The notes below the pieces were generated by a model, which was given only the letters and a program-made list of their open reading frames with translations, was not told where the DNA came from and ran no database searches. From Streptomyces sp. NBC_00102 (GTDB taxonomy: Bacteria; Actinomycetota; Actinomycetes; Streptomycetales; Streptomycetaceae): a stretch of DNA of 64,000 nucleotides. Made by a program: the position numbers and the translations under genes. Below, one piece after another: positions 1-64,000 of the stretch (position 1 is the first letter of the stretch; every line of letters starts with the position of its first letter). Location: contig NZ_JAPEMC010000001.1 of the NCBI RefSeq assembly GCF_026343115.1, forward strand, positions 4,855,501 through 4,919,500, read 5' to 3'.

Positions 1-1199
1 ATGGCCCGCTGGGACTGCGTCATCGTGTCGTAATGCCCGTTCTCGTCCCGGCCGTTGTACGAATCGGCCAGCGCGAGCAGCGTGTTCCCGGTGCCGTTGT
101 TCTCCGCCTCGTCGAGCGCCTGCGTCAGCAGGGGCCACTCGCTCTGCGAGTAGAGGGGAGTCACGATGCCTATGACGGCGAGCGACTCGCTGAGCATGCG
201 GCCGGAGTCGGTCGGCAACGGGTCCTTGTCCAGCTTCGCGAGCAGCCGGGCGATGCGCGCGTTCCCGGCCTGCGGGTCCTCGCCGCGGTCCTTGAGGTAG
301 TTCTCCAGCGCACGCTGGAAGCCCGTCGCCTGGTTCCGGGCGTGTCCGACCGTGTCCGCCGTGGGGTCCACGACCGCGTCCAGCACCACCCGGCCGACGT
401 TCCCGGGGAAGAGGTGGGCGTACGTGCCGCCCAGCTCCGTGCCGTAGGACATGCCGAAGTAGTACAGCTTCCGGTCGCCGAGCACCTGGCGGATCAGGTC
501 CATGTCGCGGGCGGTGTTGGTGGTCGTCAGATACGGCAGGACCTTGCCGGAGCCCTTTTCGCAGCCGGCGCCGGTGTCCGCGCCGTCCTTCATGAAGGCC
601 GCCTCCTCCGCCGGTGTGTCCGGGGTCAGGTCGACACGCTTCAGGGACGCCTCGGTCTCGCCGTCGCTGCGGCAGTTCACCCCTTCACTGGCGGCGACTC
701 CGCGCGGGTCGAAACTCACCAGGTCGTAGCGGGCGTTGAGCCTGCCGTACCCCTCCGCGGCCAGCGGCAGGGTGCCCACTCCCGAACCGCCCGGACCGCC
801 GAAGTTGAAGAGCAGCGAGCCGATCCGCTTCGCGGTGGAGGTCGCCCCGCGCTTGATCAGCGCGATGCCGATGGTGTCCCCGTCCGGCTTCCGGTAGTCC
901 AGCGGCACCTGGATGGTGGCGCAACGCCACGCGCTGCCCGGTGCGTTGCCGCCCTCGGGCGCCGCACACCTCTTCCAGTCGGGCTTCTGCGACGTGAGCG
1001 CGGCCGGCAGCGCGGAGGGACCGGGTGCCGGGGTCGCTGTCGTGGAGGCCGTCCGGCCCGGGGCCGCCCCGTCGGCCTTGCCCGCGCCGCCCGTCGAACC
1101 GGCCTTCGCGGAACCGTCGCAGCCCGCCAGCGCGACCGCGGTGAGCAGTGCCGCCCCCGCGAGTGCCGTGCCGCGGTGAGCGCGTGTGTGCGTGTGCAT
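1..1199 (-). CDS. Secreted lipoprotein alpha/beta hydrolase, tripeptidyl aminopeptidase (TAP/SlpD) type, truncated by window edge
   Basis: Reads leftward and runs off the window, so the C-terminus is missing. The protein starts at ATG 1199 with a short basic N-terminus and a hydrophobic stretch ending in a lipobox (LAGC, Cys about residue 26), so it should be a lipid-anchored extracytoplasmic protein. An Ala/Thr/Pro linker follows. The mature part has the family signature around PLDYRKPDG, an oxyanion-hole segment FGGPGGSG, and the nucleophile elbow GMSYG. Streptomyces homologues remove N-terminal tripeptides from secreted proteins. The exact substrate cannot be read from the sequence. The visible part is 399 residues; full-length relatives are about 500-550. 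Confidence 0.88.
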   Translation of the reverse strand, partial: MHTHTRAHRGTALAGAALLTAVALAGCDGSAKAGSTGGAGKADGAAPGRTASTTATPAPGPSALPAALTSQKPDWKRCAAPEGGNAPGSAWRCATIQVPLDYRKPDGDTIGIALIKRGATSTAKRIGSLLFNFGGPGGSGVGTLPLAAEGYGRLNARYDLVSFDPRGVAASEGVNCRSDGETEASLKRVDLTPDTPAEEAAFMKDGADTGAGCEKGSGKVLPYLTTTNTARDMDLIRQVLGDRKLYYFGMSYGTELGGTYAHLFPGNVGRVVLDAVVDPTADTVGHARNQATGFQRALENYLKDRGEDPQAGNARIARLLAKLDKDPLPTDSGRMLSESLAVIGIVTPLYSQSEWPLLTQALDEAENNGTGNTLLALADSYNGRDENGHYDTMTQSQRA

Positions 1200-1335
1200 G
1201 GTGTCGTCGTCCTCCCCGATGCCGGGGCGGTGCGGCCCCGGCACGACATGTGTGCGGCCACGGTAGTTGAGCCGCTCCCCGGCCCGGCGGCGGGAGCCCC
1301 GCGCGGGGGAGCGGGCGGCCCCGACCGGGCAGGGG

Positions 1336-1415
1336 GACGGCCCGCGCGGGGGCAAGACGGACGGCCCGCGCGGGGCAAGACGGACAGCCCGCGCGGGGGC
1401 AAGACGGACGGCCCC
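1336..1415. repeat. Tandem repeat, about 24-bp unit, 3 copies plus a partial
   Basis: Units begin at 1336, 1360 and 1383, with a partial at 1407. Each has the form GACGGCCCGCGCGGGGGCAA plus GACG, and the second unit is one base shorter. It lies between two leftward genes. Each unit contains the palindrome CCCGCGCGGG. No coding role is seen. Confidence 0.75.
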
Positions 1416-1440
1416 GCCGGGGAACCGGGCCGGGGCCGTC
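1407..1440 (-). terminator. Probable terminator of the flippase/kinase-like gene
   Basis: Inverted repeat with arms GACGGCCCC (1407-1415) and GGGGCCGTC (1432-1440), about 17 nt after the stop codon of the leftward gene ending at 1458. No U-tract, which is common in Streptomyces. Confidence 0.5.
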
Positions 1441-1457
1441 GGGCCGTCGGGGTACGG

Positions 1458-4322
1458 CTACAACTGGCCCTTGCGGGTCAGCTGGTTGAAGCAGAGCCAG
1501 CCGGGAAGCACCGGCAGCCAGAGCGTCATCACGCGGAAGAGCAGCACCGCCGGCGCCGCGACCTCCTTGGGCAGCCCGACCGCGATGAGGCCGATCGTCA
1601 GCGCACCCTCCACCGCGCCCATGCCGCCCGGGGTGGGCGCCGCCGAACCCAGGGCGTTGCCCGCGAGGAAGACCACCGCGACGCTCGCGTACGACAGCGT
1701 CGGCACGTCCGGCCCGCTGAACGCCCGGACCGACGCGTCCAGGCAGAGCACGAACAGCACCGTCAGCAGCAGCATCCCGCCGATGCCGGTGGCCAGCTTC
1801 TGCGGCCGCTGCACCACGTCCAGCATGCGCGGCACCACACCCGCGAACAGCGAACGCACCCGCGTCACGACGAACTTGCGCAGGAACGGAATCGCCGTCA
1901 CCACCAGTACCAGCACCGCGACCGTGAGCAGCCCGGCGATGACCGTACGGGACGGGGTCAGCGAGTCCGGCGTCCTTTCCGTACCCGTCAGATAGCCGAA
2001 CAGGGCCAGCAGCAGGATGTGACAGCCCAGCCCGAACAGCTGGGAGGCGCCCACACTCGCCACCGCGAGACCGGGCCGCACCCCCTGGCGCTGGAGGAAG
2101 CGGGTGTTGAGCGCCACCCCGCCGACCGCCGCCGGAGCCACGATCTTCACGAACGACCCGGCCACCTGCGCCAGCACCGTGCGCCGGAACGGCACCCGCT
2201 CGGGCACGAAGCCCAGCAGGCTCATCGCCGCCGCCACGTAGCTCAGCGCCGAGAAGCCCAGCGCCGCCGCCACCCAGCCCCACTCGGCCTGCTCCACGAC
2301 CGTGCCGAAGTCGGCCTGGGTGATCTGCGAGATCACGAAGTACGCGGCGATGGACCCCGCGATGAAGCTCAGCAGGGTGCGCGGCTTGATGCGCTCCAGC
2401 CGGACCGGTTCGACCGGGGCCTGCGGCCGGATCAGCAGCACCTGACGGCGGATCTGGGTGAGCAGGTCCTCCTCGCGGGCCTCCTCCCGTGCGTCGTCCA
2501 GAGCCCGCTTCTCGGCCTGCTTCTCCGTGCGCTGCGTCTTCCGCTCGGTCTTCCGTTCCGCCTTGCGGTCATGGGGGGAGAGCACCGCGGAGGACGCGGA
2601 CTCCGCCCGGTCCCGGCGCGCCGCGTCCGAGGCTTCCAGCGCCGCCTCGCGCTCCCGCTGAGCCCGCTCGCGGGCGAGCCTGCGCAGGGTCGCCCGGGTC
2701 GAACGGGTCAGCGCGATCGGCTGGAGCAGCGGCAGACAGCCCGCCACCGCGTCCGGCCCCAGCACGGCGAGCGCCCCGGCCACCGACCGCTCGGCCCCGA
2801 CCCGCAGACCGAGCGTGGTCAGCAACTGGGCCACGTCCATCCGCAGGATCAGGTCGCCGGCCGCGATCTCGCCGCCGCGCAGATCGGTGACGTACACCGT
2901 GCCCGAGTCGTCCACCAGGATCGCGTCCCCCGCGAGCCTGCGGTGTGCGATCCGCCGCGACTGCAGCGACCGCACCTGCTCCCAGGCGCCGCGCACCAGC
3001 TCGTCGGTGATCTCCGCGTCCTCCAGCGAGTCCAGGGACCGCCCGCCGATGTGCTCGTACACCAGCATCACGGCGTCCGGGCCCAGCTCGGAGGTGGCGA
3101 TCAGCTTCGGCGCGTTCGCCCCCGCCGCGATGGCCGCGTACGCCAGCAGCGCCTCCTGCTCCAGGGCCTGGCGCAGCGACTGGATGGAACGCCGCTGGGT
3201 GATGGAGCGCAGGGTGATCCGCCGCCAGGCCCGGTAGAAGAACCCCTGGGCCTGCTGCTCCCGGTCCACGACCGTCACGTCGAGCGGCGGGCCGTCCTCC
3301 AGGGTGACCCGATAGCGGCGCCCCCGGTCGTTCTGGTCCGGGTTCTCGGCCGCCTCCTCGGCGCGCAAGGCGGCGACCGGCCGGAAACCGACGTGCCGGA
3401 GCCCGGCCATCAGGTGCTGGCCGGTGGGCCGGACGTTCGGCGAGCCGACCCCGTACAGCGTCCCGTACGCGACGGTCCAGCCGATCAGCACGGTGAGGAT
3501 GATCGAGAACGGCGTGGTGTAGCCGCCCACCAGCATGGCGAACGCGTCGAGCAGCAGCACCACCCAGAGGACCACCCGCCAGCGCGGGCGCCTCGCCATG
3601 CCCACCGCCGTCATGTACGCGATGACCGGCGCGAGATAGCCGTGCACCGGGTCGGTCAGCGCGTGTCCGGGCTGCTGCTGGGTCAGCGCGTCCTGGATCG
3701 AGCCGGGGGCGGACCGGGAGACCCAGAGGTCAGTGGCGAGCGTCACCCCGTGCGCGAGCACGGCGGCGAGCACCCCGTCCGCGATGCGCAGACCGTCGCG
3801 TTTGATCAGACGTTCGATGGCGAAGGCGACCGGGACGAGCAGCACTGCGATGCTCGACACCAGCCCGGCGACCTTGATCAGGAGATCCGGCGCCTGCTCG
3901 GTGCCCCGGGAGATGTCGTCCTCGAGGCCCGTCGTGGTGCCCTGCGCGAAGGCGGCGACGGCCAGCAGCACCGCGATGGCGAGCACACCGGCGAGCAGGC
4001 GCATCAGGTCGGACGGGCGGTGCACCCGGGCCGCGAGCAGCGGCTCGTCGCCCGAGACCCGCCCCGTGGGCCCGTTTCCGGTGCCCGCACGGGTGGAACC
4101 GGTCAGGCGCGCGGCGGTGACGCCGGTGCTGCCCGCGTCCTTCGCGGCGCGGGATTCTCCGGCGTCTTCGGTACGGGCGGGCCCGGTGGGGTCACCGGTG
4201 GGTTCCGGCGCGGAGCCGGAGCCGCCTGGCTGCGAGTCGGCATCGGAGGCGTCCGCCGCCCTGGATGGCTGCACGCCCTGCTCCTTCGTCGCATCTGGTC
4301 GATCTTCGTGTTCTCGTATCAC
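1458..4322 (-). CDS. Integral membrane protein: kinase-like domain fused to LPG-synthase/flippase-type (UPF0104) membrane domain
   Basis: A 954-aa protein. Residues 1-95 are disordered and Pro/Ser/Gly-rich. Hydrophobic segments follow from about 105 to 290. A cytosolic region at about 300-540 resembles a protein-kinase or aminoglycoside-kinase fold (MLVYEHIGG hinge, HRRLAGDAILVDD, VTDLRGGE). The catalytic HxD and DFG positions read HRR and DLR, so phosphotransfer is doubtful. A highly charged Arg/Lys/Glu stretch (about 555-615) precedes a C-terminal multi-pass domain of the lysylphosphatidylglycerol synthase TM family. That family flips or synthesises lipids, but no aminoacyl-transferase domain is present here. 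Start GTG 4322 is the first in-frame start; a later one is possible within the disordered N-terminus. Function is inferred only at the family level. Confidence 0.85.
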   Translation of the reverse strand: MIREHEDRPDATKEQGVQPSRAADASDADSQPGGSGSAPEPTGDPTGPARTEDAGESRAAKDAGSTGVTAARLTGSTRAGTGNGPTGRVSGDEPLLAARVHRPSDLMRLLAGVLAIAVLLAVAAFAQGTTTGLEDDISRGTEQAPDLLIKVAGLVSSIAVLLVPVAFAIERLIKRDGLRIADGVLAAVLAHGVTLATDLWVSRSAPGSIQDALTQQQPGHALTDPVHGYLAPVIAYMTAVGMARRPRWRVVLWVVLLLDAFAMLVGGYTTPFSIILTVLIGWTVAYGTLYGVGSPNVRPTGQHLMAGLRHVGFRPVAALRAEEAAENPDQNDRGRRYRVTLEDGPPLDVTVVDREQQAQGFFYRAWRRITLRSITQRRSIQSLRQALEQEALLAYAAIAAGANAPKLIATSELGPDAVMLVYEHIGGRSLDSLEDAEITDELVRGAWEQVRSLQSRRIAHRRLAGDAILVDDSGTVYVTDLRGGEIAAGDLILRMDVAQLLTTLGLRVGAERSVAGALAVLGPDAVAGCLPLLQPIALTRSTRATLRRLARERAQREREAALEASDAARRDRAESASSAVLSPHDRKAERKTERKTQRTEKQAEKRALDDAREEAREEDLLTQIRRQVLLIRPQAPVEPVRLERIKPRTLLSFIAGSIAAYFVISQITQADFGTVVEQAEWGWVAAALGFSALSYVAAAMSLLGFVPERVPFRRTVLAQVAGSFVKIVAPAAVGGVALNTRFLQRQGVRPGLAVASVGASQLFGLGCHILLLALFGYLTGTERTPDSLTPSRTVIAGLLTVAVLVLVVTAIPFLRKFVVTRVRSLFAGVVPRMLDVVQRPQKLATGIGGMLLLTVLFVLCLDASVRAFSGPDVPTLSYASVAVVFLAGNALGSAAPTPGGMGAVEGALTIGLIAVGLPKEVAAPAVLLFRVMTLWLPVLPGWLCFNQLTRKGQL

Positions 4323-4526
4323 CGGTCACCGCCCGCACGATGGTGGCACGGCGCGAGGACACGCGGAGTCATCAGGGTGCACTGCCCGCGCGCGCGAGGG
4401 CGAGGATTCGCTCCATCGCCCCGGTGCGCGGCCCCGCCGCCCGGGGTACGCGGGCGCCCCGCCGGGACGGGCCGGAACTCCCGGACGGACGCCCCGGTGT
4501 CGGTGGCGTACGGCAAGATGGGGCGG

Positions 4527-5009
4527 ATGAGACAGGACCGGACGCCCCGGCACGGAGCGGGGGACGGCACCGCCCGCCGCCCGCCGGTGGAAGACGACGG
4601 CACCACCGCCCGTGCCCCCGCCGCACAGGCCCACGCCGAGCTCCCGGAGTACGCCGAGCGGGTCCTCGACGTCGCCGACCTGATCCCGCCCGGCCACGTC
4701 ATGACCTACGGCGACGTCGCCGAGTGGCTGGGCGACGGCGGACCGCGCCAGGTCGGCCGGGCGATGGCGCTCTACGGATCGGCGGTGCCCTGGTGGCGCG
4801 TCGTACGGTCGGACGGCACGCTCCTGCCCGGCCACGAGCTGCGCGCACTCGCGCGCTACCGCGACGAGGGCACACCACTGCGCGACGCCGCCCGGTCGGC
4901 GGAGGGGCATCTGCCGAGGATCGACATGCGGCGCGCACGATGGGACGGCGGGACCGGACAGTCCGGCGGTACCGCGGGGCCGGACAGGGGCGAGGAAGCT
5001 CACACCTGA
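4527..5009 (+). CDS. Alkyltransferase-like protein (ATL), MGMT fold without the acceptor cysteine
   Basis: A 160-aa protein. The N-terminal 40 residues are an unconserved linker. The DNA-binding domain has PPGHVMTYGDVAEWLG and GGPRQVGRAM, followed by PWWRVV, where true O6-alkylguanine transferases have PCHRV. Replacement of Cys by Trp defines ATLs, which bind and flip O6-alkylguanine and mark it for nucleotide excision repair rather than repairing it. Start ATG 4527 was chosen; ATG 4518, three codons upstream in frame, is equally possible. The gene immediately precedes the AdnA/AdnB-like repair genes on the same strand, which fits a damage-response role. Confidence 0.87.
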   Translation: MRQDRTPRHGAGDGTARRPPVEDDGTTARAPAAQAHAELPEYAERVLDVADLIPPGHVMTYGDVAEWLGDGGPRQVGRAMALYGSAVPWWRVVRSDGTLLPGHELRALARYRDEGTPLRDAARSAEGHLPRIDMRRARWDGGTGQSGGTAGPDRGEEAHT

Positions 5010-5448
5010 CAGCTTCGGCCATCCGGGCCCGGCAGTCGCCCTCCTCGGGTCGCACATCCCGCGCGTCGCCGGACCCGGCCGGCCGCGGCCGCGGTACCGG
5101 GAACACCCGCAGCGGGCCGCGGCGCGACGGACACGTGACGAGCGACGCAGCCGACCCGGCTCCGCCCGCGCCCCCACTGGCGTAGCGTCGATGCCCGGCG
5201 CGGACCCGAGTCCATGCCGCACCGTATTCATCCGCGCACCTCTCCGTGCCTCGTACCTCTCCGGACCTCTCCGTCACTCCCTGAGACCGGCCCGACCAGC
5301 CCCGACCGCTCTCCCGGAGACCGGCCGGACCAGCCCCGACCGCTCTCCCGGAGACCGGCCGGACCCGACCCGTGACCGTCCACCACCCCGCGGTGTGGCC
5401 GGCCGGCGCACCACCCGTCAGCGCACCACCGACAGGACCGGCGAAACC
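5010..5448. other. 439-bp non-coding interval between ATL and AdnA-like genes
   Basis: No convincing gene; open frames here are high-GC artefacts. It holds the 34-bp tandem repeat at 5283-5365. It probably also contains the promoter of the helicase-nuclease pair, but I see no clear -10/-35. Confidence 0.6.
5283..5365. repeat. Tandem 34-bp repeat, about 2.4 copies
   Basis: Copies start at 5283, 5317 and 5351 (partial). The unit begins GAGACCGGCCGGACCAGCCC. The first two copies differ by a single base. It is located 85-165 bp upstream of the GTG start of the AdnA-like gene. Confidence 0.8.
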
Positions 5449-8400
5449 GTGAGCTCCTCCTCCACCACCCGGCAGGACCCGCCCCGCGAAACGCGACGGC
5501 GGGCGCCGGGCGCGTACCGGCTGGTGCGCACGCCCCCGGGGTCGGTGGAGCCCCCTGTGCTGGACGCGGCACAGCGCGCGGTGGTTGACCACCCGGGCGG
5601 GCCACTGCTGGTCCTCGCCGGACCCGGCACCGGCAAGACCACGACACTCGTGGAATCCGTCGCCGCGCGGGTGACCGCCGGCACGGACCCCGCCCGCATC
5701 CTCGTCCTCACCTTCAGCCGCAAGGCCGCCGTGGAACTCCGCGACCGGATGGCGGCCCGGCTCGGCGCCGCCCGCGGACCGCAGGCCACCACCTTCCACT
5801 CGTACTGCTACGCCCTGGTCCGAGCCCACCAGGACGCCGACCTGTTCGCCGATCCGCTGCGCCTGCTCTCCGGACCCGAACAGGACGTCACCGTCCGCGA
5901 ACTGCTCGCGGGCCAGCTCGACCTGGAGAAGTCCGGCCTCTCCCACGTGCGCTGGCCCGACGAACTCCGGGCCTGCCTGACCACCCGCGGCTTCGCCGAC
6001 GAGGTGCGCGCCGTCCTGGCCCGCAGCCGCGAGCTGGGCCTCGGCGCGGACGCCCTGGCCGACTTCGCCCGCCGGACCGGGCGCCCCGACTGGGGCGCGG
6101 CGGCCCAGTTCCTCGCGGAGTACCTCGACGTGCTCGACGCGCAGGGGGTCCTCGACTACGCCGAACTCGTCCACCGCGCGGTCCTGCTCGCCGAGCGCCC
6201 GGAGGTCGCGGAGCGGCTGGCCGGGGAGTACGACGCCGTCTACGTCGACGAGTACCAGGACACCGACCCGTCGCAGGTGCGGCTGCTGCACGCGCTGGCC
6301 GGCAACCCCGTGGGGCGTACGCCGGGTGGGACGGGTACCGGTCAGGGCGCGGGCGTGCACGCCGGCGGACGTCCCGGGGCGGGCACCGGGGTGCGTACCG
6401 GTGCGGCCTCCGGTGGCCGGACGCTGATCGCGTTCGGCGACCCGGACCAGTCCATCTACGCCTTCCGGGGCGCCGACGTGAACGGCATCCTCGACTTCCC
6501 CGACACCTTCCCGCGCGCGGACGGGGCGCCCGCGCCCGTGGGCGTACTCACCACCTCGCGACGGTCCGGCGCCGGCCTCCTCGCCGCCACCCGGCTGCTC
6601 ACCCGCCGGATGCCGCTCACCCGGCTGCCCGCCGAGAAGGTACGCGCCCACCGCGAACTCTCCGCCGTCCGCGACGGCGGCCAGGCGGAGGTCTACACCT
6701 ACCCGACCGCCTCCACCGAGCTCGACAACATCGCCGACCTGCTGCGCCGCGCCCATCTGGAGGACGGCGTGCCGTGGAACGAGATGGCCGTACTGGTACG
6801 CGCCGGCGGGCGCTCGATGCCCTCCGTGCGCCGGGCGCTCACCTCCGCCGGAGTGCCCCTGGAGGTCGACGGCGACGACCTCCCGCTCCGTCACGAACCC
6901 GCCGTCGCCCCGCTGCTGACCGCCCTGCGCGCGGTGGCGGAGGCGGCCCTCGACCGGGGCCACCCGGACAGGGGCGACGAGGGTGCCCCGGACGAGGGCG
7001 CCCCGGACGACCGGCGCGTCCTGGACGAGGAGACCGCCCTCACCCTGCTCACCTCGCCGCTCGGCGCGATGGACGCCGCAGACCTGCGCCGCCTCGGCCG
7101 GGCCCTGCGCGACGACGAGCGGGCCGCCGGCAACCGCGTACCGCCGCCCTCCGGCGAACTGCTCGCACTGGCCCTCTCCGAACCCGAACGCCTCGTCACC
7201 CACGACCCCGTCTACGCCCGGGGCGCCCAGCGCCTCGGCACCCTGCTGGCCCGGGCCCGCACGCTGCTCCAGGAAGGCGGCACCGCCGAGGAAGCGCTCT
7301 GGACCCTCTGGAACGGCACCCCCTGGCCCAGCCGGCTGGAACGCGCCGCACTGCGCGGGGGCACCGCCGGGCGCAACGCCGACCGGGACCTGGACGCCGT
7401 GTGCGCCCTCTTCGAGACCGCCGCACGGGCCGAGGAACGCACCGGCGGGCGCGGGGCGCTCAACTTCCTGGAGGAGGTGGACGCCCAGGACATCGCCGCC
7501 GACACCCTCTCGCGCCGGGTCGCCCGGCCCGACGCGGTCCGGCTGATGACCGCCCACCGCTCCAAGGGCCTGGAGTGGCGGCTCGTCGTGGTCGCCGGGG
7601 TGCAGGAGGGGCTCTGGCCCGACCTGCGCCGCCGCGGCTCCCTGCTGGAGGCCGACCGGATCGGCCGCGACGGACTCGCCGAACCCCTCACGCCCGGCGC
7701 GCTCCTCACCGAGGAACGCCGGCTCTTCTACGTCGCCGCCACCCGCGCCCGCGAGCGCCTGATCGTCACCGCGGTCAAGGCACCGGCCGACGACGGCGAC
7801 CAGCCCTCCCGGTTCCTGGCCGAACTGGGCGTCGAACCCCGGGACGTCACCGGCCGCCCCCGCAGGCCGCTCGCCGTCGCCGCCCTCGTCGCCGAACTCC
7901 GCGCCACCACCGTGGACCCCGCCGCCTCCGGGGCACTGCGCGAGGCCGCCGCCCAGCGCCTCGCCCGGCTCGCCTCGCTCACCGACGACGAGGACCGCCC
8001 CCTGGTGCCCGCCGCCCACCCGCACCGCTGGTGGGGCCTGGACGAGCCGACCCGGTCCGCCGTACCGCTGCGCGACCGGGACCAGCCCGTCGTGCTCTCC
8101 GGCAGCGCCCTCGAACAGCTCGCCCACACCTGCGCGCTCCAGTGGTTCCTCGGCCGCGAGGTCAAGGCCGACGCCCCCGCCACCGCCGCCCAGGGCTTCG
8201 GCAACGTCGTCCACGTACTCGCCGACGAGGTCGCCTCCGGCCGCACCCCCGCCGACCTGGACGTCCTCATGGAACGGCTCGACACGGTCTGGAACGGCCT
8301 CGCCTTCGACGCACCCTGGAAGTCCGAGCAGGAGAAGGGCCAGGCCCGCGCCGCCCTCGAACGCTTCCTCCACTGGCACGTCATGGACCGCTCCGGCCGC

Positions 8401-8889
8401 ACCCCCGTCGCCGGGGAGCACGGATTCGACGTGACCCTCGAAGCGGGCGAGTACGCCGTCCGCATCCGGGGCTCCATGGACCGCGTCGAACGCGACGCCG
8501 AGGACCGGGCGTACGTCGTCGACTTCAAGACCGGCAAGCAGGCGCCCACCAAGGACGAGGTGGCCCGCCACCCGCAGCTCGCCGTCTACCAGCTGGCCGT
8601 CCGGGAGGGCGCCGTCGACGAGGTCTTCGGCGGCCTGCGCCCCGAACCCGGCGGCGCCGAACTCGTCCAGCTGCGCCGCCCCGCCCCCGTGCGCGAAGGC
8701 GGCGAGACCTCGCCGCAGGTGCAGGCCCAGCAGCCGCTGGCCGGGGAGTGGGTCTCCGACCTGCTCGCCACCGCCGCCGGACGCGTGCTCGACGAGCGCT
8801 TCACCCCGACCACCGGCACGCACTGCGGCCACTGCGCCTTCCGCGCCTCGTGCAGCGCCCGGCCCGAGGGCCGCCACGTCGTGGAGTGA
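5449..8889 (+). CDS. adnA: AdnA-like SF1 helicase with C-terminal RecB-type nuclease and Fe-S cysteines
   Basis: Start GTG 5449 gives 1146 aa; the frame upstream is repetitive and unlike the family. The N-terminal UvrD-like motor has Walker A GPGTGKTTT (about residue 58), motif II DEYQDTD (about 264) and GDPDQSIYAFRG. A C-terminal RecB-like nuclease has GFGNVVHVLADE, VVDFKTGK (about 1024) and QLAVYQLA. Four cysteines, one in HTCALQW and three in HCGHCAFRASC at the C-terminus, follow the AddB-type pattern that holds a 4Fe-4S cluster. The partner gene follows 97 bp downstream, in the same order as mycobacterial adnA-adnB, the heterodimer that resects double-strand breaks. A Gly/Thr/Arg-rich insertion (about residues 286-323) separates motifs II and III. 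Assignment as AdnA rests on order and domain content. Confidence 0.88.
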   Translation: MSSSSTTRQDPPRETRRRAPGAYRLVRTPPGSVEPPVLDAAQRAVVDHPGGPLLVLAGPGTGKTTTLVESVAARVTAGTDPARILVLTFSRKAAVELRDRMAARLGAARGPQATTFHSYCYALVRAHQDADLFADPLRLLSGPEQDVTVRELLAGQLDLEKSGLSHVRWPDELRACLTTRGFADEVRAVLARSRELGLGADALADFARRTGRPDWGAAAQFLAEYLDVLDAQGVLDYAELVHRAVLLAERPEVAERLAGEYDAVYVDEYQDTDPSQVRLLHALAGNPVGRTPGGTGTGQGAGVHAGGRPGAGTGVRTGAASGGRTLIAFGDPDQSIYAFRGADVNGILDFPDTFPRADGAPAPVGVLTTSRRSGAGLLAATRLLTRRMPLTRLPAEKVRAHRELSAVRDGGQAEVYTYPTASTELDNIADLLRRAHLEDGVPWNEMAVLVRAGGRSMPSVRRALTSAGVPLEVDGDDLPLRHEPAVAPLLTALRAVAEAALDRGHPDRGDEGAPDEGAPDDRRVLDEETALTLLTSPLGAMDAADLRRLGRALRDDERAAGNRVPPPSGELLALALSEPERLVTHDPVYARGAQRLGTLLARARTLLQEGGTAEEALWTLWNGTPWPSRLERAALRGGTAGRNADRDLDAVCALFETAARAEERTGGRGALNFLEEVDAQDIAADTLSRRVARPDAVRLMTAHRSKGLEWRLVVVAGVQEGLWPDLRRRGSLLEADRIGRDGLAEPLTPGALLTEERRLFYVAATRARERLIVTAVKAPADDGDQPSRFLAELGVEPRDVTGRPRRPLAVAALVAELRATTVDPAASGALREAAAQRLARLASLTDDEDRPLVPAAHPHRWWGLDEPTRSAVPLRDRDQPVVLSGSALEQLAHTCALQWFLGREVKADAPATAAQGFGNVVHVLADEVASGRTPADLDVLMERLDTVWNGLAFDAPWKSEQEKGQARAALERFLHWHVMDRSGRTPVAGEHGFDVTLEAGEYAVRIRGSMDRVERDAEDRAYVVDFKTGKQAPTKDEVARHPQLAVYQLAVREGAVDEVFGGLRPEPGGAELVQLRRPAPVREGGETSPQVQAQQPLAGEWVSDLLATAAGRVLDERFTPTTGTHCGHCAFRASCSARPEGRHVVE

Positions 8890-8986
8890 TGCCGGCCACG
8901 GCAGCGTCCCCGCGGGCCGTTCGGCCCATGGAGCGGTGCCCACAAGCCCGGGACACGATGTCGGCCCGCCCGGTTACCGTTCATGG

Positions 8987-11900
8987 GTGTCCTCACGTCT
9001 CACCGATCCCGAGCAGCTCAAGGAGCTGCTGGGCATCCCCTTCACCCCGGAGCAGACGGCCTGCATCACCGCGCCGCCCGCCCCGCAGGTGATCGTGGCC
9101 GGAGCCGGCTCCGGCAAGACGACCGTGATGGCCGCCCGCGTGGTCTGGCTGGTCGGTACCGGCCAGGTCGCCCCCGAACAGGTCCTCGGCCTCACCTTCA
9201 CCAACAAGGCCGCAGGCGAACTCGCCGAACGCGTCCGCAAGGCCCTGGTGGCCGCCGGGGTCACCGACCCCGACGTCATCGACCCGGACAACCCGCCCGG
9301 CGAGCCGAGCATCTCCACGTACCACGCCTTCGCCGGCCGGCTGCTGACCGACCACGGGCTGCGGATCGGGCTGGAGCCCACCACCCGGCTGCTCGCCGAC
9401 GCCACCCGCTACCAGCTCGCCGCCCGCGTGCTGCGCGACGCCCCGGGCCCGTACCCGGAGCTCACCCACTCCTTCCCCACCCTGGTGGGCGACCTCCTCG
9501 CGCTCGACGGGGAGCTGGCCGAGCACCTGGTCGAGCCGGAGGCCCTCGCCGCGTACGACACCGCGCTCCTCGGCACCCTCGACGGCGTCAAGCTCTCCAA
9601 CGAGCAGCTGCGCAAACTCCCCGGGACCGCGCGGGCCCGGGGCGAACTGCTCACCCTCACCGAGCGCTACCGGCAGGCCAAGCGCGGCCGGGACCTGGTC
9701 GACTTCGGCGACCAGATCGCCCTCTCCGCCGAGCTCGCCCTCACCCGGCCCGAGGTCGGCGCCCTGCTGCGCGACGAGTTCCGGGTGGTGCTGCTCGACG
9801 AGTACCAGGACACCTCCGTCGCCCAGCGGCTGCTGCTCTCGGCCCTCTTCGGCCACGGCCCGGCCGGCCGCACCGGGCACGCCGTCACCGCGGTCGGTGA
9901 CCCCTGCCAGGCCATCTACGGCTGGCGCGGCGCCTCCGTCGCCAACCTGGACGACTTCCCCCAGCACTTCCCGCACGCCGACGGCACCCCCGCGACCCGC
10001 CACAGCCTCAGCGAGAACCGCCGCAGCGGCGGACGCCTCCTCCAGCTCGCCAACGGCCTCGCCGAACCGCTGCGCGCCCGCCACGAGGGCGTCGAGGCGC
10101 TCCGCCCCGCACCCGGGGCCGAACACGACGGCATCGTCCGCTGCGCCCTGCTCCGCACCCACGCCGAGGAGATCGACTGGCTCGCCGACTCCCTCGCCCA
10201 CCTGGTGCGGACCGGCACCGCGCCCGCCGAGATCGCCGTACTCTGCCGCACCGCATCCGACTTCCCGCAGATCCAGGCCGCGCTGGTGGCCCGCGACATC
10301 CCCGTCGAGGTCGTCGGCCTGTCCGGACTGCTCCACCTCCCCGAGGTCGCCGACCTGGTCGCCGTCTGCGAGGTCCTCCAGGACCCGGGCGCCAACGCCT
10401 CCCTGGTCCGGCTGCTCACCGGCCCGCGCTGGCGCATCGGCCCCCGCGACCTCGCCCTGCTCGGCCGCCGGGCCCGCCTCCTCGTCCACCGCACGTTCGT
10501 TGTCGACGGCGACGGCGGAGCCGACGCCGACCTGCGGCTCGCCGAAGCCGTCGAGGGCACCGACCCGGCCGAGGTCGTCTCCCTCGCGGACGCCCTGGAC
10601 ACCTTCCTCGACCAAGGCGGCGCCGAGGACGACGGACTGGCGTTCTCCGCCGAGGCCCGGGTCCGGTTCGCCCGCCTCGCCGCCGAACTGCGTGACCTGC
10701 GCCGCTCGCTGGCCGACCCGCTGATGGACGTACTCCACCGGGTCCTCGCCACCACCGGGCTCGAAGTCGAGCTGTCCGCCTCCCCGCAGGCGCTGGCCGC
10801 CCGTCGCCGCGAGACACTCCACAACTTCCTCGACATCGCCGCCGGTTTCGCCTCCCTCGACGGCGAGGCCACCCTCCTGGCGTTCCTCGGCTTCCTGCGC
10901 ACCGCCGCCCAGTACGAGAAGGGGCTCGACAACGCCCTTCCGGGCGGCGAGAACACCGTCAAGGTGCTCACCGCCCACAAGTCCAAGGGCCTGGAGTGGG
11001 ACGTGGTCGCCGTACCCGGCCTGGTCACCGGCCAGTTCCCCAGCAGCCGCGCCCGTGAGTCCTGGACCTCCCAGGCGCAGGTGCTCCCGCACGCCCTGCG
11101 CGGCGACGCGGCCACCCTCCCCGCCCTGGACACCTACGACGCCAAGGCGCTCAAGGCGTACCAGCAGGAGATGAAGGAGCACCAGCACACCGAGGAGCTC
11201 CGCCTCGGCTACGTCACCTTCACCCGCCCCCGCTCCCTGCTGCTCGGCTCCGGCCACTGGTGGGGCCCCTCGCAGAAGAAGACCCGGGGCCCCTCGGCCT
11301 TCCTGGACGCGCTGTACGAGCACTGCGCCGCCGGACACGGCGAGATCGAGATCTGGGCGGACGAGCCGGAGGCCGACGAGGAGAACCCGGCGCTCGCCGA
11401 TCAGGACGCCGACATCGCCTGGCCGCTGCCCCTGGACCCCACCGCGACCGCCCGCCGCCGGGCCGCCCGGGACACCGTCCTCGCGCACCTGGACGCCTGG
11501 GCGGGTGCCGGCGCGCTCCCGTACGCCGAGCCGGACCCGGCCCCCGTTCGGGGCGAGGAGGACGGGGAGCCTGACGACGAGCCTTACGACGAGTACGGGG
11601 AGCCTCACGAGGAAGACTGGGACTCCCTCACCACCGACCGTCCCGAGGTCTCCGGGACGAATGAGGCCCATGAGGCCCATGAGGCCCGTGGGGTCCATGA
11701 GGCCCCTGGGGCTCCTGAGACTCCTCCTGAGGTCACGGAGGTGCATGAGGTCCCTGAGACGGCAGAGGCCCTTGAGACGGCAGAGGTCCCTGAGGCCCCT
11801 CACCCGTACATCCCCGCCGCCCGGCCGCCCAGCGAGCTGACTCCCGAGGAGAGCCGCATCCTCGCCTCCTGGGACCGCGACCTCGACGCCCTCGCCGGTG

Positions 11901-12541
11901 AGCTGCGCCGGGCCCGCGCCACCGTGCGGGACGTCGTCGTACCCGCCTCGCTCTCCGCCACCCAGCTGCTGCTGCTCGCCGACGACCCCGACGCCTTCGC
12001 GCGGGAGCTGGCCCGCCCGATGCCCCGCCCGCCGCAGCCCGCCGCCCGCCGGGGCACCCGGTTCCACGCCTGGGTCGAGTCCCGCTGGGAAGAGCTCCCG
12101 CTGCCGATGCTCGGCCCCGACGAACTCCCGGGCGGCGACGGAGACGAGAACGACATCGCCGACGAACGCGAGCTCGCCGAACTGAAGGAGGCGTTCGAGC
12201 GGACCGAGTACGCCCGCCGCACCCCGTACCGGGTCGAGACCCCCTTCCAGATCTCGCTCGCCGGGCGGGTCGTCCGGGGCAGGATCGACGCCGTGTACCG
12301 CGCGGAGGACGGCAGCCACGAGATCGTCGACTGGAAGACCAGCCGCCACCGCACCGCCGACCCGCTCCAGCTCGCCGTCTACCGGCTCGCCTGGGCCGAA
12401 CTCCACGACCTGCCCGTCGAATCCGTCACGGCGACCTTCCTGTACGTACGTACAGGAGAGACCGTCCGGCCCCGCTCGCTGCCCGGCCGGCCGGAGCTGG
12501 AGCGCCTGCTGCTGGATGAGCAACCTCCGCGGGCCCGTTAG
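8987..12541 (+). CDS. adnB: AdnB-like SF1 helicase with C-terminal RecB-type nuclease
   Basis: Start GTG 8987 gives 1184 aa beginning VSSRLTDPEQLKELLG. The motor domain has GAGSGKTTVM (about residue 38), LTFTNKAA, DEYQDTS (about 271), GDPCQAIYGWRG and LTAHKSKGLEWD. The C-terminal nuclease has GTRFHAWVE, GRIDAVYR, IVDWKTS (about 1114) and QLAVYRLAW. Unlike the upstream partner, it has no C-terminal cysteine cluster. An acidic and His/Ala/Pro-rich repetitive segment (about residues 890-945) lies between motor and nuclease. Together with the upstream gene it should form the actinobacterial end-resection motor-nuclease that substitutes for RecBCD/AddAB. Confidence 0.88.
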   Translation: MSSRLTDPEQLKELLGIPFTPEQTACITAPPAPQVIVAGAGSGKTTVMAARVVWLVGTGQVAPEQVLGLTFTNKAAGELAERVRKALVAAGVTDPDVIDPDNPPGEPSISTYHAFAGRLLTDHGLRIGLEPTTRLLADATRYQLAARVLRDAPGPYPELTHSFPTLVGDLLALDGELAEHLVEPEALAAYDTALLGTLDGVKLSNEQLRKLPGTARARGELLTLTERYRQAKRGRDLVDFGDQIALSAELALTRPEVGALLRDEFRVVLLDEYQDTSVAQRLLLSALFGHGPAGRTGHAVTAVGDPCQAIYGWRGASVANLDDFPQHFPHADGTPATRHSLSENRRSGGRLLQLANGLAEPLRARHEGVEALRPAPGAEHDGIVRCALLRTHAEEIDWLADSLAHLVRTGTAPAEIAVLCRTASDFPQIQAALVARDIPVEVVGLSGLLHLPEVADLVAVCEVLQDPGANASLVRLLTGPRWRIGPRDLALLGRRARLLVHRTFVVDGDGGADADLRLAEAVEGTDPAEVVSLADALDTFLDQGGAEDDGLAFSAEARVRFARLAAELRDLRRSLADPLMDVLHRVLATTGLEVELSASPQALAARRRETLHNFLDIAAGFASLDGEATLLAFLGFLRTAAQYEKGLDNALPGGENTVKVLTAHKSKGLEWDVVAVPGLVTGQFPSSRARESWTSQAQVLPHALRGDAATLPALDTYDAKALKAYQQEMKEHQHTEELRLGYVTFTRPRSLLLGSGHWWGPSQKKTRGPSAFLDALYEHCAAGHGEIEIWADEPEADEENPALADQDADIAWPLPLDPTATARRRAARDTVLAHLDAWAGAGALPYAEPDPAPVRGEEDGEPDDEPYDEYGEPHEEDWDSLTTDRPEVSGTNEAHEAHEARGVHEAPGAPETPPEVTEVHEVPETAEALETAEVPEAPHPYIPAARPPSELTPEESRILASWDRDLDALAGELRRARATVRDVVVPASLSATQLLLLADDPDAFARELARPMPRPPQPAARRGTRFHAWVESRWEELPLPMLGPDELPGGDGDENDIADERELAELKEAFERTEYARRTPYRVETPFQISLAGRVVRGRIDAVYRAEDGSHEIVDWKTSRHRTADPLQLAVYRLAWAELHDLPVESVTATFLYVRTGETVRPRSLPGRPELERLLLDEQPPRAR

Positions 12542-12551
12542 GCTCAATGGC

Positions 12552-13955
12552 ATGAGCGACACCCCGGACAGCGCCGTCCAGCCGTACATCGAGCAGCACC
12601 GCGAGTCCTTCCTCGAAGACCTCGCGGCATGGCTCCGCATCCCCTCCGTCTCCGCCCAGCCGGAGCACGCCGGGGACGTACGGCGCAGCGCCGCATGGCT
12701 GTCCGACAAGCTCAGGGACACCGGGTTCCCGGTGTCCGAGGTCTGGGAGACGCCGGGCGCCCCGGCGGTTTTCGCCGAGTGGCCCTCCGACGATCCCGAC
12801 GCCCCCGTCGTCCTGGTCTACGGCCACCACGACGTACAGCCCGCCGCCCGCGAGGACGGCTGGCACACCGAGCCGTTCGAACCGGTCGTCCGGGACGGGC
12901 GGATGTACGGACGGGGCGCCGCGGACGACAAGGGCCAGGTGTTCTTCCACACACTCGGCGTCCGCGCCCACCTCGCCGCGACCGGCCGCACCACCCCTGC
13001 CGTCCACCTCAAGCTCCTCGTCGAGGGCGAGGAGGAGTCGGGTTCCCCGCACTTCCGCGCCCTGGCCGAGGAACGCGCCGAGCGCCTCGCCGCCGACATC
13101 GTGATCGTCTCCGACACCGGCATGTGGGACGAGGACACCCCGACCGTCTGCACCGGCATGCGCGGCCTCGCCGAGTGCGAGATCGAGCTGTACGGCCCCG
13201 AGCAGGACATCCACTCCGGATCGTTCGGCGGTGCCGTCCCCAACCCCGCGACCGAGGTGGCCCGCCTGGTCGCCGCCCTCCACGACGAGCGCGGCCGCGT
13301 CGCCGTCCCCGGCTTCTACGACGGGGTGGCCGAACTCAGCGACGCCGAGCGCGCTCTCTTCGCCGAGCTCCCCTTCGACGAGGCCGCCTGGCTGCGCACC
13401 GCCAAGTCCACCGCTGCCTCCGGCGAGGACGGTTACTCCACCCTCGAACGTGTCTGGGCCCGCCCCACCGCCGAGGTCAACGGCATCGGCGGCGGCTATC
13501 AGGGCGCCGGCAGCAAGACGATCATCCCCTCCTCCGCGCTGGTCAAGATCAGCTTCCGGCTGGTCGCGGGCCAGGACCCGGACCGGGTGGAGAAGCTCGT
13601 ACGGAGCTGGGCCGAGGACCGGATGCCCGCGGGCATCCGCCACCGGATCACCTTCACCCCCGCGACCCGGGCCTGTCTGACCCCGCTCGACCACCCCGCC
13701 CTCCAGGCGCTGGCCCGCGCCATGGGGCGGGCGTTCGGCAAACAGGTCCTCTTCACCCGGGAGGGGGGCTCCGGCCCCGCCGCCGACCTCCAGGACGTGC
13801 TCGGGGCGCCCGTCCTCTTCCTCGGCATCTCCGTACCGTCCGACGGCTGGCACGCCCCCGACGAAAAAGTCGAGCTCGGCCTCCTTTTCAAGGGCGTGGA
13901 GACCACCGCCCACCTCTGGGGTGAACTGGCCGCCGCACTCCGCCGCAACAACTGA
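12552..13955 (+). CDS. M20 family metallo-dipeptidase
   Basis: A 467-aa cytosolic protein with metal-site motifs in M20 order: YGHHDVQP, GRGAADDKGQ, EGEEESGS and VSDTGMW, then the dimerisation lid domain, and a C-terminal active-site segment with EGGSGP and GWHAPDE. This matches the Streptomyces/CNDP-like branch of dipeptidases that use two zinc or manganese ions. ATG 12552 follows the AdnB stop by 10 nt, so it may be co-transcribed. Substrate range unknown. Confidence 0.9.
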   Translation: MSDTPDSAVQPYIEQHRESFLEDLAAWLRIPSVSAQPEHAGDVRRSAAWLSDKLRDTGFPVSEVWETPGAPAVFAEWPSDDPDAPVVLVYGHHDVQPAAREDGWHTEPFEPVVRDGRMYGRGAADDKGQVFFHTLGVRAHLAATGRTTPAVHLKLLVEGEEESGSPHFRALAEERAERLAADIVIVSDTGMWDEDTPTVCTGMRGLAECEIELYGPEQDIHSGSFGGAVPNPATEVARLVAALHDERGRVAVPGFYDGVAELSDAERALFAELPFDEAAWLRTAKSTAASGEDGYSTLERVWARPTAEVNGIGGGYQGAGSKTIIPSSALVKISFRLVAGQDPDRVEKLVRSWAEDRMPAGIRHRITFTPATRACLTPLDHPALQALARAMGRAFGKQVLFTREGGSGPAADLQDVLGAPVLFLGISVPSDGWHAPDEKVELGLLFKGVETTAHLWGELAAALRRNN

Positions 13956-13993
13956 GTACCCGATCCGCCCCGGGGGAGTAGGAAGCAAGAACT

Positions 13994-14941
13994 GTGAGTA
14001 CCTTCAGCACCGACCACACCAACCGCCCCATCGGCCTCACCGCCCCGAGCGGCATCGACCGCGCGGCCCACCACCGTCTGGACGAGGCGTGGCTCGCCGT
14101 CGCCTGGAGCCACCCCACCACCAAGGTCTTCGTCGTTTCCGGCGGCCAGGTGCTGGTCGACGACACCGCCGACGGCGGCACCGAGATCGTCATGACACCG
14201 GCCTTCGAGGCCCCCCTGACCGAGACCCACCGTTACTTCCTCGGCACCGACGGGGACGGGGTCAGCTACTTCGCCCTCCAGAAGGACTCGCTGCCCGGCC
14301 GGATGGACCAGCAGGCCAGGCCCGCCGGACTGCGCGAGGCGGGCATGCTGCTCAGCGACCGGGACGCCGGCCTCATGGTCCACGCGGTGGCCCTGGAGAA
14401 CTGGCAGCGGCTGCACCGCTTCTGCTCCCGCTGCGGCGAGCGCACCATGATCGCGGCGGCCGGGCACATCCGCCGCTGCCAGGCGTGCGGCGCCGAGCAC
14501 TACCCCCGTACCGACCCCGCCGTGATCATGCTGGTCGTCGACGACCAGGACCGCGCCCTGCTCGGCCGCCAGGTGCACTGGCCCGAGGGCCGGTTCTCGA
14601 CCCTCGCCGGGTTCGTGGAGCCGGGCGAGTCGATAGAGCAGTCGGTCGCCCGCGAGGTGCTGGAAGAGGCCGGAATCACCATCGGGGAGGTCGAGTACGT
14701 CGCCAGCCAGCCCTGGCCCTTCCCGTCCAGCCTGATGCTCGGCTTCATGGCGCGGGCCACCACGTCGGAGATAAACGTGGACGGCGACGAGATCGAGGAA
14801 GCCCGCTGGTTCTCCCGCGACGAACTGACGGAGGCCTTCGAGTCGGGCGAGGTACTGCCCCCGAACGGCATCTCCATCGCGGCCCGGCTCATCGAGATGT
14901 GGTACGGCAAGCCCCTCCCGAAGGTCCGCCCGCTGGGCTGA
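13994..14941 (+). CDS. nudC: NAD(+) diphosphatase / NADH pyrophosphatase, Nudix family
   Basis: A 315-aa protein, GTG start. A zinc ribbon (CSRCGE and CQACG, about residues 148-170) precedes the Nudix domain with GFVEPGESIEQSVAREVLEE (about 206-225) and the NudC-specific motif SQPWPFPSS. The family cleaves NADH/NAD to NMNH plus AMP and can remove NAD caps from RNA. It lies 38 nt after the dipeptidase stop. In mycobacteria nudC also sits next to uvrD2 and mycoredoxin, which supports the call. Confidence 0.93.
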   Translation: MSTFSTDHTNRPIGLTAPSGIDRAAHHRLDEAWLAVAWSHPTTKVFVVSGGQVLVDDTADGGTEIVMTPAFEAPLTETHRYFLGTDGDGVSYFALQKDSLPGRMDQQARPAGLREAGMLLSDRDAGLMVHAVALENWQRLHRFCSRCGERTMIAAAGHIRRCQACGAEHYPRTDPAVIMLVVDDQDRALLGRQVHWPEGRFSTLAGFVEPGESIEQSVAREVLEEAGITIGEVEYVASQPWPFPSSLMLGFMARATTSEINVDGDEIEEARWFSRDELTEAFESGEVLPPNGISIAARLIEMWYGKPLPKVRPLG

Positions 14942-15126
14942 GGCCGGGGGACGGGCGGCGGGCAGCGGGCCGGTCGGGCGGTGGACGGCCCGGTCGGGCG
15001 GGACGGGACAGGCCGTGCGGGCCGGAGCGGTCGGTGGTCACCGCTCCGGTGGGGTACGGCCGCGGACCCCGGGCCCGGTCCGGCCCGCTCCCGCCCGGCC
15101 CGCTCCCGCCCTTGCCGCGCGCAACC

Positions 15127-15507
15127 TCAGCCGGAGCCGGGTGAGCACACGGCCGGTGACGACTCCGTGTACTGCCCGGCGAGGCCGATCAGCTCGTCCA
15201 GGCGTGTCCGTGCCCGGGTCAGGTCCTCGATCCGGGCCTGGATGCGCTCGCGTTCGCCGGTGAGCCGGAGCGTCATCTCCGGCGTCGCGACCAGCGTGTC
15301 GGCGAACGGCAGGATGTCCAGGATCGCCTTGCTCGGCAGCCCGGCCGAGTAGAGGAGCTGGATGAACCTCACCCGCTCGACGTCGGACTCGGCGTACTGG
15401 CGCTGGTCCCCCGGACCACGGGCGGCGACGACGAGCCCCTGCTCCTCGTAGTAGCGCATGGCCCGAACGCTGACCCCCGCGCGTTCGGCGACCCTCCCGA
15501 TACGCAT
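15127..15507 (-). CDS. MerR family transcriptional regulator
   Basis: A 126-aa protein from ATG 15507 (MRIGRVAERAGVSVRAMRYYEEQG), the classical MerR start; an in-frame start at 15549 would add 14 unconserved residues. It has a winged helix-turn-helix in the first 70 residues, then a coiled-coil dimer helix. There are no effector cysteine pairs of metal or SoxR sensors. It is divergent from an SDR gene whose promoter carries a perfect MerR-type palindrome in a 19-bp spacer, so the SDR is the likely target. The ligand is unknown, possibly a small organic molecule. Confidence 0.87.
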   Translation of the reverse strand: MRIGRVAERAGVSVRAMRYYEEQGLVVAARGPGDQRQYAESDVERVRFIQLLYSAGLPSKAILDILPFADTLVATPEMTLRLTGERERIQARIEDLTRARTRLDELIGLAGQYTESSPAVCSPGSG

Positions 15508-15602
15508 CGCGTCCAGCCTCCTTCGTCCGGTCGTCCTCGGCCGTTTCATCCGGTCCTATGCTCCGATGCCGGAACTCGTTCGGACCCGATCCGGGCATGG
15601 AC

Positions 15603-15634
15603 TTGAACCTCACGTCGGCGTGAGGTTTTAGCGT
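15603..15634 (+). promoter_or_regulatory. MerR-type promoter/operator of the SDR gene
   Basis: The -35 is TTGAAC (15603-15608) and the -10 is TTAGCG/TAGCGT (15628-15634), separated by 19-20 bp, the overlong spacing MerR activators correct. The spacer contains perfect inverted half-sites ACCTCACG (15607-15614) and CGTGAGGT (15619-15626). The expected start site is at or very near the ATG at 15641, so the mRNA may be leaderless. Confidence 0.75.
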
Positions 15635-15640
15635 ACGTGC

Positions 15641-16348
15641 ATGGACATCAGCGGAGCCACAGCGCTCGTCACCGGAGCGAACCGCGGCATAGGCCGCCAC
15701 CTCGCAGCCCAGCTCGTGGAGCGGGGCGCGAAGGTCTACGCGACCGCACGTCGGCCGGAAGCCGTCGACCTCGACGGCGTGGAGATCCTCGCCCTCGACA
15801 TCACCGACCCCGACGCCGTCGCGACCGTCGCCCGCACGGCTCACGACGTCGACCTGCTCGTCAACAACGCGGGCATCGGAGGCGGCACCCTGCTCGGCGA
15901 CCTCACCGGCGTCCGCGCCACCCTGGACGTGAACTTCTGGGGCACCCTCTCCATGGTCCGGGCCTTCGCGCCGGTCCTGGAGAAGAACGGCGGCGGCGCC
16001 GTCCTGAACATCGCGTCCTCGGCGTCCTGGTTCGTCTTCCCCGGCAACGGCGCCTACGGGGTCTCGAAGGCGGCCGTCTGGAGCATGGGCAACGCGCTGC
16101 GCCAGGAGCTGGCCGGACAGGGAACCACCGTCACCTCGGTCCACCTCGGCGCCGCCGACACCGACATGATGAAGGGGTACGACGTGCCCAAAATGGCACC
16201 GGCGGACGTCGCGCGCGCGGCTCTCGACGGTGTCGAGGCGGCGGCGTACGAGGTCGTCGTGGACGAGTTCACCCACATGGTGAAGGCCTCGCTGAGCGGG
16301 GACCCGAGGGAGTTCGAGAGCCAGTTCCTGAAGCTTCTCCAGGCCTGA
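15641..16348 (+). CDS. Short-chain dehydrogenase/reductase (SDR)
   Basis: A 235-aa classical SDR. It has the TGANRGIG nucleotide-binding motif (about residues 11-18), NNAGIGG, a catalytic Ser in the NIASSAS segment and YGVSK. No transmembrane segment. The substrate is not deducible. It is divergent from the MerR regulator and probably controlled by it. No ribosome-binding site precedes the ATG, consistent with leaderless translation. Confidence 0.9.
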   Translation: MDISGATALVTGANRGIGRHLAAQLVERGAKVYATARRPEAVDLDGVEILALDITDPDAVATVARTAHDVDLLVNNAGIGGGTLLGDLTGVRATLDVNFWGTLSMVRAFAPVLEKNGGGAVLNIASSASWFVFPGNGAYGVSKAAVWSMGNALRQELAGQGTTVTSVHLGAADTDMMKGYDVPKMAPADVARAALDGVEAAAYEVVVDEFTHMVKASLSGDPREFESQFLKLLQA

Positions 16349-16424
16349 CCAGCGCGGTAGGGCCGGAAGCTTCTCCAGGCCCGACCACGCGCACGGCGCC
16401 CGTTCCCACGCGGCGCCCGTTCCC
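16331..16424. repeat. Short direct repeats across the SDR 3' end
   Basis: AAGCTTCTCCAGGC plus YGACCA occurs at 16331-16351 (spanning the SDR stop codon) and again at 16367-16387, 36 bp on, with one mismatch. CGGCGCCCGTTCCC then occurs at 16394-16407 and 16411-16424. Looks like recent local duplication. Confidence 0.65.
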
Positions 16425-16460
16425 GCACGGCGGCCCTGCCCCCGCCACCGCGGCAAGCGA

Positions 16461-16500
16461 ACGAGGCCCTCACCCGGTTCTTCACCGGGCGGGGCCTCGT
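16461..16500. terminator. Bidirectional terminator between SDR and mycoredoxin genes
   Basis: Outer arms ACGAGGCCC (16461-16469) and GGGCCTCGT (16492-16500), with an inner CCCGG/CCGGG stem. It sits between two convergent genes, 25 nt from the mycoredoxin stop. Confidence 0.7.
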
Positions 16501-16525
16501 GCGCAGTCGTACCGCGTGCGGCGGG

Positions 16526-16783
16526 TCAGGCGCCGAGCGCCTGCTTCACCTGCGCGAGGCTGGGGTTGGTCATGACGACCTCGGAGCCGCCCTGCGCGGG
16601 AACGATCCGGACGGTGGGAACCGTCTGGTTTCCGCCGTTCGCCTTCTCGACGAAGGCGGCCGACTCCGGGTCCAGCTCGATGTTGATCTCGGTGTACCCG
16701 ATGCCCTCGCGGTCCATCTGGCCCTTGAGGCGGCGGCAGTAGCCGCACCACGTGGTGCTGTACATCGTCACTGTGCCCGGCAT
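16526..16783 (-). CDS. mrx1: Mycoredoxin (glutaredoxin-like, mycothiol-dependent)
   Basis: An 85-aa thioredoxin-fold protein from ATG 16783, preceded by AGAGGAG at good spacing. The active site WCGYC lies near residue 11-15, followed by the TVPTVRI cis-proline loop. Mycoredoxins reduce mixed disulfides with mycothiol. The family in mycobacteria is encoded beside uvrD2 and nudC, as here. A perfect sigma-R-type promoter lies about 150 bp upstream, linking the gene to thiol-oxidative stress and the sigR-rsrA locus in the same window. Confidence 0.92.
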   Translation of the reverse strand: MPGTVTMYSTTWCGYCRRLKGQMDREGIGYTEINIELDPESAAFVEKANGGNQTVPTVRIVPAQGGSEVVMTNPSLAQVKQALGA

Positions 16784-16829
16784 GTCGTTGGTGCTCCTCT
16801 GGTCGTCTCGTCCGTTTCGCCGCACGCCC

Positions 16830-16859
16830 GAAGCCGGAAAGGCCGAAGCCGGAAAGGCC
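16830..16859. repeat. 15-bp tandem duplication in mycoredoxin leader
   Basis: GAAGCCGGAAAGGCC is present twice back to back (16830-16844 and 16845-16859), within the predicted 5' untranslated region of the mycoredoxin gene. Confidence 0.75.
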
Positions 16860-16931
16860 GAAAAGGTGCGGTGCCCGGGTCCGCGCACCATGCACCCGAA
16901 GCAGGATGATGGACGCAGAACCCGCCCTCAC

Positions 16932-16958
16932 AACGCGCGCGGCCCCGTCGCCATTCCC
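16932..16958 (-). promoter_or_regulatory. Sigma-R (ECF) promoter for mycoredoxin
   Basis: On the minus strand GGGAAT (16958-16953), exactly 18 bp, then GTT (16934-16932). This is the sigma-R consensus GGGAAT-N18-GTT and has the same form as the promoter in front of sigR (51345-51371). Predicted leader about 140 nt. Confidence 0.75.
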
Positions 16959-16983
16959 CGCCGTCATCCCCGTTGCCTTTTCC

Positions 16984-17007
16984 GCCGTCATTCCCGCCGT
17001 CATTCCC
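16984..17007. repeat. 12-bp tandem repeat between mycoredoxin and uvrD2
   Basis: GCCGTCATTCCC occurs at 16984-16995 and 16996-17007, with degenerate copies on both sides. The 360-bp interval 16784-17143 otherwise holds the mycoredoxin promoter and leader, and presumably the uvrD2 promoter. Confidence 0.6.
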
Positions 17008-17143
17008 GCAGTCGTCCCCGTCGTCATTCCCCCTCGCCGGTTCCCCACGGCCACCCCCGCCGCAGTCCCCGCCGGTATGACGGATGCGTCACCCCTGTGG
17101 ACAACCATCCCGGTGGCCTCCGGCGACCTGGCAGCATGGCAGG

Positions 17144-19369
17144 GTGACAGCAGCAACGCATTCCACCCTCTTCCCCCAGGTGCCCGAGTCCCCGGACGCG
17201 GTCCTGGAAGGGCTCGATCCCGAGCAGCGCGAGGTCGCCCTCGCCCTGCACGGGCCGGTGTGCGTACTGGCCGGAGCGGGCACGGGCAAGACCCGCGCGA
17301 TCACCCATCGCATCGCGTACGGCGTCCGCGCCGGGATCCTCCAGCCGTCCACCGTGCTGGCCGTCACGTTCACCAACCGGGCCGCCGGCGAGATGCGCGG
17401 ACGCCTCCGCCAGCTCGGCGCCACGGGGGTGCAGGCGCGCACGTTCCACTCCGCCGCACTGCGCCAGCTCCAGTACTTCTGGCCGAAAGCAGTCGGTGGC
17501 GAGCTGCCCCGGCTGCTGGAGCGCAAGGTGCAGATGGTCGCCGAGGCGGCGGCCCGCTGTGAGATCCGTCTCGACCGCAACGAACTCCGTGACGCCACGA
17601 GCGAGATCGAGTGGTCCAAGGTCACCCAGACCGTTCCGGCCGACTACCCGGCCGCCGTGGCCAAGAGCCTCCGCGACGCCCCCCGCGACCCCGCGGAGCT
17701 CGCCAAGATCTACGCGACGTACGAACAGCTGAAGCGCGACCGGTCCGTGATCGACTTCGAGGACGTGCTGCTGCTCACAGTCGCGATCCTCCAGGACCGC
17801 AAGGACATCGCCGAGAGCGTCCGCGCCCAGTACCAGCACTTCGTGGTCGACGAGTACCAGGACGTCAGCCCGCTCCAGCAGCGGCTGCTCGACCTCTGGG
17901 TCGGCGGCCGGGACAACCTCTGCGTGGTGGGCGACGCCAGCCAGACGATCTACTCCTTCACCGGCGCCACCCCCGACCACCTGCTGAACTTCCGTACCGC
18001 CCACCCGAACGCCACCGTGGTCAAGCTGGTCCGGGACTACCGCTCCACCCCGCAGGTCGTCCACCTGGCCAACGGGCTCCTGAGCCAGGCGAGCGGACGG
18101 GCCGCCGAGCACCGCCTCGAACTCGTCTCCCAGCGCGACAAGGGCCCCGAGCCCCTCTACACGGAATACGCGGACGAACCGGCCGAGGCGGAGGGAACCG
18201 CCCGCCGCATCCGCGACCTCATCGCGGCGGGCGTGCCGGCGGGGGAGATCGCCGTCCTCTACCGGGTGAACTCCCAGTCCGGCGTCTACGAGCAGGCGCT
18301 CGCCGACGCCGGGGTGCCCTACCAGCTGCGCGGGGCCGAGCGGTTCTTCGAACGCCGCGAGGTCCGTGAGGCATGGGTGGCCCTGCGCGGCGCCGCCCGC
18401 GCCGGCGGGAACGACTCCCTGGTCGACGCCGCCGAAGGGCTGCCCTCCCAGGTGCGGGCCGTGCTCTCCACCCAGGGCTGGACGAACCGCCCGCCCGGCG
18501 GCTCCGGGGCGGCGCGCGACCGCTGGGAGTCGCTGGCCGCGCTGGTCCGGCTGGCCGAGGACTTCGAACACGCGAAGCACGACGCGACCCTCGCCGATCT
18601 CGTCCGGGAGCTCGACGAGCGGGCCGCCGCCCAGCACGCGCCGACCGTCCAGGGCGTCACCCTGGCGTCGCTGCACGCGGCCAAGGGGCTGGAGTGGGAC
18701 GCGGTGTTCCTTGTCGGGCTGACCGAGGGCATGATGCCCATCGCCTACGCCAAGACCGACGAGCAGGTCGAGGAAGAACGCCGTCTCCTGTACGTCGGGA
18801 TCACCCGGGCCCGCTTCCACCTCGCGCTCTCCTGGGCGGTGTCGCGTTCGCCGGGAGGCCGGGCCGGCCGACGGCCCACCCGCTTCCTCAACGGACTGCG
18901 CACCGGCTCCGGGGCGGGGGCCCGGGGCGGAGTCGGAGGCGGCGGAGGCATCGACCGCGGTACGGGCCCCGGCGCCGCCGTCACGACCACGCGCACCGAG
19001 GGCACGGTCCAGCGCAAGAAGTGGGGTCCGGTGCGGTGCCGGGTCTGCGGCCGGACCCTGACCGCGGCCGGCGAGATGAAACTGATGCGCTGCGAGGACT
19101 GCCCCTCCGACATGGACGAGGCGCTCTACGAACGGCTGCACACCTGGCGCGCCGCCCGGGCCGGGGAACTCTCCCAGCCCGCCTGGTGCGTGTTCACCGA
19201 CAAGACCCTGATGGCCATCGCCGAGGCCGTTCCCGGCAGCGAGCGCGAACTCGTCACCATCCCGGGGGTCGGGAACCGCAAGATGGGCCGCTTCGGCAGC
19301 GATGTACTGGCCATCTGCGCAGGTGAGGACGTGGATGGGGGAGATTGCGGGGGTTCCCGCGAGGAGTGA
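17144..19369 (+). CDS. uvrD2: UvrD2-type ATP-dependent DNA helicase with HRDC domain
   Basis: Start GTG 17144 gives 741 aa. SF1A motor: GAGTGKTRA (about residue 44), FTNRAA, DEYQDVS (about 236), GDASQTIYSFTGA, LHAAKGLEWD and YVGITRAR. The motor is followed by a Gly-rich linker, a tetracysteine motif (CRVCGR and CEDC, about 631-655) and a C-terminal HRDC domain (about 662-730, ending near IPGVGNRKMGRFG). The tetracysteine plus HRDC tail distinguishes actinobacterial UvrD2 from UvrD1. UvrD2 is essential in mycobacteria. The neighbours NudC, mycoredoxin and WblC repeat the mycobacterial order. Confidence 0.93.
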   Translation: MTAATHSTLFPQVPESPDAVLEGLDPEQREVALALHGPVCVLAGAGTGKTRAITHRIAYGVRAGILQPSTVLAVTFTNRAAGEMRGRLRQLGATGVQARTFHSAALRQLQYFWPKAVGGELPRLLERKVQMVAEAAARCEIRLDRNELRDATSEIEWSKVTQTVPADYPAAVAKSLRDAPRDPAELAKIYATYEQLKRDRSVIDFEDVLLLTVAILQDRKDIAESVRAQYQHFVVDEYQDVSPLQQRLLDLWVGGRDNLCVVGDASQTIYSFTGATPDHLLNFRTAHPNATVVKLVRDYRSTPQVVHLANGLLSQASGRAAEHRLELVSQRDKGPEPLYTEYADEPAEAEGTARRIRDLIAAGVPAGEIAVLYRVNSQSGVYEQALADAGVPYQLRGAERFFERREVREAWVALRGAARAGGNDSLVDAAEGLPSQVRAVLSTQGWTNRPPGGSGAARDRWESLAALVRLAEDFEHAKHDATLADLVRELDERAAAQHAPTVQGVTLASLHAAKGLEWDAVFLVGLTEGMMPIAYAKTDEQVEEERRLLYVGITRARFHLALSWAVSRSPGGRAGRRPTRFLNGLRTGSGAGARGGVGGGGGIDRGTGPGAAVTTTRTEGTVQRKKWGPVRCRVCGRTLTAAGEMKLMRCEDCPSDMDEALYERLHTWRAARAGELSQPAWCVFTDKTLMAIAEAVPGSERELVTIPGVGNRKMGRFGSDVLAICAGEDVDGGDCGGSREE

Positions 19370-19383
19370 GGAAAACTCGTCGG

Positions 19384-19422
19384 AAAAATAGTTTGCGCCC
19401 GCGCCAGTCGTCACCATAGGTT
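19384..19422 (+). promoter_or_regulatory. Promoter of the wblC leader, with WhiB7-type A/T element
   Basis: The -35 is TTGCGC (19393-19398), then 18 bp, then the -10 TAGGTT (19417-19422). An A/T run (AAAAATA, 19384-19390) lies immediately upstream of the -35, the feature WhiB7/WblC with the principal sigma factor recognises at its targets, including its own gene. Confidence 0.65.
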
Positions 19423-19428
19423 CTTAAC

Positions 19429-19467
19429 CACGGAAACAGCGGGCTTCTCCGAAGCCCACCTTCCGTG
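19429..19467 (+). promoter_or_regulatory. 5' leader hairpin of wblC mRNA
   Basis: Nested stem: CACGGAA (19429-19435) with TTCCGTG (19461-19467), and GGGCTTC (19441-19447) with GAAGCCC (19451-19457). It begins at the predicted transcription start, so it caps the mRNA. Confidence 0.6.
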
Positions 19468-19546
19468 CTGTACTTGCCTGTACCCATCCGAATAAGCAGG
19501 ACCAGCCCCGGCCGGTCCCCCGAGACGCCGAGAGGAGGCGATTCCA

Positions 19547-19882
19547 GTGATCAGCATCATCAAGACCGTCAAAATGACCGATCGCCCCGTCGTCTCCGCA
19601 TGCTCACTCGGCCTTCTCGGCTCCTCGGATGTCTCGCTTCTCGGCACCGGTCTGTCCGGCATTTCCGCCGCACGCCCGTTGCCTCTGGCGTCCCTGCCCG
19701 TGGTCCGGGAGCGCAATGAGCGACCGATCCAGGCATCGGCGGCAGCAGGAGCGAAGGCAGAACAGGCTCAGGCCTATGCCTTTGCGGCAGCCGGTGCCGG
19801 ATTCGTAAGCGCGAAGCAGACGACGTACCACCACACGATGTGGGCCTTCCGTGGGCCTGAACCCTGGAGCGATCCAGCCTGA
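19547..19882 (+). CDS. Upstream ORF in the wblC leader, 111 aa, Ala-rich C-terminal half
   Basis: GTG 19547 is preceded by a very good ribosome-binding site (GAGAGGAGG). The 111-aa product has no recognised domain. Residues 63-89 contain 14 alanines. The ORF stops 24 nt before an intrinsic terminator, and its stop codon lies inside a hairpin. Position and composition fit a regulatory uORF whose slow translation relieves termination in front of wblC. It could also encode a stable small protein; the sequence does not exclude that. Confidence 0.7.
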   Translation: MISIIKTVKMTDRPVVSACSLGLLGSSDVSLLGTGLSGISAARPLPLASLPVVRERNERPIQASAAAGAKAEQAQAYAFAAAGAGFVSAKQTTYHHTMWAFRGPEPWSDPA

Positions 19883-19895
19883 TCCAGCATCAGGC
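19877..19895 (+). promoter_or_regulatory. Hairpin overlapping the uORF stop codon
   Basis: GCCTGAT (19877-19883) pairs with ATCAGGC (19889-19895) around a 5-nt loop. The TGA stop (19880-19882) lies in the left arm, so a terminating ribosome would open it. A competing partner for ATCAGGC is GGCCTGA at 19854-19860. Confidence 0.5.
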
Positions 19896-19906
19896 CGGCG
19901 CCTTCA

Positions 19907-19949
19907 GGGCCGCGGAACCCCACTCGGGATCCGCGGCCCTTTTGTTTTG
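19907..19949 (+). terminator. Intrinsic terminator/attenuator inside the wblC leader
   Basis: Perfect 10-bp stem GGGCCGCGGA (19907-19916) with TCCGCGGCCC (19930-19939), plus inner CCC/GGG pairs, followed at once by the T-tract TTTTGTTTTG. A canonical T-rich terminator is rare in this GC-rich genome. It stands between the uORF and wblC, on the same strand. Confidence 0.88.
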
Positions 19950-20054
19950 TCCGAACGGATGAGACAGGACGAAGGAGCCTCGGGACAAGCAGTACCTGGT
20001 ACCAGCCGACAACCGGCCAACAGCCGGAAACACCAGACGAGGACACCACCCACC

Positions 20055-20423
20055 GTGCAACTCGAAGCGCACGCCCCGTCCGTACCGCCTTCCCCCTCGA
20101 TCGTCCCGCCCGGTTCCACGGAGGACCCCACCTTGTTGCCCCTCACCACCCTCACCGCTCTCGACGACGCCATCGAGAACCTCGGCACCCCGGTGCCCTG
20201 TCGCTCCTACGACCCCGAGGTCTTCTTCGCCGAGTCGCCCGCCGACGTCGAGTACGCCAAGTCCCTCTGCCGGACCTGCCCCCTCGTCGAGGCATGCCTC
20301 GCCGGCGCCCAGGAGCGCCGCGAGCCCTGGGGCGTCTGGGGCGGCGAGCTCTTCGTCCAGGGCGTCGTCGTCGCCCGGAAGCGGCCCCGTGGCCGTCCGC
20401 GCAAGAACCCGGTCGCGGCGTGA
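20055..20423 (+). CDS. wblC: WblC/WhiB7 redox-responsive transcription factor
   Basis: GTG 20055 gives 122 aa. Four cysteines (PCRSY, then CRTC and EAC) form the WhiB 4Fe-4S site at about residues 55-91; GVWGGE, the WhiB turn, follows; the C-terminus carries the AT-hook RGRPRKN. The AT-hook identifies the WhiB7/WblC branch, which activates intrinsic resistance to ribosome-targeting antibiotics together with the principal sigma factor. An in-frame extension to 19851 exists but would cross the terminator, so the internal start is chosen. Expression is probably controlled by the leader attenuator. Confidence 0.92.
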   Translation: MQLEAHAPSVPPSPSIVPPGSTEDPTLLPLTTLTALDDAIENLGTPVPCRSYDPEVFFAESPADVEYAKSLCRTCPLVEACLAGAQERREPWGVWGGELFVQGVVVARKRPRGRPRKNPVAA

Positions 20424-20515
20424 CCGCCGACCTGGGAGTCATGACTCCCGCAGTACCGCTTCTGGTCGGCACCATCGACCGCCCCCACACTCATGACCCG
20501 CGAAATCAGGCACCC

Positions 20516-20779
20516 ATGACCACCCCCACGAAGGAGCCCGTCGGCTCCGCCACCCCCGACGTCACGAACTCCGGCGCGAACGACTCGCGTCAGAACAGGA
20601 ACCGCGAGATGCAACTCATCCCAGAAGCCATGGCTCGTGCGCATATGCACGACCGCCTGGCCGTAGCCGAGGCGGAACACCGGGCCGTCCGCCTGGTCTA
20701 CGCCCGGCGGATGCAGCGCAAGGCCGAGCGCGCGTCGCTGCGCGCTCGCCGCGCGCTCGCCATGGCAGTCATGCAGTAG
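20516..20779 (+). CDS. Small basic conserved hypothetical protein, 87 aa
   Basis: Start ATG 20516. The N-terminal 30 residues are Thr/Pro/Asn-rich and likely disordered. The rest (about residues 35-87) is a long amphipathic helix with many Arg and Ala residues. No known domain. It begins 92 nt after wblC on the same strand; between them is a short palindrome (GGGAGTCATGACTCCC, 20434-20449). It ends before the strong hairpin at 20838-20887, so it could share the wblC transcript. Confidence 0.6.
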   Translation: MTTPTKEPVGSATPDVTNSGANDSRQNRNREMQLIPEAMARAHMHDRLAVAEAEHRAVRLVYARRMQRKAERASLRARRALAMAVMQ

Positions 20780-20837
20780 GAGAGCCGGGCGCCCCGGAGC
20801 ACAGCTCCGTGCGCAGGCCCCAGGCCCCCCCCCACCT

Positions 20838-20887
20838 CACCCCGCCCGCCGGGCCCGTCGAACAGGACGGGCCCGGCGGGCGGGGTG
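20838..20887. terminator. 22-bp perfect inverted repeat, bidirectional terminator
   Basis: Arms 20838-20859 and 20866-20887 pair perfectly around the 6-nt loop GAACAG. Almost all G/C, no T-tract. It separates the rightward wblC-linked gene from the leftward methyltransferase. A run of nine C precedes it (20825-20833). Confidence 0.8.
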
Positions 20888-20985
20888 CTGTCGGGGTGCT
20901 GTCCGGACGGGGTCCGCGAACGGCCAGGTCATCGCCCTGTCCCACCCGGTGGGTCACGGAGGTCGCCACACTGCGCCGACCAGCG

Positions 20986-21825
20986 TCAGCGCCTTCGTGA
21001 CACCGCCAACTCGATGAGAGAGCGCCTGGTCACCCGGCCGTCGTACCGCCCGTCGATCAGGTTCGCGATGCAATCCAGCAGTCCGTTCCTGGCGGCTTCC
21101 GGAAGAGCTCGGTGACCGGAGAAGGTCCGCAGCAGCTCCAGATACCTCGACGTGGTGTAGGTGAGGTCCTGCTCGTAGCGGCGACATACGGTGGGACCGA
21201 ACCGTCGGCTTCGCTCGATCTCCCGCACATGGTCCAAGCCCTCGATGTCGGCGGCTGCCGGAAGCCGCAGCCCGGGTGGCGTCGCTGGGTCGAAGCGCTC
21301 GTAGCAGCGCTGGACCTCGATGAAGAACCCCTCGGTCCCGCCCCTCACATGCTGAGTGCGCACCACGGCGAGCGCCCCATCCGGACGCAGCGCGTCGGCG
21401 GCCTTGGCCACCCGCAGTGCCGGGTCAATCCAGTGGAACGCCGACGCCGAGACGACCGCGTCGAACGGCTCCTGAGGCAACGGCCAGCTCTCGAACTCCG
21501 CCGTCACCACCCGCGCCGCCGAGGCATCAGCGAGGTTGCGGCGGGCGACCGCGGCCATGCTCGGTCCTGCCTCGACGGCCGTAATCCGACAGCCGCGCTC
21601 AGCCAGCGGCACCGTGGCCTGGCCGGTCCCGCAGCCCACCTCCAGTACCCGGCTGCCGGTGCGGGCACCCGCGAGCTCCGCGAGGTCGTCGTACAGCTCC
21701 GGCGGATAGCCGGGCCTGGCCCGGTCGTACAACTCCGCATCCTCGTCGAATGTCCGGCTCAGGCGCACCCGCCGGGATTCCTCAGGCCGGTCGTCGCGCT
21801 TCGCGTGCGTGGTGTTGTCGGACAT
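20986..21825 (-). CDS. Class I SAM-dependent methyltransferase
   Basis: 279 aa from ATG 21825 (an upstream TTG at 21846 is possible). Motif I LEVGCGTGQ (about residues 62-70) and acidic motif II VEAG, a FDAVVSASAFHWID segment, and a C-terminal helical lid. This resembles the Trans_aconit/UbiE-like group of small-molecule methyltransferases. Substrate unknown. It stands alone between a strong terminator and a 0.5-kb non-coding stretch. The protein has more Arg/Thr and the DNA fewer G/C runs than the flanks, so it may be part of an acquired segment. Confidence 0.85.
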   Translation of the reverse strand: MSDNTTHAKRDDRPEESRRVRLSRTFDEDAELYDRARPGYPPELYDDLAELAGARTGSRVLEVGCGTGQATVPLAERGCRITAVEAGPSMAAVARRNLADASAARVVTAEFESWPLPQEPFDAVVSASAFHWIDPALRVAKAADALRPDGALAVVRTQHVRGGTEGFFIEVQRCYERFDPATPPGLRLPAAADIEGLDHVREIERSRRFGPTVCRRYEQDLTYTTSRYLELLRTFSGHRALPEAARNGLLDCIANLIDGRYDGRVTRRSLIELAVSRRR

Positions 21826-22365
21826 GCGGAGCAGGTTAAAGGCCAAGGCCGTGAAGTCAGGACCTGGCCGTTGGCGTCAAGATCGTGATGTTGAGCGTGG
21901 CCGGGTAGGTTCGCCGGTCAACACTGAGGCTTTTGTGTGCGTAGCGGGACAGTCTCAGGCAATGCCTGCGCGTTCATGTACGAAATTGACGGCCGCAACC
22001 GCTCTTCTTCGGCATCCGCCAAGTCGCCCGGCCCCACCACCGGGGCAGCGCCCGGTGAGCCGACAGCCGCACGCTCGGGCGGACATCCCCTCTTGCGGGC
22101 CGACTGGGAATTGCGGACATGCGCCTCCGGCGTCCGCCGTCCACGCCCTCGCGGCACCCCCTGATCTCCCCCTCGGCAAGGGAGCGTTGCCCTGCTCCCA
22201 TAACCCTCCTCACCCATTCGAGTGGGGTCCGGAGAAGCCCGGACTACGGGAGTTCGCTCGGGCGGACGGCGTGGGATTTCGTCCATGTGTCGTGCGGGCC
22301 CCGGTCTCGTTTCCAGTCGTGCGTTCTGCCGCGCCGCCCGTCACCTGCGGAGTTATCGTCACGGC
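21826..22365. other. 540-bp interval with no convincing gene, possible mobile-element scar
   Basis: Lower GC than its surroundings at about 21850-22010. It contains CAGGCAATGCCTG (21957-21969), a short near-palindrome, and CTGAG/CTCAG flanking repeats (about 21926 and 21953). Open frames lack ribosome-binding sites and recognisable domains. The lower-GC part resembles a decayed transposon end, but no transposase remnant can be read. Confidence 0.4.
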
Positions 22366-22566
22366 GTGGACGAGGAGACCTATCACCCCGAGCTGCCGGA
22401 AGCCCCCCACGTGTTCTGTGGGAGGTGCGGCACAAACGCCGGCACGACCGCACCACCCACCTGGATGTGCGAGGTGGAGAAGGACGGGCGCCAGTACTAC
22501 TGCGAGAACTGCGCCCGCGCCCACATCCGGGCCATCGAAAGCCGGCTCGCCCCCGCTCTCTGGTGA
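22366..22566 (+). CDS. Small zinc-ribbon-like protein, 66 aa
   Basis: GTG 22366. Cysteines in the order CGRCG, WMC and CENC give four to five candidate zinc ligands. The N-terminus is acidic (DEETYHPELPEAP). The C-terminal helix is Arg/Ala-rich. Likely a structural zinc-ribbon; function not recognised. A terminator-like stem follows at 22601-22625, which supports a real transcription unit. Confidence 0.6.
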   Translation: MDEETYHPELPEAPHVFCGRCGTNAGTTAPPTWMCEVEKDGRQYYCENCARAHIRAIESRLAPALW

Positions 22567-22600
22567 GTCCCCGTCGCCCCGGTCTCTCGAGAGCAAACGA

Positions 22601-22625
22601 CGGCCCGGGCGCTCCCCCCGGGCCG
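22601..22625 (+). terminator. Probable terminator after zinc-ribbon gene
   Basis: CGGCCCGGG (22601-22609) pairs with CCCGGGCCG (22617-22625), 7-nt loop, no T-tract. Confidence 0.5.
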
Positions 22626-22697
22626 GACCGCCACGGCCCCACCCTGGGACAAGGGCCGCCGGCCAACCGGTCAGCAACCCGGGACAGACTCGGCCGA

Positions 22698-22928
22698 ATG
22701 GGAATGTTCAAGCGGGGAAGGAAGGTGGAAAGCGCTGGTCAGGCTGGTCATCAGGCCGACCTGAGTGTGCTGCTCGCGCAGGGCGAAGAAATGATCGAAC
22801 AGCTCAGGGCTGTCCCGCAATCCCTGGTGGGTGCGCGACGACAGCTACGGCACCTCGCCGCGTTGTCGGAACGTCCACATACATCCAGTATGCGGACGCT
22901 CCTCCGCCTTGCGATGCACCGCATCTGA
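22698..22928 (+). CDS. Hypothetical 76-aa protein
   Basis: Starts ATG 22698 (MGMFKRGRKVE). Predicted mostly helical, with a basic N-terminus and a central LLAQGEEMIEQLR helix. No domain recognised. It precedes the DUF6882-like gene by 53 nt on the same strand. It could be a real small gene or a remnant; the codon pattern is only moderately typical. Confidence 0.4.
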   Translation: MGMFKRGRKVESAGQAGHQADLSVLLAQGEEMIEQLRAVPQSLVGARRQLRHLAALSERPHTSSMRTLLRLAMHRI

Positions 22929-22981
22929 CGCCGCGCACTGATCCACCACGGATTACGGGACAGCCCTTCGGTCGCGCACAT

Positions 22982-23401
22982 ATGTCCTGGGGGCTGGGAT
23001 CGGCCGACCGCTGGGATCTCGACCAGACGACCGGCACGATCACATGGACCTTCCCCGACAAGACGGCGACGGCACCGGCGCAGATTCTGGGCAGCTTCAA
23101 CTCCACCTCGGGCTCCTGGATGTGGGCCTGGGTGAATCCGAGCGTCCTTCCCGGCCTGAGCAGCGACGCGCGCGACTTCCGGGACTGGGCGGAGGCGAAC
23201 GGGCATCCCGCGCTCGCCCGGCCGAAGATCGAGGCCGACGCGAAGGCCGCAGCCACCCTCGTGGCCCTGGCCGTCCGGGTCACGAGGGCGACCGGCTATT
23301 ACCGGAGCCAGGGAAACAACTCCCTGATCGTCACGTTCGGTCCGGTCACCCTGACAGCGGCGGACGGCAGCGTCTCCAGCTTCAACATCGATACCGAGTA
23401 G
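22982..23401 (+). CDS. DUF6882-type protein, 139 aa
   Basis: ATG 22982. The run WDLDQTTGTITWTFPD, then APAQILGSF, SWMWAWVNPSV, a central ARDFRDWAEA helix, and a C-terminal ATGYYRSQGNNSL region match the conserved layout of DUF6882 proteins of unknown function. Family members often carry an extra N-terminal helix, which is absent here, so the protein may be a short form or 5' truncated. No clear ribosome-binding site. Confidence 0.6.
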   Translation: MSWGLGSADRWDLDQTTGTITWTFPDKTATAPAQILGSFNSTSGSWMWAWVNPSVLPGLSSDARDFRDWAEANGHPALARPKIEADAKAAATLVALAVRVTRATGYYRSQGNNSLIVTFGPVTLTAADGSVSSFNIDTE

Positions 23402-23518
23402 GACCGACACGGCGCCGGGCCTCGGCTCACAGGGCCGAGACTTGGCGGCCAGGCCAGGCCAGGCGTCCCGGCTCGTCCGGCGCGGGTGCCGAGCGGCCGG
23501 GCGTCCGGAAGTGCTGCC

Positions 23519-25129
23519 CTACACCTCCTCGGCATCCCGCTCGGCCCGTCCGTCGGAGGTCCTTTGCCCGTCGCGGCCCGCCAGCGCGCTCGGGCCTTCC
23601 GAGCCGACCAAAACCCCGAGGCCGTCCGCACCCTCCGCACCCTCCCTGCCGATCACGCCCTCCGCGCCCTCAGCCCTCTCCATGCCCTCGTCGCTGCCCG
23701 CACAGCCCTCGCTGCCCGCATCGTCCTCGCCGCCGGCCCCGGCCTCGCCGTCCGGCTCCGGGAAGCCGGGCAGCCATGCTTCGAGCTCGTCCCGCAGACG
23801 CACGGTCGCGCCCAGCTGGCAGAGCACCCCGATCGTGCTCAGCGTCACCCGGTGTATGAGGAGATAGGAGGGCGGGAGGTTCAACTGCCGTCCGAGCCGG
23901 TGTGCGGGGGAGCGGGGATCGGCGATCCGGGCCGCTTGGGTGCGCAGCCACCCCCGGCTGAAGGTGAACGCCTCCACCTGGGCCGGTTCGATGACCGGGA
24001 TCAGGTAGTCCAGGACGGCATCGGGGTCCAGATCGACCGATTCCGGTACAAAACCCGCCCGCCGGAGCAGTGCGTACACCTCTTCCGCCTCCCCGAGCAG
24101 GGTCATCCGCAAGGCCTCGCCGACGATCTCGGGCAGCCCTCCCGGCAATCGGTCGACCGTGCCGAAGTCGAGTACCCCGAGACGCCACTCCCGCGCCCCG
24201 CCGTGCTCGGGGGACTCCTCCTGGGCGGGGACGAGCGGCGGCTCCTCGTCGGCGGGAGGCAGCAGGCGGAAGTTGCCCGGGTGCGGGTCCGCGTGGAGCA
24301 GACCCGTCCGGGCAGGTCCGGAGAAGAGGAAGCGCGACAGCAACTGGCCCGCCCGGTTCCGCTGCTCCGGCGTTCCCCGCTCGATCACCTCGGACAGCGG
24401 GAGCCCGTCCATCCACTCCGTCACGAGCACTTGGTCCGACTGGAGCACCACACCCGGCACGACCACGTCGGGGTCGTCCGCGAACTCGGCCGCGTGCGCC
24501 TCCTGCGCCCGCGCCTCCAGCGCGTAGTCCAGTTCCTCGGACACCCGGTCGCGCATCTCCTTGATCAGCGGCTTGATGTCCATGCCGGGGATCAACGGCC
24601 CGAGGAGCCGCGCGAACCTGCTGAGCTGAGTGAGGTCCGACAGCAGCGCTTCCCCGGCGCCCGGATACTGCACCTTCACCGCAACCTCGCGCCCATCGCG
24701 CCAGACCGCCCGGTGCACCTGGCCGATGGACGCCGCGGCGGCCGGCTGGTCGTCGAACGAGAGGAAGAGCTCGCGCCAGCTCTCGCCGAGCCGCTCCGCG
24801 AGCACCTGGTGGACCGTGCGCACCGGCATCGGGGGAGCGGCCTCCTGGAGCTTCGTCAGCGCCGCCCGGTACGGACCGGCCACCTCCTCGGGCAGCGCGG
24901 ACTCGAACACGGAGAGCGCCTGACCGAGCTTCATGGCACCACCCTTCAGCTCACCCAGGGTCTTGAAGAGCTGGTCCGCCGTCCGCTGCTGCACCTCGCG
25001 GGCCACCAGCTCGGCCGGTCTGCCGCCGATCCGCTTGCCCAGGCCCCACGTGGCGCGGCCGGCGAAGCCGAGCGGCAGCGCGGCCAGTTTCGCGGTGCGG
25101 GTGACCGCCTTGCGGGGAAGATCGGACAT
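23519..25129 (-). CDS. ABC1/AarF/UbiB-family atypical kinase
   Basis: 536 aa, ATG 25129 preceded by GGAGGAGC. ABC1 signatures are present: the KxGQ-type motif as GGAMKLGQALS (about residues 60-70), invariant Lys in VAVKVQYPG, LLHADPHPGNF (catalytic loop) and LDFGTVDRL (DFG). The C-terminal 70 residues are low-complexity Gly/Glu/Ala/Asp repeats. The family acts in isoprenoid-quinone and lipid homeostasis. The mycobacterial counterpart beside whiB7 has been linked to macrolide tolerance, so the location near wblC is noteworthy. The start lies 64 nt from the ThiF-like gene upstream, likely co-transcribed. Confidence 0.9.
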   Translation of the reverse strand: MSDLPRKAVTRTAKLAALPLGFAGRATWGLGKRIGGRPAELVAREVQQRTADQLFKTLGELKGGAMKLGQALSVFESALPEEVAGPYRAALTKLQEAAPPMPVRTVHQVLAERLGESWRELFLSFDDQPAAAASIGQVHRAVWRDGREVAVKVQYPGAGEALLSDLTQLSRFARLLGPLIPGMDIKPLIKEMRDRVSEELDYALEARAQEAHAAEFADDPDVVVPGVVLQSDQVLVTEWMDGLPLSEVIERGTPEQRNRAGQLLSRFLFSGPARTGLLHADPHPGNFRLLPPADEEPPLVPAQEESPEHGGAREWRLGVLDFGTVDRLPGGLPEIVGEALRMTLLGEAEEVYALLRRAGFVPESVDLDPDAVLDYLIPVIEPAQVEAFTFSRGWLRTQAARIADPRSPAHRLGRQLNLPPSYLLIHRVTLSTIGVLCQLGATVRLRDELEAWLPGFPEPDGEAGAGGEDDAGSEGCAGSDEGMERAEGAEGVIGREGAEGADGLGVLVGSEGPSALAGRDGQRTSDGRAERDAEEV

Positions 25130-25192
25130 GTGCTCCTCCAGTTCGTGAACTGCGGTGCCGGTGCGCCCATCGCGTCGATCCGGCGACGGCGG

Positions 25193-26335
25193 TCACCCGG
25201 CCATTGTGTCGTGAGCGGGGCCCGAGGCGGGGGAAAGCGCCCCGGCGGTGCGAGCGGCGCCGCACACACACGCCTGGTGCGGCGCGATCCGTTCGCCGCG
25301 CCATTCCATGAGGGGCAGCGCCGCTTCCCAGCGGGCGCCCGTGGCCGCCGGCAGTTCGCCGTCCAGGAAGGACAGGGCGTGCGAAGCGGCGAACCCGGCC
25401 ACCGCTGCCGACAGGGCGAGGTCGCAGGCGGGCACCGCGCCCCGCCGCCCGGTCCGCCACTGCGCCACCATGCGCGGCCACTGCGCGTCCTGGTCCGCCC
25501 TGTGCAGGCCCAGACAGCCCGCGCATCCCGTGCCTCCCGGCAGCACCAGCGGGCCCACCACCCCGGTGGCCTCGATCACTCCCGCGTACAGATGGGGGGT
25601 GCCCGAGGAGATCCAGGGCTCGGCGGTCCCCGGGTCGGGGGCGTACACCGCGAGACCGTCGCGCGGGGCGACCACGACCAGGGACAGGCCGGGACCACCG
25701 GCCTCCGGTCCGCCGCCCGTCTCCGCCTCGCGCGGCGGAGCTCCCGCGGCCGACCGGCGCACGAGCCGACGGGCCGAGGCGTCGCGGCGTTCGCCGACCG
25801 CCGAGGAAGGCAGGCCGCCGGGCGCCACGTCCCAGGGTTCCGTCAGACCGCCGTCCAGCACGTCCACCCGGCCCACCCCGGACCCCGAGAGCAGCGCCGC
25901 GATCGCGGCACCGACCCGGCCGGCGCCCCGGACCTGCACCCGCATCGCCCGCCGCGCGGCGAGCCGGCGGACCGCGCTCCCCGGTTCGGGGTGCACCACG
26001 GAGAGCGAGGCGGCGTCCGGACGCTGCCGGTCCAGTACATCGGCCCGGCGGCGCAAGGCCGCGGCCTCCACGCCACCCGCGTGCGGATCGTCCAGGAGAC
26101 CCGCCCCCGCCAGCCGCTCCACGAGCACGTCCACATGGCGCTCCGCCAGGTCCAGCGAGCGGGCCTCCTCCTTCAGCAGGGGCAGCCCCCGGGTGCCGTC
26201 GAGCAGCTCCAGGAAACTCCCCGTGGCGATGTCCAGAGGGCCGAAGGTGACCGCGTGCGCGGGAGTGACCCCGAATTGCACGGTGCTCCGTCCACGCCAT
26301 GCGCGGCGCAGCGCGGGCTTCAGCATCGGATGCAT
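25193..26335 (-). CDS. ThiF/E1-like adenylyltransferase-fold protein of unknown function
   Basis: 380 aa, start ATG 26335 with GGGAGA upstream. The N-terminal 130 residues resemble the winged-helix part seen in cyclisation or leader-peptide-binding ThiF proteins. A Rossmann segment VRGAGRVGAAIAALL (about 134-148) follows. A C-terminal cysteine set (GCAGCLG and ACVCGAA) could bind zinc. The nucleotide-binding Arg/Lys set of true E1 enzymes is not obvious. No ubiquitin-like or RiPP precursor gene is adjacent. Conserved next to the ABC1 kinase in actinobacteria, so a link between the two is likely. Confidence 0.75.
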   Translation of the reverse strand: MHPMLKPALRRAWRGRSTVQFGVTPAHAVTFGPLDIATGSFLELLDGTRGLPLLKEEARSLDLAERHVDVLVERLAGAGLLDDPHAGGVEAAALRRRADVLDRQRPDAASLSVVHPEPGSAVRRLAARRAMRVQVRGAGRVGAAIAALLSGSGVGRVDVLDGGLTEPWDVAPGGLPSSAVGERRDASARRLVRRSAAGAPPREAETGGGPEAGGPGLSLVVVAPRDGLAVYAPDPGTAEPWISSGTPHLYAGVIEATGVVGPLVLPGGTGCAGCLGLHRADQDAQWPRMVAQWRTGRRGAVPACDLALSAAVAGFAASHALSFLDGELPAATGARWEAALPLMEWRGERIAPHQACVCGAARTAGALSPASGPAHDTMAG

Positions 26336-26559
26336 CTCTTTCTCCCTTTACGGTCGGGCCGCTTACGGTCGGGGCCGCTCTTCCTGACCGGACTTCTCCG
26401 GCCTCTCCGCTCACAGAATGCCGACGGAGCACGAAACCCGCCGAAAGTTATCCACAGGGGCGGGAATTAGTCGTTCAAATGGTGTGCTTCCTGCGAGGAT
26501 CGGAGAGGAACCGCAAGGGAGGCGGGACTTCCGCAAGGAACAGCGGGTAACGTCGGAGC

Positions 26560-27180
26560 GTGCCCGCCGATCCGTCACCCGGCCTCGCCGGGGAGACCCC
26601 CGCGCGCTCCGCCGCTGCTCTGCAGCGCGGTGCCGCCCGCCCTGTCCGCCCGACCGTGACGAGCGCGGTGGAGGTGCGCAGGAGCGACCGGCGCCGCAGG
26701 ACCGTCTCCGCCTACCGCGAGGGCGACCGCACGATCGTGCTGATCCCGGCCCGGATGTCCGAGGCCGAGGAGAGCCGCTGGGTCGGCGTGATGCTCGACA
26801 AGCTGGCCGCCCAGGAGAGCCGCCGGGTGCTCGGTGACGGTGCGCTCGTCGAGCGCGCCGCGAGCCTGTCCGCCCAGTACCTCGGCGGCCGGGCCCGGCC
26901 CGCTTCGGTGCGCTGGGTCACCAACCAGAACACCCGCTGGGGCTCCTGCACGCCGGCCGAGGGCAGCATCCGCCTCTCGCACCGGCTGCAGGGGATGCCG
27001 GAGTACGTGGTCGACTACGTGCTCGTCCACGAACTCGCCCACCTGCTGGTACCCGGTCACGGGCCCGACTTCTGGCACCTGCTGGAGGCGTACCCGCGTA
27101 CCGAGCGGGCCCGGGGGTACCTCGAAGGCGTGGTGGCGGCCGACCGGTTGCCGCACCTGCCGGCCGCCCGGGAGGAGTGA
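26560..27180 (+). CDS. YgjP-like (DUF45) metallopeptidase-fold protein
   Basis: 206 aa, GTG 26560. The N-terminal 30 residues are variable, then VRRSDRRRRTVSAY, the signature NQNTRWGSC, and the zinc motif VHELAHL with a following GHGPDFW, giving HExxH plus a third His. Usually annotated as M48 or SprT-like. E. coli YgjP relatives have been described as UTP pyrophosphatases rather than proteases, so activity is open. Divergent from the ThiF-like gene; the 224-bp gap between them shows no clear promoter. Confidence 0.85.
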   Translation: MPADPSPGLAGETPARSAAALQRGAARPVRPTVTSAVEVRRSDRRRRTVSAYREGDRTIVLIPARMSEAEESRWVGVMLDKLAAQESRRVLGDGALVERAASLSAQYLGGRARPASVRWVTNQNTRWGSCTPAEGSIRLSHRLQGMPEYVVDYVLVHELAHLLVPGHGPDFWHLLEAYPRTERARGYLEGVVAADRLPHLPAAREE

Positions 27181-27287
27181 CGAGCGGTCACTCTGTACCG
27201 ACTGTGTACCGACTTGGCTCGATGTCGTAGTTTGCGGATAGCCTGACGCGACGCATTCACATTCGGGATGGGGGACGGTCGTTACGC

Positions 27288-28901
27288 ATGGCCAGGGAAT
27301 TCCAACGCGGCCACAAGGCCAAGATCAGCGATCTCACGTCAGGGACGGATCTGTACGTAGGTGTGCAGATCGCGGGCCCGGGACTGACCTTCGACATCAG
27401 CTGCTTCGGTCTCGACGCCGATGAACAGCTGTCGGACGACCGGTATTTCATCTTCTTCAATCAGCCGAAATCGCCCGAGGAGTCCATTCAGCTGCTCGGC
27501 GCGCAGTCCGGTGACACCGAGTCGTTCCGGGTGACGTTGGATCGCATTCCGGCCGCCATCCACAAGCTGTCCTTCACCGCGACCGTCGACGGCGCCGGCC
27601 AGATGTCCCAGGTCGGCCCCGGATACATCCGGATCGTCGCGGGCGGCGAGGAAGTGGTGAGATACGCCTTCACCGGCTCCGAATTCACCACCGAACGCGC
27701 GGTGATGCTCGGGGACTTCTATCTGAAGGACGTATGGCGGTTCGCCGCGGTCGGCCAGGGGTTCGACGGCGGACTCGACGCCCTCCTGCGCAACTTCGGC
27801 GGCGAGGTCGCCGAGGAGCAGGCGCCGGCCGCCCCGCAGCAGGGTGCGCCCTCCTTCGCCCCGCCGGCCCAGGCGTCCGCGCCGCCGGCCTTCGGTGCGC
27901 CCGTCGCCCCCCAGGCGCCGCAGCCCGCACCGTCGTTCGGCGCACCGGCACCCGCTCCCGCGCAGCCGCTGCACGCGGCGCCCACGATCGCCGCCCCCCT
28001 CGCGCCGCAGGCCCCCGCCCCGTACGGCCAGCCCCCGCAGCCGCCCCAGTTCGGCCAGGTGCCCGGGCAGGCCGCGCCCCCGTACGGCCAGCAGCCCCCG
28101 GCCCAGCCGTACGGCCAGCAGCCTCCGCAGGCGTACGGACAGCCGCAGTTCGGCCAGCAGCCCCCGCAGGCGTTCGGCCAGCCGCAGGTGCCTTTCGGCC
28201 AGCAGCCCGGTGGTGTTCCGCAGGGTGCGCCGACGACCGGAGCCGGACTCGCGGTGGCGCTCCAGCCCTACAAGGAGAAGCCGACCGGCCAGCGCTGGAC
28301 CCCGCAGAACCAGCAGCTCATGCGGGTCGATCTCACCCTCGGCGGCAACCCCGTGCTGGCCCGTCAGGGCAGCATGGTGATGTACCAGGGCAAGGTCGAC
28401 TTCGGCTACAAGGGCGCGGGCTTCACCGGCCGGGTCGTCGGCAACGCCACCGGCCAGGAGATGCAGCTCATGCGCTGTACGGGCCGCGGGCAGGTCTTCC
28501 TCGCCGAGGAGGGCGCCCACCTGCACCCCATCGAACTCCAGGGCGACGGCATCTGCGTCTCCGCGGAGAACGTCCTCGCCTTCGACGAGTCGCTCAGTTA
28601 CGAGGTCCGCAGGGTGGAGGGCCACGGCATCCCCGGCGGAGCCCTGTTCACCATGCAGTTCCAGGGCACCGGCACCGTGGTCGTCAAGACCCACGGCGTC
28701 CCGGTCGTCCTGCCGGTCACGCCGACCACCTTCGCCGACTGCAACGCCGTCGTCGCCTGGTCCTCGGCCGCCCAGGTCATCATCTCCAGCCAGGTCCGGC
28801 TGCGCCGCAACGCGTACCCCGGCCACAGCGGGGAGACCGTGAACCTCCAGTTCCGGGGAGCCCCCGGCAACTTCATCGTCGTCCAGCCCTACGAGGTCTG
28901 A
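27288..28901 (+). CDS. TerD-AIM24 fusion protein
   Basis: 537 aa. Residues 1-175 form a TerD-type domain (GTDLYVGVQIAG, FDISCFGLDAD, DDRYFIFFNQ, FTGSEFTTERAVMLGDFY) with the acidic Ca-binding pattern of tellurium/stress proteins. Residues 180-310 are a Gln/Pro/Ala/Tyr-Gly-rich disordered linker with repeated YGQQPP. Residues 315-537 form an AIM24-like beta-rich domain. It is the first of three head-to-tail genes carrying AIM24 domains. The promoter region holds a duplicated TGTACCGACT (27194-27203, 27205-27214). Function is not established; TerD proteins act in envelope or metal stress. Confidence 0.9.
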   Translation: MAREFQRGHKAKISDLTSGTDLYVGVQIAGPGLTFDISCFGLDADEQLSDDRYFIFFNQPKSPEESIQLLGAQSGDTESFRVTLDRIPAAIHKLSFTATVDGAGQMSQVGPGYIRIVAGGEEVVRYAFTGSEFTTERAVMLGDFYLKDVWRFAAVGQGFDGGLDALLRNFGGEVAEEQAPAAPQQGAPSFAPPAQASAPPAFGAPVAPQAPQPAPSFGAPAPAPAQPLHAAPTIAAPLAPQAPAPYGQPPQPPQFGQVPGQAAPPYGQQPPAQPYGQQPPQAYGQPQFGQQPPQAFGQPQVPFGQQPGGVPQGAPTTGAGLAVALQPYKEKPTGQRWTPQNQQLMRVDLTLGGNPVLARQGSMVMYQGKVDFGYKGAGFTGRVVGNATGQEMQLMRCTGRGQVFLAEEGAHLHPIELQGDGICVSAENVLAFDESLSYEVRRVEGHGIPGGALFTMQFQGTGTVVVKTHGVPVVLPVTPTTFADCNAVVAWSSAAQVIISSQVRLRRNAYPGHSGETVNLQFRGAPGNFIVVQPYEV

Positions 28902-28912
28902 GGGAGCCTGCC

Positions 28913-29593
28913 ATGAACCAGCAACTCGCGGGCTACGCCCCGACCCCCGTCACCGCGCGGATGGAGAACCACGGCCACTCGATGCTCAAGGTGGCCATGG
29001 CCACCGGCCAGGACCTCTACGCCCGCACGGGTTCGATGGTGGCCTACGAAGGCTTCATCCAGTACGAACCCAACCCGCCCGCCGTCCGGCAGATCGCCTC
29101 CCAGTGGGTCACCGGCGAGGGCACCCCCGTCATGAAGTGCTCCGGCGACGGGCTGCTCTACCTCGCCGACTACGGCGCCGACGTCGTCGTCATCAACCTC
29201 AACAACGAGTCGATCTCGGTCAACGGCACCAACCTCCTCGCCTTCGACGCCCACCTGGGCTGGGGCGTCGAGCGGGTCAAGGGGATGGCGAAGTTCGCCG
29301 GCCAGGGCCTGTGGAACGTGGTCGTGGAAGGCACCGGATGGGTGGCCATCACCTCCCGGGGCACCCCGATCGTGGTCGACTGCGGCCGCGGCGAGGACGA
29401 GACGTACGTCGACCCGGACGCGCTCGTCGCCTGGTCGCCGAACCTCAAGATCAAGGGCAAGCGGAGCTTCAAGGCGAGCTCGCTCATCGGGCGCGGCAGC
29501 GGCGAGGCGTACCAGATGGCCTTCTCGGGCCAGGGCATCGTCGTCGTCCAGCCGAGCGAGGACAGCACCGACCGCCTCCGCGTCCGGTCCTGA
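28913..29593 (+). CDS. AIM24 family protein (second of three)
   Basis: 226 aa, ATG 28913, 11 nt after the TerD-AIM24 stop. The AIM24 core has DLYARTGSMVAYEGF, LLYLADYGADVVVINL and VAITSRGTPIVVDCG. No signal peptide or transmembrane segment. Paralogous to the C-terminal half of the preceding gene and to the next one; together they may form a hetero-oligomer. AIM24 was named for a yeast mitochondrial inner-membrane organising protein; the bacterial role is unknown. Confidence 0.88.
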   Translation: MNQQLAGYAPTPVTARMENHGHSMLKVAMATGQDLYARTGSMVAYEGFIQYEPNPPAVRQIASQWVTGEGTPVMKCSGDGLLYLADYGADVVVINLNNESISVNGTNLLAFDAHLGWGVERVKGMAKFAGQGLWNVVVEGTGWVAITSRGTPIVVDCGRGEDETYVDPDALVAWSPNLKIKGKRSFKASSLIGRGSGEAYQMAFSGQGIVVVQPSEDSTDRLRVRS

Positions 29594-29610
29594 AGGGAGG
29601 GAGAGACACC

Positions 29611-30357
29611 ATGCAGAGTCCGCTTTTCGCCCACACCGAGCAGCAGTCCTCGGAGCGGTACACCGTCCAGAACCCGCAGCTGCTGCGGGTCTCCCTGACG
29701 GGATCCGACGCCGTGCTCGCCCGCAAGGGCGCCATGGTCGCCTACCAGGGGCTGATGGAGTTCGACGGCGAGTACCAGTCGAACTCCCAGCGCAACGCCC
29801 GCGCCCGCACGGGCGAGGGCCTCGACCTGATGCGCTGCACCGGCCAGGGCACCGTGTACTTCGCCAACCTCGCGCAGTACATCCACATCGTCGACGTCGA
29901 CCACGCGGGGATGACGGTCGACAGCGCCTACGTCCTGGCGCTCGACTCCTCGCTGCACACCGAGGTCATCGCGGTGGACAGTCAGTACGGCATCTCCGGC
30001 ACCGGCAAGTACCAGCTCAACATCACCGGCACCGGCAAGGTCGCGCTGATGACCTCCGGGCAGCCGCTGATGCTCCAGGTCACGCCGGACAAGTACGTCA
30101 ACGCCGATGCCGACGCCATCGTCGCCTGGTCCAGTTCGCTCCGGGTCCAGATGCAGGCGCAGACGCACTCCTCGGGTGTCATGCGCAGGCGGGGCAACAC
30201 CGGCGAGGGCTGGGAGCTGAGCTTCCTCGGCGAGGGCTTCGCGCTGGTCCAGCCCAGCGAGGTGCTGCCCCCGCAGAGCGCCCAGATCGGCCAGGGCATC
30301 CGCGGCCAGTACGGCGTCGGCTCGCAGAACCAGAACCAGAACAACGCCTGGAACTGA
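29611..30357 (+). CDS. AIM24 family protein (third of three)
   Basis: 248 aa, ATG 29611 with GGGAGGGAGAG upstream, 17 nt after the previous stop. Core motifs are VLARKGAMVAYQG, LMRCTGQGTVYFAN and VALMTSGQPLMLQV. The C-terminal tail (SQNQNQNNAWN) is Asn/Gln-rich. The cassette is closed by the 20-bp inverted repeat at 30384-30433, so the three genes form one operon. Confidence 0.88.
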   Translation: MQSPLFAHTEQQSSERYTVQNPQLLRVSLTGSDAVLARKGAMVAYQGLMEFDGEYQSNSQRNARARTGEGLDLMRCTGQGTVYFANLAQYIHIVDVDHAGMTVDSAYVLALDSSLHTEVIAVDSQYGISGTGKYQLNITGTGKVALMTSGQPLMLQVTPDKYVNADADAIVAWSSSLRVQMQAQTHSSGVMRRRGNTGEGWELSFLGEGFALVQPSEVLPPQSAQIGQGIRGQYGVGSQNQNQNNAWN

Positions 30358-30383
30358 CCCCCGCCCGAGCACGCCTCCCGCAC

Positions 30384-30433
30384 ACGCCACAGGGGCGGCC
30401 CCTCCACGACGGAAGGGGCCGCCCCTGTGGCGT
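30384..30433. terminator. 20-bp perfect inverted repeat, bidirectional terminator
   Basis: Arms 30384-30403 and 30414-30433 pair perfectly around a 10-nt loop, between the convergent AIM24 and Nudix genes. Confidence 0.82.
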
Positions 30434-30442
30434 ACGGCCCGG

Positions 30443-30979
30443 TCAGAGTGCCGCGCGGGCGGACTCCAGCAGCCGGACCACCGAGGTGTCGGCGACCCGG
30501 GCCACCTCGTCGTACGCGAACCAGCGCAGGTCCAGCGATTCCTCGCTGATCCGCTGGGTGGCACCGGCCGGAGCCAGCGCGGCGTACTGCACGTCGAGGT
30601 GCCAGTGGCAGGGAGCCGGGATCGGGTGCCGGTCCAGGCGCACCGGGCCGCCGGCCAGCAGGACCAGGCCGTCCATGCCGGACTCCTCGGTGGCCTCCCG
30701 CAGCGCGGCGTCCGCGAGCGTGGCGTCCTCCGGCTCGCAGTGACCGCCCATCTGGAGCCACATGCCGAGCTTCTTGTGCAGGGTCAGCAGCACCCTGCCC
30801 GCCGACGGGTCCAGCACCAGCGCGCTGGCGGTCAGATGCCCCGCCCCGCACGCCTTCCACATTCCGTCCGGATGGGCGTCCAGATGGCCGAGGTACGTCC
30901 GGCGGAGCTCCGCCTGAGCGGCGTCACCGCCGCCCGCGTACGCCTCGAGCACGAGGGCGGCGTCGTCGTGCAGGCTCAC
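30443..30979 (-). CDS. Nudix hydrolase
   Basis: 178 aa. The Nudix box GGHCEPEDATLADAALREAT plus EESGM lies at about residues 77-100. An N-terminal helical region of 40 residues and the C-terminal HWHLDVQY segment place it among NUDIX proteins of the MutT/ADP-ribose group, substrate unknown. Its GTG start overlaps the TGA of the upstream DUF2342 gene by 4 nt (GTGA), so translation is coupled. Confidence 0.88.
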   Translation of the reverse strand: MSLHDDAALVLEAYAGGGDAAQAELRRTYLGHLDAHPDGMWKACGAGHLTASALVLDPSAGRVLLTLHKKLGMWLQMGGHCEPEDATLADAALREATEESGMDGLVLLAGGPVRLDRHPIPAPCHWHLDVQYAALAPAGATQRISEESLDLRWFAYDEVARVADTSVVRLLESARAAL

Positions 30980-32487
30980 CGGTCCGTGTCGCCCTTCGGG
31001 CCGGAGCCGTCCCGGCCGTCGTCCTCGGTCCCGGGGGTGTCCTCGGACGTCGGGTTCTCCGCCGGCGTGTCCTCGGGGGCGGAGTCCTTGGACAGCGGGT
31101 CCTTCGACCGCGGGGCCTGGGACGCACTGCCGCTCGCGGCCTCGCCGAGCATCCTGTCGAGCTCGGAGAAGTCCAGCTGCTCGTGGTGGACGAAGCCGTC
31201 CGGGTCGTCCAGGTCCTGGGCGGTCGGCAGCATGTCCGGGTGCTCCCAGAGAGCGTCACGGCCCTCCAGGCCCCGGGCGTCGGTGAGCGAGGCCCACAGG
31301 CGCGAGGCGTCCCGCAGCCGGCGCGGGCGCAGCTTCAGCCCGATCAGCGTGGCGAAGGTCTGCTCCGCGGGACCACCGGAGGCGCGGCGCCGGCGCATCG
31401 TCTCGCGCAGCGCGTCCGCGGAACCCAGACGGGGCTTCGCGGCCTCGTGGACCACCGCGTCGACCCAGCCCTCGACCAGCGCGAGCGCCGTCTCCAGACG
31501 GGCCAGCGAGGCCTTCTGCTCCGGGGTGTCCTCCGGCTGGAACATGCCCTGCTGAAGGGCGTCCTGGATCTGCTGGGGCTCAGAGGGGTCGAACTGGCCG
31601 ACGACGTCCTCCAGCTTGGAGGTGTCGACCTTGATGCCGCGCGCGTACGACTCGACCGCGCCGTACAGGTGCGAGCGCAGCCACGGGACGTGCGCGAAGA
31701 GACGCTGGTGGGCGGCCTCGCGCAGGGCGAGGTAGAGCCGCACCTCCTCCAGCGGGACGCTCAGGTCCTTGCCGAGGCGCTCGACGTTCAGCGGGAGCAG
31801 CGCCGCCTTGCCCGCCGGGCCGAGGGGGAGACCGATGTCGGTGGAACCGACGACCTCGCCCGCGAGGACGCCCACCGCCTGCCCGATCTGCTGGCCGAAC
31901 ATGGCGCCGCCCATCGACCGCATCATGCCGATCAGCGGGCCGGCCATCGCCTGCATCTCCTCGGGCAGTACCTCACCCATGGCCATGCCCACCCGCTCGG
32001 CGACCGGGTCGACCAGCTGCTGCCACGCCGGGAGGGACGCCTCGACCCACTCCGCGCGGCTCCACGCCACGGTGGTGACCGCGCCGGAGGGCAGCGAGGT
32101 GACACCGTCCAGCCAGTGGTCGGCCAGCCGCAGGGCCTCGTCGACGGCCGCCCGCTCGGCGGGTCCGACGCTCGCGTCCTTGCTGCCGTCCTGGGTGCCC
32201 TGCGAGACCGTCTGGCGGGCGATCTGCTTGGCCATGTCCCAGTTCACCGGGCCGCCCTCGTAGCTCAGCATCTGGCCGAGCTGCTGGAAGGCGGCGCCCA
32301 GGTCGTTCGGGTTCATCGAACCGAACATGGCCGCGAACGGGTTGTCCCCGGCGGCACCGGGACCGAAGCCGAACGGGTTCGCCGGTCCGCTCTGACCCTG
32401 CCCACCTTCGATGGGGTCCTTCTTCTTGCCGTCGCCGTTCTCCGGCTCCTCCGGCGGAAGGCCGAATCCGAATGGGGTGTCACTCAC
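30976..32487 (-). CDS. DUF2342 protein, annotated in the family as zinc-dependent metalloprotease
   Basis: 503 aa from GTG 32487 (VSDTPFGFGLPPEEPE), preceded by GAGGAAA; an upstream in-frame start at 32562 is less likely. The central alpha-helical DUF2342 region includes EGWVDAVVHEAAKP and a conserved RRRRASGGPAEQTF segment. No HExxH motif is visible, so protease activity is uncertain for this branch. The C-terminal 60 residues are disordered (Asp/Thr/Pro). The homologue in mycobacteria lies beside the PDZ-Lon and UPF0182 genes, as here. Confidence 0.85.
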   Translation of the reverse strand: MSDTPFGFGLPPEEPENGDGKKKDPIEGGQGQSGPANPFGFGPGAAGDNPFAAMFGSMNPNDLGAAFQQLGQMLSYEGGPVNWDMAKQIARQTVSQGTQDGSKDASVGPAERAAVDEALRLADHWLDGVTSLPSGAVTTVAWSRAEWVEASLPAWQQLVDPVAERVGMAMGEVLPEEMQAMAGPLIGMMRSMGGAMFGQQIGQAVGVLAGEVVGSTDIGLPLGPAGKAALLPLNVERLGKDLSVPLEEVRLYLALREAAHQRLFAHVPWLRSHLYGAVESYARGIKVDTSKLEDVVGQFDPSEPQQIQDALQQGMFQPEDTPEQKASLARLETALALVEGWVDAVVHEAAKPRLGSADALRETMRRRRASGGPAEQTFATLIGLKLRPRRLRDASRLWASLTDARGLEGRDALWEHPDMLPTAQDLDDPDGFVHHEQLDFSELDRMLGEAASGSASQAPRSKDPLSKDSAPEDTPAENPTSEDTPGTEDDGRDGSGPKGDTDR

Positions 32488-32679
32488 GGGTTTCCTCGGC
32501 TCGTAGGGCCGCCGGCTGGAACCGGCGGCGATGCCCGGCTTGTCACCATCCAGCGTAGACACCCGCTCCGGCTCAGGGGCTCAGTGCTCCGCCGGGACGC
32601 GGGCTGCGGCAGGATGGACGCCACCAGGTACGCACGCCTCACTCGGGTACGTACTGAAGACAACCGCTGGAGACGCCTG

Positions 32680-33822
32680 GTGAGTTCCCCAGATCCTCAG
32701 GTTCGCGGAGCGCGAAACCTGAACGACCCCACGACCGAGAAGAAGCCCGCGAAAAACATTTCCGGGAAGCGGGGCCCCGTCGTCGCGGTCACCGGCGCGG
32801 CGACCGGAGTGGGAGCGAGGCTCACCGCGCACCTCGCCGCGTCGGACGAGATCGGGCGGGTCGTCGCCATCGACGAGCGGCGCGCGGACGTACCCGGGGT
32901 GACCTGGCACGTCCTCGACGTGCGGGACCCCGCCATCGCCGAGAAACTGCGGGGCGCGGACGTCGTGGTACACCTCGCCGTCGACCTCGATCTGGAGACC
33001 GACCCGGCGGCCCGCACCGCGTACAACGTGCGCGGCACTCAGACCGTGCTGACCGCCGCCGCGGCCGTGGGCGTCCACCGGGTCGTGCTCTGCACCTCCG
33101 CGATGGTCTACGGAGCCTTGCCGGACAACGACATCCCCCTCTCCGAGGACGCCGAACTGCGGGCCACCGCCGAGGCCACCGGGGTCGGCGACCTGCTGGA
33201 GATCGAACGCCTGGGCCGCCGCGCCCCGCGCGCCCACCCCGGCCTGAACGTCACCGTCGTCCGCCCGGCCGTCCTGGTCGGCGGTACGGACACCGCGCTC
33301 ACCCGCTACTTCGAGTCGCCCCGCCTCCTCGTGGTGGCCGGATCGCGGCCGACCTGGCAGTTCTGCCATGTCGAGGACCTGGTCAGCGCGCTGGAGTACG
33401 CGGCGCTGGAATTGATCGACGGGGAGTTCGCCGTCGGCTGCGACGGCTGGCTGGAGCAGGAGCAGGTCGAGGAGCTCAGCGGGGTACGCCGGATGGAGCT
33501 GCCCTCGGCGGTCGCGCTGGGCGCCGCCGCCCGGCTGCACCGGATCGGGCTGACCCCCTCCCCGGCCGGCGACCTCGCCTACACGATGCACCCCTGGGTG
33601 GTCAGCGTGGGCCGGCTGCACGACGCGGGCTGGCGGCCGCGCTGGACCAACGAGGAGGTGCTGGCCGCACTCCTCGAAGAGGTGGAGGGCCGCCACACCC
33701 TGGCCGGCCGCCGGCTCGGCCGCAAGGACGCCACCGCGGCGGGCGCCGCCGGGGCGACGGTCGCGCTGCTCGGCACGGCCGCCCTGGTCCGCCGCGCCCG
33801 CAAGGCCCGCCGCCGGATCTGA
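32680..33822 (+). CDS. NAD-dependent epimerase/dehydratase-like extended SDR
   Basis: 380 aa from GTG 32680 with GGAG upstream. It has the Rossmann motif VTGAATGVGARL (about residues 28-39) and LDVRDP; TSAMVYGALP occupies the usual Ser/Tyr region, but the YxxxK signature is not clear, so it may be a non-catalytic or atypical member. The C-terminus has a short hydrophobic segment followed by an Arg/Lys-rich tail, suggesting membrane attachment. Divergent from the DUF2342 gene. Confidence 0.83.
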   Translation: MSSPDPQVRGARNLNDPTTEKKPAKNISGKRGPVVAVTGAATGVGARLTAHLAASDEIGRVVAIDERRADVPGVTWHVLDVRDPAIAEKLRGADVVVHLAVDLDLETDPAARTAYNVRGTQTVLTAAAAVGVHRVVLCTSAMVYGALPDNDIPLSEDAELRATAEATGVGDLLEIERLGRRAPRAHPGLNVTVVRPAVLVGGTDTALTRYFESPRLLVVAGSRPTWQFCHVEDLVSALEYAALELIDGEFAVGCDGWLEQEQVEELSGVRRMELPSAVALGAAARLHRIGLTPSPAGDLAYTMHPWVVSVGRLHDAGWRPRWTNEEVLAALLEEVEGRHTLAGRRLGRKDATAAGAAGATVALLGTAALVRRARKARRRI

Positions 33823-33909
33823 CCCCGGCGGCCCCTCGGCCGCGCCCGCCGTCCCGCGCGGGGGAACACCTGTTTCCGCCGCGGCTCCGTCGTACGGCAC
33901 CATGGCCCC

Positions 33910-34383
33910 ATGGCATCCCTTCACGACCACCGCGGCGACCACCCCGGCGAGCGGGCCGCGGCCGACCCCGTCCGGCTGCTGGCGATCCGCGAGACCCCGC
34001 TCTCCGTCGACGAGGTCTTCCGGGCGGTGGGGGACGACGCGGCCGGAGGGATCGCGCTCTTCGTCGGCACGGTGCGCAACCACGACGGTGGCCAGGACGT
34101 CGGGGCGCTCGGCTACTCCTGCCATCCGTCCGCCGAGGACGAGCTGCGCAGGGTCGCCGAGAAGGTCGTCGCGGACTACCCGGTCCGCGCCCTCGCCGCC
34201 GTCCATCGGGTGGGTGAACTGGACGTGGGCGATCTGGCGGTGGTGGTGGCCGTCGCCTGCCCGCACCGCGCGGAGGCGTTCGAGGCCTGCCGGAAGCTGA
34301 TCGACGACCTCAAGCATGAGGTGCCGATCTGGAAACACCAGCGGTTCCTGGACGGCACCGAGGAGTGGGTCGGCGCCTGCTGA
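33910..34383 (+). CDS. moaE: Molybdopterin synthase catalytic subunit
   Basis: 157 aa with the MoaE core: GIALFVGTVRNHDGG, LGYSCHPSAEDEL, HRVGELDVGDLAVVVAVACPHR and the catalytic LKHEVPIWKHQ lysines. It transfers sulfur from MoaD thiocarboxylate to precursor Z. No moaD or other moa gene is in the window, so it stands alone here, next to the SDR. Confidence 0.93.
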   Translation: MASLHDHRGDHPGERAAADPVRLLAIRETPLSVDEVFRAVGDDAAGGIALFVGTVRNHDGGQDVGALGYSCHPSAEDELRRVAEKVVADYPVRALAAVHRVGELDVGDLAVVVAVACPHRAEAFEACRKLIDDLKHEVPIWKHQRFLDGTEEWVGAC

Positions 34384-34552
34384 CCCCACCGGGCCCGCCC
34401 GTACGACCGGTCCGCTCCCTCGGCGCCGCAAACCGTACGGGCACCGATCAGGCCCGATTTGCGTAACCGCCCCCCTGCCAGCAGCGTTGGTCCTGCCGCT
34501 GGTTAATCTGCAGACCGTCAGTTGCGGTCGCTCATGGGGTAGGGAGGTCGTA

Positions 34553-34723
34553 GTGGCTGCTCTCGCATGGCTCTTGATTCCGCTTTTCGCCGCTCTCGGC
34601 GCGGCGATATGGGGAGGCTGGGCCGCACGTAATCGCACGACCGGCGATGTCACCGAACTCGCCGGGTACGCCCGGTTCCGGGAAGCGATGGAGAGATCGC
34701 ACTCCGGTTCCGACGCCGTCTGA
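34553..34723 (+). CDS. Small single-pass membrane protein, 56 aa
   Basis: GTG 34553 with a strong AGGGAGG site. One transmembrane helix (LAWLLIPLFAALGAAIWGGW, about residues 3-22), then a short charged cytosolic tail with FREAMERS. No known function. It lies between moaE and the PDZ-Lon gene on the same strand; the size and spacing suggest a conserved small protein rather than a chance frame. Confidence 0.7.
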   Translation: MAALAWLLIPLFAALGAAIWGGWAARNRTTGDVTELAGYARFREAMERSHSGSDAV

Positions 34724-34936
34724 CGTACGACGGTGACCAGAGGGACCGCGTCAGCCGTACGCGATCGCCAATCCGGCGTCGCCCCGCGACGCCCCCGCTC
34801 CCCCCCCGCGCACCTCCGGCGCGCTTCCCGCGCCACGGGCCGGCGGCGGGCCTCCGATTCCCCGGCCCGTCCCCGTCGATCTCGTACGGACCGGCCCCGG
34901 CGGTGCACTGACAGGTGCTTCCCGTACTGTCGTTCC

Positions 34937-36025
34937 ATGCCACGCCGCACCGCGACGATGCTCGCCTCGACTCTCATCTTCATCGCGCTTATCTGTGTGG
35001 GCGTGCTGCTTCCCGTTCCGTACGCGGAGATGTCCCCCGGGCCGACGGTCAACACGCTGGGCGACGCGAACGGCGATCCGGTGCTCAAGATCTCCGGTCG
35101 CAAGACGTACCCGACGTCCGGGCATCTCAACATGACGACGGTCCGCGTCACCGGTGCGGACTACAACATGAACCTGGTCGAGGCCGTGTACGGCTGGCTG
35201 GCCCACGACAGCGTGATCGTGCCGCACGACACCCTCTACCCGGACGGGAAGACCGAGGAGCAGTCGACGCAGGAGAACGCCGAGGAGTTCAGCCAGTCCC
35301 AGGAGAGCGCCAAGGTCGCCGCCCTGAAGGAACTGGGCATCCCGGTGAGTTCGCGCGTCATCGTGTCGACCGTCGTGAAGGGCGGGGCGGCCGAGGGCAA
35401 GCTCCACGCGGGCGACGTGATCGAGTCGGTGGACGGGACCGCGGTGAAGGATCCGGCGGACGTCGCGAAACTGGTGAGCAAGCGCGACGCCGGCCAGGAC
35501 GTGACGTTCACGGTCGTCCCGGCCGAGAAGGCCGCCGCGGCCGAGAAGGCCGGGAAGGACCCCGAGGGCACCCAGGACGTCACCCTCACCACCCGCAAGG
35601 CGGACGACGACGGCCGCGCGATCGTCGGCATCCAGGCGGGGACCGACCACACCTTCCCGTTCGAGATCGACATCAACCTCGCCGACGTCGGGGGCCCGAG
35701 CGCCGGGCTGATGTTCTCGCTCGGCATCGTCGACAAGCTCACGCCCGGTCAGCTCACCGGCGGGAAGTTCGTCGCGGGCACCGGCACCATCGACGACGAC
35801 GGCACCGTCGGCCCGATCGGCGGCATCAACATGAAGCTGATCGGCGCCCGGAACGCCGGGGCGAGGTACTTCCTCACCCCCGACGAGAACTGCGCCGCCG
35901 CCGCGGCCGACACCCCGTCCGGTCTCACCCTGGTCCGGGTCAAGAAGATCAGCGACGCCAAGGAGTCCCTGGACAAGATCCGCACCGGCGACACGGCCGC
36001 CCTGCCGAGCTGCTCGAAGAGCTGA
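34937..36025 (+). CDS. Membrane-anchored PDZ and Lon (S16) serine protease
   Basis: 362 aa. One N-terminal transmembrane helix (about residues 9-28), then an extracytoplasmic part with a PDZ domain at about 135-215 (VVKGGAAEGKLHAGDVIESV) and a Lon protease domain: catalytic Ser in GGPSAGLMFS (about 255) and Lys in GPIGGINMKLIGAR (about 302). No ATPase domain. Family homologues are YlbL-type; they act on membrane or secreted proteins. Its position beside UPF0182 matches mycobacteria. Confidence 0.93.
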   Translation: MPRRTATMLASTLIFIALICVGVLLPVPYAEMSPGPTVNTLGDANGDPVLKISGRKTYPTSGHLNMTTVRVTGADYNMNLVEAVYGWLAHDSVIVPHDTLYPDGKTEEQSTQENAEEFSQSQESAKVAALKELGIPVSSRVIVSTVVKGGAAEGKLHAGDVIESVDGTAVKDPADVAKLVSKRDAGQDVTFTVVPAEKAAAAEKAGKDPEGTQDVTLTTRKADDDGRAIVGIQAGTDHTFPFEIDINLADVGGPSAGLMFSLGIVDKLTPGQLTGGKFVAGTGTIDDDGTVGPIGGINMKLIGARNAGARYFLTPDENCAAAAADTPSGLTLVRVKKISDAKESLDKIRTGDTAALPSCSKS

Positions 36026-36063
36026 CGTCCGGAGCCCCGCACCGCGGGGCCCCGGACGGGGTT

Positions 36064-36624
36064 TCAGGACTCGAAGGTCGCGGCCAGCGCGTCGGCCAGC
36101 CCCGGGACGAGCGTGGGGCCGGTGAGGACCTCGCTGGCGGAGTCCTTCTCCCGCAGCCGGATCGCCGACTCCCGCTTGCCGTTGCGCAGCACGGCCACGG
36201 TCATCCGGACCTCCTGCCGCTCCGGGTGCGCGGCCACCCACGCGGTCAGCTTCTTGCCGCTGAGCCCTTCGGGTACGGAGGCTTCGGCGGACGGCGGCAG
36301 CATGAGCCGCTCGACCGTCAGCGCGCACCCCGCCACCCCGGCCGGCCAGGCGATCGTGGCGAGGAACTCGTCCAGCGGCTTGCTCTCGGGGATCTCCTCC
36401 TGTTCGACGGGGGTGAAGGCGGCGGGCGCCTTACCGTCCGCGCCGAGCCCGAGCTGGCGGGCGAGGCCCGGCTCCTGGACGCGCAGGCTGGCGGTGTCGA
36501 CGAGGGCGAAAAGGCGGGCGGGGCGGTCCCATCCGAGACCGGCGGCGTACTCGTCGATTTCGAGCACCGCGACGGTCAGGGGACTCGCGGCCATCGGAGG
36601 ACCTGAGGAAGAAACGTTGGGCAT
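36064..36624 (-). CDS. PPA1309 family protein
   Basis: 186 aa from ATG 36624 (MPNVSSSGPP). Conserved stretches are LEIDEYAAGLGWDRPARLFALVDT and DEFLATIAWPAGVAGCAL near the middle, and VRMTVAVLRNGKRESAIRLR. No signal peptide. Function unknown. Convergent with the PDZ-Lon gene and divergent from UPF0182, which is the conserved actinobacterial arrangement. Confidence 0.85.
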   Translation of the reverse strand: MPNVSSSGPPMAASPLTVAVLEIDEYAAGLGWDRPARLFALVDTASLRVQEPGLARQLGLGADGKAPAAFTPVEQEEIPESKPLDEFLATIAWPAGVAGCALTVERLMLPPSAEASVPEGLSGKKLTAWVAAHPERQEVRMTVAVLRNGKRESAIRLREKDSASEVLTGPTLVPGLADALAATFES

Positions 36625-36747
36625 ACCAATATCCTGCCTCTTTTCGCACCGGGAGCGGGAACTAGGTAAAGCCTCCGTAAGTTGCAAGGGAGGGCTCTAC
36701 GATCGCGGAGCCCGTTCCACACGACCCCGAAGTACGAGGTGCGCACG

Positions 36748-39726
36748 TTGGCTTTCCAGATGCCGGACCGCGGCGGAGGCCCGACCGGGCCACGGATCAG
36801 AGTCGGCCGCCCGTCACGGCGTGCCCGTACCCTTCTCATGACGCTCGGCGTTCTCGCGGCGCTCGGTATGGCGTTCATCATGTTCGCCGGGTTCTGGACC
36901 GACTGGCTCTGGTACCGCTCGGTGTCGTACTCGTCGGTCTTCACCACCACGCTGTGGACGAAGATCGGCCTGTTCCTCGTCTTCGGGCTGCTGATGGCGC
37001 TCGCCGTCGGCCTCAACGTCTGGCTCGCCCACCGGCTCCGGCCGCCGCTGAGCGCGATGTCGCTGGAGCAGCAGAGCCTGGACCGCTACCGCATGGGTGT
37101 CGCCCCGTTCAAGAAGTGGGTGCTCCTCGCGGTCACCGCGCTCGTCGGGCTGATCTCCGGGGCCTCCGCCTCGGGCCAGTGGCGCACCTGGCTGATGTAC
37201 GTCAACGGCGTCTCCTTCGGGCAGAAGGACCCCCAGTTCCACCTGGACGTCTCCTTCTACGCCTTCGACCTGCCGTGGTACCGCTTCCTGCTCGGCTTCG
37301 GCTTCGCCGCGGTCGTGCTGTCGCTCATCGCCGCGGCACTGACGCACTACCTCTACGGCGGCCTGCGGATCACCAGCCCCGGCGCCCGCGCGACCGGCGC
37401 GGCCACCGGGCACCTCTCGGTGCTCCTCGGCGTCTTCGTCGCGCTGAAGGCCGTGGCGTACTGGCTCGACCGGTACGGACTGGCCGTGAAGTCCAGTGAC
37501 TTCAAGGCCACCGACAACTGGACCGGCCTGCGGTACGTCGATGCCAACGCCTACCTTCCGGCGAAGACGATCCTGTTCTGCATCGCCGTCATCTGCGCGG
37601 TGCTGTTCTTCGCGACGCTCTGGCGCCGCACCTGGCAGCTCCCGGTGATCGGCTTCGGGCTGATGGTCCTCTCGGCCATCCTGATCGGCGGGCTCTACCC
37701 GGCGATCGTCCAGAAGTTCCAGGTCCAGCCGAACGAGCAGGCCAAGGAAGCCCCGTTCATCCAGAAGAACATCAAGGCGACCCGCGAGGCGTACGACATC
37801 GACGACGCACAGGTCGACGACTACGCCGGCAAGAGCACGGAGACCGAGGGCGCCGCGCTGCGCACCCAGGCCGACGCCGCCGCGAGTTACCGCGTGATGG
37901 ACCCCAACGTCGTCTCCCCGGCGTTCCAGCAGCTCCAGCAGAAGCGGAACTACTACCAGTTCCCGGCGACGCTGGACGTGGACCGCTACGAAGAGGACGG
38001 CAAGGAGCAGGACACCGTCGTCGGACTGCGCGAGCTCAACCTCGCGGGCCTGCCCAAGCGGAACTGGATCAACGACCACTTCACGTACACCCACGGCTAC
38101 GGCGTCATCGCGGCCCAGGGCACCAGCACGGGCACCAACCCCGTCGGCTCCCCGGACTTCACCGAGTCCGGACTGCCGACGACGGGGAAGCTCGGCGAGT
38201 ACGAGCAGCGGATCTACTACGGCGAGAAGACGCAGCAGTACTCCATCGTCGGCGGGCCCCAGAAGGAGCTCGACTACGAGGACGACGGCGAGAAGACCAC
38301 GAGTTACAAGGGTGACAGCGGGGTCAGCCTCGCCAGCGCCTTCAACCGTGCCGCGTACGCGGTCTCGTTCAGCGAGCCGCAGATCCTCTACTCGGGGGCC
38401 ATCGGCGACGGCTCGCGGATCCTCTACAACCGCACGCCCAAGGAGCGCGTCGAGGCGGTCGCCCCGTGGCTGACCATCGACGGCGACGCCTACCCGGCGG
38501 TCGTCAACCACCGGATCGAGTGGATCGTCGACGCGTACACCACGACGAACGGCTACCCGTACGCCTCCCGTACGACGCTCGGCGACACCACGGCCGACTC
38601 GCTGACGACCAACCAGCGCGCGGTCGTCGCCCAGCAGAACCAGGTCAACTACATCCGCAACTCGGTGAAGGCCACCGTCGACGCGTACGACGGCACCGTC
38701 ACGCTCTACGAGTGGGACACGAAGGACCCGGTCCTCAAGACCTGGCGCAAGGCGTTCCCCGGGACGGTCAAGGACAGGTCCGCCATCCCGCAGGAGCTCA
38801 TGGACCACCTGCGGTACCCGCAGGACCTCTTCAAGGTCCAGCGCGAGCTGCTGACCCGCTACCACGTCACCAACCCCGCGCAGTTCTACAGCGGCAGTGA
38901 CGCGTGGCAGGTGCCGGACGACCCGACCAACAAGGAACCGGGCTCCGTTCCGCCGTACTACCTCTCCATGAAGATGCCGGACCAGGATCAGCAGACGTTC
39001 TCGCTGACCACGACGTTCACACCGAGAGGCCGCCCCGACCTCGGGGCGTTCATGGCGGTGGACGCCGACGCGGCCAGCGACGACTACGGAACGATCAGAC
39101 TCCTCAGAGTCACCAACACGGTGAAGGGACCCGGGCAGGTACAGAGCGAGCTCAACGGCAACGACGACGTCGCCGAGTTCGTGAGAAACCTCAAGGGCAC
39201 CGACTCGGACATCGAGTACGGAAACCTCCTCACCGTGCCCCTGGACGGCGGGTTCCTCTACGTCGAGCCGGTCTACACGCGCGGTGGCAACCAGAACTAC
39301 CCGCTGCTGCGCAAGGTGGCCGCCTCGTTCGGATCGAAGATCGTCTTCGAGAACAGTCTCGGAGAGGCGCTGAACGCGGTCTTCAATGTGGACGGCGGCA
39401 CCACCCAGCCGACCGAGCCCACCGAGCCGACGAAGCCCACCGAGCCGACCCAGCCGCCGGCCACCGGTGACGCGGCGCTCAAGGCGGCCATCGCGGACGC
39501 CCAGAAGGCGTACGACGCCAGCGAGGAGGCGCTCCGGAAGCCGGACTGGGATGCCTACGGCAAGGCCCAGGAAGACCTCCAGGACGCCCTGAAGCGGGCT
39601 GCCGAGGCCCAGTCCGGGGCGGGCGGCTCGAAGGCCGCCGACCCGGGCACGGGCTCAGGCTCCGCCGGCAGCACGGACAAGGACACCGCCGCTCCGGCGG
39701 AGGGGGCCTCCGACCAGGGCAGCTGA
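36748..39726 (+). CDS. UPF0182 family large membrane protein
   Basis: 992 aa from TTG 36748, which has GAGGTG 6-7 nt upstream; ATG 36760 four codons on is the alternative. About seven transmembrane helices in the first 330 residues (first one [16 protein letters not shown]), then a large predicted extracytoplasmic domain rich in Tyr, Gln and Asp. The C-terminus carries repeats of [10 protein letters not shown], a coiled coil (about 920-955) and an Ala/Gly/Ser tail. The molecular role is unknown. Confidence 0.92.
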
Positions 39727-39768
39727 GAAAGCCCACCCCCGCGTCGTGGTACTGTTTGAACACAACGA

Positions 39769-39842
39769 CGCGGGGTGGAGCAGCTCGGTAGCTCGCTGGG
39801 CTCATAACCCAGAGGTCGCAGGTTCAAATCCTGTCCCCGCTA
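39769..39842 (+). tRNA. Initiator tRNA-Met (CAT), copy 1
   Basis: 74 nt, cloverleaf complete: acceptor CGCGGGG/CCCCGC, D-loop AGCTCGGTAGCTC, anticodon CAT in loop CTCATAA, TpsiC GGTTCAAATCC. It has an unpaired 1-72 (C x T) and three G-C pairs in the anticodon stem (GGG/CCC), the two initiator hallmarks. CCA is not encoded. Confidence 0.97.
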
Positions 39843-39848
39843 CTGAAA

Positions 39849-39885
39849 GACGAAGGCCCGGATCCACTGGATCCGGGCCTTCGTC
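39849..39885 (+). terminator. Terminator after initiator tRNA copy 1
   Basis: GACGAAGGCCCGGATCC and its complement form an almost continuous palindrome closing 7 nt after the tRNA. The core also appears after copy 2. Confidence 0.8.
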
Positions 39886-40049
39886 ATGTCATGGCGTCCG
39901 CAGGGGGTGGGCGTGAAGTGCGGTTCGCGGGGCACCAGTTGCCCGGGGCCGTGTTTGACTTGTCTCTCTGTGGGCATGTCGACAAAACGCTGAAGTGACC
40001 TCACTGTCCGCGATATACCAGGTGTACGCGGGTTACAGGTGGTGCGACG

Positions 40050-42140
40050 ATGGTATTTATGGGGGACAGGGCAACTCTGTTGGAGACAGGGCGGTTTGTG
40101 CAACGGCGGACACGGGGCCCGGAGCGGGCGCCGGCCGCGGCGTCGGCCGCGGTCACCGACGGGGCGGCGGGAACCGCCGAGCAGGCCGTGACCAGCGACG
40201 ACTCCACCACCGGGGCCACCGGGACGACGGGGGTCACGGTCACGCCAGGCAACCCAGGTAACACCGAGACCGCCGCCGGGCCCTCGTACACGGCAGACAT
40301 GACCGCCGCCGGGGTCTCCGAGGCCGCCGAGACGCCCGAGACCTCCGAGGACGTCGAGCGCCACCGCCGTGCCGCCGACGCGGGCGACACCGCCGCGATG
40401 AGCGTCGTCGGAGCCCTGCTGCTGCGCCGGGGCGAACTCGACGCCGCCGAACCCTATCTGCGCGGGGCAACCGCCGACGGCGACCGGGCCGCCGCCAACA
40501 ACCTCGGCGTCCTGCTCCACCAGCGCGGCTACCCGGACGAGGCGGCCGGCTGGTGGCGCATCGCGGCCGTCGCGGGCTCCGCCTCCGCCGCGCACGCGCT
40601 CGGCCGGCACCTGCGCGAGCGGGGCGACGAGCCGGGCGCCGAGTACTGGCTGCGCCAGTCCGCCGAACAGGGCCACGCGCTGGGCGCCTACGCCCTCGCG
40701 GACCTGCTGGAGCACCGCAGCGACGTCGGCGCCGAGCGCTGGCTGCGCGCCGCCGCCGAACAGGGGCACCGGGAGGCCGCGTACCGGCTGGCCAGGACGA
40801 TCGAACGCAACGCCGTCGAGGACCCGCACCAGGCCTTCGGGCTCGGGCGGGCGCCCGTCGAAGCCGTCGAGCCCCCGGTGAACGCCGCCGGCGCACCCGG
40901 CGACGGCCCGGTCGCGGGTCCCGCCGAGGGCCGGGTCGGCGAGGCCGAACAGTGGTACCGGCAGGCGGCGGCCCGGGGCCACCGCCGTGCGGCGCTGCAC
41001 CTCGGCGCCATCCTGGAGCGGCGCGGCGAGCTCAAGGAGGCCGGGCGCTGGTACCTCACCTCCGCGCGGGCCGGTGAGGCCCGGGCGGCCTGCGCCCTGG
41101 CCTTCCTGCTGCGGGACGTCGGCGACGTGGAGAGCGCCGCCGTGTGGTGGCTCCGCGCCGCCCAGGAGGGCGACGGCAACGCCGCCAACGCGCTCGGCGC
41201 TCTGCACGCCGACCGGGGCGAGCCGCAGACCGCCGAGCGGTGGTACCGGGCCGCCCTGGACGCGGGCGACGTGAACGGCGCGTACAACCTCGGCCTGCTC
41301 TGCGCCGCCCAGGACCGCACCCCGCAGGCCGAGCAGTGGTACCGCCGGGCCGCCTACGCGGGCCACCGCGAGGCGTCCAACGCGCTCGCCGTACTGCTCC
41401 TCCAGGCCGGCGACGCGACCGGGGCCGAACCCTGGTTCTCCAAGGCCGCCGAGGCGGGCAGCGTGGACGCCGCCTTCAACCTCGGCATCCTGCACGCCGG
41501 CCGGGACGAGGAACTCGCGGCACTGGGCTGGTACAAACGCGCGGCATCCGCCGGGCACACCGACGCGGCGCTCCAGGTCGCCATGGCGCTGCTGCGCCAG
41601 GGCGACGACCAGGAGGCCGAACGCCATCTGCGTACCGCCGCCGGCGGGGGCAGCGCCGAGGCCGCCTTCCGGCTGGCCGGGGTCCTCGACGCGCGGCGCC
41701 CGCCGCGCGCGACGCCGGTCCTCGGCGAGCCGATGCCGGAGAAGACCGAGTGCGAGGAGTGGTACGAGCGCGCCGCCGAGCAGGGGCACCGCCGCGCCCA
41801 GGTCCGGGTCGGCATGCTCTGCGCCGCGCGCGGCGACGTGGAGAACGCCGCGCGCTGGTACCGCGAGGCCGCCGAGGCGGGCAGCCGCAACGGCGCCTTC
41901 AACCTCGGGCTGCTGCTGGCCCGCGAGGGCAGCGAGCGCGAGGCGGCCCTGTGGTGGAGCCGCGCCGCCAACGACGGCCACGGCCGGGCGGCGCTCCGCC
42001 TCGCGCTGCTCGCCGCGCGCCGGGGCGAGCTCACCGAGGGGCAGCGCTGGTGTGCCCGTGCGGTCGAGCTGGGCCCGGCCGAGGTCGCCGAGCGCGCCGC
42101 CCGCCTCCAGGAGGCGCTGCACCAGGAGCTCACGGCCTGA
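40050..42140 (+). CDS. Sel1-like/TPR repeat protein
   Basis: 696 aa; ATG 40050 is 7 nt after AGGTGG (ATG 40059 is the alternative). The N-terminal 100 residues are disordered Ala/Thr/Gly. From about residue 105 on there are some 15 Sel1-type helical repeats, each with a W(Y/W)R..A..G pattern such as AEQWYRRAAYAGHREA. Such solenoids are protein-binding scaffolds. No enzymatic domain, no signal peptide. It sits alone between two initiator tRNA genes, about 165 nt after the first one's terminator. Confidence 0.88.
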   Translation: MVFMGDRATLLETGRFVQRRTRGPERAPAAASAAVTDGAAGTAEQAVTSDDSTTGATGTTGVTVTPGNPGNTETAAGPSYTADMTAAGVSEAAETPETSEDVERHRRAADAGDTAAMSVVGALLLRRGELDAAEPYLRGATADGDRAAANNLGVLLHQRGYPDEAAGWWRIAAVAGSASAAHALGRHLRERGDEPGAEYWLRQSAEQGHALGAYALADLLEHRSDVGAERWLRAAAEQGHREAAYRLARTIERNAVEDPHQAFGLGRAPVEAVEPPVNAAGAPGDGPVAGPAEGRVGEAEQWYRQAAARGHRRAALHLGAILERRGELKEAGRWYLTSARAGEARAACALAFLLRDVGDVESAAVWWLRAAQEGDGNAANALGALHADRGEPQTAERWYRAALDAGDVNGAYNLGLLCAAQDRTPQAEQWYRRAAYAGHREASNALAVLLLQAGDATGAEPWFSKAAEAGSVDAAFNLGILHAGRDEELAALGWYKRAASAGHTDAALQVAMALLRQGDDQEAERHLRTAAGGGSAEAAFRLAGVLDARRPPRATPVLGEPMPEKTECEEWYERAAEQGHRRAQVRVGMLCAARGDVENAARWYREAAEAGSRNGAFNLGLLLAREGSEREAALWWSRAANDGHGRAALRLALLAARRGELTEGQRWCARAVELGPAEVAERAARLQEALHQELTA

Positions 42141-42236
42141 GCGGGCGGCCCCCTGCGGCCCGTCAGGGCCTGCTGGGGCCGCCCGTTGAATGGATTTGCC
42201 ACGGCCGACCGAGTGACGTAATGTTGCATTCAACGG

Positions 42237-42310
42237 CGCGGGGTGGAGCAGCTCGGTAGCTCGCTGGGCTCATAACCCAGAGGTCGCAGGTTCAAATCCT
42301 GTCCCCGCTA
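42237..42310 (+). tRNA. Initiator tRNA-Met (CAT), copy 2
   Basis: Identical over all 74 nt to the gene at 39769-39842, including the unpaired 1-72 and GGG/CCC anticodon stem. CCA not encoded. Confidence 0.97.
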
Positions 42311-42315
42311 CTAAA

Positions 42316-42352
42316 GAAGAAGGCCCGGATCCCATGGATCCGGGCCTTCTTC
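42316..42352 (+). terminator. Terminator after initiator tRNA copy 2
   Basis: GAAGAAGGCCCGGATCC (42316-42332) pairs with 42336-42352 around a 3-nt loop. It has the same core as the terminator of copy 1, so tRNA and terminator were duplicated together. Confidence 0.8.
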
Positions 42353-42431
42353 GTGTGGCGTACGCGCGTGCGCCCACACCGACGACCGGCACGGTGAGGA
42401 ACCCCGGCCGGTCGTGGTGCGGGCGCGGGGG

Positions 42432-42854
42432 TCAGACGGTCGTCGACGCGCAGTTCGGGCAGAGCCCGCGGTACGTCACCTCGACGCCCGACACCGTGAA
42501 GCCGAAGCGCTCCTCGGCGGGCAGGTCGGCCAGCGGATTGCCGGTGGGGTGGACGTCGCGGATGGCGCCGCAGTTCGCGCAGACCAAGTGGTGGTGCGGA
42601 CGGCGGGCGTTCGGGTCGTACCGCTTGGCGCGGCGGTCCGTGGAGACCTCCAGCACCTCGCCCAGCGACACCATCTCGCCCAGGGTGTTGTAGACGGTGG
42701 CCCGCGAGATCTCGGGCAGCCGGTCCACGGCCCGCGCGTGCACTTCGTCGGCGGTCAGGTGCACGTGTTCGCCGTCGAGGACCTCGGCGACCACGCGGCG
42801 CTGCGCCGTCATGCGCCAGCCGCGTCCTCGGAGTCGTTCCAGCAGGTCACTCAT
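42432..42854 (-). CDS. catR: Fur-family peroxide regulator (CatR/PerR-like)
   Basis: 140 aa. N-terminal winged helix with MTAQRRVVAEVL and ISRATVYNTL; the regulatory part has HHHLVCANCG and LCPNC, a two-CxxC structural zinc site, and His residues for the sensing metal. It is divergent from the catalase gene across a 171-bp interval holding an inverted repeat in the promoter. This is the layout of S. coelicolor catR-catA, where CatR represses the catalase and is inactivated by peroxide. Confidence 0.9.
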   Translation of the reverse strand: MSDLLERLRGRGWRMTAQRRVVAEVLDGEHVHLTADEVHARAVDRLPEISRATVYNTLGEMVSLGEVLEVSTDRRAKRYDPNARRPHHHLVCANCGAIRDVHPTGNPLADLPAEERFGFTVSGVEVTYRGLCPNCASTTV

Positions 42855-42914
42855 GGCACCAGCCTAACAGTGGCCGGAAGCAAGTCCTGAACAGATGTGA
42901 CTTTAGATGTTTGC

Positions 42915-42942
42915 TTGACTTGGACAAAGTCCATCGTAGGAT
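42915..42942 (+). promoter_or_regulatory. Catalase promoter with candidate CatR operator
   Basis: -35 TTGACT (42915-42920), 16 bp, -10 TAGGAT (42937-42942). The spacer contains the perfect inverted repeat TGGAC-AAA-GTCCA (42921-42933), where a repressor would block polymerase. Confidence 0.65.
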
Positions 42943-43025
42943 CGGACTCGGCACAAGCCAAGGGAACGACCGTGCGCGCCGCCGGGAGACGGCGGGCGCG
43001 CGGCGCACATACGCAGGAGGCGCAC

Positions 43026-44477
43026 GTGACGCAGGGACCGCTCACCACGCAGGCCGGGGCTCCGGTCGCCGACAACCAGAACAGTGAGACGGCGGGCGCC
43101 GGCGGTCCGGTTCTCGTACAGGACCAGGCGTTGCTGGAGAAGCTCGCCCACTTCAACCGGGAGCGCATCCCGGAGCGCGTGGTGCACGCCCGCGGCGCCG
43201 GTGCGTACGGCACCTTCACGCTGACCCGCGACGTCTCGCAGTGGACGCGCGCCGCGTTCCTCTCCGAGGTCGGCAAGCAGACGGAGACCTTCCTCCGCTT
43301 CTCGACCGTCGCCGGGAACCTCGGCTCCGCCGACGCCGTGCGTGACCCCCGTGGCTTCGCGCTGAAGTTCTACACCGAGGAGGGCAACTACGACCTCGTC
43401 GGCAACAACACCCCGGTGTTCTTCATCCGGGACGCCATCAAGTTCCCCGACTTCATCCACACCCAGAAGCGCGACCCGTACACCGGCTCGCAGGAGGCGG
43501 ACAACGTGTGGGACTTCTGGGGCCTGTCACCCGAGTCGACCCACCAGGTCACCTGGCTCTTCGGCGACCGCGGCATACCCGCAACGCTGCGCCACATGAA
43601 CGGCTACGGCTCGCACACGTACCAGTGGAACAACGAGGCCGGCGAGGTCTTCTGGGTCAAGTACCACTTCAAGACCGACCAGGGCATCAAGAACCTCACC
43701 ACCGACGAGGCCAACCGCCTCTCCGGCGTGGACCCGGACAGCCACCAGCGCGACCTGCGCGAGTCCATCGAGCGCGGCGACTTCCCGTCCTGGACCGTGC
43801 AGGTGCAGATCATGCCCGCGGCCGACGCGGCGACCTACCGCTTCAACCCGTTCGACCTCACCAAGGTGTGGCCGCACGAGGACTACCCGCCGGTCGAGAT
43901 CGGGAAGCTGGAGCTCAACCGCAACCCGGAGAACATCTTCGCCGAGGTCGAGCAGTCCATCTTCAGCCCGGCGCACTTCGTGCCCGGCATCGGCCCGTCC
44001 CCGGACAAGATGCTCCAGGGCCGCCTCTTCGCGTACGGCGACGCCCACCGCTACCGCGTCGGCATCAACGCCGACCACCTGCCGGTGAACCGCCCGCACG
44101 CCACCGAGGCGCGGACCAACAGCCGTGACGGCCACCTCTACGACGGCCGTCACGCCGGTTCGAAGAACTACGAGCCGAACAGCTTCGGCGGTCCGGCCCA
44201 GACGGGCCGGCCGCTCTGGCAGCCCACCCCGGTCGACGGCGTCACCGGCAACCACGTGACGCCGGTCCACGCCGAGGACGACGACTTCGTGCAGGCGGGC
44301 AACCTCTACCGGCTGCTCTCCGAGGACGAGAAGGAGCGCCTGGTCGAGAACCTCGCCCAGTTCATCGCCAAGGTCTCGCGCGAGGACATCGCCGAGCGCG
44401 CGGTGGACAACTTCCGCCGGGCCGACGGCGACTTCGGCAAGCGGCTGGAGGAAGCGGTGCGGGCCCGGCGCGCCTGA
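43026..44477 (+). CDS. katA: Monofunctional haem catalase
   Basis: 483 aa from GTG 43026 with AGGAGG at 6-nt spacing; the frame extends upstream but through the promoter. Distal His in [12 protein letters not shown], Asn in [10 protein letters not shown], proximal haem Tyr in [12 protein letters not shown]. The length fits small-subunit (clade 3) catalases. Decomposes hydrogen peroxide in the cytosol. Induction by peroxide through the adjacent Fur-family repressor is likely. Equivalent to catA of S. coelicolor. Confidence 0.94.
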
Positions 44478-44497
44478 CCGCCCGATCGCGTACACGA

Positions 44498-44537
44498 GGA
44501 CGGGCCGGACACCACACGCGTGGTGTCCGGCCCGTCC
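44498..44537. terminator. 18-bp perfect inverted repeat, bidirectional terminator
   Basis: Arms 44498-44515 and 44520-44537 with loop ACGC, between convergent catalase and CBS genes. Confidence 0.82.
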
Positions 44538-44565
44538 CGCTGTTCCGGCGCCCCGGAGGCTCGGG

Positions 44566-44970
44566 TCAGCCGGCCAGCTCGACCGGGTGCCGGCGGCGCA
44601 CCGGAGCCCAGCAGCGGATGATGTCGCGGACCGAGACCAGGCCCACCGGGCCGTCGTCGTTCAGCACGATCAGGTGCCGGAACCCGCCGTGGGTCATGGC
44701 CTCGGCGGCCTCTTCCAGGGTCCAGGTGGGGGCGGCGAAGACCACGTCCGTGGTGGTGTGGCCGGACACGGCCTCCCGGTCGGGGTCCTGGCCGAGTCCT
44801 ACGGCGTCGAGGATGTCGCGTTCGGTGATGATGCCGAATCCGCACGTGTCCGGATCGTGGACGACGGCGGCTCCGACGCGGCGGGCCGACATGAGCGCGG
44901 CTGCCTGGCGGAGTGTGTGGGTGGGGCCGATGGTGAGCACCACGGTGGTCATGGCGTCTCGGACCAGCAT
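44566..44970 (-). CDS. CBS-domain pair protein
   Basis: 134 aa, ATG 44970 after AAGGAGGT. Two CBS motifs: residues 1-60 (VRDAMTTVVLTIGPTHTLRQA, then IITERDIL) and 68-128 (VFAAPTWTLEEAAEAM, VSVRDII). Stand-alone CBS pairs bind adenine nucleotides and are often hypoxia or starvation induced. The upstream region carries a tandem octamer TTCACAAG (45012-45027) close to the probable promoter. Confidence 0.9.
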   Translation of the reverse strand: MLVRDAMTTVVLTIGPTHTLRQAAALMSARRVGAAVVHDPDTCGFGIITERDILDAVGLGQDPDREAVSGHTTTDVVFAAPTWTLEEAAEAMTHGGFRHLIVLNDDGPVGLVSVRDIIRCWAPVRRRHPVELAG

Positions 44971-45175
44971 GAGGGGGCACCTCCTTGGCGGACCGGCCGA
45001 AAGTGAGCCGATTCACAAGTTCACAAGCGGGGGTTTCAGGATGACACCCCGCCCGTGACCCGACAAGGGGTGCGCGGAGTGGCCACAGGGCGTGCGCGCG
45101 CACGTCCCACGGCCCCCGTGCGCCCCTGGCGCTCCGCCGACCGGGGCGGAACCCCGGCCGGGACAGGTGCAAGCG

Positions 45176-45976
45176 TCAGTAGCGCTGGTTGAGATAGCCC
45201 AGCAGCTCGTCGTGGAGCAGGCCGTTCGAGGCCGCCGCGTTGCCGCCGCCCGGGCCGGGGACGCCGTCCAGGGCGGTGAAGCTGCCGCCCGCCTCCTGCA
45301 CCACGATCGCGGTGGCCGCCATGTCCCAGAGCGAGAGCTCGGGCTCCGCGCACATGTCCACGGCCCCCTCGGCGACCATCATGTACGACCAGAAGTCGCC
45401 GTATCCCCGCGTCCGCCAGCAGGCCCGCGACAGGTCGAGGAAGCCGTCCAGCCGACCCTGCTCCTCCCAGCCGGTCAGCGAGGAGTAGGCGAAGGAGGCG
45501 TCCGGGATCTGCCCGACCTTCGAGACCTCGATCCGGGTCGCGGAGGTGAGACTGCGCCCCGCGTACGCGCCGGAACCCTTCGCCGCCCACCAGCGCCGGC
45601 TCAGCGCGGGCGCGGAGACCACGCCGACCACCGGCTGGAAACCGTCCTCGCCCGCCTCCATGAGCGAGATCAGGGTGGCCCAGACCGGCACCCCGCGCAC
45701 GTAGTTCTTCGTGCCGTCGATCGGGTCGATCACCCAGCGACGGGGGCCGGTGCCCTCCAGTCCGTACTCCTCGCCCAGGATCGCGTCGCGCGGGCGGGCC
45801 CGGTGCAGATGGCCCCGGATCAGCTCCTCGGCGGCCTTGTCGGCCTCGCTCACCGGAGTCATGTCCGGTTTGGTCTCCACCTTGAGGTCGAGGGCCTTGA
45901 ACCGGTCCATCGTCGCCGCGTCGGCGGCGTCCGCCAGTACGTGGGCGAGACGCAGGTCATCGTGGTAGTCGGACAT
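45176..45976 (-). CDS. hisN: Histidinol-phosphate phosphatase, inositol-monophosphatase family
   Basis: 266 aa from ATG 45976 ([11 protein letters not shown]). IMPase metal motifs: [17 protein letters not shown] and SLWDMAA. Streptomyces uses this IMPase-type HisN for the histidinol-phosphate step of histidine biosynthesis; the gene lies apart from the his operon there too. An inositol monophosphatase role is the alternative. The preceding 19 in-frame residues to 46030 are not conserved. Confidence 0.85.
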
Positions 45977-46070
45977 GGCGTCACAGTATCCAGCCGGGTC
46001 CGCACGGGGCCACACGGCCCGGCACCACACGGCCCGCGGACCCCGGATCCCGCCCCCAGGGGGGTAGGGG

Positions 46071-46394
46071 TCAGTGCGCCGAGCCGGAGAGCTGGAGGCC
46101 GATCACGCCGATGATCACCAGTGAGATCGAGACGAGCTTGAGGACGGACACCACGTCGTCGAGGAAGATCATGCCGTAGATCGCCGTACCGGCGGCCCCG
46201 ATTCCGGTCCACACCGCGTAGGCCGGGCCCACGTCGAGTTTCCGCAGCGAGAGCGTCAGCAGGCCGAAGCTGGCGAGCGCGAACGCGGCGAACGCGATCG
46301 TCGGCCAGAGCCGGGTGAAACCGTGCGACAGCTTCAGGCACACGGCGAAGCCGGTCTCCAGCAGCCCCGCGACCACGACCAGCAGCCACGCCAT
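46071..46394 (-). CDS. Small multidrug resistance (SMR/SugE-type) transporter
   Basis: 107 aa with four transmembrane helices. The first helix has [20 protein letters not shown], where the membrane Glu14 is the coupling residue and the GFTRL motif points to the SugE/Gdx branch that exports guanidinium. The stop is 95 nt upstream of hisN on the same strand. A -10-like CATAAT lies on the minus strand near 46441-46446. Confidence 0.87.
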
Positions 46395-46527
46395 CGTCCG
46401 TAGTCCTCCGCGTCGGTCACCGGGTCCGCCTGCTCGCTGCGATTATGCCCCTACCACGCCCGTGCGGTCGCAAACGTGCGCGAGTCGTGGCGGGTCCACG
46501 CGCCGGTGACGGCGGGCCCGCTCCCGC

Positions 46528-47544
46528 TCAGTCGCCCTCGCGCCGCTCGCGCGTCGCCAGCAGCCGGCGCAGCGAGTAGAGCCGCGCCGGGTCCGCGTGT
46601 CCGTCGGCCACCCACGCGTCGAGCGCGCACTCCGGCGCGTTGTCGTCGTGGGCGCAGCCGCGCGGGCAGTCCTCGGTGCCGGGCTGGAGGTCGGGGAAGG
46701 CGTTGATGACCCGGGACGGGTCGATGTGGTGCAGGCCGAACGAGCGCACGCCCGGGGTGTCGACCACCCAGCCCGCGCCGTCCGGCAACGGCAGCGCCAG
46801 CGCGGAGGTGGTGGTGTGCCGCCCCCGCCCGGTGACCGCGTTGACATGACCCGTCGTACGCCGCCGGTCCTCCGGCACCAGGGCGTTGACCAGCGTGGTC
46901 TTGCCAACCCCGGAGTGCCCGACGAAGGCGGTGATCTTGCCGTTCAGCTGCTCGCGCACCCGGTCGGCCGCGTCACCGTTGGCCAGTTCGTCGCGGTTGG
47001 TGACGATGAACGGCACGCCCAGCGGGGTGTACGCCTCCAGGAGCTTGTCCGGGGAGGCCAGGTCGGACTTGGTGAGCACCAGCAGCGGGGTCAGCCCGCC
47101 GTCGTACGCGGCGACCAGGCACCGGTCGATCATGCGCGGGCGCGGTTCCGGATCGGCGAGCGCCGTGACGATGGCGAGCTGGTCGGCGTTGGCCACCACC
47201 ACCCGCTCGAACGGGTCGTCGTCGTCGGCGGTGCGCCGCAGCACCGAGCGGCGCTCGCCGATACGGACGATCCGCGCCAGGGTGTCCTTGTCGCCGGAGA
47301 GGTCCCCGACGATCGACACGGTGTCGCCGACCACGGCGGCCTTGCGGCCCAGATCGCGGGCCTTCATGGCGACGACCGTCCGCCCCTCGACGAGGCAGGT
47401 CAGCCTGCCCCGGTCGACCGTGAGGACCATGCCGTCCTCGGCGTCCTCGTGCTTGGGCCGGGTATGGGTGCGGGGGCGGTTGCCCTTGCGGTTCGGACGG
47501 ACGCGGATGTCGTCCTCGTCGGGGTTCTTCCCGTAGCGGCGCAT
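46528..47544 (-). CDS. rsgA: Ribosome small-subunit-dependent GTPase A
   Basis: 338 aa. Circularly permuted GTPase order: N-terminal OB fold, then TKSD (G4), GHSGVGKTTLVN (G1), TGRGRHTT (G2) and DTPG (G3). The C-terminal zinc finger is CPRGCAHDDNAPEC. Assists 30S maturation. It starts 3 nt after the aroA stop, so the two genes form an operon. Confidence 0.94.
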   Translation of the reverse strand: MRRYGKNPDEDDIRVRPNRKGNRPRTHTRPKHEDAEDGMVLTVDRGRLTCLVEGRTVVAMKARDLGRKAAVVGDTVSIVGDLSGDKDTLARIVRIGERRSVLRRTADDDDPFERVVVANADQLAIVTALADPEPRPRMIDRCLVAAYDGGLTPLLVLTKSDLASPDKLLEAYTPLGVPFIVTNRDELANGDAADRVREQLNGKITAFVGHSGVGKTTLVNALVPEDRRRTTGHVNAVTGRGRHTTTSALALPLPDGAGWVVDTPGVRSFGLHHIDPSRVINAFPDLQPGTEDCPRGCAHDDNAPECALDAWVADGHADPARLYSLRRLLATRERREGD

Positions 47545-47547
47545 CCT

Positions 47548-48897
47548 CTAGGCTCCGGCACCGAGCATGCCGGTCCACATGTCCGGGAAGTCCGGCAGGG
47601 TTTTCGCGGTCGTCCCCACGTTCTCGATCTCCACCCCGGGCACCGCCAGGCCGATGATCGCGCCCGCCGTCGCCATCCGGTGGTCGTCGTAGGTGCGGAA
47701 CACCCCGCCGCGCAGCGGGCGCGGCCGGATGTGCAGCCCGTCCGCCGTCTCGGTGACGTCACCGCCGAGCTCGTTGATCTCCTTGGTGAGCGCGGCCAGC
47801 CGGTCCGTCTCGTGCAGCCGCAGATGGGCGACACCGCTCAGCGTGGAGGGGGAGTCGGCGAGCGCCGCGACCGCCGCGATGCCCGGCGTCAGCTCACCGA
47901 CCTCGCTCAGGTCCGCGTCGATGCCGTGGATACGGCCCGAACCCGTGAAGGTCAGGCCCTGCGGCGTCAGCTCGCAACTGCCGCCCATCGCCGTGAACAG
48001 CTCCCGCAGCGCGTCCCCGGGCTGCGTGGTGCGCTCCGGCCAGTCGCGTACGGTGACGCGCCCGCCGGTCACCAGGGCGGCGGCCAGGAAGGGCTGGGCG
48101 TTGGAGAGGTCGGGCTCGATGGTCAGGTCCCGGCCGAGCAGCGCCGAGGGAGAGACTCGCCACACGTCCGGCTCGCCGCCCGTCTCCGGCTCGTCCACCT
48201 GGGCACCGACCGCCCGCAGCATCTCCACCGTCATCCGGATGTGCGGCATCGACGGCAGGGCCGAACCCACGTGCCGTACTTCCACGCCCTGGTTGAACCG
48301 GGGGGCGGAGAGCAGCAGCGCGGAGACGAACTGGGAGGAGGCGGAGGCGTCGATGCGCACCGGGCCGCCCTCCAGCGCGCCCGCGCCGTGCACGGTCAGC
48401 GGGAGCGAGCCGCGCCCGCCGTCCTCGATCCGGGCGCCGAGCGCGCGCAGCGCGTCGATGACACCGTGCAGCGGCCGCTCGTAGGAACGCGGATCGCCGT
48501 CGAAGCGGACCGGGCCGTCCGCGAGCGTGGCGACGGGGGGCAGGAAGCGCATGACCGTACCGGCGTTGCCGACGTCGACCGTGACCGGGCCGTGCAGCCC
48601 GGCGGGGATGACCCGCCACGCCTCGCCCGTCAGGTCCGGGCTCCCGGGCGCCGCCGCCGAACTCGACGAGACGGTCTCCTCGATGCCGACGCCCATCGCG
48701 CGCAGCGCCTGGGCCATCAGCAGGGTGTCGCGCGAGCGCAGCGGCCGGCGCAGCCAGCCGGGCTCGGCGGAGAGCGCGGCGAGGACCAGCGCCCTGTTGG
48801 TGACCGACTTGGAACCGGGCACGGTGACGGTCGCGTCGACGGGGCCGCTCGCGTGGGGGGCGGGCCAGAGGGCGGGGTGCACGGAACTTTCGGTCAT
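47548..48897 (-). CDS. aroA: 3-phosphoshikimate 1-carboxyvinyltransferase (EPSP synthase)
   Basis: 449 aa. N-terminal substrate loop [29 protein letters not shown] (PEP site), [23 protein letters not shown] and the C-terminal [13 protein letters not shown]. Catalyses PEP addition to shikimate-3-phosphate for aromatic amino acids. Upstream gene of the aroA-rsgA pair. Confidence 0.95.
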
Positions 48898-48999
48898 GCC
48901 CTCACTTTAGGGCCTCTCGTCCGGCCCGTGCCGGGCGCGAGGGGCCCTGAGGGCTGAGGCTCCCCGATCGGGCCGCCCCCGCCGCCCGCACGCGCCGGT

Positions 49000-49713
49000 T
49001 CAGACCCCCAGCAGCCAGCGCCCGCCGCCGATCAGGGAGCAGAGCGACACCGCGTGGAAGAGGAACAGCCAGAGCCAGGCCGGGGCGTCCGTCAGGCGGG
49101 CCAGCTGGTCCGCGTCGGAGTCGGGGGCGCCGCCGTGGCGGCGCTTGGACTGGAGCTCGAAGACCGGCCGGACCCCGCCCATCAGCAGGAACCAGACCAC
49201 CGCGTACGCGAACGCCGACTGCACGGCGGCCGAGGTGAGCCAGGAGACCAGCAGGAAGAGGGAACCCGTGAAGATCACGGTCAGCGCCCCGAACAGGTTG
49301 CGGATCATCACCAGCATCACCGCGAGCAGCGCGGTGGCCAGCCAGAGCAGCAACGTGATGCGGCCGTTGGTCAGCAGCCAGGCGCCGCCGAGACCGAGCA
49401 GCGAGGGCGCGGTGTAGCCGGCCGCCGCGGTGAGGATCATGCCCATGCCGGTCGGCTTGCCCCGGCTGACCGTCAGCCCGCTGGTGTCCGAGTGCAGCCG
49501 GATGCCGGAGAGCTTCCGCCCGGTGCACAGGGCGATCAGTCCGTGACCGCCCTCGTGGGCGATGGTGATCGAGTTACGGGTCAGCCGCCACAGCACGTTG
49601 GGGACGACGGCGATCAGCGCGGCGGTCGCGGTCACCACCACCAGCCACTGTTCCGGTGCGGGCTGGGTGCCGAACACCCTGTCCCACAGGGCGCCCAGTT
49701 CGTTGCTGTCCAT
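49000..49713 (-). CDS. M50-like membrane metallopeptidase
   Basis: 237 aa with about six transmembrane helices. The zinc motif HEGGH lies in the second membrane region (about residue 53), with GMGMILTAAAGYTAPSLLG downstream where M50 proteins place their third ligand. Annotated as peptidase M50B-like; substrate unknown. It stands alone, divergent from the SRAP gene. Confidence 0.85.
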   Translation of the reverse strand: MDSNELGALWDRVFGTQPAPEQWLVVVTATAALIAVVPNVLWRLTRNSITIAHEGGHGLIALCTGRKLSGIRLHSDTSGLTVSRGKPTGMGMILTAAAGYTAPSLLGLGGAWLLTNGRITLLLWLATALLAVMLVMIRNLFGALTVIFTGSLFLLVSWLTSAAVQSAFAYAVVWFLLMGGVRPVFELQSKRRHGGAPDSDADQLARLTDAPAWLWLFLFHAVSLCSLIGGGRWLLGV

Positions 49714-49766
49714 TGCGGCTGGGACTCCTTGCGGCGGGGACGGGGTGTCGTGGCAGGCTGGCAGAC

Positions 49767-50582
49767 ATGTGCGGACGTTATGCGGCGAGCCGGCGGCCCG
49801 AGGACCTGACCGGACTCTTCCAGGTGGAGCGGTGGGACCCCGACGAGACCCTGGCCCCCGACTGGAACGTGGCGCCGACCAAGGAGGTCTACGCCGTACT
49901 GGAGCGTCCCTTGAAAGACGCCGCGGACCGTCGTCCGGTTCGCCAGCTCCGTACCCTCAAGTGGGGCCTCGTACCCTCCTGGGCGAAGACGCCGGAGGGC
50001 GCCGCGCGGATGATCAACGCCCGCGCCGAGACCGTCCACGAGAAGCCCTCTTTCCGCAAGGCCTTCTTCCAGCGCCGCTGCATCCTGCCCGCCGACGGGT
50101 ACTACGAGTGGATGACCGGCGCCGACGAGCGGCAGCTGGAGGAGGCGGGGAAGAAGAAGCGCCCGCGCAAGCAGCCGTACTTCGTGACCCCCGCCGACGG
50201 GTCCGTCTTCGCGATGGCCGGGCTCTACGAGTTCTGGCGCGACGCCACCCTCCCGCCCGGCCACCCGCAGGCGTGGTGGGCGACCTGCTCGGTGATCACC
50301 ACCGAGGCGGAGACCACCCCGCTCGCCGTCGCCCCGGCCGAGGGCCCGTCCGCCCTCGCCGACATCCACCCCCGGATGCCGGTGATGCTGACGCCCGACC
50401 GCTGGGACGCCTGGCTCGACCCGGCGCGCACCGACGGCGAGGAGCTGCTCGCCCTGGTCGCCCCGCCCGAGGGCGGACTGATGCGCGCCTACCCGGTCGC
50501 CACCGCCGTCAGCAACGTCCGCAACAACGGGCCCGAACTCCAGGAGGAGCTGGCCGCGCCCGAGGAGACCACGCTGTTCTGA
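49767..50582 (+). CDS. SRAP-domain protein (HMCES/YedK type), abasic-site sensor
   Basis: 271 aa beginning MCGRY, so Cys2 is free after Met removal, as required for the thiazolidine DNA-protein crosslink. Active-site Asn in WNVAPT, MINARAET, ILPADGYYEW (Glu) and the final IHPRMPVML His are present. The family shields single-strand abasic sites; often SOS-linked. No LexA box was found upstream. Confidence 0.93.
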   Translation: MCGRYAASRRPEDLTGLFQVERWDPDETLAPDWNVAPTKEVYAVLERPLKDAADRRPVRQLRTLKWGLVPSWAKTPEGAARMINARAETVHEKPSFRKAFFQRRCILPADGYYEWMTGADERQLEEAGKKKRPRKQPYFVTPADGSVFAMAGLYEFWRDATLPPGHPQAWWATCSVITTEAETTPLAVAPAEGPSALADIHPRMPVMLTPDRWDAWLDPARTDGEELLALVAPPEGGLMRAYPVATAVSNVRNNGPELQEELAAPEETTLF

Positions 50583-50613
50583 CACCGGTGCCCCTGCGGG
50601 CAGGATGAGGCCC

Positions 50614-51273
50614 ATGAGCAGCGAGCGAAGCGCCCCGGGCGGGCGGCCCGTCCGTATCGACACCCCGGCGGGGGAGGCCAGGGTCACCTGGTTCCCCGCC
50701 GCCGGCGCCAGGCTGGTGCTGGCGCTGGGCCACGGTGCCGGCGGCGGCATCGAGGCGCGGGACCTGGCGGCCCTGGCGGCCGCCGCGCCTGGACACGGGG
50801 TGAGCGTCGCCCTGGTGGAGCAGCCCTGGCGGGTCGCGGGGAAGAAGGTCGCGCCCGCACCGAAGACCCTGGACACCGGCTGGCGGGCGATCTGGCCCGA
50901 GCTGGCCGCCCCCGGACTGCCGGTCGTCGCGGGCGGGCGCAGCGCCGGGGCGCGGGTCGCCTGCCGCACGGCCGGGGAGCTCGGCGCCCGTGCCGTACTC
51001 GCGCTGAGCTTCCCGCTGCACCCGCCGGGCCGGCCCGAGAAGTCCCGCGCCGACGAACTCCTGGGCACCGGGCTCCCCACCCTGGTGGTCCAGGGCGGCA
51101 ACGACCCCTTCGGCCGCCCCGCCGAATTCCCCTCCGGTACGCACGAGATGGCCGAGGTCCCGCACGGCGACCACGGCTTCGCGGTGCCCAGGCGTTCGGG
51201 CCTGACGGAGGCCCAGGCGATGGAGATCCTGACCGGAGCGGTCACCGGCTGGCTGGACCGGCTCCCGTCCTGA
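50614..51273 (+). CDS. Alpha/beta hydrolase, KANL3/Tex30-like
   Basis: 219 aa from ATG 50614. Oxyanion segment LGHGAGGG, nucleophile elbow GGRSAGAR, acid in VVQGGNDPFG and His in HGDHGFAVP. A small dienelactone-hydrolase-like fold without lid. Substrate unknown. It begins about 30 nt after the SRAP gene, so co-transcription is likely. Confidence 0.85.
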   Translation: MSSERSAPGGRPVRIDTPAGEARVTWFPAAGARLVLALGHGAGGGIEARDLAALAAAAPGHGVSVALVEQPWRVAGKKVAPAPKTLDTGWRAIWPELAAPGLPVVAGGRSAGARVACRTAGELGARAVLALSFPLHPPGRPEKSRADELLGTGLPTLVVQGGNDPFGRPAEFPSGTHEMAEVPHGDHGFAVPRRSGLTEAQAMEILTGAVTGWLDRLPS

Positions 51274-51344
51274 GCCGTTCCGAGCCCCCGCGGTCCCGCC
51301 GGCACGTGGTCTCCCTCACACCCCGACCCAGCCGTTCGGGCGCG

Positions 51345-51371
51345 GGGAATGCGGGCCGCGGGGCCGCTGTT
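51345..51371 (+). promoter_or_regulatory. Sigma-R autoregulatory promoter of sigR (p2)
   Basis: GGGAAT (51345-51350), 18 bp, GTT (51369-51371). Identical in form to the mycoredoxin promoter. It lies upstream of the long-isoform start at 51469, as in S. coelicolor, where sigma-R amplifies its own synthesis. Confidence 0.85.
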
Positions 51372-51654
51372 GTTCGGTACATCGGCGCCCGGTACGCCGA
51401 AGCGACCGGTACACCGCACCCCGGTGCACCGGCACAAGTCTTCTGGCTGTGGAGAGGGAGTCCGTCGCATGGGTTCGACCATCTGCCCGCGTCGCTCGAA
51501 CGCCGCGGATCTCGAGTGGACGGTGCTGCACGCGCCGAAGACCACTCCTGACCGCGCGCCGGGCGGAAGCGATCGACCGCACGCACGTAACCAAGGTCGA
51601 CTATTCTCCGAGGCGAGCGGGTCCGGTTTCGGCCCCGCAACAGCGTTGGAGGAG

Positions 51655-52311
51655 GTGGGTCCGGTCACTGGTAACGACACAGGGACCGACGACGGCCGCC
51701 CGGAGGAGACGACGGACGAGCGGAACGCGCGTTTCGAGCGGGACGCGCTCGTCTTTCTCGACCAGATGTATTCCGCGGCGCTGCGCATGACGCGCAACCC
51801 CGCGGACGCCGAGGACCTGGTGCAGGAGACCTACGCGAAGGCGTACGGCTCCTTCCACCAGTTCCGTGAGGGCACCAACCTCAAGGCGTGGATGTACCGC
51901 ATTCTCACCAATACCTTCATCAACTCGTACCGCAAGAAGCAGCGCGAGCCCCAGCGGAGCGCCGCCGAGGAGATCGAGGACTGGCAGCTGGCGCGGGCCG
52001 AGTCGCACATGTCGACCGGGCTGCGGTCGGCCGAGTCGCAGGCTCTCGACCACCTGCCGGACTCCGACGTGAAGTCGGCGCTCCAGGCGATCCCCGAGGA
52101 ATTCCGCATAGCGGTCTATCTCGCGGACGTCGAGGGCTTTGCCTACAAGGAGATCGCGGACATCATGGGGACTCCCATCGGTACGGTGATGTCCCGACTG
52201 CACCGCGGACGCCGTCAGTTGCGCGGCATGCTGGAGGACTACGCCCGCGAGCGCGGGCTGGTTCCCGCCGGCGCCGGTGAGTCGGACGATCGGAAAGGCT
52301 CGGCCTCATGA
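51655..52311 (+). CDS. sigR: ECF sigma factor SigR (thiol-oxidative stress), with in-frame upstream start for a long isoform
   Basis: The short form starts GTG 51655 ([10 protein letters not shown]), 218 aa. Region 2 [19 protein letters not shown] and [14 protein letters not shown]; region 4 [20 protein letters not shown] plus [13 protein letters not shown]. The frame extends upstream to ATG 51469, which has its own GGAGAGGGAG site. That would give a 280-aa isoform with a 62-residue N-terminal extension, the counterpart of the unstable sigma-R prime made only from the induced promoter. The stop overlaps the rsrA start (ATGA). Controls thioredoxin, mycothiol and proteolysis genes. Confidence 0.93.
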
Positions 52312-52628
52312 GCTGCGGAGAGCCGCACGAGACGGACTGCTCAGAGGTTCTCGACCATCTCTACGAGTTCCTCGACCACGAGATGCCCGAGGGCGACTGC
52401 ACCAAGTTCGAGACGCACTTCGGTGAGTGCTCCCCGTGCCTGGAGAAGTACGGCCTGGAGCAGGCCGTGAAGAAGCTGGTCAAGCGCTGCTGCGGTCAGG
52501 ACGACGTCCCGACCGACCTGCGCTCCAAGGTGATGGGACGGATCGACCTGATCCGCTCCGGCCAGGCCGTGCCGGACCAGGACGTGTCGCTGGGCGACAC
52601 GGGCCGGCCGGCGGCCACCGCCGAATAG
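52308..52628 (+). CDS. rsrA: Zinc anti-sigma factor RsrA
   Basis: 106 aa with the ZAS motif HFGECSPC (H-x3-C-x2-C, about residues 37-44) and an earlier Cys in TDC. Under reducing conditions it binds zinc and holds sigma-R; oxidation forms a disulfide and frees it. The 4-nt overlap with sigR keeps synthesis stoichiometric. Confidence 0.94.
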
Positions 52629-52638
52629 CACCTGGACG

Positions 52639-52685
52639 ACGGCCGGGAGGCGCACCGCGCGGGACGCGGTGCGCCTCCCGGCCGT
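52639..52685 (+). terminator. 21-bp perfect inverted repeat after rsrA
   Basis: Arms 52639-52659 and 52665-52685 with a 5-nt loop (CGGGA), 10 nt after the rsrA stop. No T-tract. Confidence 0.82.
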
Positions 52686-52819
52686 TCCGGGTTCCGTTCC
52701 TTAGCATCCGGCCTCCCGCCGCATCACCCGAACGCGCTAATCAGGATCGTTGCGGCACCTGAGCTCCGACTACTCGCTAGCGTGACGCCTCCATCGACCA
52801 CGCGGGGGCGGGTGCAGGC

Positions 52820-54280
52820 ATGAGGAGAACACCGGTCGCGGCGTGCGCGTTCATCGCGGCGGTGGCGGTCTGCGCCGCCGGCTGTGTCGCTCCCGTACTC
52901 ACCCAGGTCCCCCGCTTCGGGGCGCTGACCGCCCACAGCGGCGGGGAGCCCTTGGCCTGGCAGACCCTCGGCCTGCTGGCCGCCCTCTATCTGGCGGGCG
53001 AACTCCCCGGCCGCTGCCCCTTCTTCGGGGAGCGGGTGCCCGTCCGGGCCGGATCGTTCTTCCCGTTCCTGCTCGCCGCCGCCTTCCTGCTGCCGCCCTC
53101 CGCCGCCGCGCTCGTCGCCGTACCCGGCGCGCTCGCCGGGCGGGTCGAGCACAAGCCGTCCGCCGCTCGCCGGATCTGGCGTGCCGCCCAGCTCGCGGTC
53201 ACCCTCTGGGCCGCTTCCTCGGTCTTCGGGGCGCTCGCCGGCCCCGCCGCGCTCGGCGGCCCGCACGGGCCGGACGGGCAGCGGGGCGCCGTGCCCGACT
53301 TCCCGTACGTGCTCCTGCCCGCCTGCGCCGCCGCCCTCGCCTTCAGCCTGCTGCTCGCCCTGCTCGACGGCGCCATCCGGATTCCGGCCGAACACCTGCC
53401 CGTACGGAACGCCTGGCACGGGCTGTTCGCCTCCTCGACCGGGCCGCATCTGGTGCACGCGCTCGCCGGGCTGATGATGGCGGTCCTCTGGCGCGGCCCG
53501 TACGGCCCGTTCTCCTCGCTCTTCGTGCTGCTGCCGATGTACATCTCCTGCTGGGTGTTCGCCCAGTACCACCGGGAGCGGACCGCGCACCGCGCCACCA
53601 TCCGCGCCCTCGTCCAGGCCGTCGACATCAAGGACACCTACACGCGCGGCCACAGCGAGCGCGTCGGCCGGGCCTCCGTCCTGATCGCCCGCGAGATCGG
53701 TATGGCCCCGGAGCGGGTGGAGGCCCTGCGCTTCGCCGGCATCCTGCACGACGTCGGCAAGCTCGGCGTGCCGACCCGCGTGCTGCGCAAGGACGGGCCG
53801 CTCACCCCGGAGGAGCGACGGGTCATCGAACTCCATCCCGAGTACGGCCACGAGATCGTGCGGGGCATCGGCTTCCTCGACGAGGCCAGAGCGGCGATCC
53901 TCCACCACCACGAGCGGCTGGACGGCAGCGGCTATCCGCACGGGCTCCGGGGCGCCCACATCCCGGAGTTCGCCCGGGTGGTGGCCGTCGCCGACGCCTT
54001 CGACGCGATGACCTCGAACCGTTCCTACCGGCGCGGCCGGCCGGTGGCCGCCGCCGTGGAGGAGCTGCGCCGCTGCGCGGGCAGTCAGTTCGACCCCCGG
54101 ATGGTGCGCGCGCTGGTCCGGGCCCTGGACCGGCACGGCTGGTCGGCGGCGACGGTCACCGTCACCTCCGACGAGGCCACGCTGCCGCCCCCGCGCGGGC
54201 AGGCGCCCACCGCCGGGGGAGCGGCAGGCGCGGCGGGCGCGGGCCGGAGCCCCGACGGCGACGGGCGGAGCGAGCGGTGA
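52820..54280 (+). CDS. Membrane-bound HD-GYP domain protein
   Basis: 486 aa. Seven or so transmembrane helices (residues 1-255; first AFIAAVAVCAAGCVAPVL), then an HD-GYP domain: GHSERVGR, FAGILHDVGKLGVP, HPEYGHEIV, HHHERLDGSGYPHGL, VVAVADAFDAMTS. The HD and GYP motifs are complete, so a phosphodiesterase on a cyclic dinucleotide is plausible. The C-terminal 40 residues are disordered. The next gene overlaps by 4 nt. Confidence 0.88.
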   Translation: MRRTPVAACAFIAAVAVCAAGCVAPVLTQVPRFGALTAHSGGEPLAWQTLGLLAALYLAGELPGRCPFFGERVPVRAGSFFPFLLAAAFLLPPSAAALVAVPGALAGRVEHKPSAARRIWRAAQLAVTLWAASSVFGALAGPAALGGPHGPDGQRGAVPDFPYVLLPACAAALAFSLLLALLDGAIRIPAEHLPVRNAWHGLFASSTGPHLVHALAGLMMAVLWRGPYGPFSSLFVLLPMYISCWVFAQYHRERTAHRATIRALVQAVDIKDTYTRGHSERVGRASVLIAREIGMAPERVEALRFAGILHDVGKLGVPTRVLRKDGPLTPEERRVIELHPEYGHEIVRGIGFLDEARAAILHHHERLDGSGYPHGLRGAHIPEFARVVAVADAFDAMTSNRSYRRGRPVAAAVEELRRCAGSQFDPRMVRALVRALDRHGWSAATVTVTSDEATLPPPRGQAPTAGGAAGAAGAGRSPDGDGRSER

Positions 54281-55542
54281 CCGGCCACCGCGGCGGCGAC
54301 GGACCGCCGCCCGCCGTCCGCGCCCTGCGCGCCGCGGCCCTCGCGCTGACCCTCGTCGCCCTGGTCCACACCCTCTGGTCCGGGCTCGCCGAACCGGGCC
54401 ACGCCCTCGCCTTCGGCGCCCTGGTCACCGTCGGCGAACTCGCCTGCCGGGGCGCCCTGCCCGGCGAACGGGAGCCCGCGCCGCTCGGCGCCGCCGGGGC
54501 CCTCGCGTACGCCCTGCTGGGGCGGAGCGCCGGGGAGCCGACGGGGCAGGGGGTGCTCCAGGTGATCACCGTCGTCACCGCGGCCCAGCTGCTCGCTGCC
54601 GTACCCCCTCTGGTGCGCGGCAGCGGGCCCGACCCCGACCGGGCGGCCCGCCGGGTGCTGACCGTGGCCTTCGCCGCCGTCTGCTTCCAGCCGCTGCGCT
54701 ACGCCGAGCAGTTCACCGGGTCGCTGGGGGAGGGGCCCGCGTACGCCCTCTTCCTTGTCGGGCTGCTGGGCCTGACCGCGCTCTGCGACGCGGTGCTCGC
54801 CGCGTTCGTACTGGCGGCGCGGACTCGCTGTCCGTACGGCTCGCACCTGCGCGACGAACTGCGCGCCCTGCCCGGCATCGGGTCGGCGGTCTGCGCGACC
54901 GGCGCCGTGATGGCGCTCGGGGTGGCCGTCGCCGGGCTGTGGGCGCTGCCCGTGCTGTGCGTCCCGCTGCTCCTCACCCAGGTGTCCTTCCGCAGGTACG
55001 CGGCGGTCCGCGCGACCTACCGGCAGACCATCGTCTCGCTGGCCCGAGCCACCGAGATCGCCGGGTACACCCCGCAGGGCCACGCCCGCAGGGTCGCCGA
55101 CCTCTGCACGGCGGTCGGGCGTGAGCTGGGGCTGGCGGGCAGCGAGCTGACGGTGCTGGAGTACGCGGCGCTCATGCACGACATCGGCCAGCTCTCCCTG
55201 GTCGACCCGCTGGAGGACGGGGCCACCGCCCGGCTGCCCGCCGCCGAACAGCGACGGATAGCCCTGCTGGGCGGGGCGGTGGTCCGGCAGACCGGGGTGG
55301 ACGCGAAGGTGGCGGTGGTGGTGGAACGGCAGGCCGATCCGTACCGGGAACAGCCACTCACCGCGCGGATCGTCCGTACCGTCAACGCGTACGAGGACCT
55401 GTGCGGGGAAGGCGTGGCAGGGGCCCTGGCGGCCCTGGAGGAGTTGCGCATCGGCACCGGCCACGACTACCAGCCGCAGGTGGTCGAGGCGCTGGCCGGA
55501 GTCCTGGCGAGGGGCGGCCCGCCCCGGGTGGGAGCGGGGTAA
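54277..55542 (+). CDS. Membrane HD-domain protein, degenerate HD-GYP paralogue
   Basis: 421 aa, GTG start overlapping the TGA of the preceding gene (GTGA). Same plan: several transmembrane helices (residues 15-235), then an HD-like domain with GHARRVADLC and AALMHDIGQLSLVD. The segment equivalent to HHERxDGxGYP reads VVERQADPYREQPL, so the GYP motif and part of the metal site are lost. It probably acts as a regulatory partner of the upstream protein. Confidence 0.85.
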   Translation: MTGHRGGDGPPPAVRALRAAALALTLVALVHTLWSGLAEPGHALAFGALVTVGELACRGALPGEREPAPLGAAGALAYALLGRSAGEPTGQGVLQVITVVTAAQLLAAVPPLVRGSGPDPDRAARRVLTVAFAAVCFQPLRYAEQFTGSLGEGPAYALFLVGLLGLTALCDAVLAAFVLAARTRCPYGSHLRDELRALPGIGSAVCATGAVMALGVAVAGLWALPVLCVPLLLTQVSFRRYAAVRATYRQTIVSLARATEIAGYTPQGHARRVADLCTAVGRELGLAGSELTVLEYAALMHDIGQLSLVDPLEDGATARLPAAEQRRIALLGGAVVRQTGVDAKVAVVVERQADPYREQPLTARIVRTVNAYEDLCGEGVAGALAALEELRIGTGHDYQPQVVEALAGVLARGGPPRVGAG

Positions 55543-55545
55543 CCC

Positions 55546-56616
55546 ATGGGTAATGAGCGGGCGTCCGGCCGGGCATGGTTGGATGCGAAAGAAGAGGGTG
55601 TCCAGTCGGGACAGGCGGGAATCGTGAGGATCTTCGGGAAGGCACGGCATCGGCCGTCCGCCTCGTGGCGGCAGGCCACGGACCGCGCGTTCACGCTGAT
55701 CGGCGACGGCCGGTACGAGGACGCGGGAGCGCTGCTGACGCGCGCGGCGGACCTGGAACCCTGGCTCTCCGAGTCCTGGTTCAACCTGGCGCTGCTCCAC
55801 AAGTTCCGGCACGACTGGGAGCAGGCCCGCTCGGCGGGGCTGCGGGCCGTCGCCCTGCTGGACCGCGAGTCCGGGGCGCCGGACTGGTGGAACGTGGGCA
55901 TCGCCGCGACCGCGCTCCAGGACTGGCCGCTGGCCCGCCGGGCCTGGCAGGCGTACGGCCTGAAGGTGCCCGGCACCGGGCCCCAGGGCAACGCCGCGAC
56001 CACCGAGCCGACCGGCATGGAGCTGGGCAGCGCCGCGGTGCGGCTGTCGCCGGAGGGCGAGGCCGAGGTGGTCTGGGGCCGCCGGCTCGACCCGGCCCGG
56101 ATCGAGGTGCTGTCGATCCCGCTGCCGTCCTCCGGGCGCCGCTGGGGCGAGGTCGTGCTGCACGACGGGGTGCCCAACGGGGAGCGGGTGACCGCGGCCG
56201 GCCCCTCGTACCCGGTCTTCGACGAGATCGAGCTGTGGGCGCCCTCGCCGGTGCCGACCTGGGTGGTACTGCTGGAGGCGGCCACCGAGGAGGACCGGGA
56301 CGCGCTGGAGAAGCTCGCCTCGGACGCCGGGTTCGCCGCCGAGGACTGGTCCTCGTCGGTGCGGCTGCTCTGCCGCTCCTGTTCGGAGAGCCGGATGGAG
56401 AGCGACGAGGGCGACGGCGAGCACCTCGACCCGCACGACCACAGTGAGCCCGGTCACCCCGGCCCGCTCGGACACCGCACCGCGGGCGGCCTCTGGGTCC
56501 CCGAACGCGAGTGCGGGCTGGCCGCTCCGGCCGGACTGGTGCGGGGACTGCTGGACGGCTGGGTCGCCGACAGCCCGGACAGCCGCGAGTGGCGGGATCT
56601 CGAAGAAGTCTGCTGA
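55546..56616 (+). CDS. TPR-containing protein of unknown function
   Basis: 356 aa from ATG 55546, directly after the HD pair (3-nt gap); GTG 55624 is an alternative start with a more family-like beginning (VRIFGKARHRPSASW). TPR-like helices at about residues 45-140 (GRYEDAGALLTRAADLEPW, WFNLALLHKF). The C-terminal half is beta-rich, with a short His/Asp/Glu patch and CRSCSES. Function unknown; likely in one operon with the HD pair. Confidence 0.78.
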   Translation: MGNERASGRAWLDAKEEGVQSGQAGIVRIFGKARHRPSASWRQATDRAFTLIGDGRYEDAGALLTRAADLEPWLSESWFNLALLHKFRHDWEQARSAGLRAVALLDRESGAPDWWNVGIAATALQDWPLARRAWQAYGLKVPGTGPQGNAATTEPTGMELGSAAVRLSPEGEAEVVWGRRLDPARIEVLSIPLPSSGRRWGEVVLHDGVPNGERVTAAGPSYPVFDEIELWAPSPVPTWVVLLEAATEEDRDALEKLASDAGFAAEDWSSSVRLLCRSCSESRMESDEGDGEHLDPHDHSEPGHPGPLGHRTAGGLWVPERECGLAAPAGLVRGLLDGWVADSPDSREWRDLEEVC

Positions 56617-56735
56617 CCGCGCCCCCGGGCTCCGTCTCCCCGTAGGCTGTACGGGCACCGATCCGGTGCGGATCTGCCCGGACTCGGGTTTCGGGTTTTC
56701 GGGGTTCACGGTTTGCAGGAAGGCGTACGGCGGAC

Positions 56736-57374
56736 ATGTCGCAGCAGGAGACGGACGAGCGGATCGGCGTGGACGACGAGGGTTTCGTCGTGGACACGGA
56801 GGACTGCGAGGAGCGTGAGGCGGCGTACCGCGAGCGCGGCACCTCCCGTCCGATCACCGTCGTGGGCAACCCGGTCCTGCACAAGGAGTGCCAGGACGTC
56901 ACGGAGTTCGGCGACGAGCTGGCGCGGCTGATCGACGACATGTTCGCCAGCCAGCGGACCGCCGAGGGCGTGGGCCTGGCCGCCAACCAGATCGGTGTGG
57001 ACCAGAAGGTCTTCGTCTACGACTGCCCGGACGACGACGGGGTGCGCCACGTGGGTGTCGTGGTCAACCCGGTCCTGGAGGAGTTGCCTCCGGAGGCCCG
57101 GGTGCTGGACGACTCCAACGAGGGCTGCCTGTCGGTCCCGACCGCCTACGCCGAGCTGGCCCGCCCGGACTACGCCGTGGTGAGCGGCCGGGACGCGCGG
57201 GGCAACCCGATCAAGGTGCGGGGCACCGGTTACTTCGCGCGCTGCCTCCAGCACGAGACGGACCACCTGTACGGCTACCTCTACATCGACCGGCTGTCGA
57301 AGCGGGACCGCAAGGACGCGCTGAAGCAGATGGCCGAGGGCACCCCGCGTTACGAGACCGTGCCCAACGCCTGA
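56736..57374 (+). CDS. def: Peptide deformylase
   Basis: 212 aa. An N-terminal 35-residue acidic extension precedes the catalytic core [17 protein letters not shown] and QHETDHLYG, the three deformylase motifs with Cys and two His metal ligands. Removes N-formyl from nascent proteins. A terminator follows at 57397-57442. Confidence 0.95.
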
Positions 57375-57396
57375 TCCTTTACCGCGCTTCGCGGCG

Positions 57397-57442
57397 CAAG
57401 GGGCCCGTCAGCCGGACACCATGCCGGCAGGCGGGCCTCTTG
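57397..57442 (+). terminator. Terminator after def
   Basis: CAAGGGGCCCG (57397-57407) pairs with CGGGCCTCTTG (57432-57442), one G-T wobble; an inner GCCGG/CCGGC stem sits in the loop. Confidence 0.65.
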
Positions 57443-57481
57443 TATTGCCACGGTCGTCAATCGGCCTTTTTCCAGAAGGAG

Positions 57482-57511
57482 TTGACGCGCGTCGACCCGC
57501 TGCGTCAGGCT
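57482..57511 (+). promoter_or_regulatory. Promoter of the secreted carboxypeptidase gene
   Basis: -35 TTGACG (57482-57487), 18 bp, -10 CAGGCT (57506-57511), 54 nt before the ATG. Matches the vegetative sigma-HrdB pattern in Streptomyces. Confidence 0.5.
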
Positions 57512-57564
57512 CGCTCCCACGTTCAGCCGCGAGTCACATTCCACCGCGAGAGGGAGCACCCCAC

Positions 57565-58302
57565 ATGCTCAGGCGTACCGCGCGTGTCCTGCTCGGATTT
57601 GTCATGACCATCTCACTGGCGTGGGGCGGGGCCGTGCTCACGGCCGGAACCGCCCACGCGGACGGCTGTTTCACCTTCAGCCGCACCCTGTCCTCCGGCG
57701 CCACCGGCAGCGACGTCACCCAGCTCCAGATCCGGGTCGCCGGATACCCCGGCTACAACTCGGTGCTCGCCGTCGACGGCTCGTACGGCCCCGCCACCAC
57801 CGCCGCCGTCAAGCGCTTCCAGGCCGCCTACGGCCTCACCGCCGACGGCATCGCCGGACCGGCCACCCAGGCCAAGATCTACGCGCTCCAGGACGACGAC
57901 TGCACCCCGATCCACTTCACGTACCCGGAGCTGAACACCTGCAACAGCACCTGGGCCGGCGGGGCGGTCGCGGCCGGGACGGCGAAGGCCAACGCCCTCA
58001 CCAGCATGTGGAAGCTGGAGGCGCTGCGGCACGCGCTGGGCGACCAGCCGATCCGTGTCACCAGCGGTTTCCGCTCCACCTCCTGCAATGCGGCGGTGGG
58101 CGGCGCCTCGGGCAGCCGGCATCTGTACGGCGACGCCGTCGACCTCGGGGTCGGGGCGCACTCGCTCTGCACCATGGCGCTCCAGGCCCGCAACCACGGC
58201 TTCAACGGAATCCTCGGCCCGGGCTACCCGGACCACGGTGACCACGTGCACGTCAACCAGGGCCCCAGCCACTTCTGGTCGGCCTCCAACTGCGGCATCT
58301 GA
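57565..58302 (+). CDS. Secreted peptidoglycan-binding zinc D-Ala-D-Ala carboxypeptidase (M15)
   Basis: 245 aa, ATG 57565 with GAGAGGGAG upstream. Signal peptide about 31 aa ending AHA. The peptidoglycan-binding helix domain at about 40-110 contains YGPATTAAVKRFQ. The M15 catalytic domain has SRHLYGDAVDL (His and Asp zinc ligands) and the final DHGDHVHVNQ. This is the layout of the classic Streptomyces albus G enzyme. Acts on cell-wall peptides outside the cell. Confidence 0.93.
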   Translation: MLRRTARVLLGFVMTISLAWGGAVLTAGTAHADGCFTFSRTLSSGATGSDVTQLQIRVAGYPGYNSVLAVDGSYGPATTAAVKRFQAAYGLTADGIAGPATQAKIYALQDDDCTPIHFTYPELNTCNSTWAGGAVAAGTAKANALTSMWKLEALRHALGDQPIRVTSGFRSTSCNAAVGGASGSRHLYGDAVDLGVGAHSLCTMALQARNHGFNGILGPGYPDHGDHVHVNQGPSHFWSASNCGI

Positions 58303-58353
58303 CCGCGCTCGGGGGCGTACCCGGGGCTCGCCGCCTCGGGTACGCCCCCGGGC

Positions 58354-59337
58354 TCAGGCCGCCCCGATCTCCTCCGGCACCTCGGACGGGCCCCGGAACG
58401 TCCGCCGGTAGGCCTTCGGGGTCGTACCCAGCGAGCGTACGAACTGGTGCCGCAGGGCCGCCGCGTTGCCGAAGCCGGTCTGCCCCGCGATCGCCTCCAT
58501 GGTCTCGTCGGAGGTCTCCAGCAGGTGCTGGGCCAGCAGCACCCGCTGCCGCAGCAGCCAGCGGTACGGGGTCGTGCCCGTCTCCTGCTGGAACCGGCGC
58601 GCGTAGGTACGCGGCGACATGTGGGCGAGGGCCGCCAGCTGTTCGACGGTCATCTCCTGGTCGAGATGGTTCTCCATCCACGTCAGGGTGTCCCCGACGG
58701 TGTCGCAACGGGTGCGCGGCAGCGGCCGCTTCACGTACTGCGCCTGGCCGCCGTCCCGGTGCGGAGGGACCACCATCCGGCGGGCGATGGCATTCGCGAC
58801 CTCCTGGCCGTACTCCTGACGGACCAGGTGCAGGCAGGCGTCGATACCGGCGGCCGTGCCCGCCGAGGTGATCACCTGGCCCTCGTCCACGTACAGCACG
58901 TCCGGTTCCACCCGGGCCAGCGGGTGGCGCCGGGCCAGGTCGGCGGTGTACCGCCAGTGCGTGGTGCAGCGGCGGCCGTCCAGCAGCCCCGCCGCGCCCA
59001 GGACGAACGCTCCGGAACAGACGCTCAGCACCCGCGCGCCGCGGTCCACCGCCCGGCGCAGCGCGTCCAGGACCTCCGGGGGGTACTCCCGGTCGATGAA
59101 GTGGCTGCCCGCGGGCACGGCGACGAGGTCGGCCTCCTCCAGCCGTTCGAGGCCGTGCTCGGTGGTGAGGGTGAAACCGGCGTGGGTGCGCAGCGCCGGG
59201 CCCTCCGCCGACACGACGGCGAAGTCGTGCACCGGCAGCCCCTGGTCGCTGCGGTCGAGGCCGAACACCTCGCACAGGACGCCGAGCTCGAAGGGATGGA
59301 CCTCGTCCAGCAGTAGAGCGGCGACGTTTTTCAGCAT
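58354..59337 (-). CDS. GlxA/FtrA-type AraC regulator with GATase1-like domain
   Basis: 327 aa from ATG 59337. The N-terminal DJ-1/PfpI domain (residues 1-190) has the nucleophile region VLSVCSGAFVLGAAGLL with its Cys. The C-terminal AraC double helix-turn-helix (about 225-320) includes AHMSPRTYARRFQQETG and GFGNAAALRHQF. Regulatory target unknown. It is on the same strand as nrdAB and about 1.2 kb downstream, with two opposite-strand genes between. It could be the displaced counterpart of the AraC-like nrdS of other Streptomyces; this is not certain. Confidence 0.88.
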   Translation of the reverse strand: MLKNVAALLLDEVHPFELGVLCEVFGLDRSDQGLPVHDFAVVSAEGPALRTHAGFTLTTEHGLERLEEADLVAVPAGSHFIDREYPPEVLDALRRAVDRGARVLSVCSGAFVLGAAGLLDGRRCTTHWRYTADLARRHPLARVEPDVLYVDEGQVITSAGTAAGIDACLHLVRQEYGQEVANAIARRMVVPPHRDGGQAQYVKRPLPRTRCDTVGDTLTWMENHLDQEMTVEQLAALAHMSPRTYARRFQQETGTTPYRWLLRQRVLLAQHLLETSDETMEAIAGQTGFGNAAALRHQFVRSLGTTPKAYRRTFRGPSEVPEEIGAA

Positions 59338-59346
59338 GACGACAGT

Positions 59347-59383
59347 GTGGCAGTAATTCGATGGTCGACGACAGTCCTGCCAC
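59347..59383. promoter_or_regulatory. Candidate operator between GlxA-type regulator and divergent small gene
   Basis: Inverted half-sites GTGGCAG (59347-59353) and CTGCCAC (59377-59383), plus GACGACAGT repeated directly at 59338-59346 and 59367-59375. They lie in the 81-bp divergent intergenic gap. Confidence 0.45.
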
Positions 59384-59418
59384 TGCCCGGATGTGTTCCC
59401 GGCCGCCAGAGTGGAGCC

Positions 59419-59640
59419 ATGAACACACTCCTGAACCTCCTCGGCGTCACCGTCCTCGCCGCTCTCGTCCTGCTCCCCGCCCTGCTCGGATTCGCCCGTG
59501 AGCGCCGCATCTCCCGCGAACTGCGCACCGCCGCACTCGACCGCGACGCCCGCCGCGCCGACCCGCCGGACCCGGTCACGGCCGACCGGACCCGGCCGGC
59601 CGCCCGGCGCCCGTACGTGCGGTCCTGGGCGCGCATCTGA
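59419..59640 (+). CDS. Small membrane protein, 73 aa
   Basis: ATG 59419 with GTGGAG upstream. One transmembrane helix (LLGVTVLAALVLLPALLGF, residues 7-25), then an Arg/Asp/Pro-rich cytosolic tail. No known domain. Divergent from the GlxA-type regulator; probably controlled with it. Confidence 0.6.
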   Translation: MNTLLNLLGVTVLAALVLLPALLGFARERRISRELRTAALDRDARRADPPDPVTADRTRPAARRPYVRSWARI

Positions 59641-59755
59641 GGCAATCGCGCCGCCCCGGTTCGCAGGGGCGCACGGGCGATCATGGGAGCCGGAGCCCCG
59701 GCCCGGCGGACGGGCGCCCCGGCTCGACCGGCCCACCCACGGACGAAGAGAGAAC

Positions 59756-60433
59756 ATGGCTGTCATCCACCGCACCACCCTGACCCCCGGCAAGCTCGAC
59801 CTGGTCGCCGCCTGGCTTCCGTCCCAGCCCTGGTACGCGGGCGGCGGCGCCCCCGAACTGGCGAAGGCCGGCGGCTTCCGGCTCGACGACCCGGAGGGCG
59901 AGGTGGGCATCGAGTTCATGGTGGTCACCGACGCCTCGACGGACCGCCCGGTCCCGTACCACGTGCCCGTCACCTACCGGGGCGCCCCGCTCGACGGCGC
60001 GGAGGCAGCGCTGATCGGCACCAGCGAACACGGGGTGCTGGGCACACGCTGGGTCTACGACGGGGCCCACGACCCCGTGCTGACCGAACGGCTCCTCGCG
60101 CTGTTCCACGGCCGCGCCGAACCGCAGGCGCAGAGCGAGTCGGACACCGTCGACCCGACCGTGCACAGCCGGTTCATGGGGGACGACATCCCCGGGAGCG
60201 CGGTCGTCGAGACCGTGCGGAGCGGGATGTACGGCACCGACGTCCTGCTGACGGACCCCGTGGGAGGCGGAAGCTGGACCCTGCGGGTGGTGCGAGGACT
60301 CAGGGGCGACGCCGAGGAGGCCAAGGGTGACGCGGGACCGCTGCACGGCGAGGTCACCGCGCTCTGGGCCCCGCCGGGAGCGGAGCCGGCCCGGGCCCGG
60401 TTCGCCGAGGTGCGTGCCTCGGCCGAGGCCTGA
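59756..60433 (+). CDS. Maltokinase N-terminal cap-like protein, stand-alone
   Basis: 225 aa, ATG 59756 after GAAGAGAGA. The core matches the N-terminal cap of Pep2-type maltokinases: IHRTTLTPGKLDLVAAWLPSQPW near the start, FMVVTDASTDRPVPYHVPVTYRG and GTSEHGVLGTRWVYDGAHDPV. No kinase domain follows; the gene ends before a 17-bp stem terminator. Function as a free cap domain is unknown; a carbohydrate or nucleotide-sensing role is possible. Confidence 0.78.
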   Translation: MAVIHRTTLTPGKLDLVAAWLPSQPWYAGGGAPELAKAGGFRLDDPEGEVGIEFMVVTDASTDRPVPYHVPVTYRGAPLDGAEAALIGTSEHGVLGTRWVYDGAHDPVLTERLLALFHGRAEPQAQSESDTVDPTVHSRFMGDDIPGSAVVETVRSGMYGTDVLLTDPVGGGSWTLRVVRGLRGDAEEAKGDAGPLHGEVTALWAPPGAEPARARFAEVRASAEA

Positions 60434-60437
60434 CACA

Positions 60438-60477
60438 CGGCGGCGGGCACCCCTGATCCCAGGGGTGCCCGCCGCCG
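60438..60477. terminator. 17-bp perfect inverted repeat, bidirectional terminator
   Basis: Arms 60438-60454 and 60461-60477 with loop GATCCC, between the convergent cap-domain gene and nrdB. Confidence 0.82.
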
Positions 60478-60497
60478 CGTCGTTCGGCCGGCCGCCT

Positions 60498-61520
60498 TTA
60501 GAAGTCGTCGTCGAAGCCGACCGTGCCCTCCACCGCGACCTGGTACGCCGACGGGCGGCGCTCGAAGAAGTTCGTCAGCTCCTGCACGCCCTGGAGCTCC
60601 ATGAACGAGAACGGGTTCTCGGAGCCGTAGAGCGCCGGGAAGCCCAGCCGGGTGAGCCGCTGGTCCGCGACGCACTCCAGGTACTGGCGCATCGACTCGG
60701 TGTTCATGCCCGGCAGGCCCTCGCCGCACAGGTCGCGGCCGAACTGGAGCTCCGCCTCCACGGCCTCCTTCAGCATGTCGGTGACCTGCTGCCGGAGTTC
60801 GTCGTCGAAGAGGTCCGGCTCCTCCTTGCGGACGGTGTCCACGACCTCGAAGGCGAAGTTCATGTGCATCGTCTCGTCGCGGAACACCCAGTTGGTGCCC
60901 GTGGCGAGGCCGTGCAGCAGACCGCGCGAGCGGAACCAGTAGACGTACGCGAAGGCGCCGTAGAAGAACAGCCCCTCGATGCAGGCCGCGAAGCAGATCA
61001 GGTTCAGCAGGAACCGGCGCCGGTCGGCCTTGGTCTCCAGCCGCTCGATCTTCTCGACCGAGTCCATCCAGCGGAAGCAGAACTGCGCCTTCTCGCGGAT
61101 CGACGGGATCTCCTCCACCGCGTCGAACGCGGCGGCACGGTCGTCCGGGTCGGGCAGGTAGGTGTCGAGCAGCGTCAGATAGAACTGGACGTGCACGGCC
61201 TCCTCGAACAGCTGCCGCGACAAGTACAGCCGCGCCTCGGGGGAGTTGATGTGCTTGTAGAGCGTCAGCACGAGGTTGTTGGAGACGATCGAGTCACCCG
61301 TGGCGAAGAACGCCACCAGCCGGCCGATCATGTGCTGCTCGCCCGGGGTCAGCTTGGCGAGGTCGGCCACGTCGGAGTGGAGGTCGACCTCCTCCACGGT
61401 CCAGGTGTTCTTGATCGCGTCCCGGTAGCGCTCGTAGAAGTCCGGATAGCGCATGGGGCGCAGGGTCAGCTCGAAGCCCGGGTCGAGCAGGTTCTTCGCG
61501 GCGGATTCGTTGGCGGTCAT
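60498..61520 (-). CDS. nrdB: Class I ribonucleotide reductase, beta subunit
   Basis: 340 aa. Carboxylate diiron ligands and tyrosyl-radical site in order: LFEEAVHVQFY (Glu, His, Tyr), EGLFFYGAF (Glu) and RDETMHMNF (Glu, His). The Tyr in EAVHVQFY at the E. coli Tyr122 position shows a normal radical-bearing subunit. The last residues (GTVGFDDDF) are the alpha-binding tail. Start ATG 61520 shares its A with the nrdA TAA (TAATG), giving tight translational coupling. Confidence 0.95.
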   Translation of the reverse strand: MTANESAAKNLLDPGFELTLRPMRYPDFYERYRDAIKNTWTVEEVDLHSDVADLAKLTPGEQHMIGRLVAFFATGDSIVSNNLVLTLYKHINSPEARLYLSRQLFEEAVHVQFYLTLLDTYLPDPDDRAAAFDAVEEIPSIREKAQFCFRWMDSVEKIERLETKADRRRFLLNLICFAACIEGLFFYGAFAYVYWFRSRGLLHGLATGTNWVFRDETMHMNFAFEVVDTVRKEEPDLFDDELRQQVTDMLKEAVEAELQFGRDLCGEGLPGMNTESMRQYLECVADQRLTRLGFPALYGSENPFSFMELQGVQELTNFFERRPSAYQVAVEGTVGFDDDF

Positions 61521-63928
61521 TACTGGCAGGCCTCGCAGGACTCGGGGTTTTCCAGGGAGCAGGCGAGGGCCTCCGCGTCGGAGTACGCCTGCTGCACGGG
61601 GACGGTGGCGGGGACGGGGGCGGCGGCCTTCGCGGTGCCGGAGGCGGCACGCGCGATCCGGGTCGCCGGGCGCGAACGCAGGTAGTACGTCGTCTTCAGC
61701 CCCTGCTTCCAGGCGTACGCGTACATCGAGGAGAGCTTGCCGATGGTCGGCGTCTCCAGGAACAGGTTGAGCGACTGGCTCTGGTCGAGGTACGGCGTAC
61801 GGGCCGCCGCCATGTCGATCAGGCCGCGCTGCGGGATCTCCCACGCCGTGCGGTACAGCGCGCGGACGTCCGCCGGGATCCAGCCGAAGCCCTGTACCGA
61901 GCCGCTCGCGTCGCGCAGCGCCTCACGGGTCCGGGCGTCCCACACTCCGAGCCGCTTCAGCTCGTCCACGAGATACGCGTTGACCTGGAGGAACTCACCG
62001 CTGAGCGTCTCGCGCTTGAAGAGGTTGGAGACCTGCGGCTCGATGCACTCGTACACCCCGGCGATCGACGCGATGGTCGCGGTCGGCGCGATGGCGAGCA
62101 GCAGCGAGTTGCGCATCCCGGTCTTCGCGATCCGGGCGCGCAGCGCCTCCCACCGCTCCGGCCAGGCCGACGCCGTGTCGTAGTGGTCGGGGTGCAGCAC
62201 CCCGCGCGCGGCACGGGTCTCGCTCCACGCGGGCAGCGGCCCGGACTTCTCGGCGAGGTCGCAGGAGGCCTCGTACGCGGCGAGCATGATCCACTCCGAG
62301 ATGCGGGTGGAGAGCTCGCGGGCCTCGGCGGAGTCGAACGGCAGCCGCAGCTGGAAGAAGACGTCCTGGAGGCCCATCGCGCCCAGACCCACCGGCCGCC
62401 AGCGGGTGTTGGAGCGGCCGGACTGCTCGGTCGGGTAGAAGTTGATGTCGACGACCCGGTCCAGGAAGGTCACGGCGGTCCGCACGGTGGCGTCCAGCCG
62501 CTCCCAGTCGATCGTCCCGTCCACGACGAACGCACCCAGGTTGACCGAACCGAGGTTGCAGACGGCGGTCTCGCCGTCCTCGGTGACTTCCAGGATCTCC
62601 GTGCAGAGGTTCGAGGAGTGGACGACCCTGCCCGGCTCGGCGGTCTGGTTGGCGGTGCGGTTGGAGGCGTCCTTGAACGTCATCCAGCCCTGACCGGTCT
62701 GCGCCAGGGTCCGCATCATCCGGCCGTACAGCTCGCGCGCGGGGATCGTCCGGCGGGCCAGGCCCTTCGCCTCGGCGGCCTTGTAGGCGACGTCGAACTC
62801 CTCGCCCCACAGGTCGACCAGCTCGGGCACGTCGGCGGGCGAGAAGAGCGACCAAACGGAGTCGGCGTCGACCCGGCGCATGAACTCGTCGGGGATCCAG
62901 TGCGCCAGGTTCAGGTTGTGCGTACGCCGCTGGTCCTCACCGGTGTTGTCGCGCAGCTCAAGGAACTCCTCGATGTCCGCGTGCCAGGTCTCCAGGTAGA
63001 CCGCGGCCGCGCCCTTGCGCCGGCCGCCCTGGTTGACCGCCGCGACGGAGGCGTCCAGCGTCTTCATGAACGGCACGATGCCGTTGGAGAGCCCGTTGGT
63101 GCCCCGGATCAGCGAACCGCGCGAGCGGATGCGCGAGAACGACAGGCCGATGCCGCCCGCGTGCTTCGAGAGCCGCGCCACCTCGTGGTACCGGCCGTAG
63201 ATCGAGTCCAGCTCGTCCAGCGGGGAGTCCAGCAGGTAGCAGGAGGACATCTGCGGGTGGCGGGTGCCCGAGTTGAAGAGCGTGGGGGAGGACGGCAGGT
63301 AGTCCAGCCGGCTCATCAGTCCGTAGAGCGCCGCGACCTCGTCCACCGCGCGCGCGGAGTCGTCCTCGGCGAGCCCGGCCGCGACCCGCAGCATGAAGTG
63401 CTGCGGGATCTCCAGCACCTGGCGGGTGATCGGGTGGCGCAGCAGGTAGCGGCTGTAGAGGGTGCGCAGCCCGAAGTAGCCGAACCGGTCGTCGGCGCCG
63501 TCCGTGAGGGCTTCCTCGACCAGCGCGTCCAGCCGCTCGGCGTGCAGCTCCACGAAGGCGGCCGTACGGTCCGCGATCAGGCCCTCGCGGTGGCCGACCG
63601 CGACCGAGGCGGAGAAGGACACCGCGCCCTCACCGGCCGCCTCGGCGGCGATGGTACGGGTCAGCAGCCGGGCGGCGAGCCGCGAGTAGGCGGGGTCCTC
63701 CGCGATCAGGCCGGCGGCCGACTCGGTGGCCAGGGTCAGCAGCTCCGCCTCGTCGGCGTGCGCGCTGCGGCCACGCAGGGCCGCCGCGGCGACCCTCCCC
63801 GGGTCGGTGTCCGGCAGGTCCGCGGTGAGGGCGGTCAGGGTGCGCAGCAGCGCGGCCCCGGGGCCGTCGGCGGGCTCGGTCGTGGTGGCGGCGGACACGG
63901 ACGCCGGATCGGCGGGCGCGATGGTCAC
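61520..63928 (-). CDS. nrdA: Class I ribonucleotide reductase, alpha subunit
   Basis: 802 aa, GTG 63928 after GAGGGAGAG. Active-site residues are visible: Cys in QMSSCYLLD, Asn-Leu-Cys-Thr-Glu in SSNLCTEI and Cys in ETAVCNLGS. The C-terminal SCEACQ tail carries the shuttle cysteines that take electrons from thioredoxin. In Streptomyces the class I enzyme is the oxygen-dependent alternative to vitamin-B12-dependent NrdJ, and its operon is repressed by B12 through a leader riboswitch. That element would lie beyond the window edge. Confidence 0.95.
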   Translation of the reverse strand: MTIAPADPASVSAATTTEPADGPGAALLRTLTALTADLPDTDPGRVAAAALRGRSAHADEAELLTLATESAAGLIAEDPAYSRLAARLLTRTIAAEAAGEGAVSFSASVAVGHREGLIADRTAAFVELHAERLDALVEEALTDGADDRFGYFGLRTLYSRYLLRHPITRQVLEIPQHFMLRVAAGLAEDDSARAVDEVAALYGLMSRLDYLPSSPTLFNSGTRHPQMSSCYLLDSPLDELDSIYGRYHEVARLSKHAGGIGLSFSRIRSRGSLIRGTNGLSNGIVPFMKTLDASVAAVNQGGRRKGAAAVYLETWHADIEEFLELRDNTGEDQRRTHNLNLAHWIPDEFMRRVDADSVWSLFSPADVPELVDLWGEEFDVAYKAAEAKGLARRTIPARELYGRMMRTLAQTGQGWMTFKDASNRTANQTAEPGRVVHSSNLCTEILEVTEDGETAVCNLGSVNLGAFVVDGTIDWERLDATVRTAVTFLDRVVDINFYPTEQSGRSNTRWRPVGLGAMGLQDVFFQLRLPFDSAEARELSTRISEWIMLAAYEASCDLAEKSGPLPAWSETRAARGVLHPDHYDTASAWPERWEALRARIAKTGMRNSLLLAIAPTATIASIAGVYECIEPQVSNLFKRETLSGEFLQVNAYLVDELKRLGVWDARTREALRDASGSVQGFGWIPADVRALYRTAWEIPQRGLIDMAAARTPYLDQSQSLNLFLETPTIGKLSSMYAYAWKQGLKTTYYLRSRPATRIARAASGTAKAAAPVPATVPVQQAYSDAEALACSLENPESCEACQ

Positions 63929-64000
63929 GGTGGTGCTCTCCCTCGCTCGGCTCTGGACCGGCGGGGGGAGGGGAGGGCCGCGGGGCGCGCCACCTGGAGA
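63929..64000 (-). promoter_or_regulatory. Proximal nrdA leader, cut by window edge
   Basis: 72 nt of 5' untranslated sequence with the ribosome-binding site GAGGGAGAG. Too short to show or exclude the cobalamin riboswitch expected upstream. Confidence 0.4.

Follow-up and report, generated by a model that had tools for sequence, protein, structure and literature searches.

The wblC (whiB7) leader of Streptomyces sp. NBC_00102, a probable ribosome-mediated transcription attenuator

The wblC locus

The 64-kb stretch of Streptomyces sp. NBC_00102 DNA analysed here (the window) contains a wblC (whiB7) gene preceded by a long leader, in which a putative promoter and a predicted 5′ hairpin are followed by an upstream open reading frame (uORF), a hairpin that spans the uORF stop codon, and an intrinsic terminator (Table 1). 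The gene product matches the Pfam family Whib (E 6e-15, 56 bits) and has no match in NCBIfam, and a wblC search of the 8.6-Mb genome returns the gene itself at E 2e-80, with the next of 8 matches at 5e-10. A wblC-like gene is present in all 61 sampled genomes of the family (this one included) and in 130 of 148 sampled genomes of the class (E up to 1e-12). Comparison of positions 19300-20200 with Rfam gives no match above the gathering score and one below it, to ncS54 at 20.3 of 43 bits; across the whole window Rfam finds two tRNAs only. Between the terminator and wblC there is also a short inverted repeat, CCGGCCAACAGCCGG (20013-20027), which is moderately conserved in the 81 Streptomyces leaders described below.

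Table 1. Features of the wblC leader and gene, with positions counted from the first base of the window.
Feature	Position	Strand	Remarks
Putative promoter	19393-19422	+	-35-like TTGCGC 19393-19398; 18-nt spacer; -10 TAGGTT 19417-19422 (TANNNT type)
5′ hairpin of leader RNA	19429-19467	+	Predicted fold
uORF Shine-Dalgarno GGAGG	19534-19538	+	8 nt upstream of GTG start; flanking columns nearly invariant in 81 leaders
uORF	19547-19882	+	GTG start, 111 codons, stop TGA 19880-19882
Alanine-codon cluster	19733-19798	+	Codons -49 to -28 before uORF stop; possible starvation sensor
Strand 1 TTCCGTGG	19847-19854	+	Resembles terminator 3′ arm; pairs with CCGCGGAA 19910-19917
GGCCTGA	19854-19860	+	Alternative pairing with TCAGGCC 19890-19896
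Strand 2 CCCTGGAG	19862-19869	+	Codons Pro-Trp-Ser; conserved antiterminator strand (predicted), 11-18 nt before uORF stop
Stop-codon hairpin GCCTGAT-CCAGC-ATCAGGC	19877-19895	+	Spans uORF TGA; inside predicted antiterminator loop
Strand 2′ CTTCAGGG	19902-19909	+	Partner of strand 2; overlaps terminator 5′ arm
Intrinsic terminator with T tract	19906-19948	+	5′ arm 19906-19916, 3′ arm 19930-19940, T tract 19940-19948
wblC/whiB7 gene	20055-20423	+	GTG start, 122 codons; ~105 nt past T tract

Leader samples

The 81 Streptomyces leaders are that of the window together with the best 80 of 568 confirmed matches, drawn from at least 591 pattern matches. Among the 130 class genomes with a match, 11 belong to the same genus (this genome included), and regions were fetched from 67 of the other 119; together with 51 genomes of other genera in the family and two of the same genus, which form the family-level set of 53, these make up 120 fetched regions. 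Two class regions in which our script found no terminator (L188 and L200) were dropped, leaving 65 class leaders; the element of L200 (genome G137) was nonetheless detected by the attenuator model R1 discussed below. One fetched entry, L141, is probably the same record as L061. The MAFFT alignment A1 combines the window with 112 fetched regions and 21 Streptomyces loci, 134 distinct sequences in all, and strand 2′ is shifted in it by one base between groups.

Promoter, 5′ hairpin and start of the uORF

The original prediction read this leader as a translation-coupled attenuator of wblC that begins with an A/T-flanked promoter and a 5′ hairpin ahead of a uORF with a strong ribosome-binding site, and these upstream parts hold up well. 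Promoter columns are near-invariant in an alignment of the 81 sampled Streptomyces leaders, though a sigma-70 consensus scan of positions 12000-28000 detected no promoter, and the promoter call thus draws on conservation in the 81 leaders and not on the scan. On its upstream side the -35-like element adjoins A-rich DNA (19382-19391), a candidate binding place for WblC itself, for which positive autoregulation is stated in an excerpt of PMC7157823. Most pairs of the 5′ hairpin are kept by the majority of the 81 leaders, with two middle pairs kept in 7 and 2 of the 81 only. The 111-codon frame and its GGAGG can be read directly from the DNA. This Shine-Dalgarno motif sits within CGCCGAGAGGAGGCG (19526-19540), a segment nearly invariant in the 81 leaders that could form a small hairpin with GGAGG partly in the stem; as judged from the bases that would pair, such a hairpin might limit uORF initiation.

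The intrinsic terminator

The terminator stem is formed by GGGCCGCGGA (19907-19916) with TCCGCGGCCC (19930-19939), giving 11 bp when the pair A19906-T19940 is included, and is followed by TTTTGTTTT. Such structures are scarce in this DNA, as had been predicted: the window has three sites with a perfect stem of 9 bp or more, a loop of 3-15 nt and 6 or more T in 10, one in the wblC leader and one past each tRNA-Met gene, and 20 dinucleotide shuffles of the window contain one in total. A separate terminator scan of positions 12000-28000 gave 5 sites against 3.9 in shuffles and missed the wblC leader terminator, probably owing to its maximum loop length of 8 nt. Folding of the leader RNA is stronger than in every shuffle (z -3.7, 0/200; z -4.4, 0/100). 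The two tRNA-Met genes (anticodon CAT; 39769-39843 and 42237-42311) lie about 2.4 kb apart with equal Rfam scores. Of the strong inverted repeats just past them, that at 39855-39879 is flanked by T-rich sequence on the minus strand and that at 42319-42349 on both strands.

The terminator is kept in all 81 sampled Streptomyces leaders, with the 11-bp AGGGCCGCGGA arm in 80 and 10 bp in L065, and was found in 118 of the 120 fetched distant regions by a script that gives a bonus to stems containing GGCC. Its position relative to the uORF is also constant within narrow limits. The uORF stop lies 29 nt upstream of the GCCGCG terminator core in the window and 20-33 nt upstream in 199 of 201 leaders, and all 199 leaders with a terminator had such a stop, in a search that accepted only stops 14-36 nt before the terminator arm.

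Stop hairpin and predicted antiterminator strands

Between 19838 and 19950 (113 bases) the 81 Streptomyces leaders hardly vary at most positions, the exceptions being the hairpin loops and codon -8. Strand 2 is identical in all 81 and strand 2′ in 73, with two other octamers in the remaining eight; the helix that they form (2:2′) encloses the stop hairpin. Strand 1 is near-invariant in Streptomyces, where it extends the 2:2′ pairing. What is conserved at the RNA level across the distant leaders is a strand before the stop codon that is complementary to bases before and inside the terminator 5′ arm, together with the stop hairpin.

Covariation was assessed by a permutation test in which leaders were anchored on the stop codon and the terminator core, the control being 5′ segments set against the 3′ segments of other genomes. 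In the 65 class leaders, 2:2′ has a mean of -13.5 kcal/mol against -11.5 permuted (z -7.3, 0/300) and the stop hairpin -11.3 against -8.6 (z -10.4, 0/300). With one genome per genus (n=50), none of 1000 permutations reaches the observed value for either helix, and helices of at least 6 bp occur in 60% against 31% permuted, in distinct versions that include CCTGGAG/CTCCAGG, CCTCGAGG/CCTCGAGG, GCCTTTGAG/CTCAAAGGC and CCACGGAG/CTCCGTGG, among others. Alignment A1 behaves similarly: 83.0% of cells are paired against 78.0% shuffled, both sides change in 21 of 26 pairs against 13.3, and covariation, at 0.175, exceeds the 0.108 of shuffled and the 0.082 or less of slid controls. All seven pairs of the stop hairpin have both-side changes in A1, and two of the 26 drawn pairs are left open in most of the 134 rows (109 and 85).

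In the family-level set the stop hairpin gives z -4.3 (0/300) and 2:2′ a weak z -2.0 (4/300). Covariation of the stems among Streptomyces leaders had been suggested as a check, and there the 81 sampled sequences bear out the stop hairpin (z -8.4) but not 2:2′ (z +1.1), for which there is no signal because strand 2 is invariant. The stop hairpin is present as proposed and covaries, but the suggestion that it is specific to this leader does not stand, since it is found across the sampled class. Strand 1 covaries weakly with the terminator arm (z -1.9 in the class set, -1.8 in the family-level set) and is invariant in Streptomyces in the permutation test. From these patterns we predict an antiterminator in which uORF sequence pairs with the 5′ arm of the terminator, the conserved part being the 2:2′ helix that covaries in the class set.

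The position of the antiterminator strand provides some indication of what it is fixed to. When the 67 nt before the stop are scanned, the best helix starts 16-20 nt before it in 33 of the 65 class genomes, whereas 200 permutations give 17.6 on average and never more than 24; in the family-level set this location test does not discriminate (52/53 against 51.4 permuted). Among 48 class helices of at least 6 bp, starts fall within 3 nt of each other in 31 when measured from the stop and in 22 when measured from the terminator core, with median deviations of 1 and 2 and interquartile ranges of 4.0 and 3.25, respectively. Restricting the set to helices 14-22 nt before the stop gave standard deviations of 1.42 (stop) and 2.65 (core), a restriction that itself favours the stop. 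The antiterminator strand therefore appears to track the uORF stop more closely than the terminator, but by a modest margin. A ribosome with the last codon (19877) in its P site would cover approximately 19862-19892; the 26-nt rule given in an excerpt of PMC13236596, centred on the stop, corresponds to 19868-19893 and touches only two bases of strand 2.

Folding with and without a ribosome

In folding of the nascent RNA without a ribosome, 2:2′ has P 0.94-0.95 when the transcript reaches 19910, with the stop hairpin formed, and strand 1 pairs at P 0.97-0.98 by 19928, at which point strand 1 and a CCTGA:TCAGG pairing (TCAGG 19904-19908) dominate the nascent fold. When 19841-19871 or 19856-19886 is masked, the antiterminator pairings are lost and the terminator forms next. 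A ribosome placed on the stop codon removes 2:2′, but strand 1 is still able to pair with the terminator arm, at P 0.97-0.98 at 19928 when the RNA is folded from 19770 and at P 0.41 when it is folded from 19780; with other masks the terminator 5′ arm pairs with other upstream bases at about 0.8. The arm is at least half paired upstream in 81/81 Streptomyces, 53/53 family-level and 61/65 class leaders without a ribosome, and in 62/81, 36/53 and 24/65 with a ribosome at the stop.

These results lead us to think that the Streptomyces switch probably needs the ribosome to be within the last 14 codons, and not just at the stop. In each of the nine ribosome settings tried, equilibrium favours the terminator as soon as it is complete (P 0.99-1.0). 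Equilibrium folding consequently does not cleanly reproduce a switch and, as far as these models go, antitermination must be kinetic.

The uORF peptide and its codons

The uORF peptide has no match in Pfam or NCBIfam. A uORF is present in all 81 sampled Streptomyces leaders, each with Trp at -5 and -13 before the stop, and the Streptomyces peptides have long conserved blocks in common. At the class level the peptides share little beyond the last few residues, typically W-S-P-P-V-stop or similar, which overlap strand 2 and the stop hairpin. At conserved residues of the Streptomyces uORFs the major codon is kept at 0.975 in the last 14 codons and 0.939 in the rest (p 0.08); because codon choice is likewise preserved at conserved residues upstream of those 14 codons, selection on the peptide and on the nucleotide sequence are not separated in Streptomyces. 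Among the class uORFs Pro occurs at -3 in 42 of 65 and at -2 in 51 of 65. The third base of the -3 codon is free (CCA 23, CCG 11, CCC 6, CCT 2), hinting at selection for a Pro-Pro peptide, and Pro is at -3 in none of the 81 Streptomyces or 53 family-level uORFs.

Alanine codons make up 39.7% of codons -50 to -25 in the 81 Streptomyces uORFs against a background of 13.4% in 30 long window ORFs, selected on their G+C at the second and third codon positions, a choice that may lower their Ala share. The uORF of the window as a whole is not Ala-rich (20 of 111 codons, p 0.10, not significant), so the cluster alone stands out. The share over the same codons is weaker elsewhere, at 27.0% in the family-level set and 20.3% in the class; 17 of the 65 class uORFs have at least 25% Ala over codons -50 to -15, and that of genome G107 (L207), which may be mycobacterial, has 24 Ala among 68 codons. 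In folding with the A site on the Ala codon at 19796 the antiterminator pairings form as they do without a ribosome, and the cluster is a possible starvation sensor in this leader. Excerpts of PMC10727445 cite a requirement for WhiB7 during alanine starvation in mycobacteria, and those of PMC11550727 describe uORF-regulated expression of whiB7/wblC under amino-acid starvation.

Searches with a model of the element

In its own genome R1 scores the wblC element at 103 bits and the next candidate at 33.9 bits (150 of 20070 first-look candidates scored), and we therefore discard the idea of further strong copies among them. The weaker matches include G000:C1:1220804-1220899 (L210, 33.9 bits) and G000:C1:1419611-1419715 (L211, 30.3 bits), which are possibly just similar terminators. 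Across the phylum, R1 had matches with E no higher than 0.1 in 28 of 149 genomes, and most of these are weak. Neither G137 (E 4e-7) nor G063 (E 1.6e-4) belongs to the set from which R1 was built, and their matches precede the beginning of whiB7 homology by 164 and 88 bases, respectively. At the whiB7 sites of G090 and G123 the model found nothing, with no match in the former and matches elsewhere than the whiB7 gene in the latter.

Relation to known systems

The mechanism is not new, and this leader is a rediscovery of the known wblC/whiB7 attenuator. According to excerpts of PMC12421871 and PMC11550727, wblC is controlled by ribosome-mediated attenuation that responds to ribosome drugs and amino-acid starvation, and an excerpt of PMC10727445 states that the antiterminator uses overlapping uORF and terminator sequences. 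The mechanism is described as established in Streptomyces and mycobacteria, and is credited to Lee, Lee and Roe (2022, Mol Microbiol 117:179) in the passages of PMC12421871, PMC11550727, PMC10727445 and PMC13393426 that cite it. To judge from these citing papers, the leader described here is alike in gene, uORF, intrinsic terminator and overlapping-sequence antiterminator, and we know of no mechanistic difference, the likeness being drawn through the citing papers and not strand by strand. Among the papers listed by our literature search, no title or abstract opening dealt with the strand-level structure in Streptomyces, and we make no claim that it is unpublished.

The mycobacterial whiB7 leader, as described in excerpts of Dinan et al. 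(2014, PMC4128351), shares a uORF and attenuation at a terminator stem-loop that follows it; its uORF starts about 10 nt after the Shine-Dalgarno motif. Amino-acid attenuators of the trp type, including M. tuberculosis ilvB1 (excerpted from PMC13236596), share the logic in which a ribosome that reaches the stop masks the antiterminator and a stalled one frees it, but the wblC leader differs in having a long uORF rather than a short leader peptide, in being reported as a general sensor of translation stress, and in having a transcription factor as its target. The Streptomyces ABCF leaders are5sc and tiaA, in the portions of PMC12421871 that treat them, also combine a uORF with a predicted terminator/antiterminator and a response to ribosome drugs, although the tiaA transcriptional reporter is given there as constitutive; in their uORFs, of 3 and 9 codons, the ribosome stalls on the start codon, in contrast to the 111 codons and 3′-end switch of the wblC leader.

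Proposed mechanism and alternatives

We consider the wblC (whiB7) leader to be, very probably, a ribosome-mediated transcription attenuator, and the conservation and covariation of its parts support the originally proposed coupling of wblC transcription to translation through the uORF and terminator. In unstressed cells a ribosome would trail RNA polymerase along the uORF and, on passing through the last codons to the stop, would mask strand 1 and then strand 2 and melt the stop hairpin. With these strands masked no antiterminator could form, the GGGCCGCGGA arm would be free, the terminator would form and wblC would not be transcribed. Where initiation or elongation is blocked upstream, in this strain presumably by ribosome drugs or at starved codons such as those of the Ala cluster, strands 1 and 2 would be free as 19902-19917 emerge and, ahead of synthesis of the 3′ arm, could form helices with 2′ and the 5′ arm of the terminator that enclose the stop hairpin, giving read-through into wblC; WblC would then probably activate its own promoter.

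An alternative explanation is that the uORF encodes a drug-sensing arrest peptide, such that the specific nascent chain, beyond the position of the ribosome, sets the switch. The long conserved blocks of the Streptomyces peptides and the class Pro at -3 with its free third base fit this, whereas the class peptides are alike mainly where they overlap strand 2 and the stop hairpin, and the conserved residues in Streptomyces also keep their codons; we regard it as unlikely. Less likely still is that the antiterminator strand competing with the terminator is GGCCTGA, as the original prediction had it. That heptamer is complementary to TCAGGCC, and its CCTGA part, which alone joins the later extension, pairs with TCAGG in the nascent fold, but it is found in only 14 of the 81 Streptomyces leaders, and the strand that covaries is 19862-19869. 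Its full pairing competes with the stop hairpin and not with the terminator, with which it can coexist, and in most folding runs it is seen while the transcript is still short of about 19905 or once the terminator has been completed, the exceptions being 0.33 at 19915 in one run and about 0.8 when a ribosome occupies the first Trp codon. We have accordingly rejected GGCCTGA in favour of strand 2.

It is harder still to credit that the terminator is constitutive, or marks the end of a separate short RNA, with wblC set only by promoter strength and WblC autoactivation. While the terminator is very strong and is favoured whenever complete, and the promoter region is highly conserved, this reading leaves aside the published reports of control by read-through and the covarying helices that the sampled class has beside the uORF stop, one of them incompatible with the terminator. 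Attenuation by the translating ribosome thus remains our preferred reading. A broader proposal, in which wblC/whiB7 leaders throughout the class form a single RNA element that Rfam still lacks, the antiterminator strand being set at the ribosome's reach from the uORF stop so that dwell time at the stop is the sensor, with Pro-Pro codons before the stop (in the class outside Streptomycetaceae) slowing the ribosome to tune termination and the Streptomyces Ala cluster making alanine supply a second input, is tentative, and we think it doubtful that all of its parts would hold together.

Significance

The analysis locates the predicted strands of the known switch, documents their covariation within a sample of the class, and corrects the proposed antiterminator strand. 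Since wblC/whiB7 turns on intrinsic resistance to ribosome-targeting antibiotics in actinobacteria, the RNA strands that would release it are worth knowing, and covariation across the class offers a precise and testable version of the switch.
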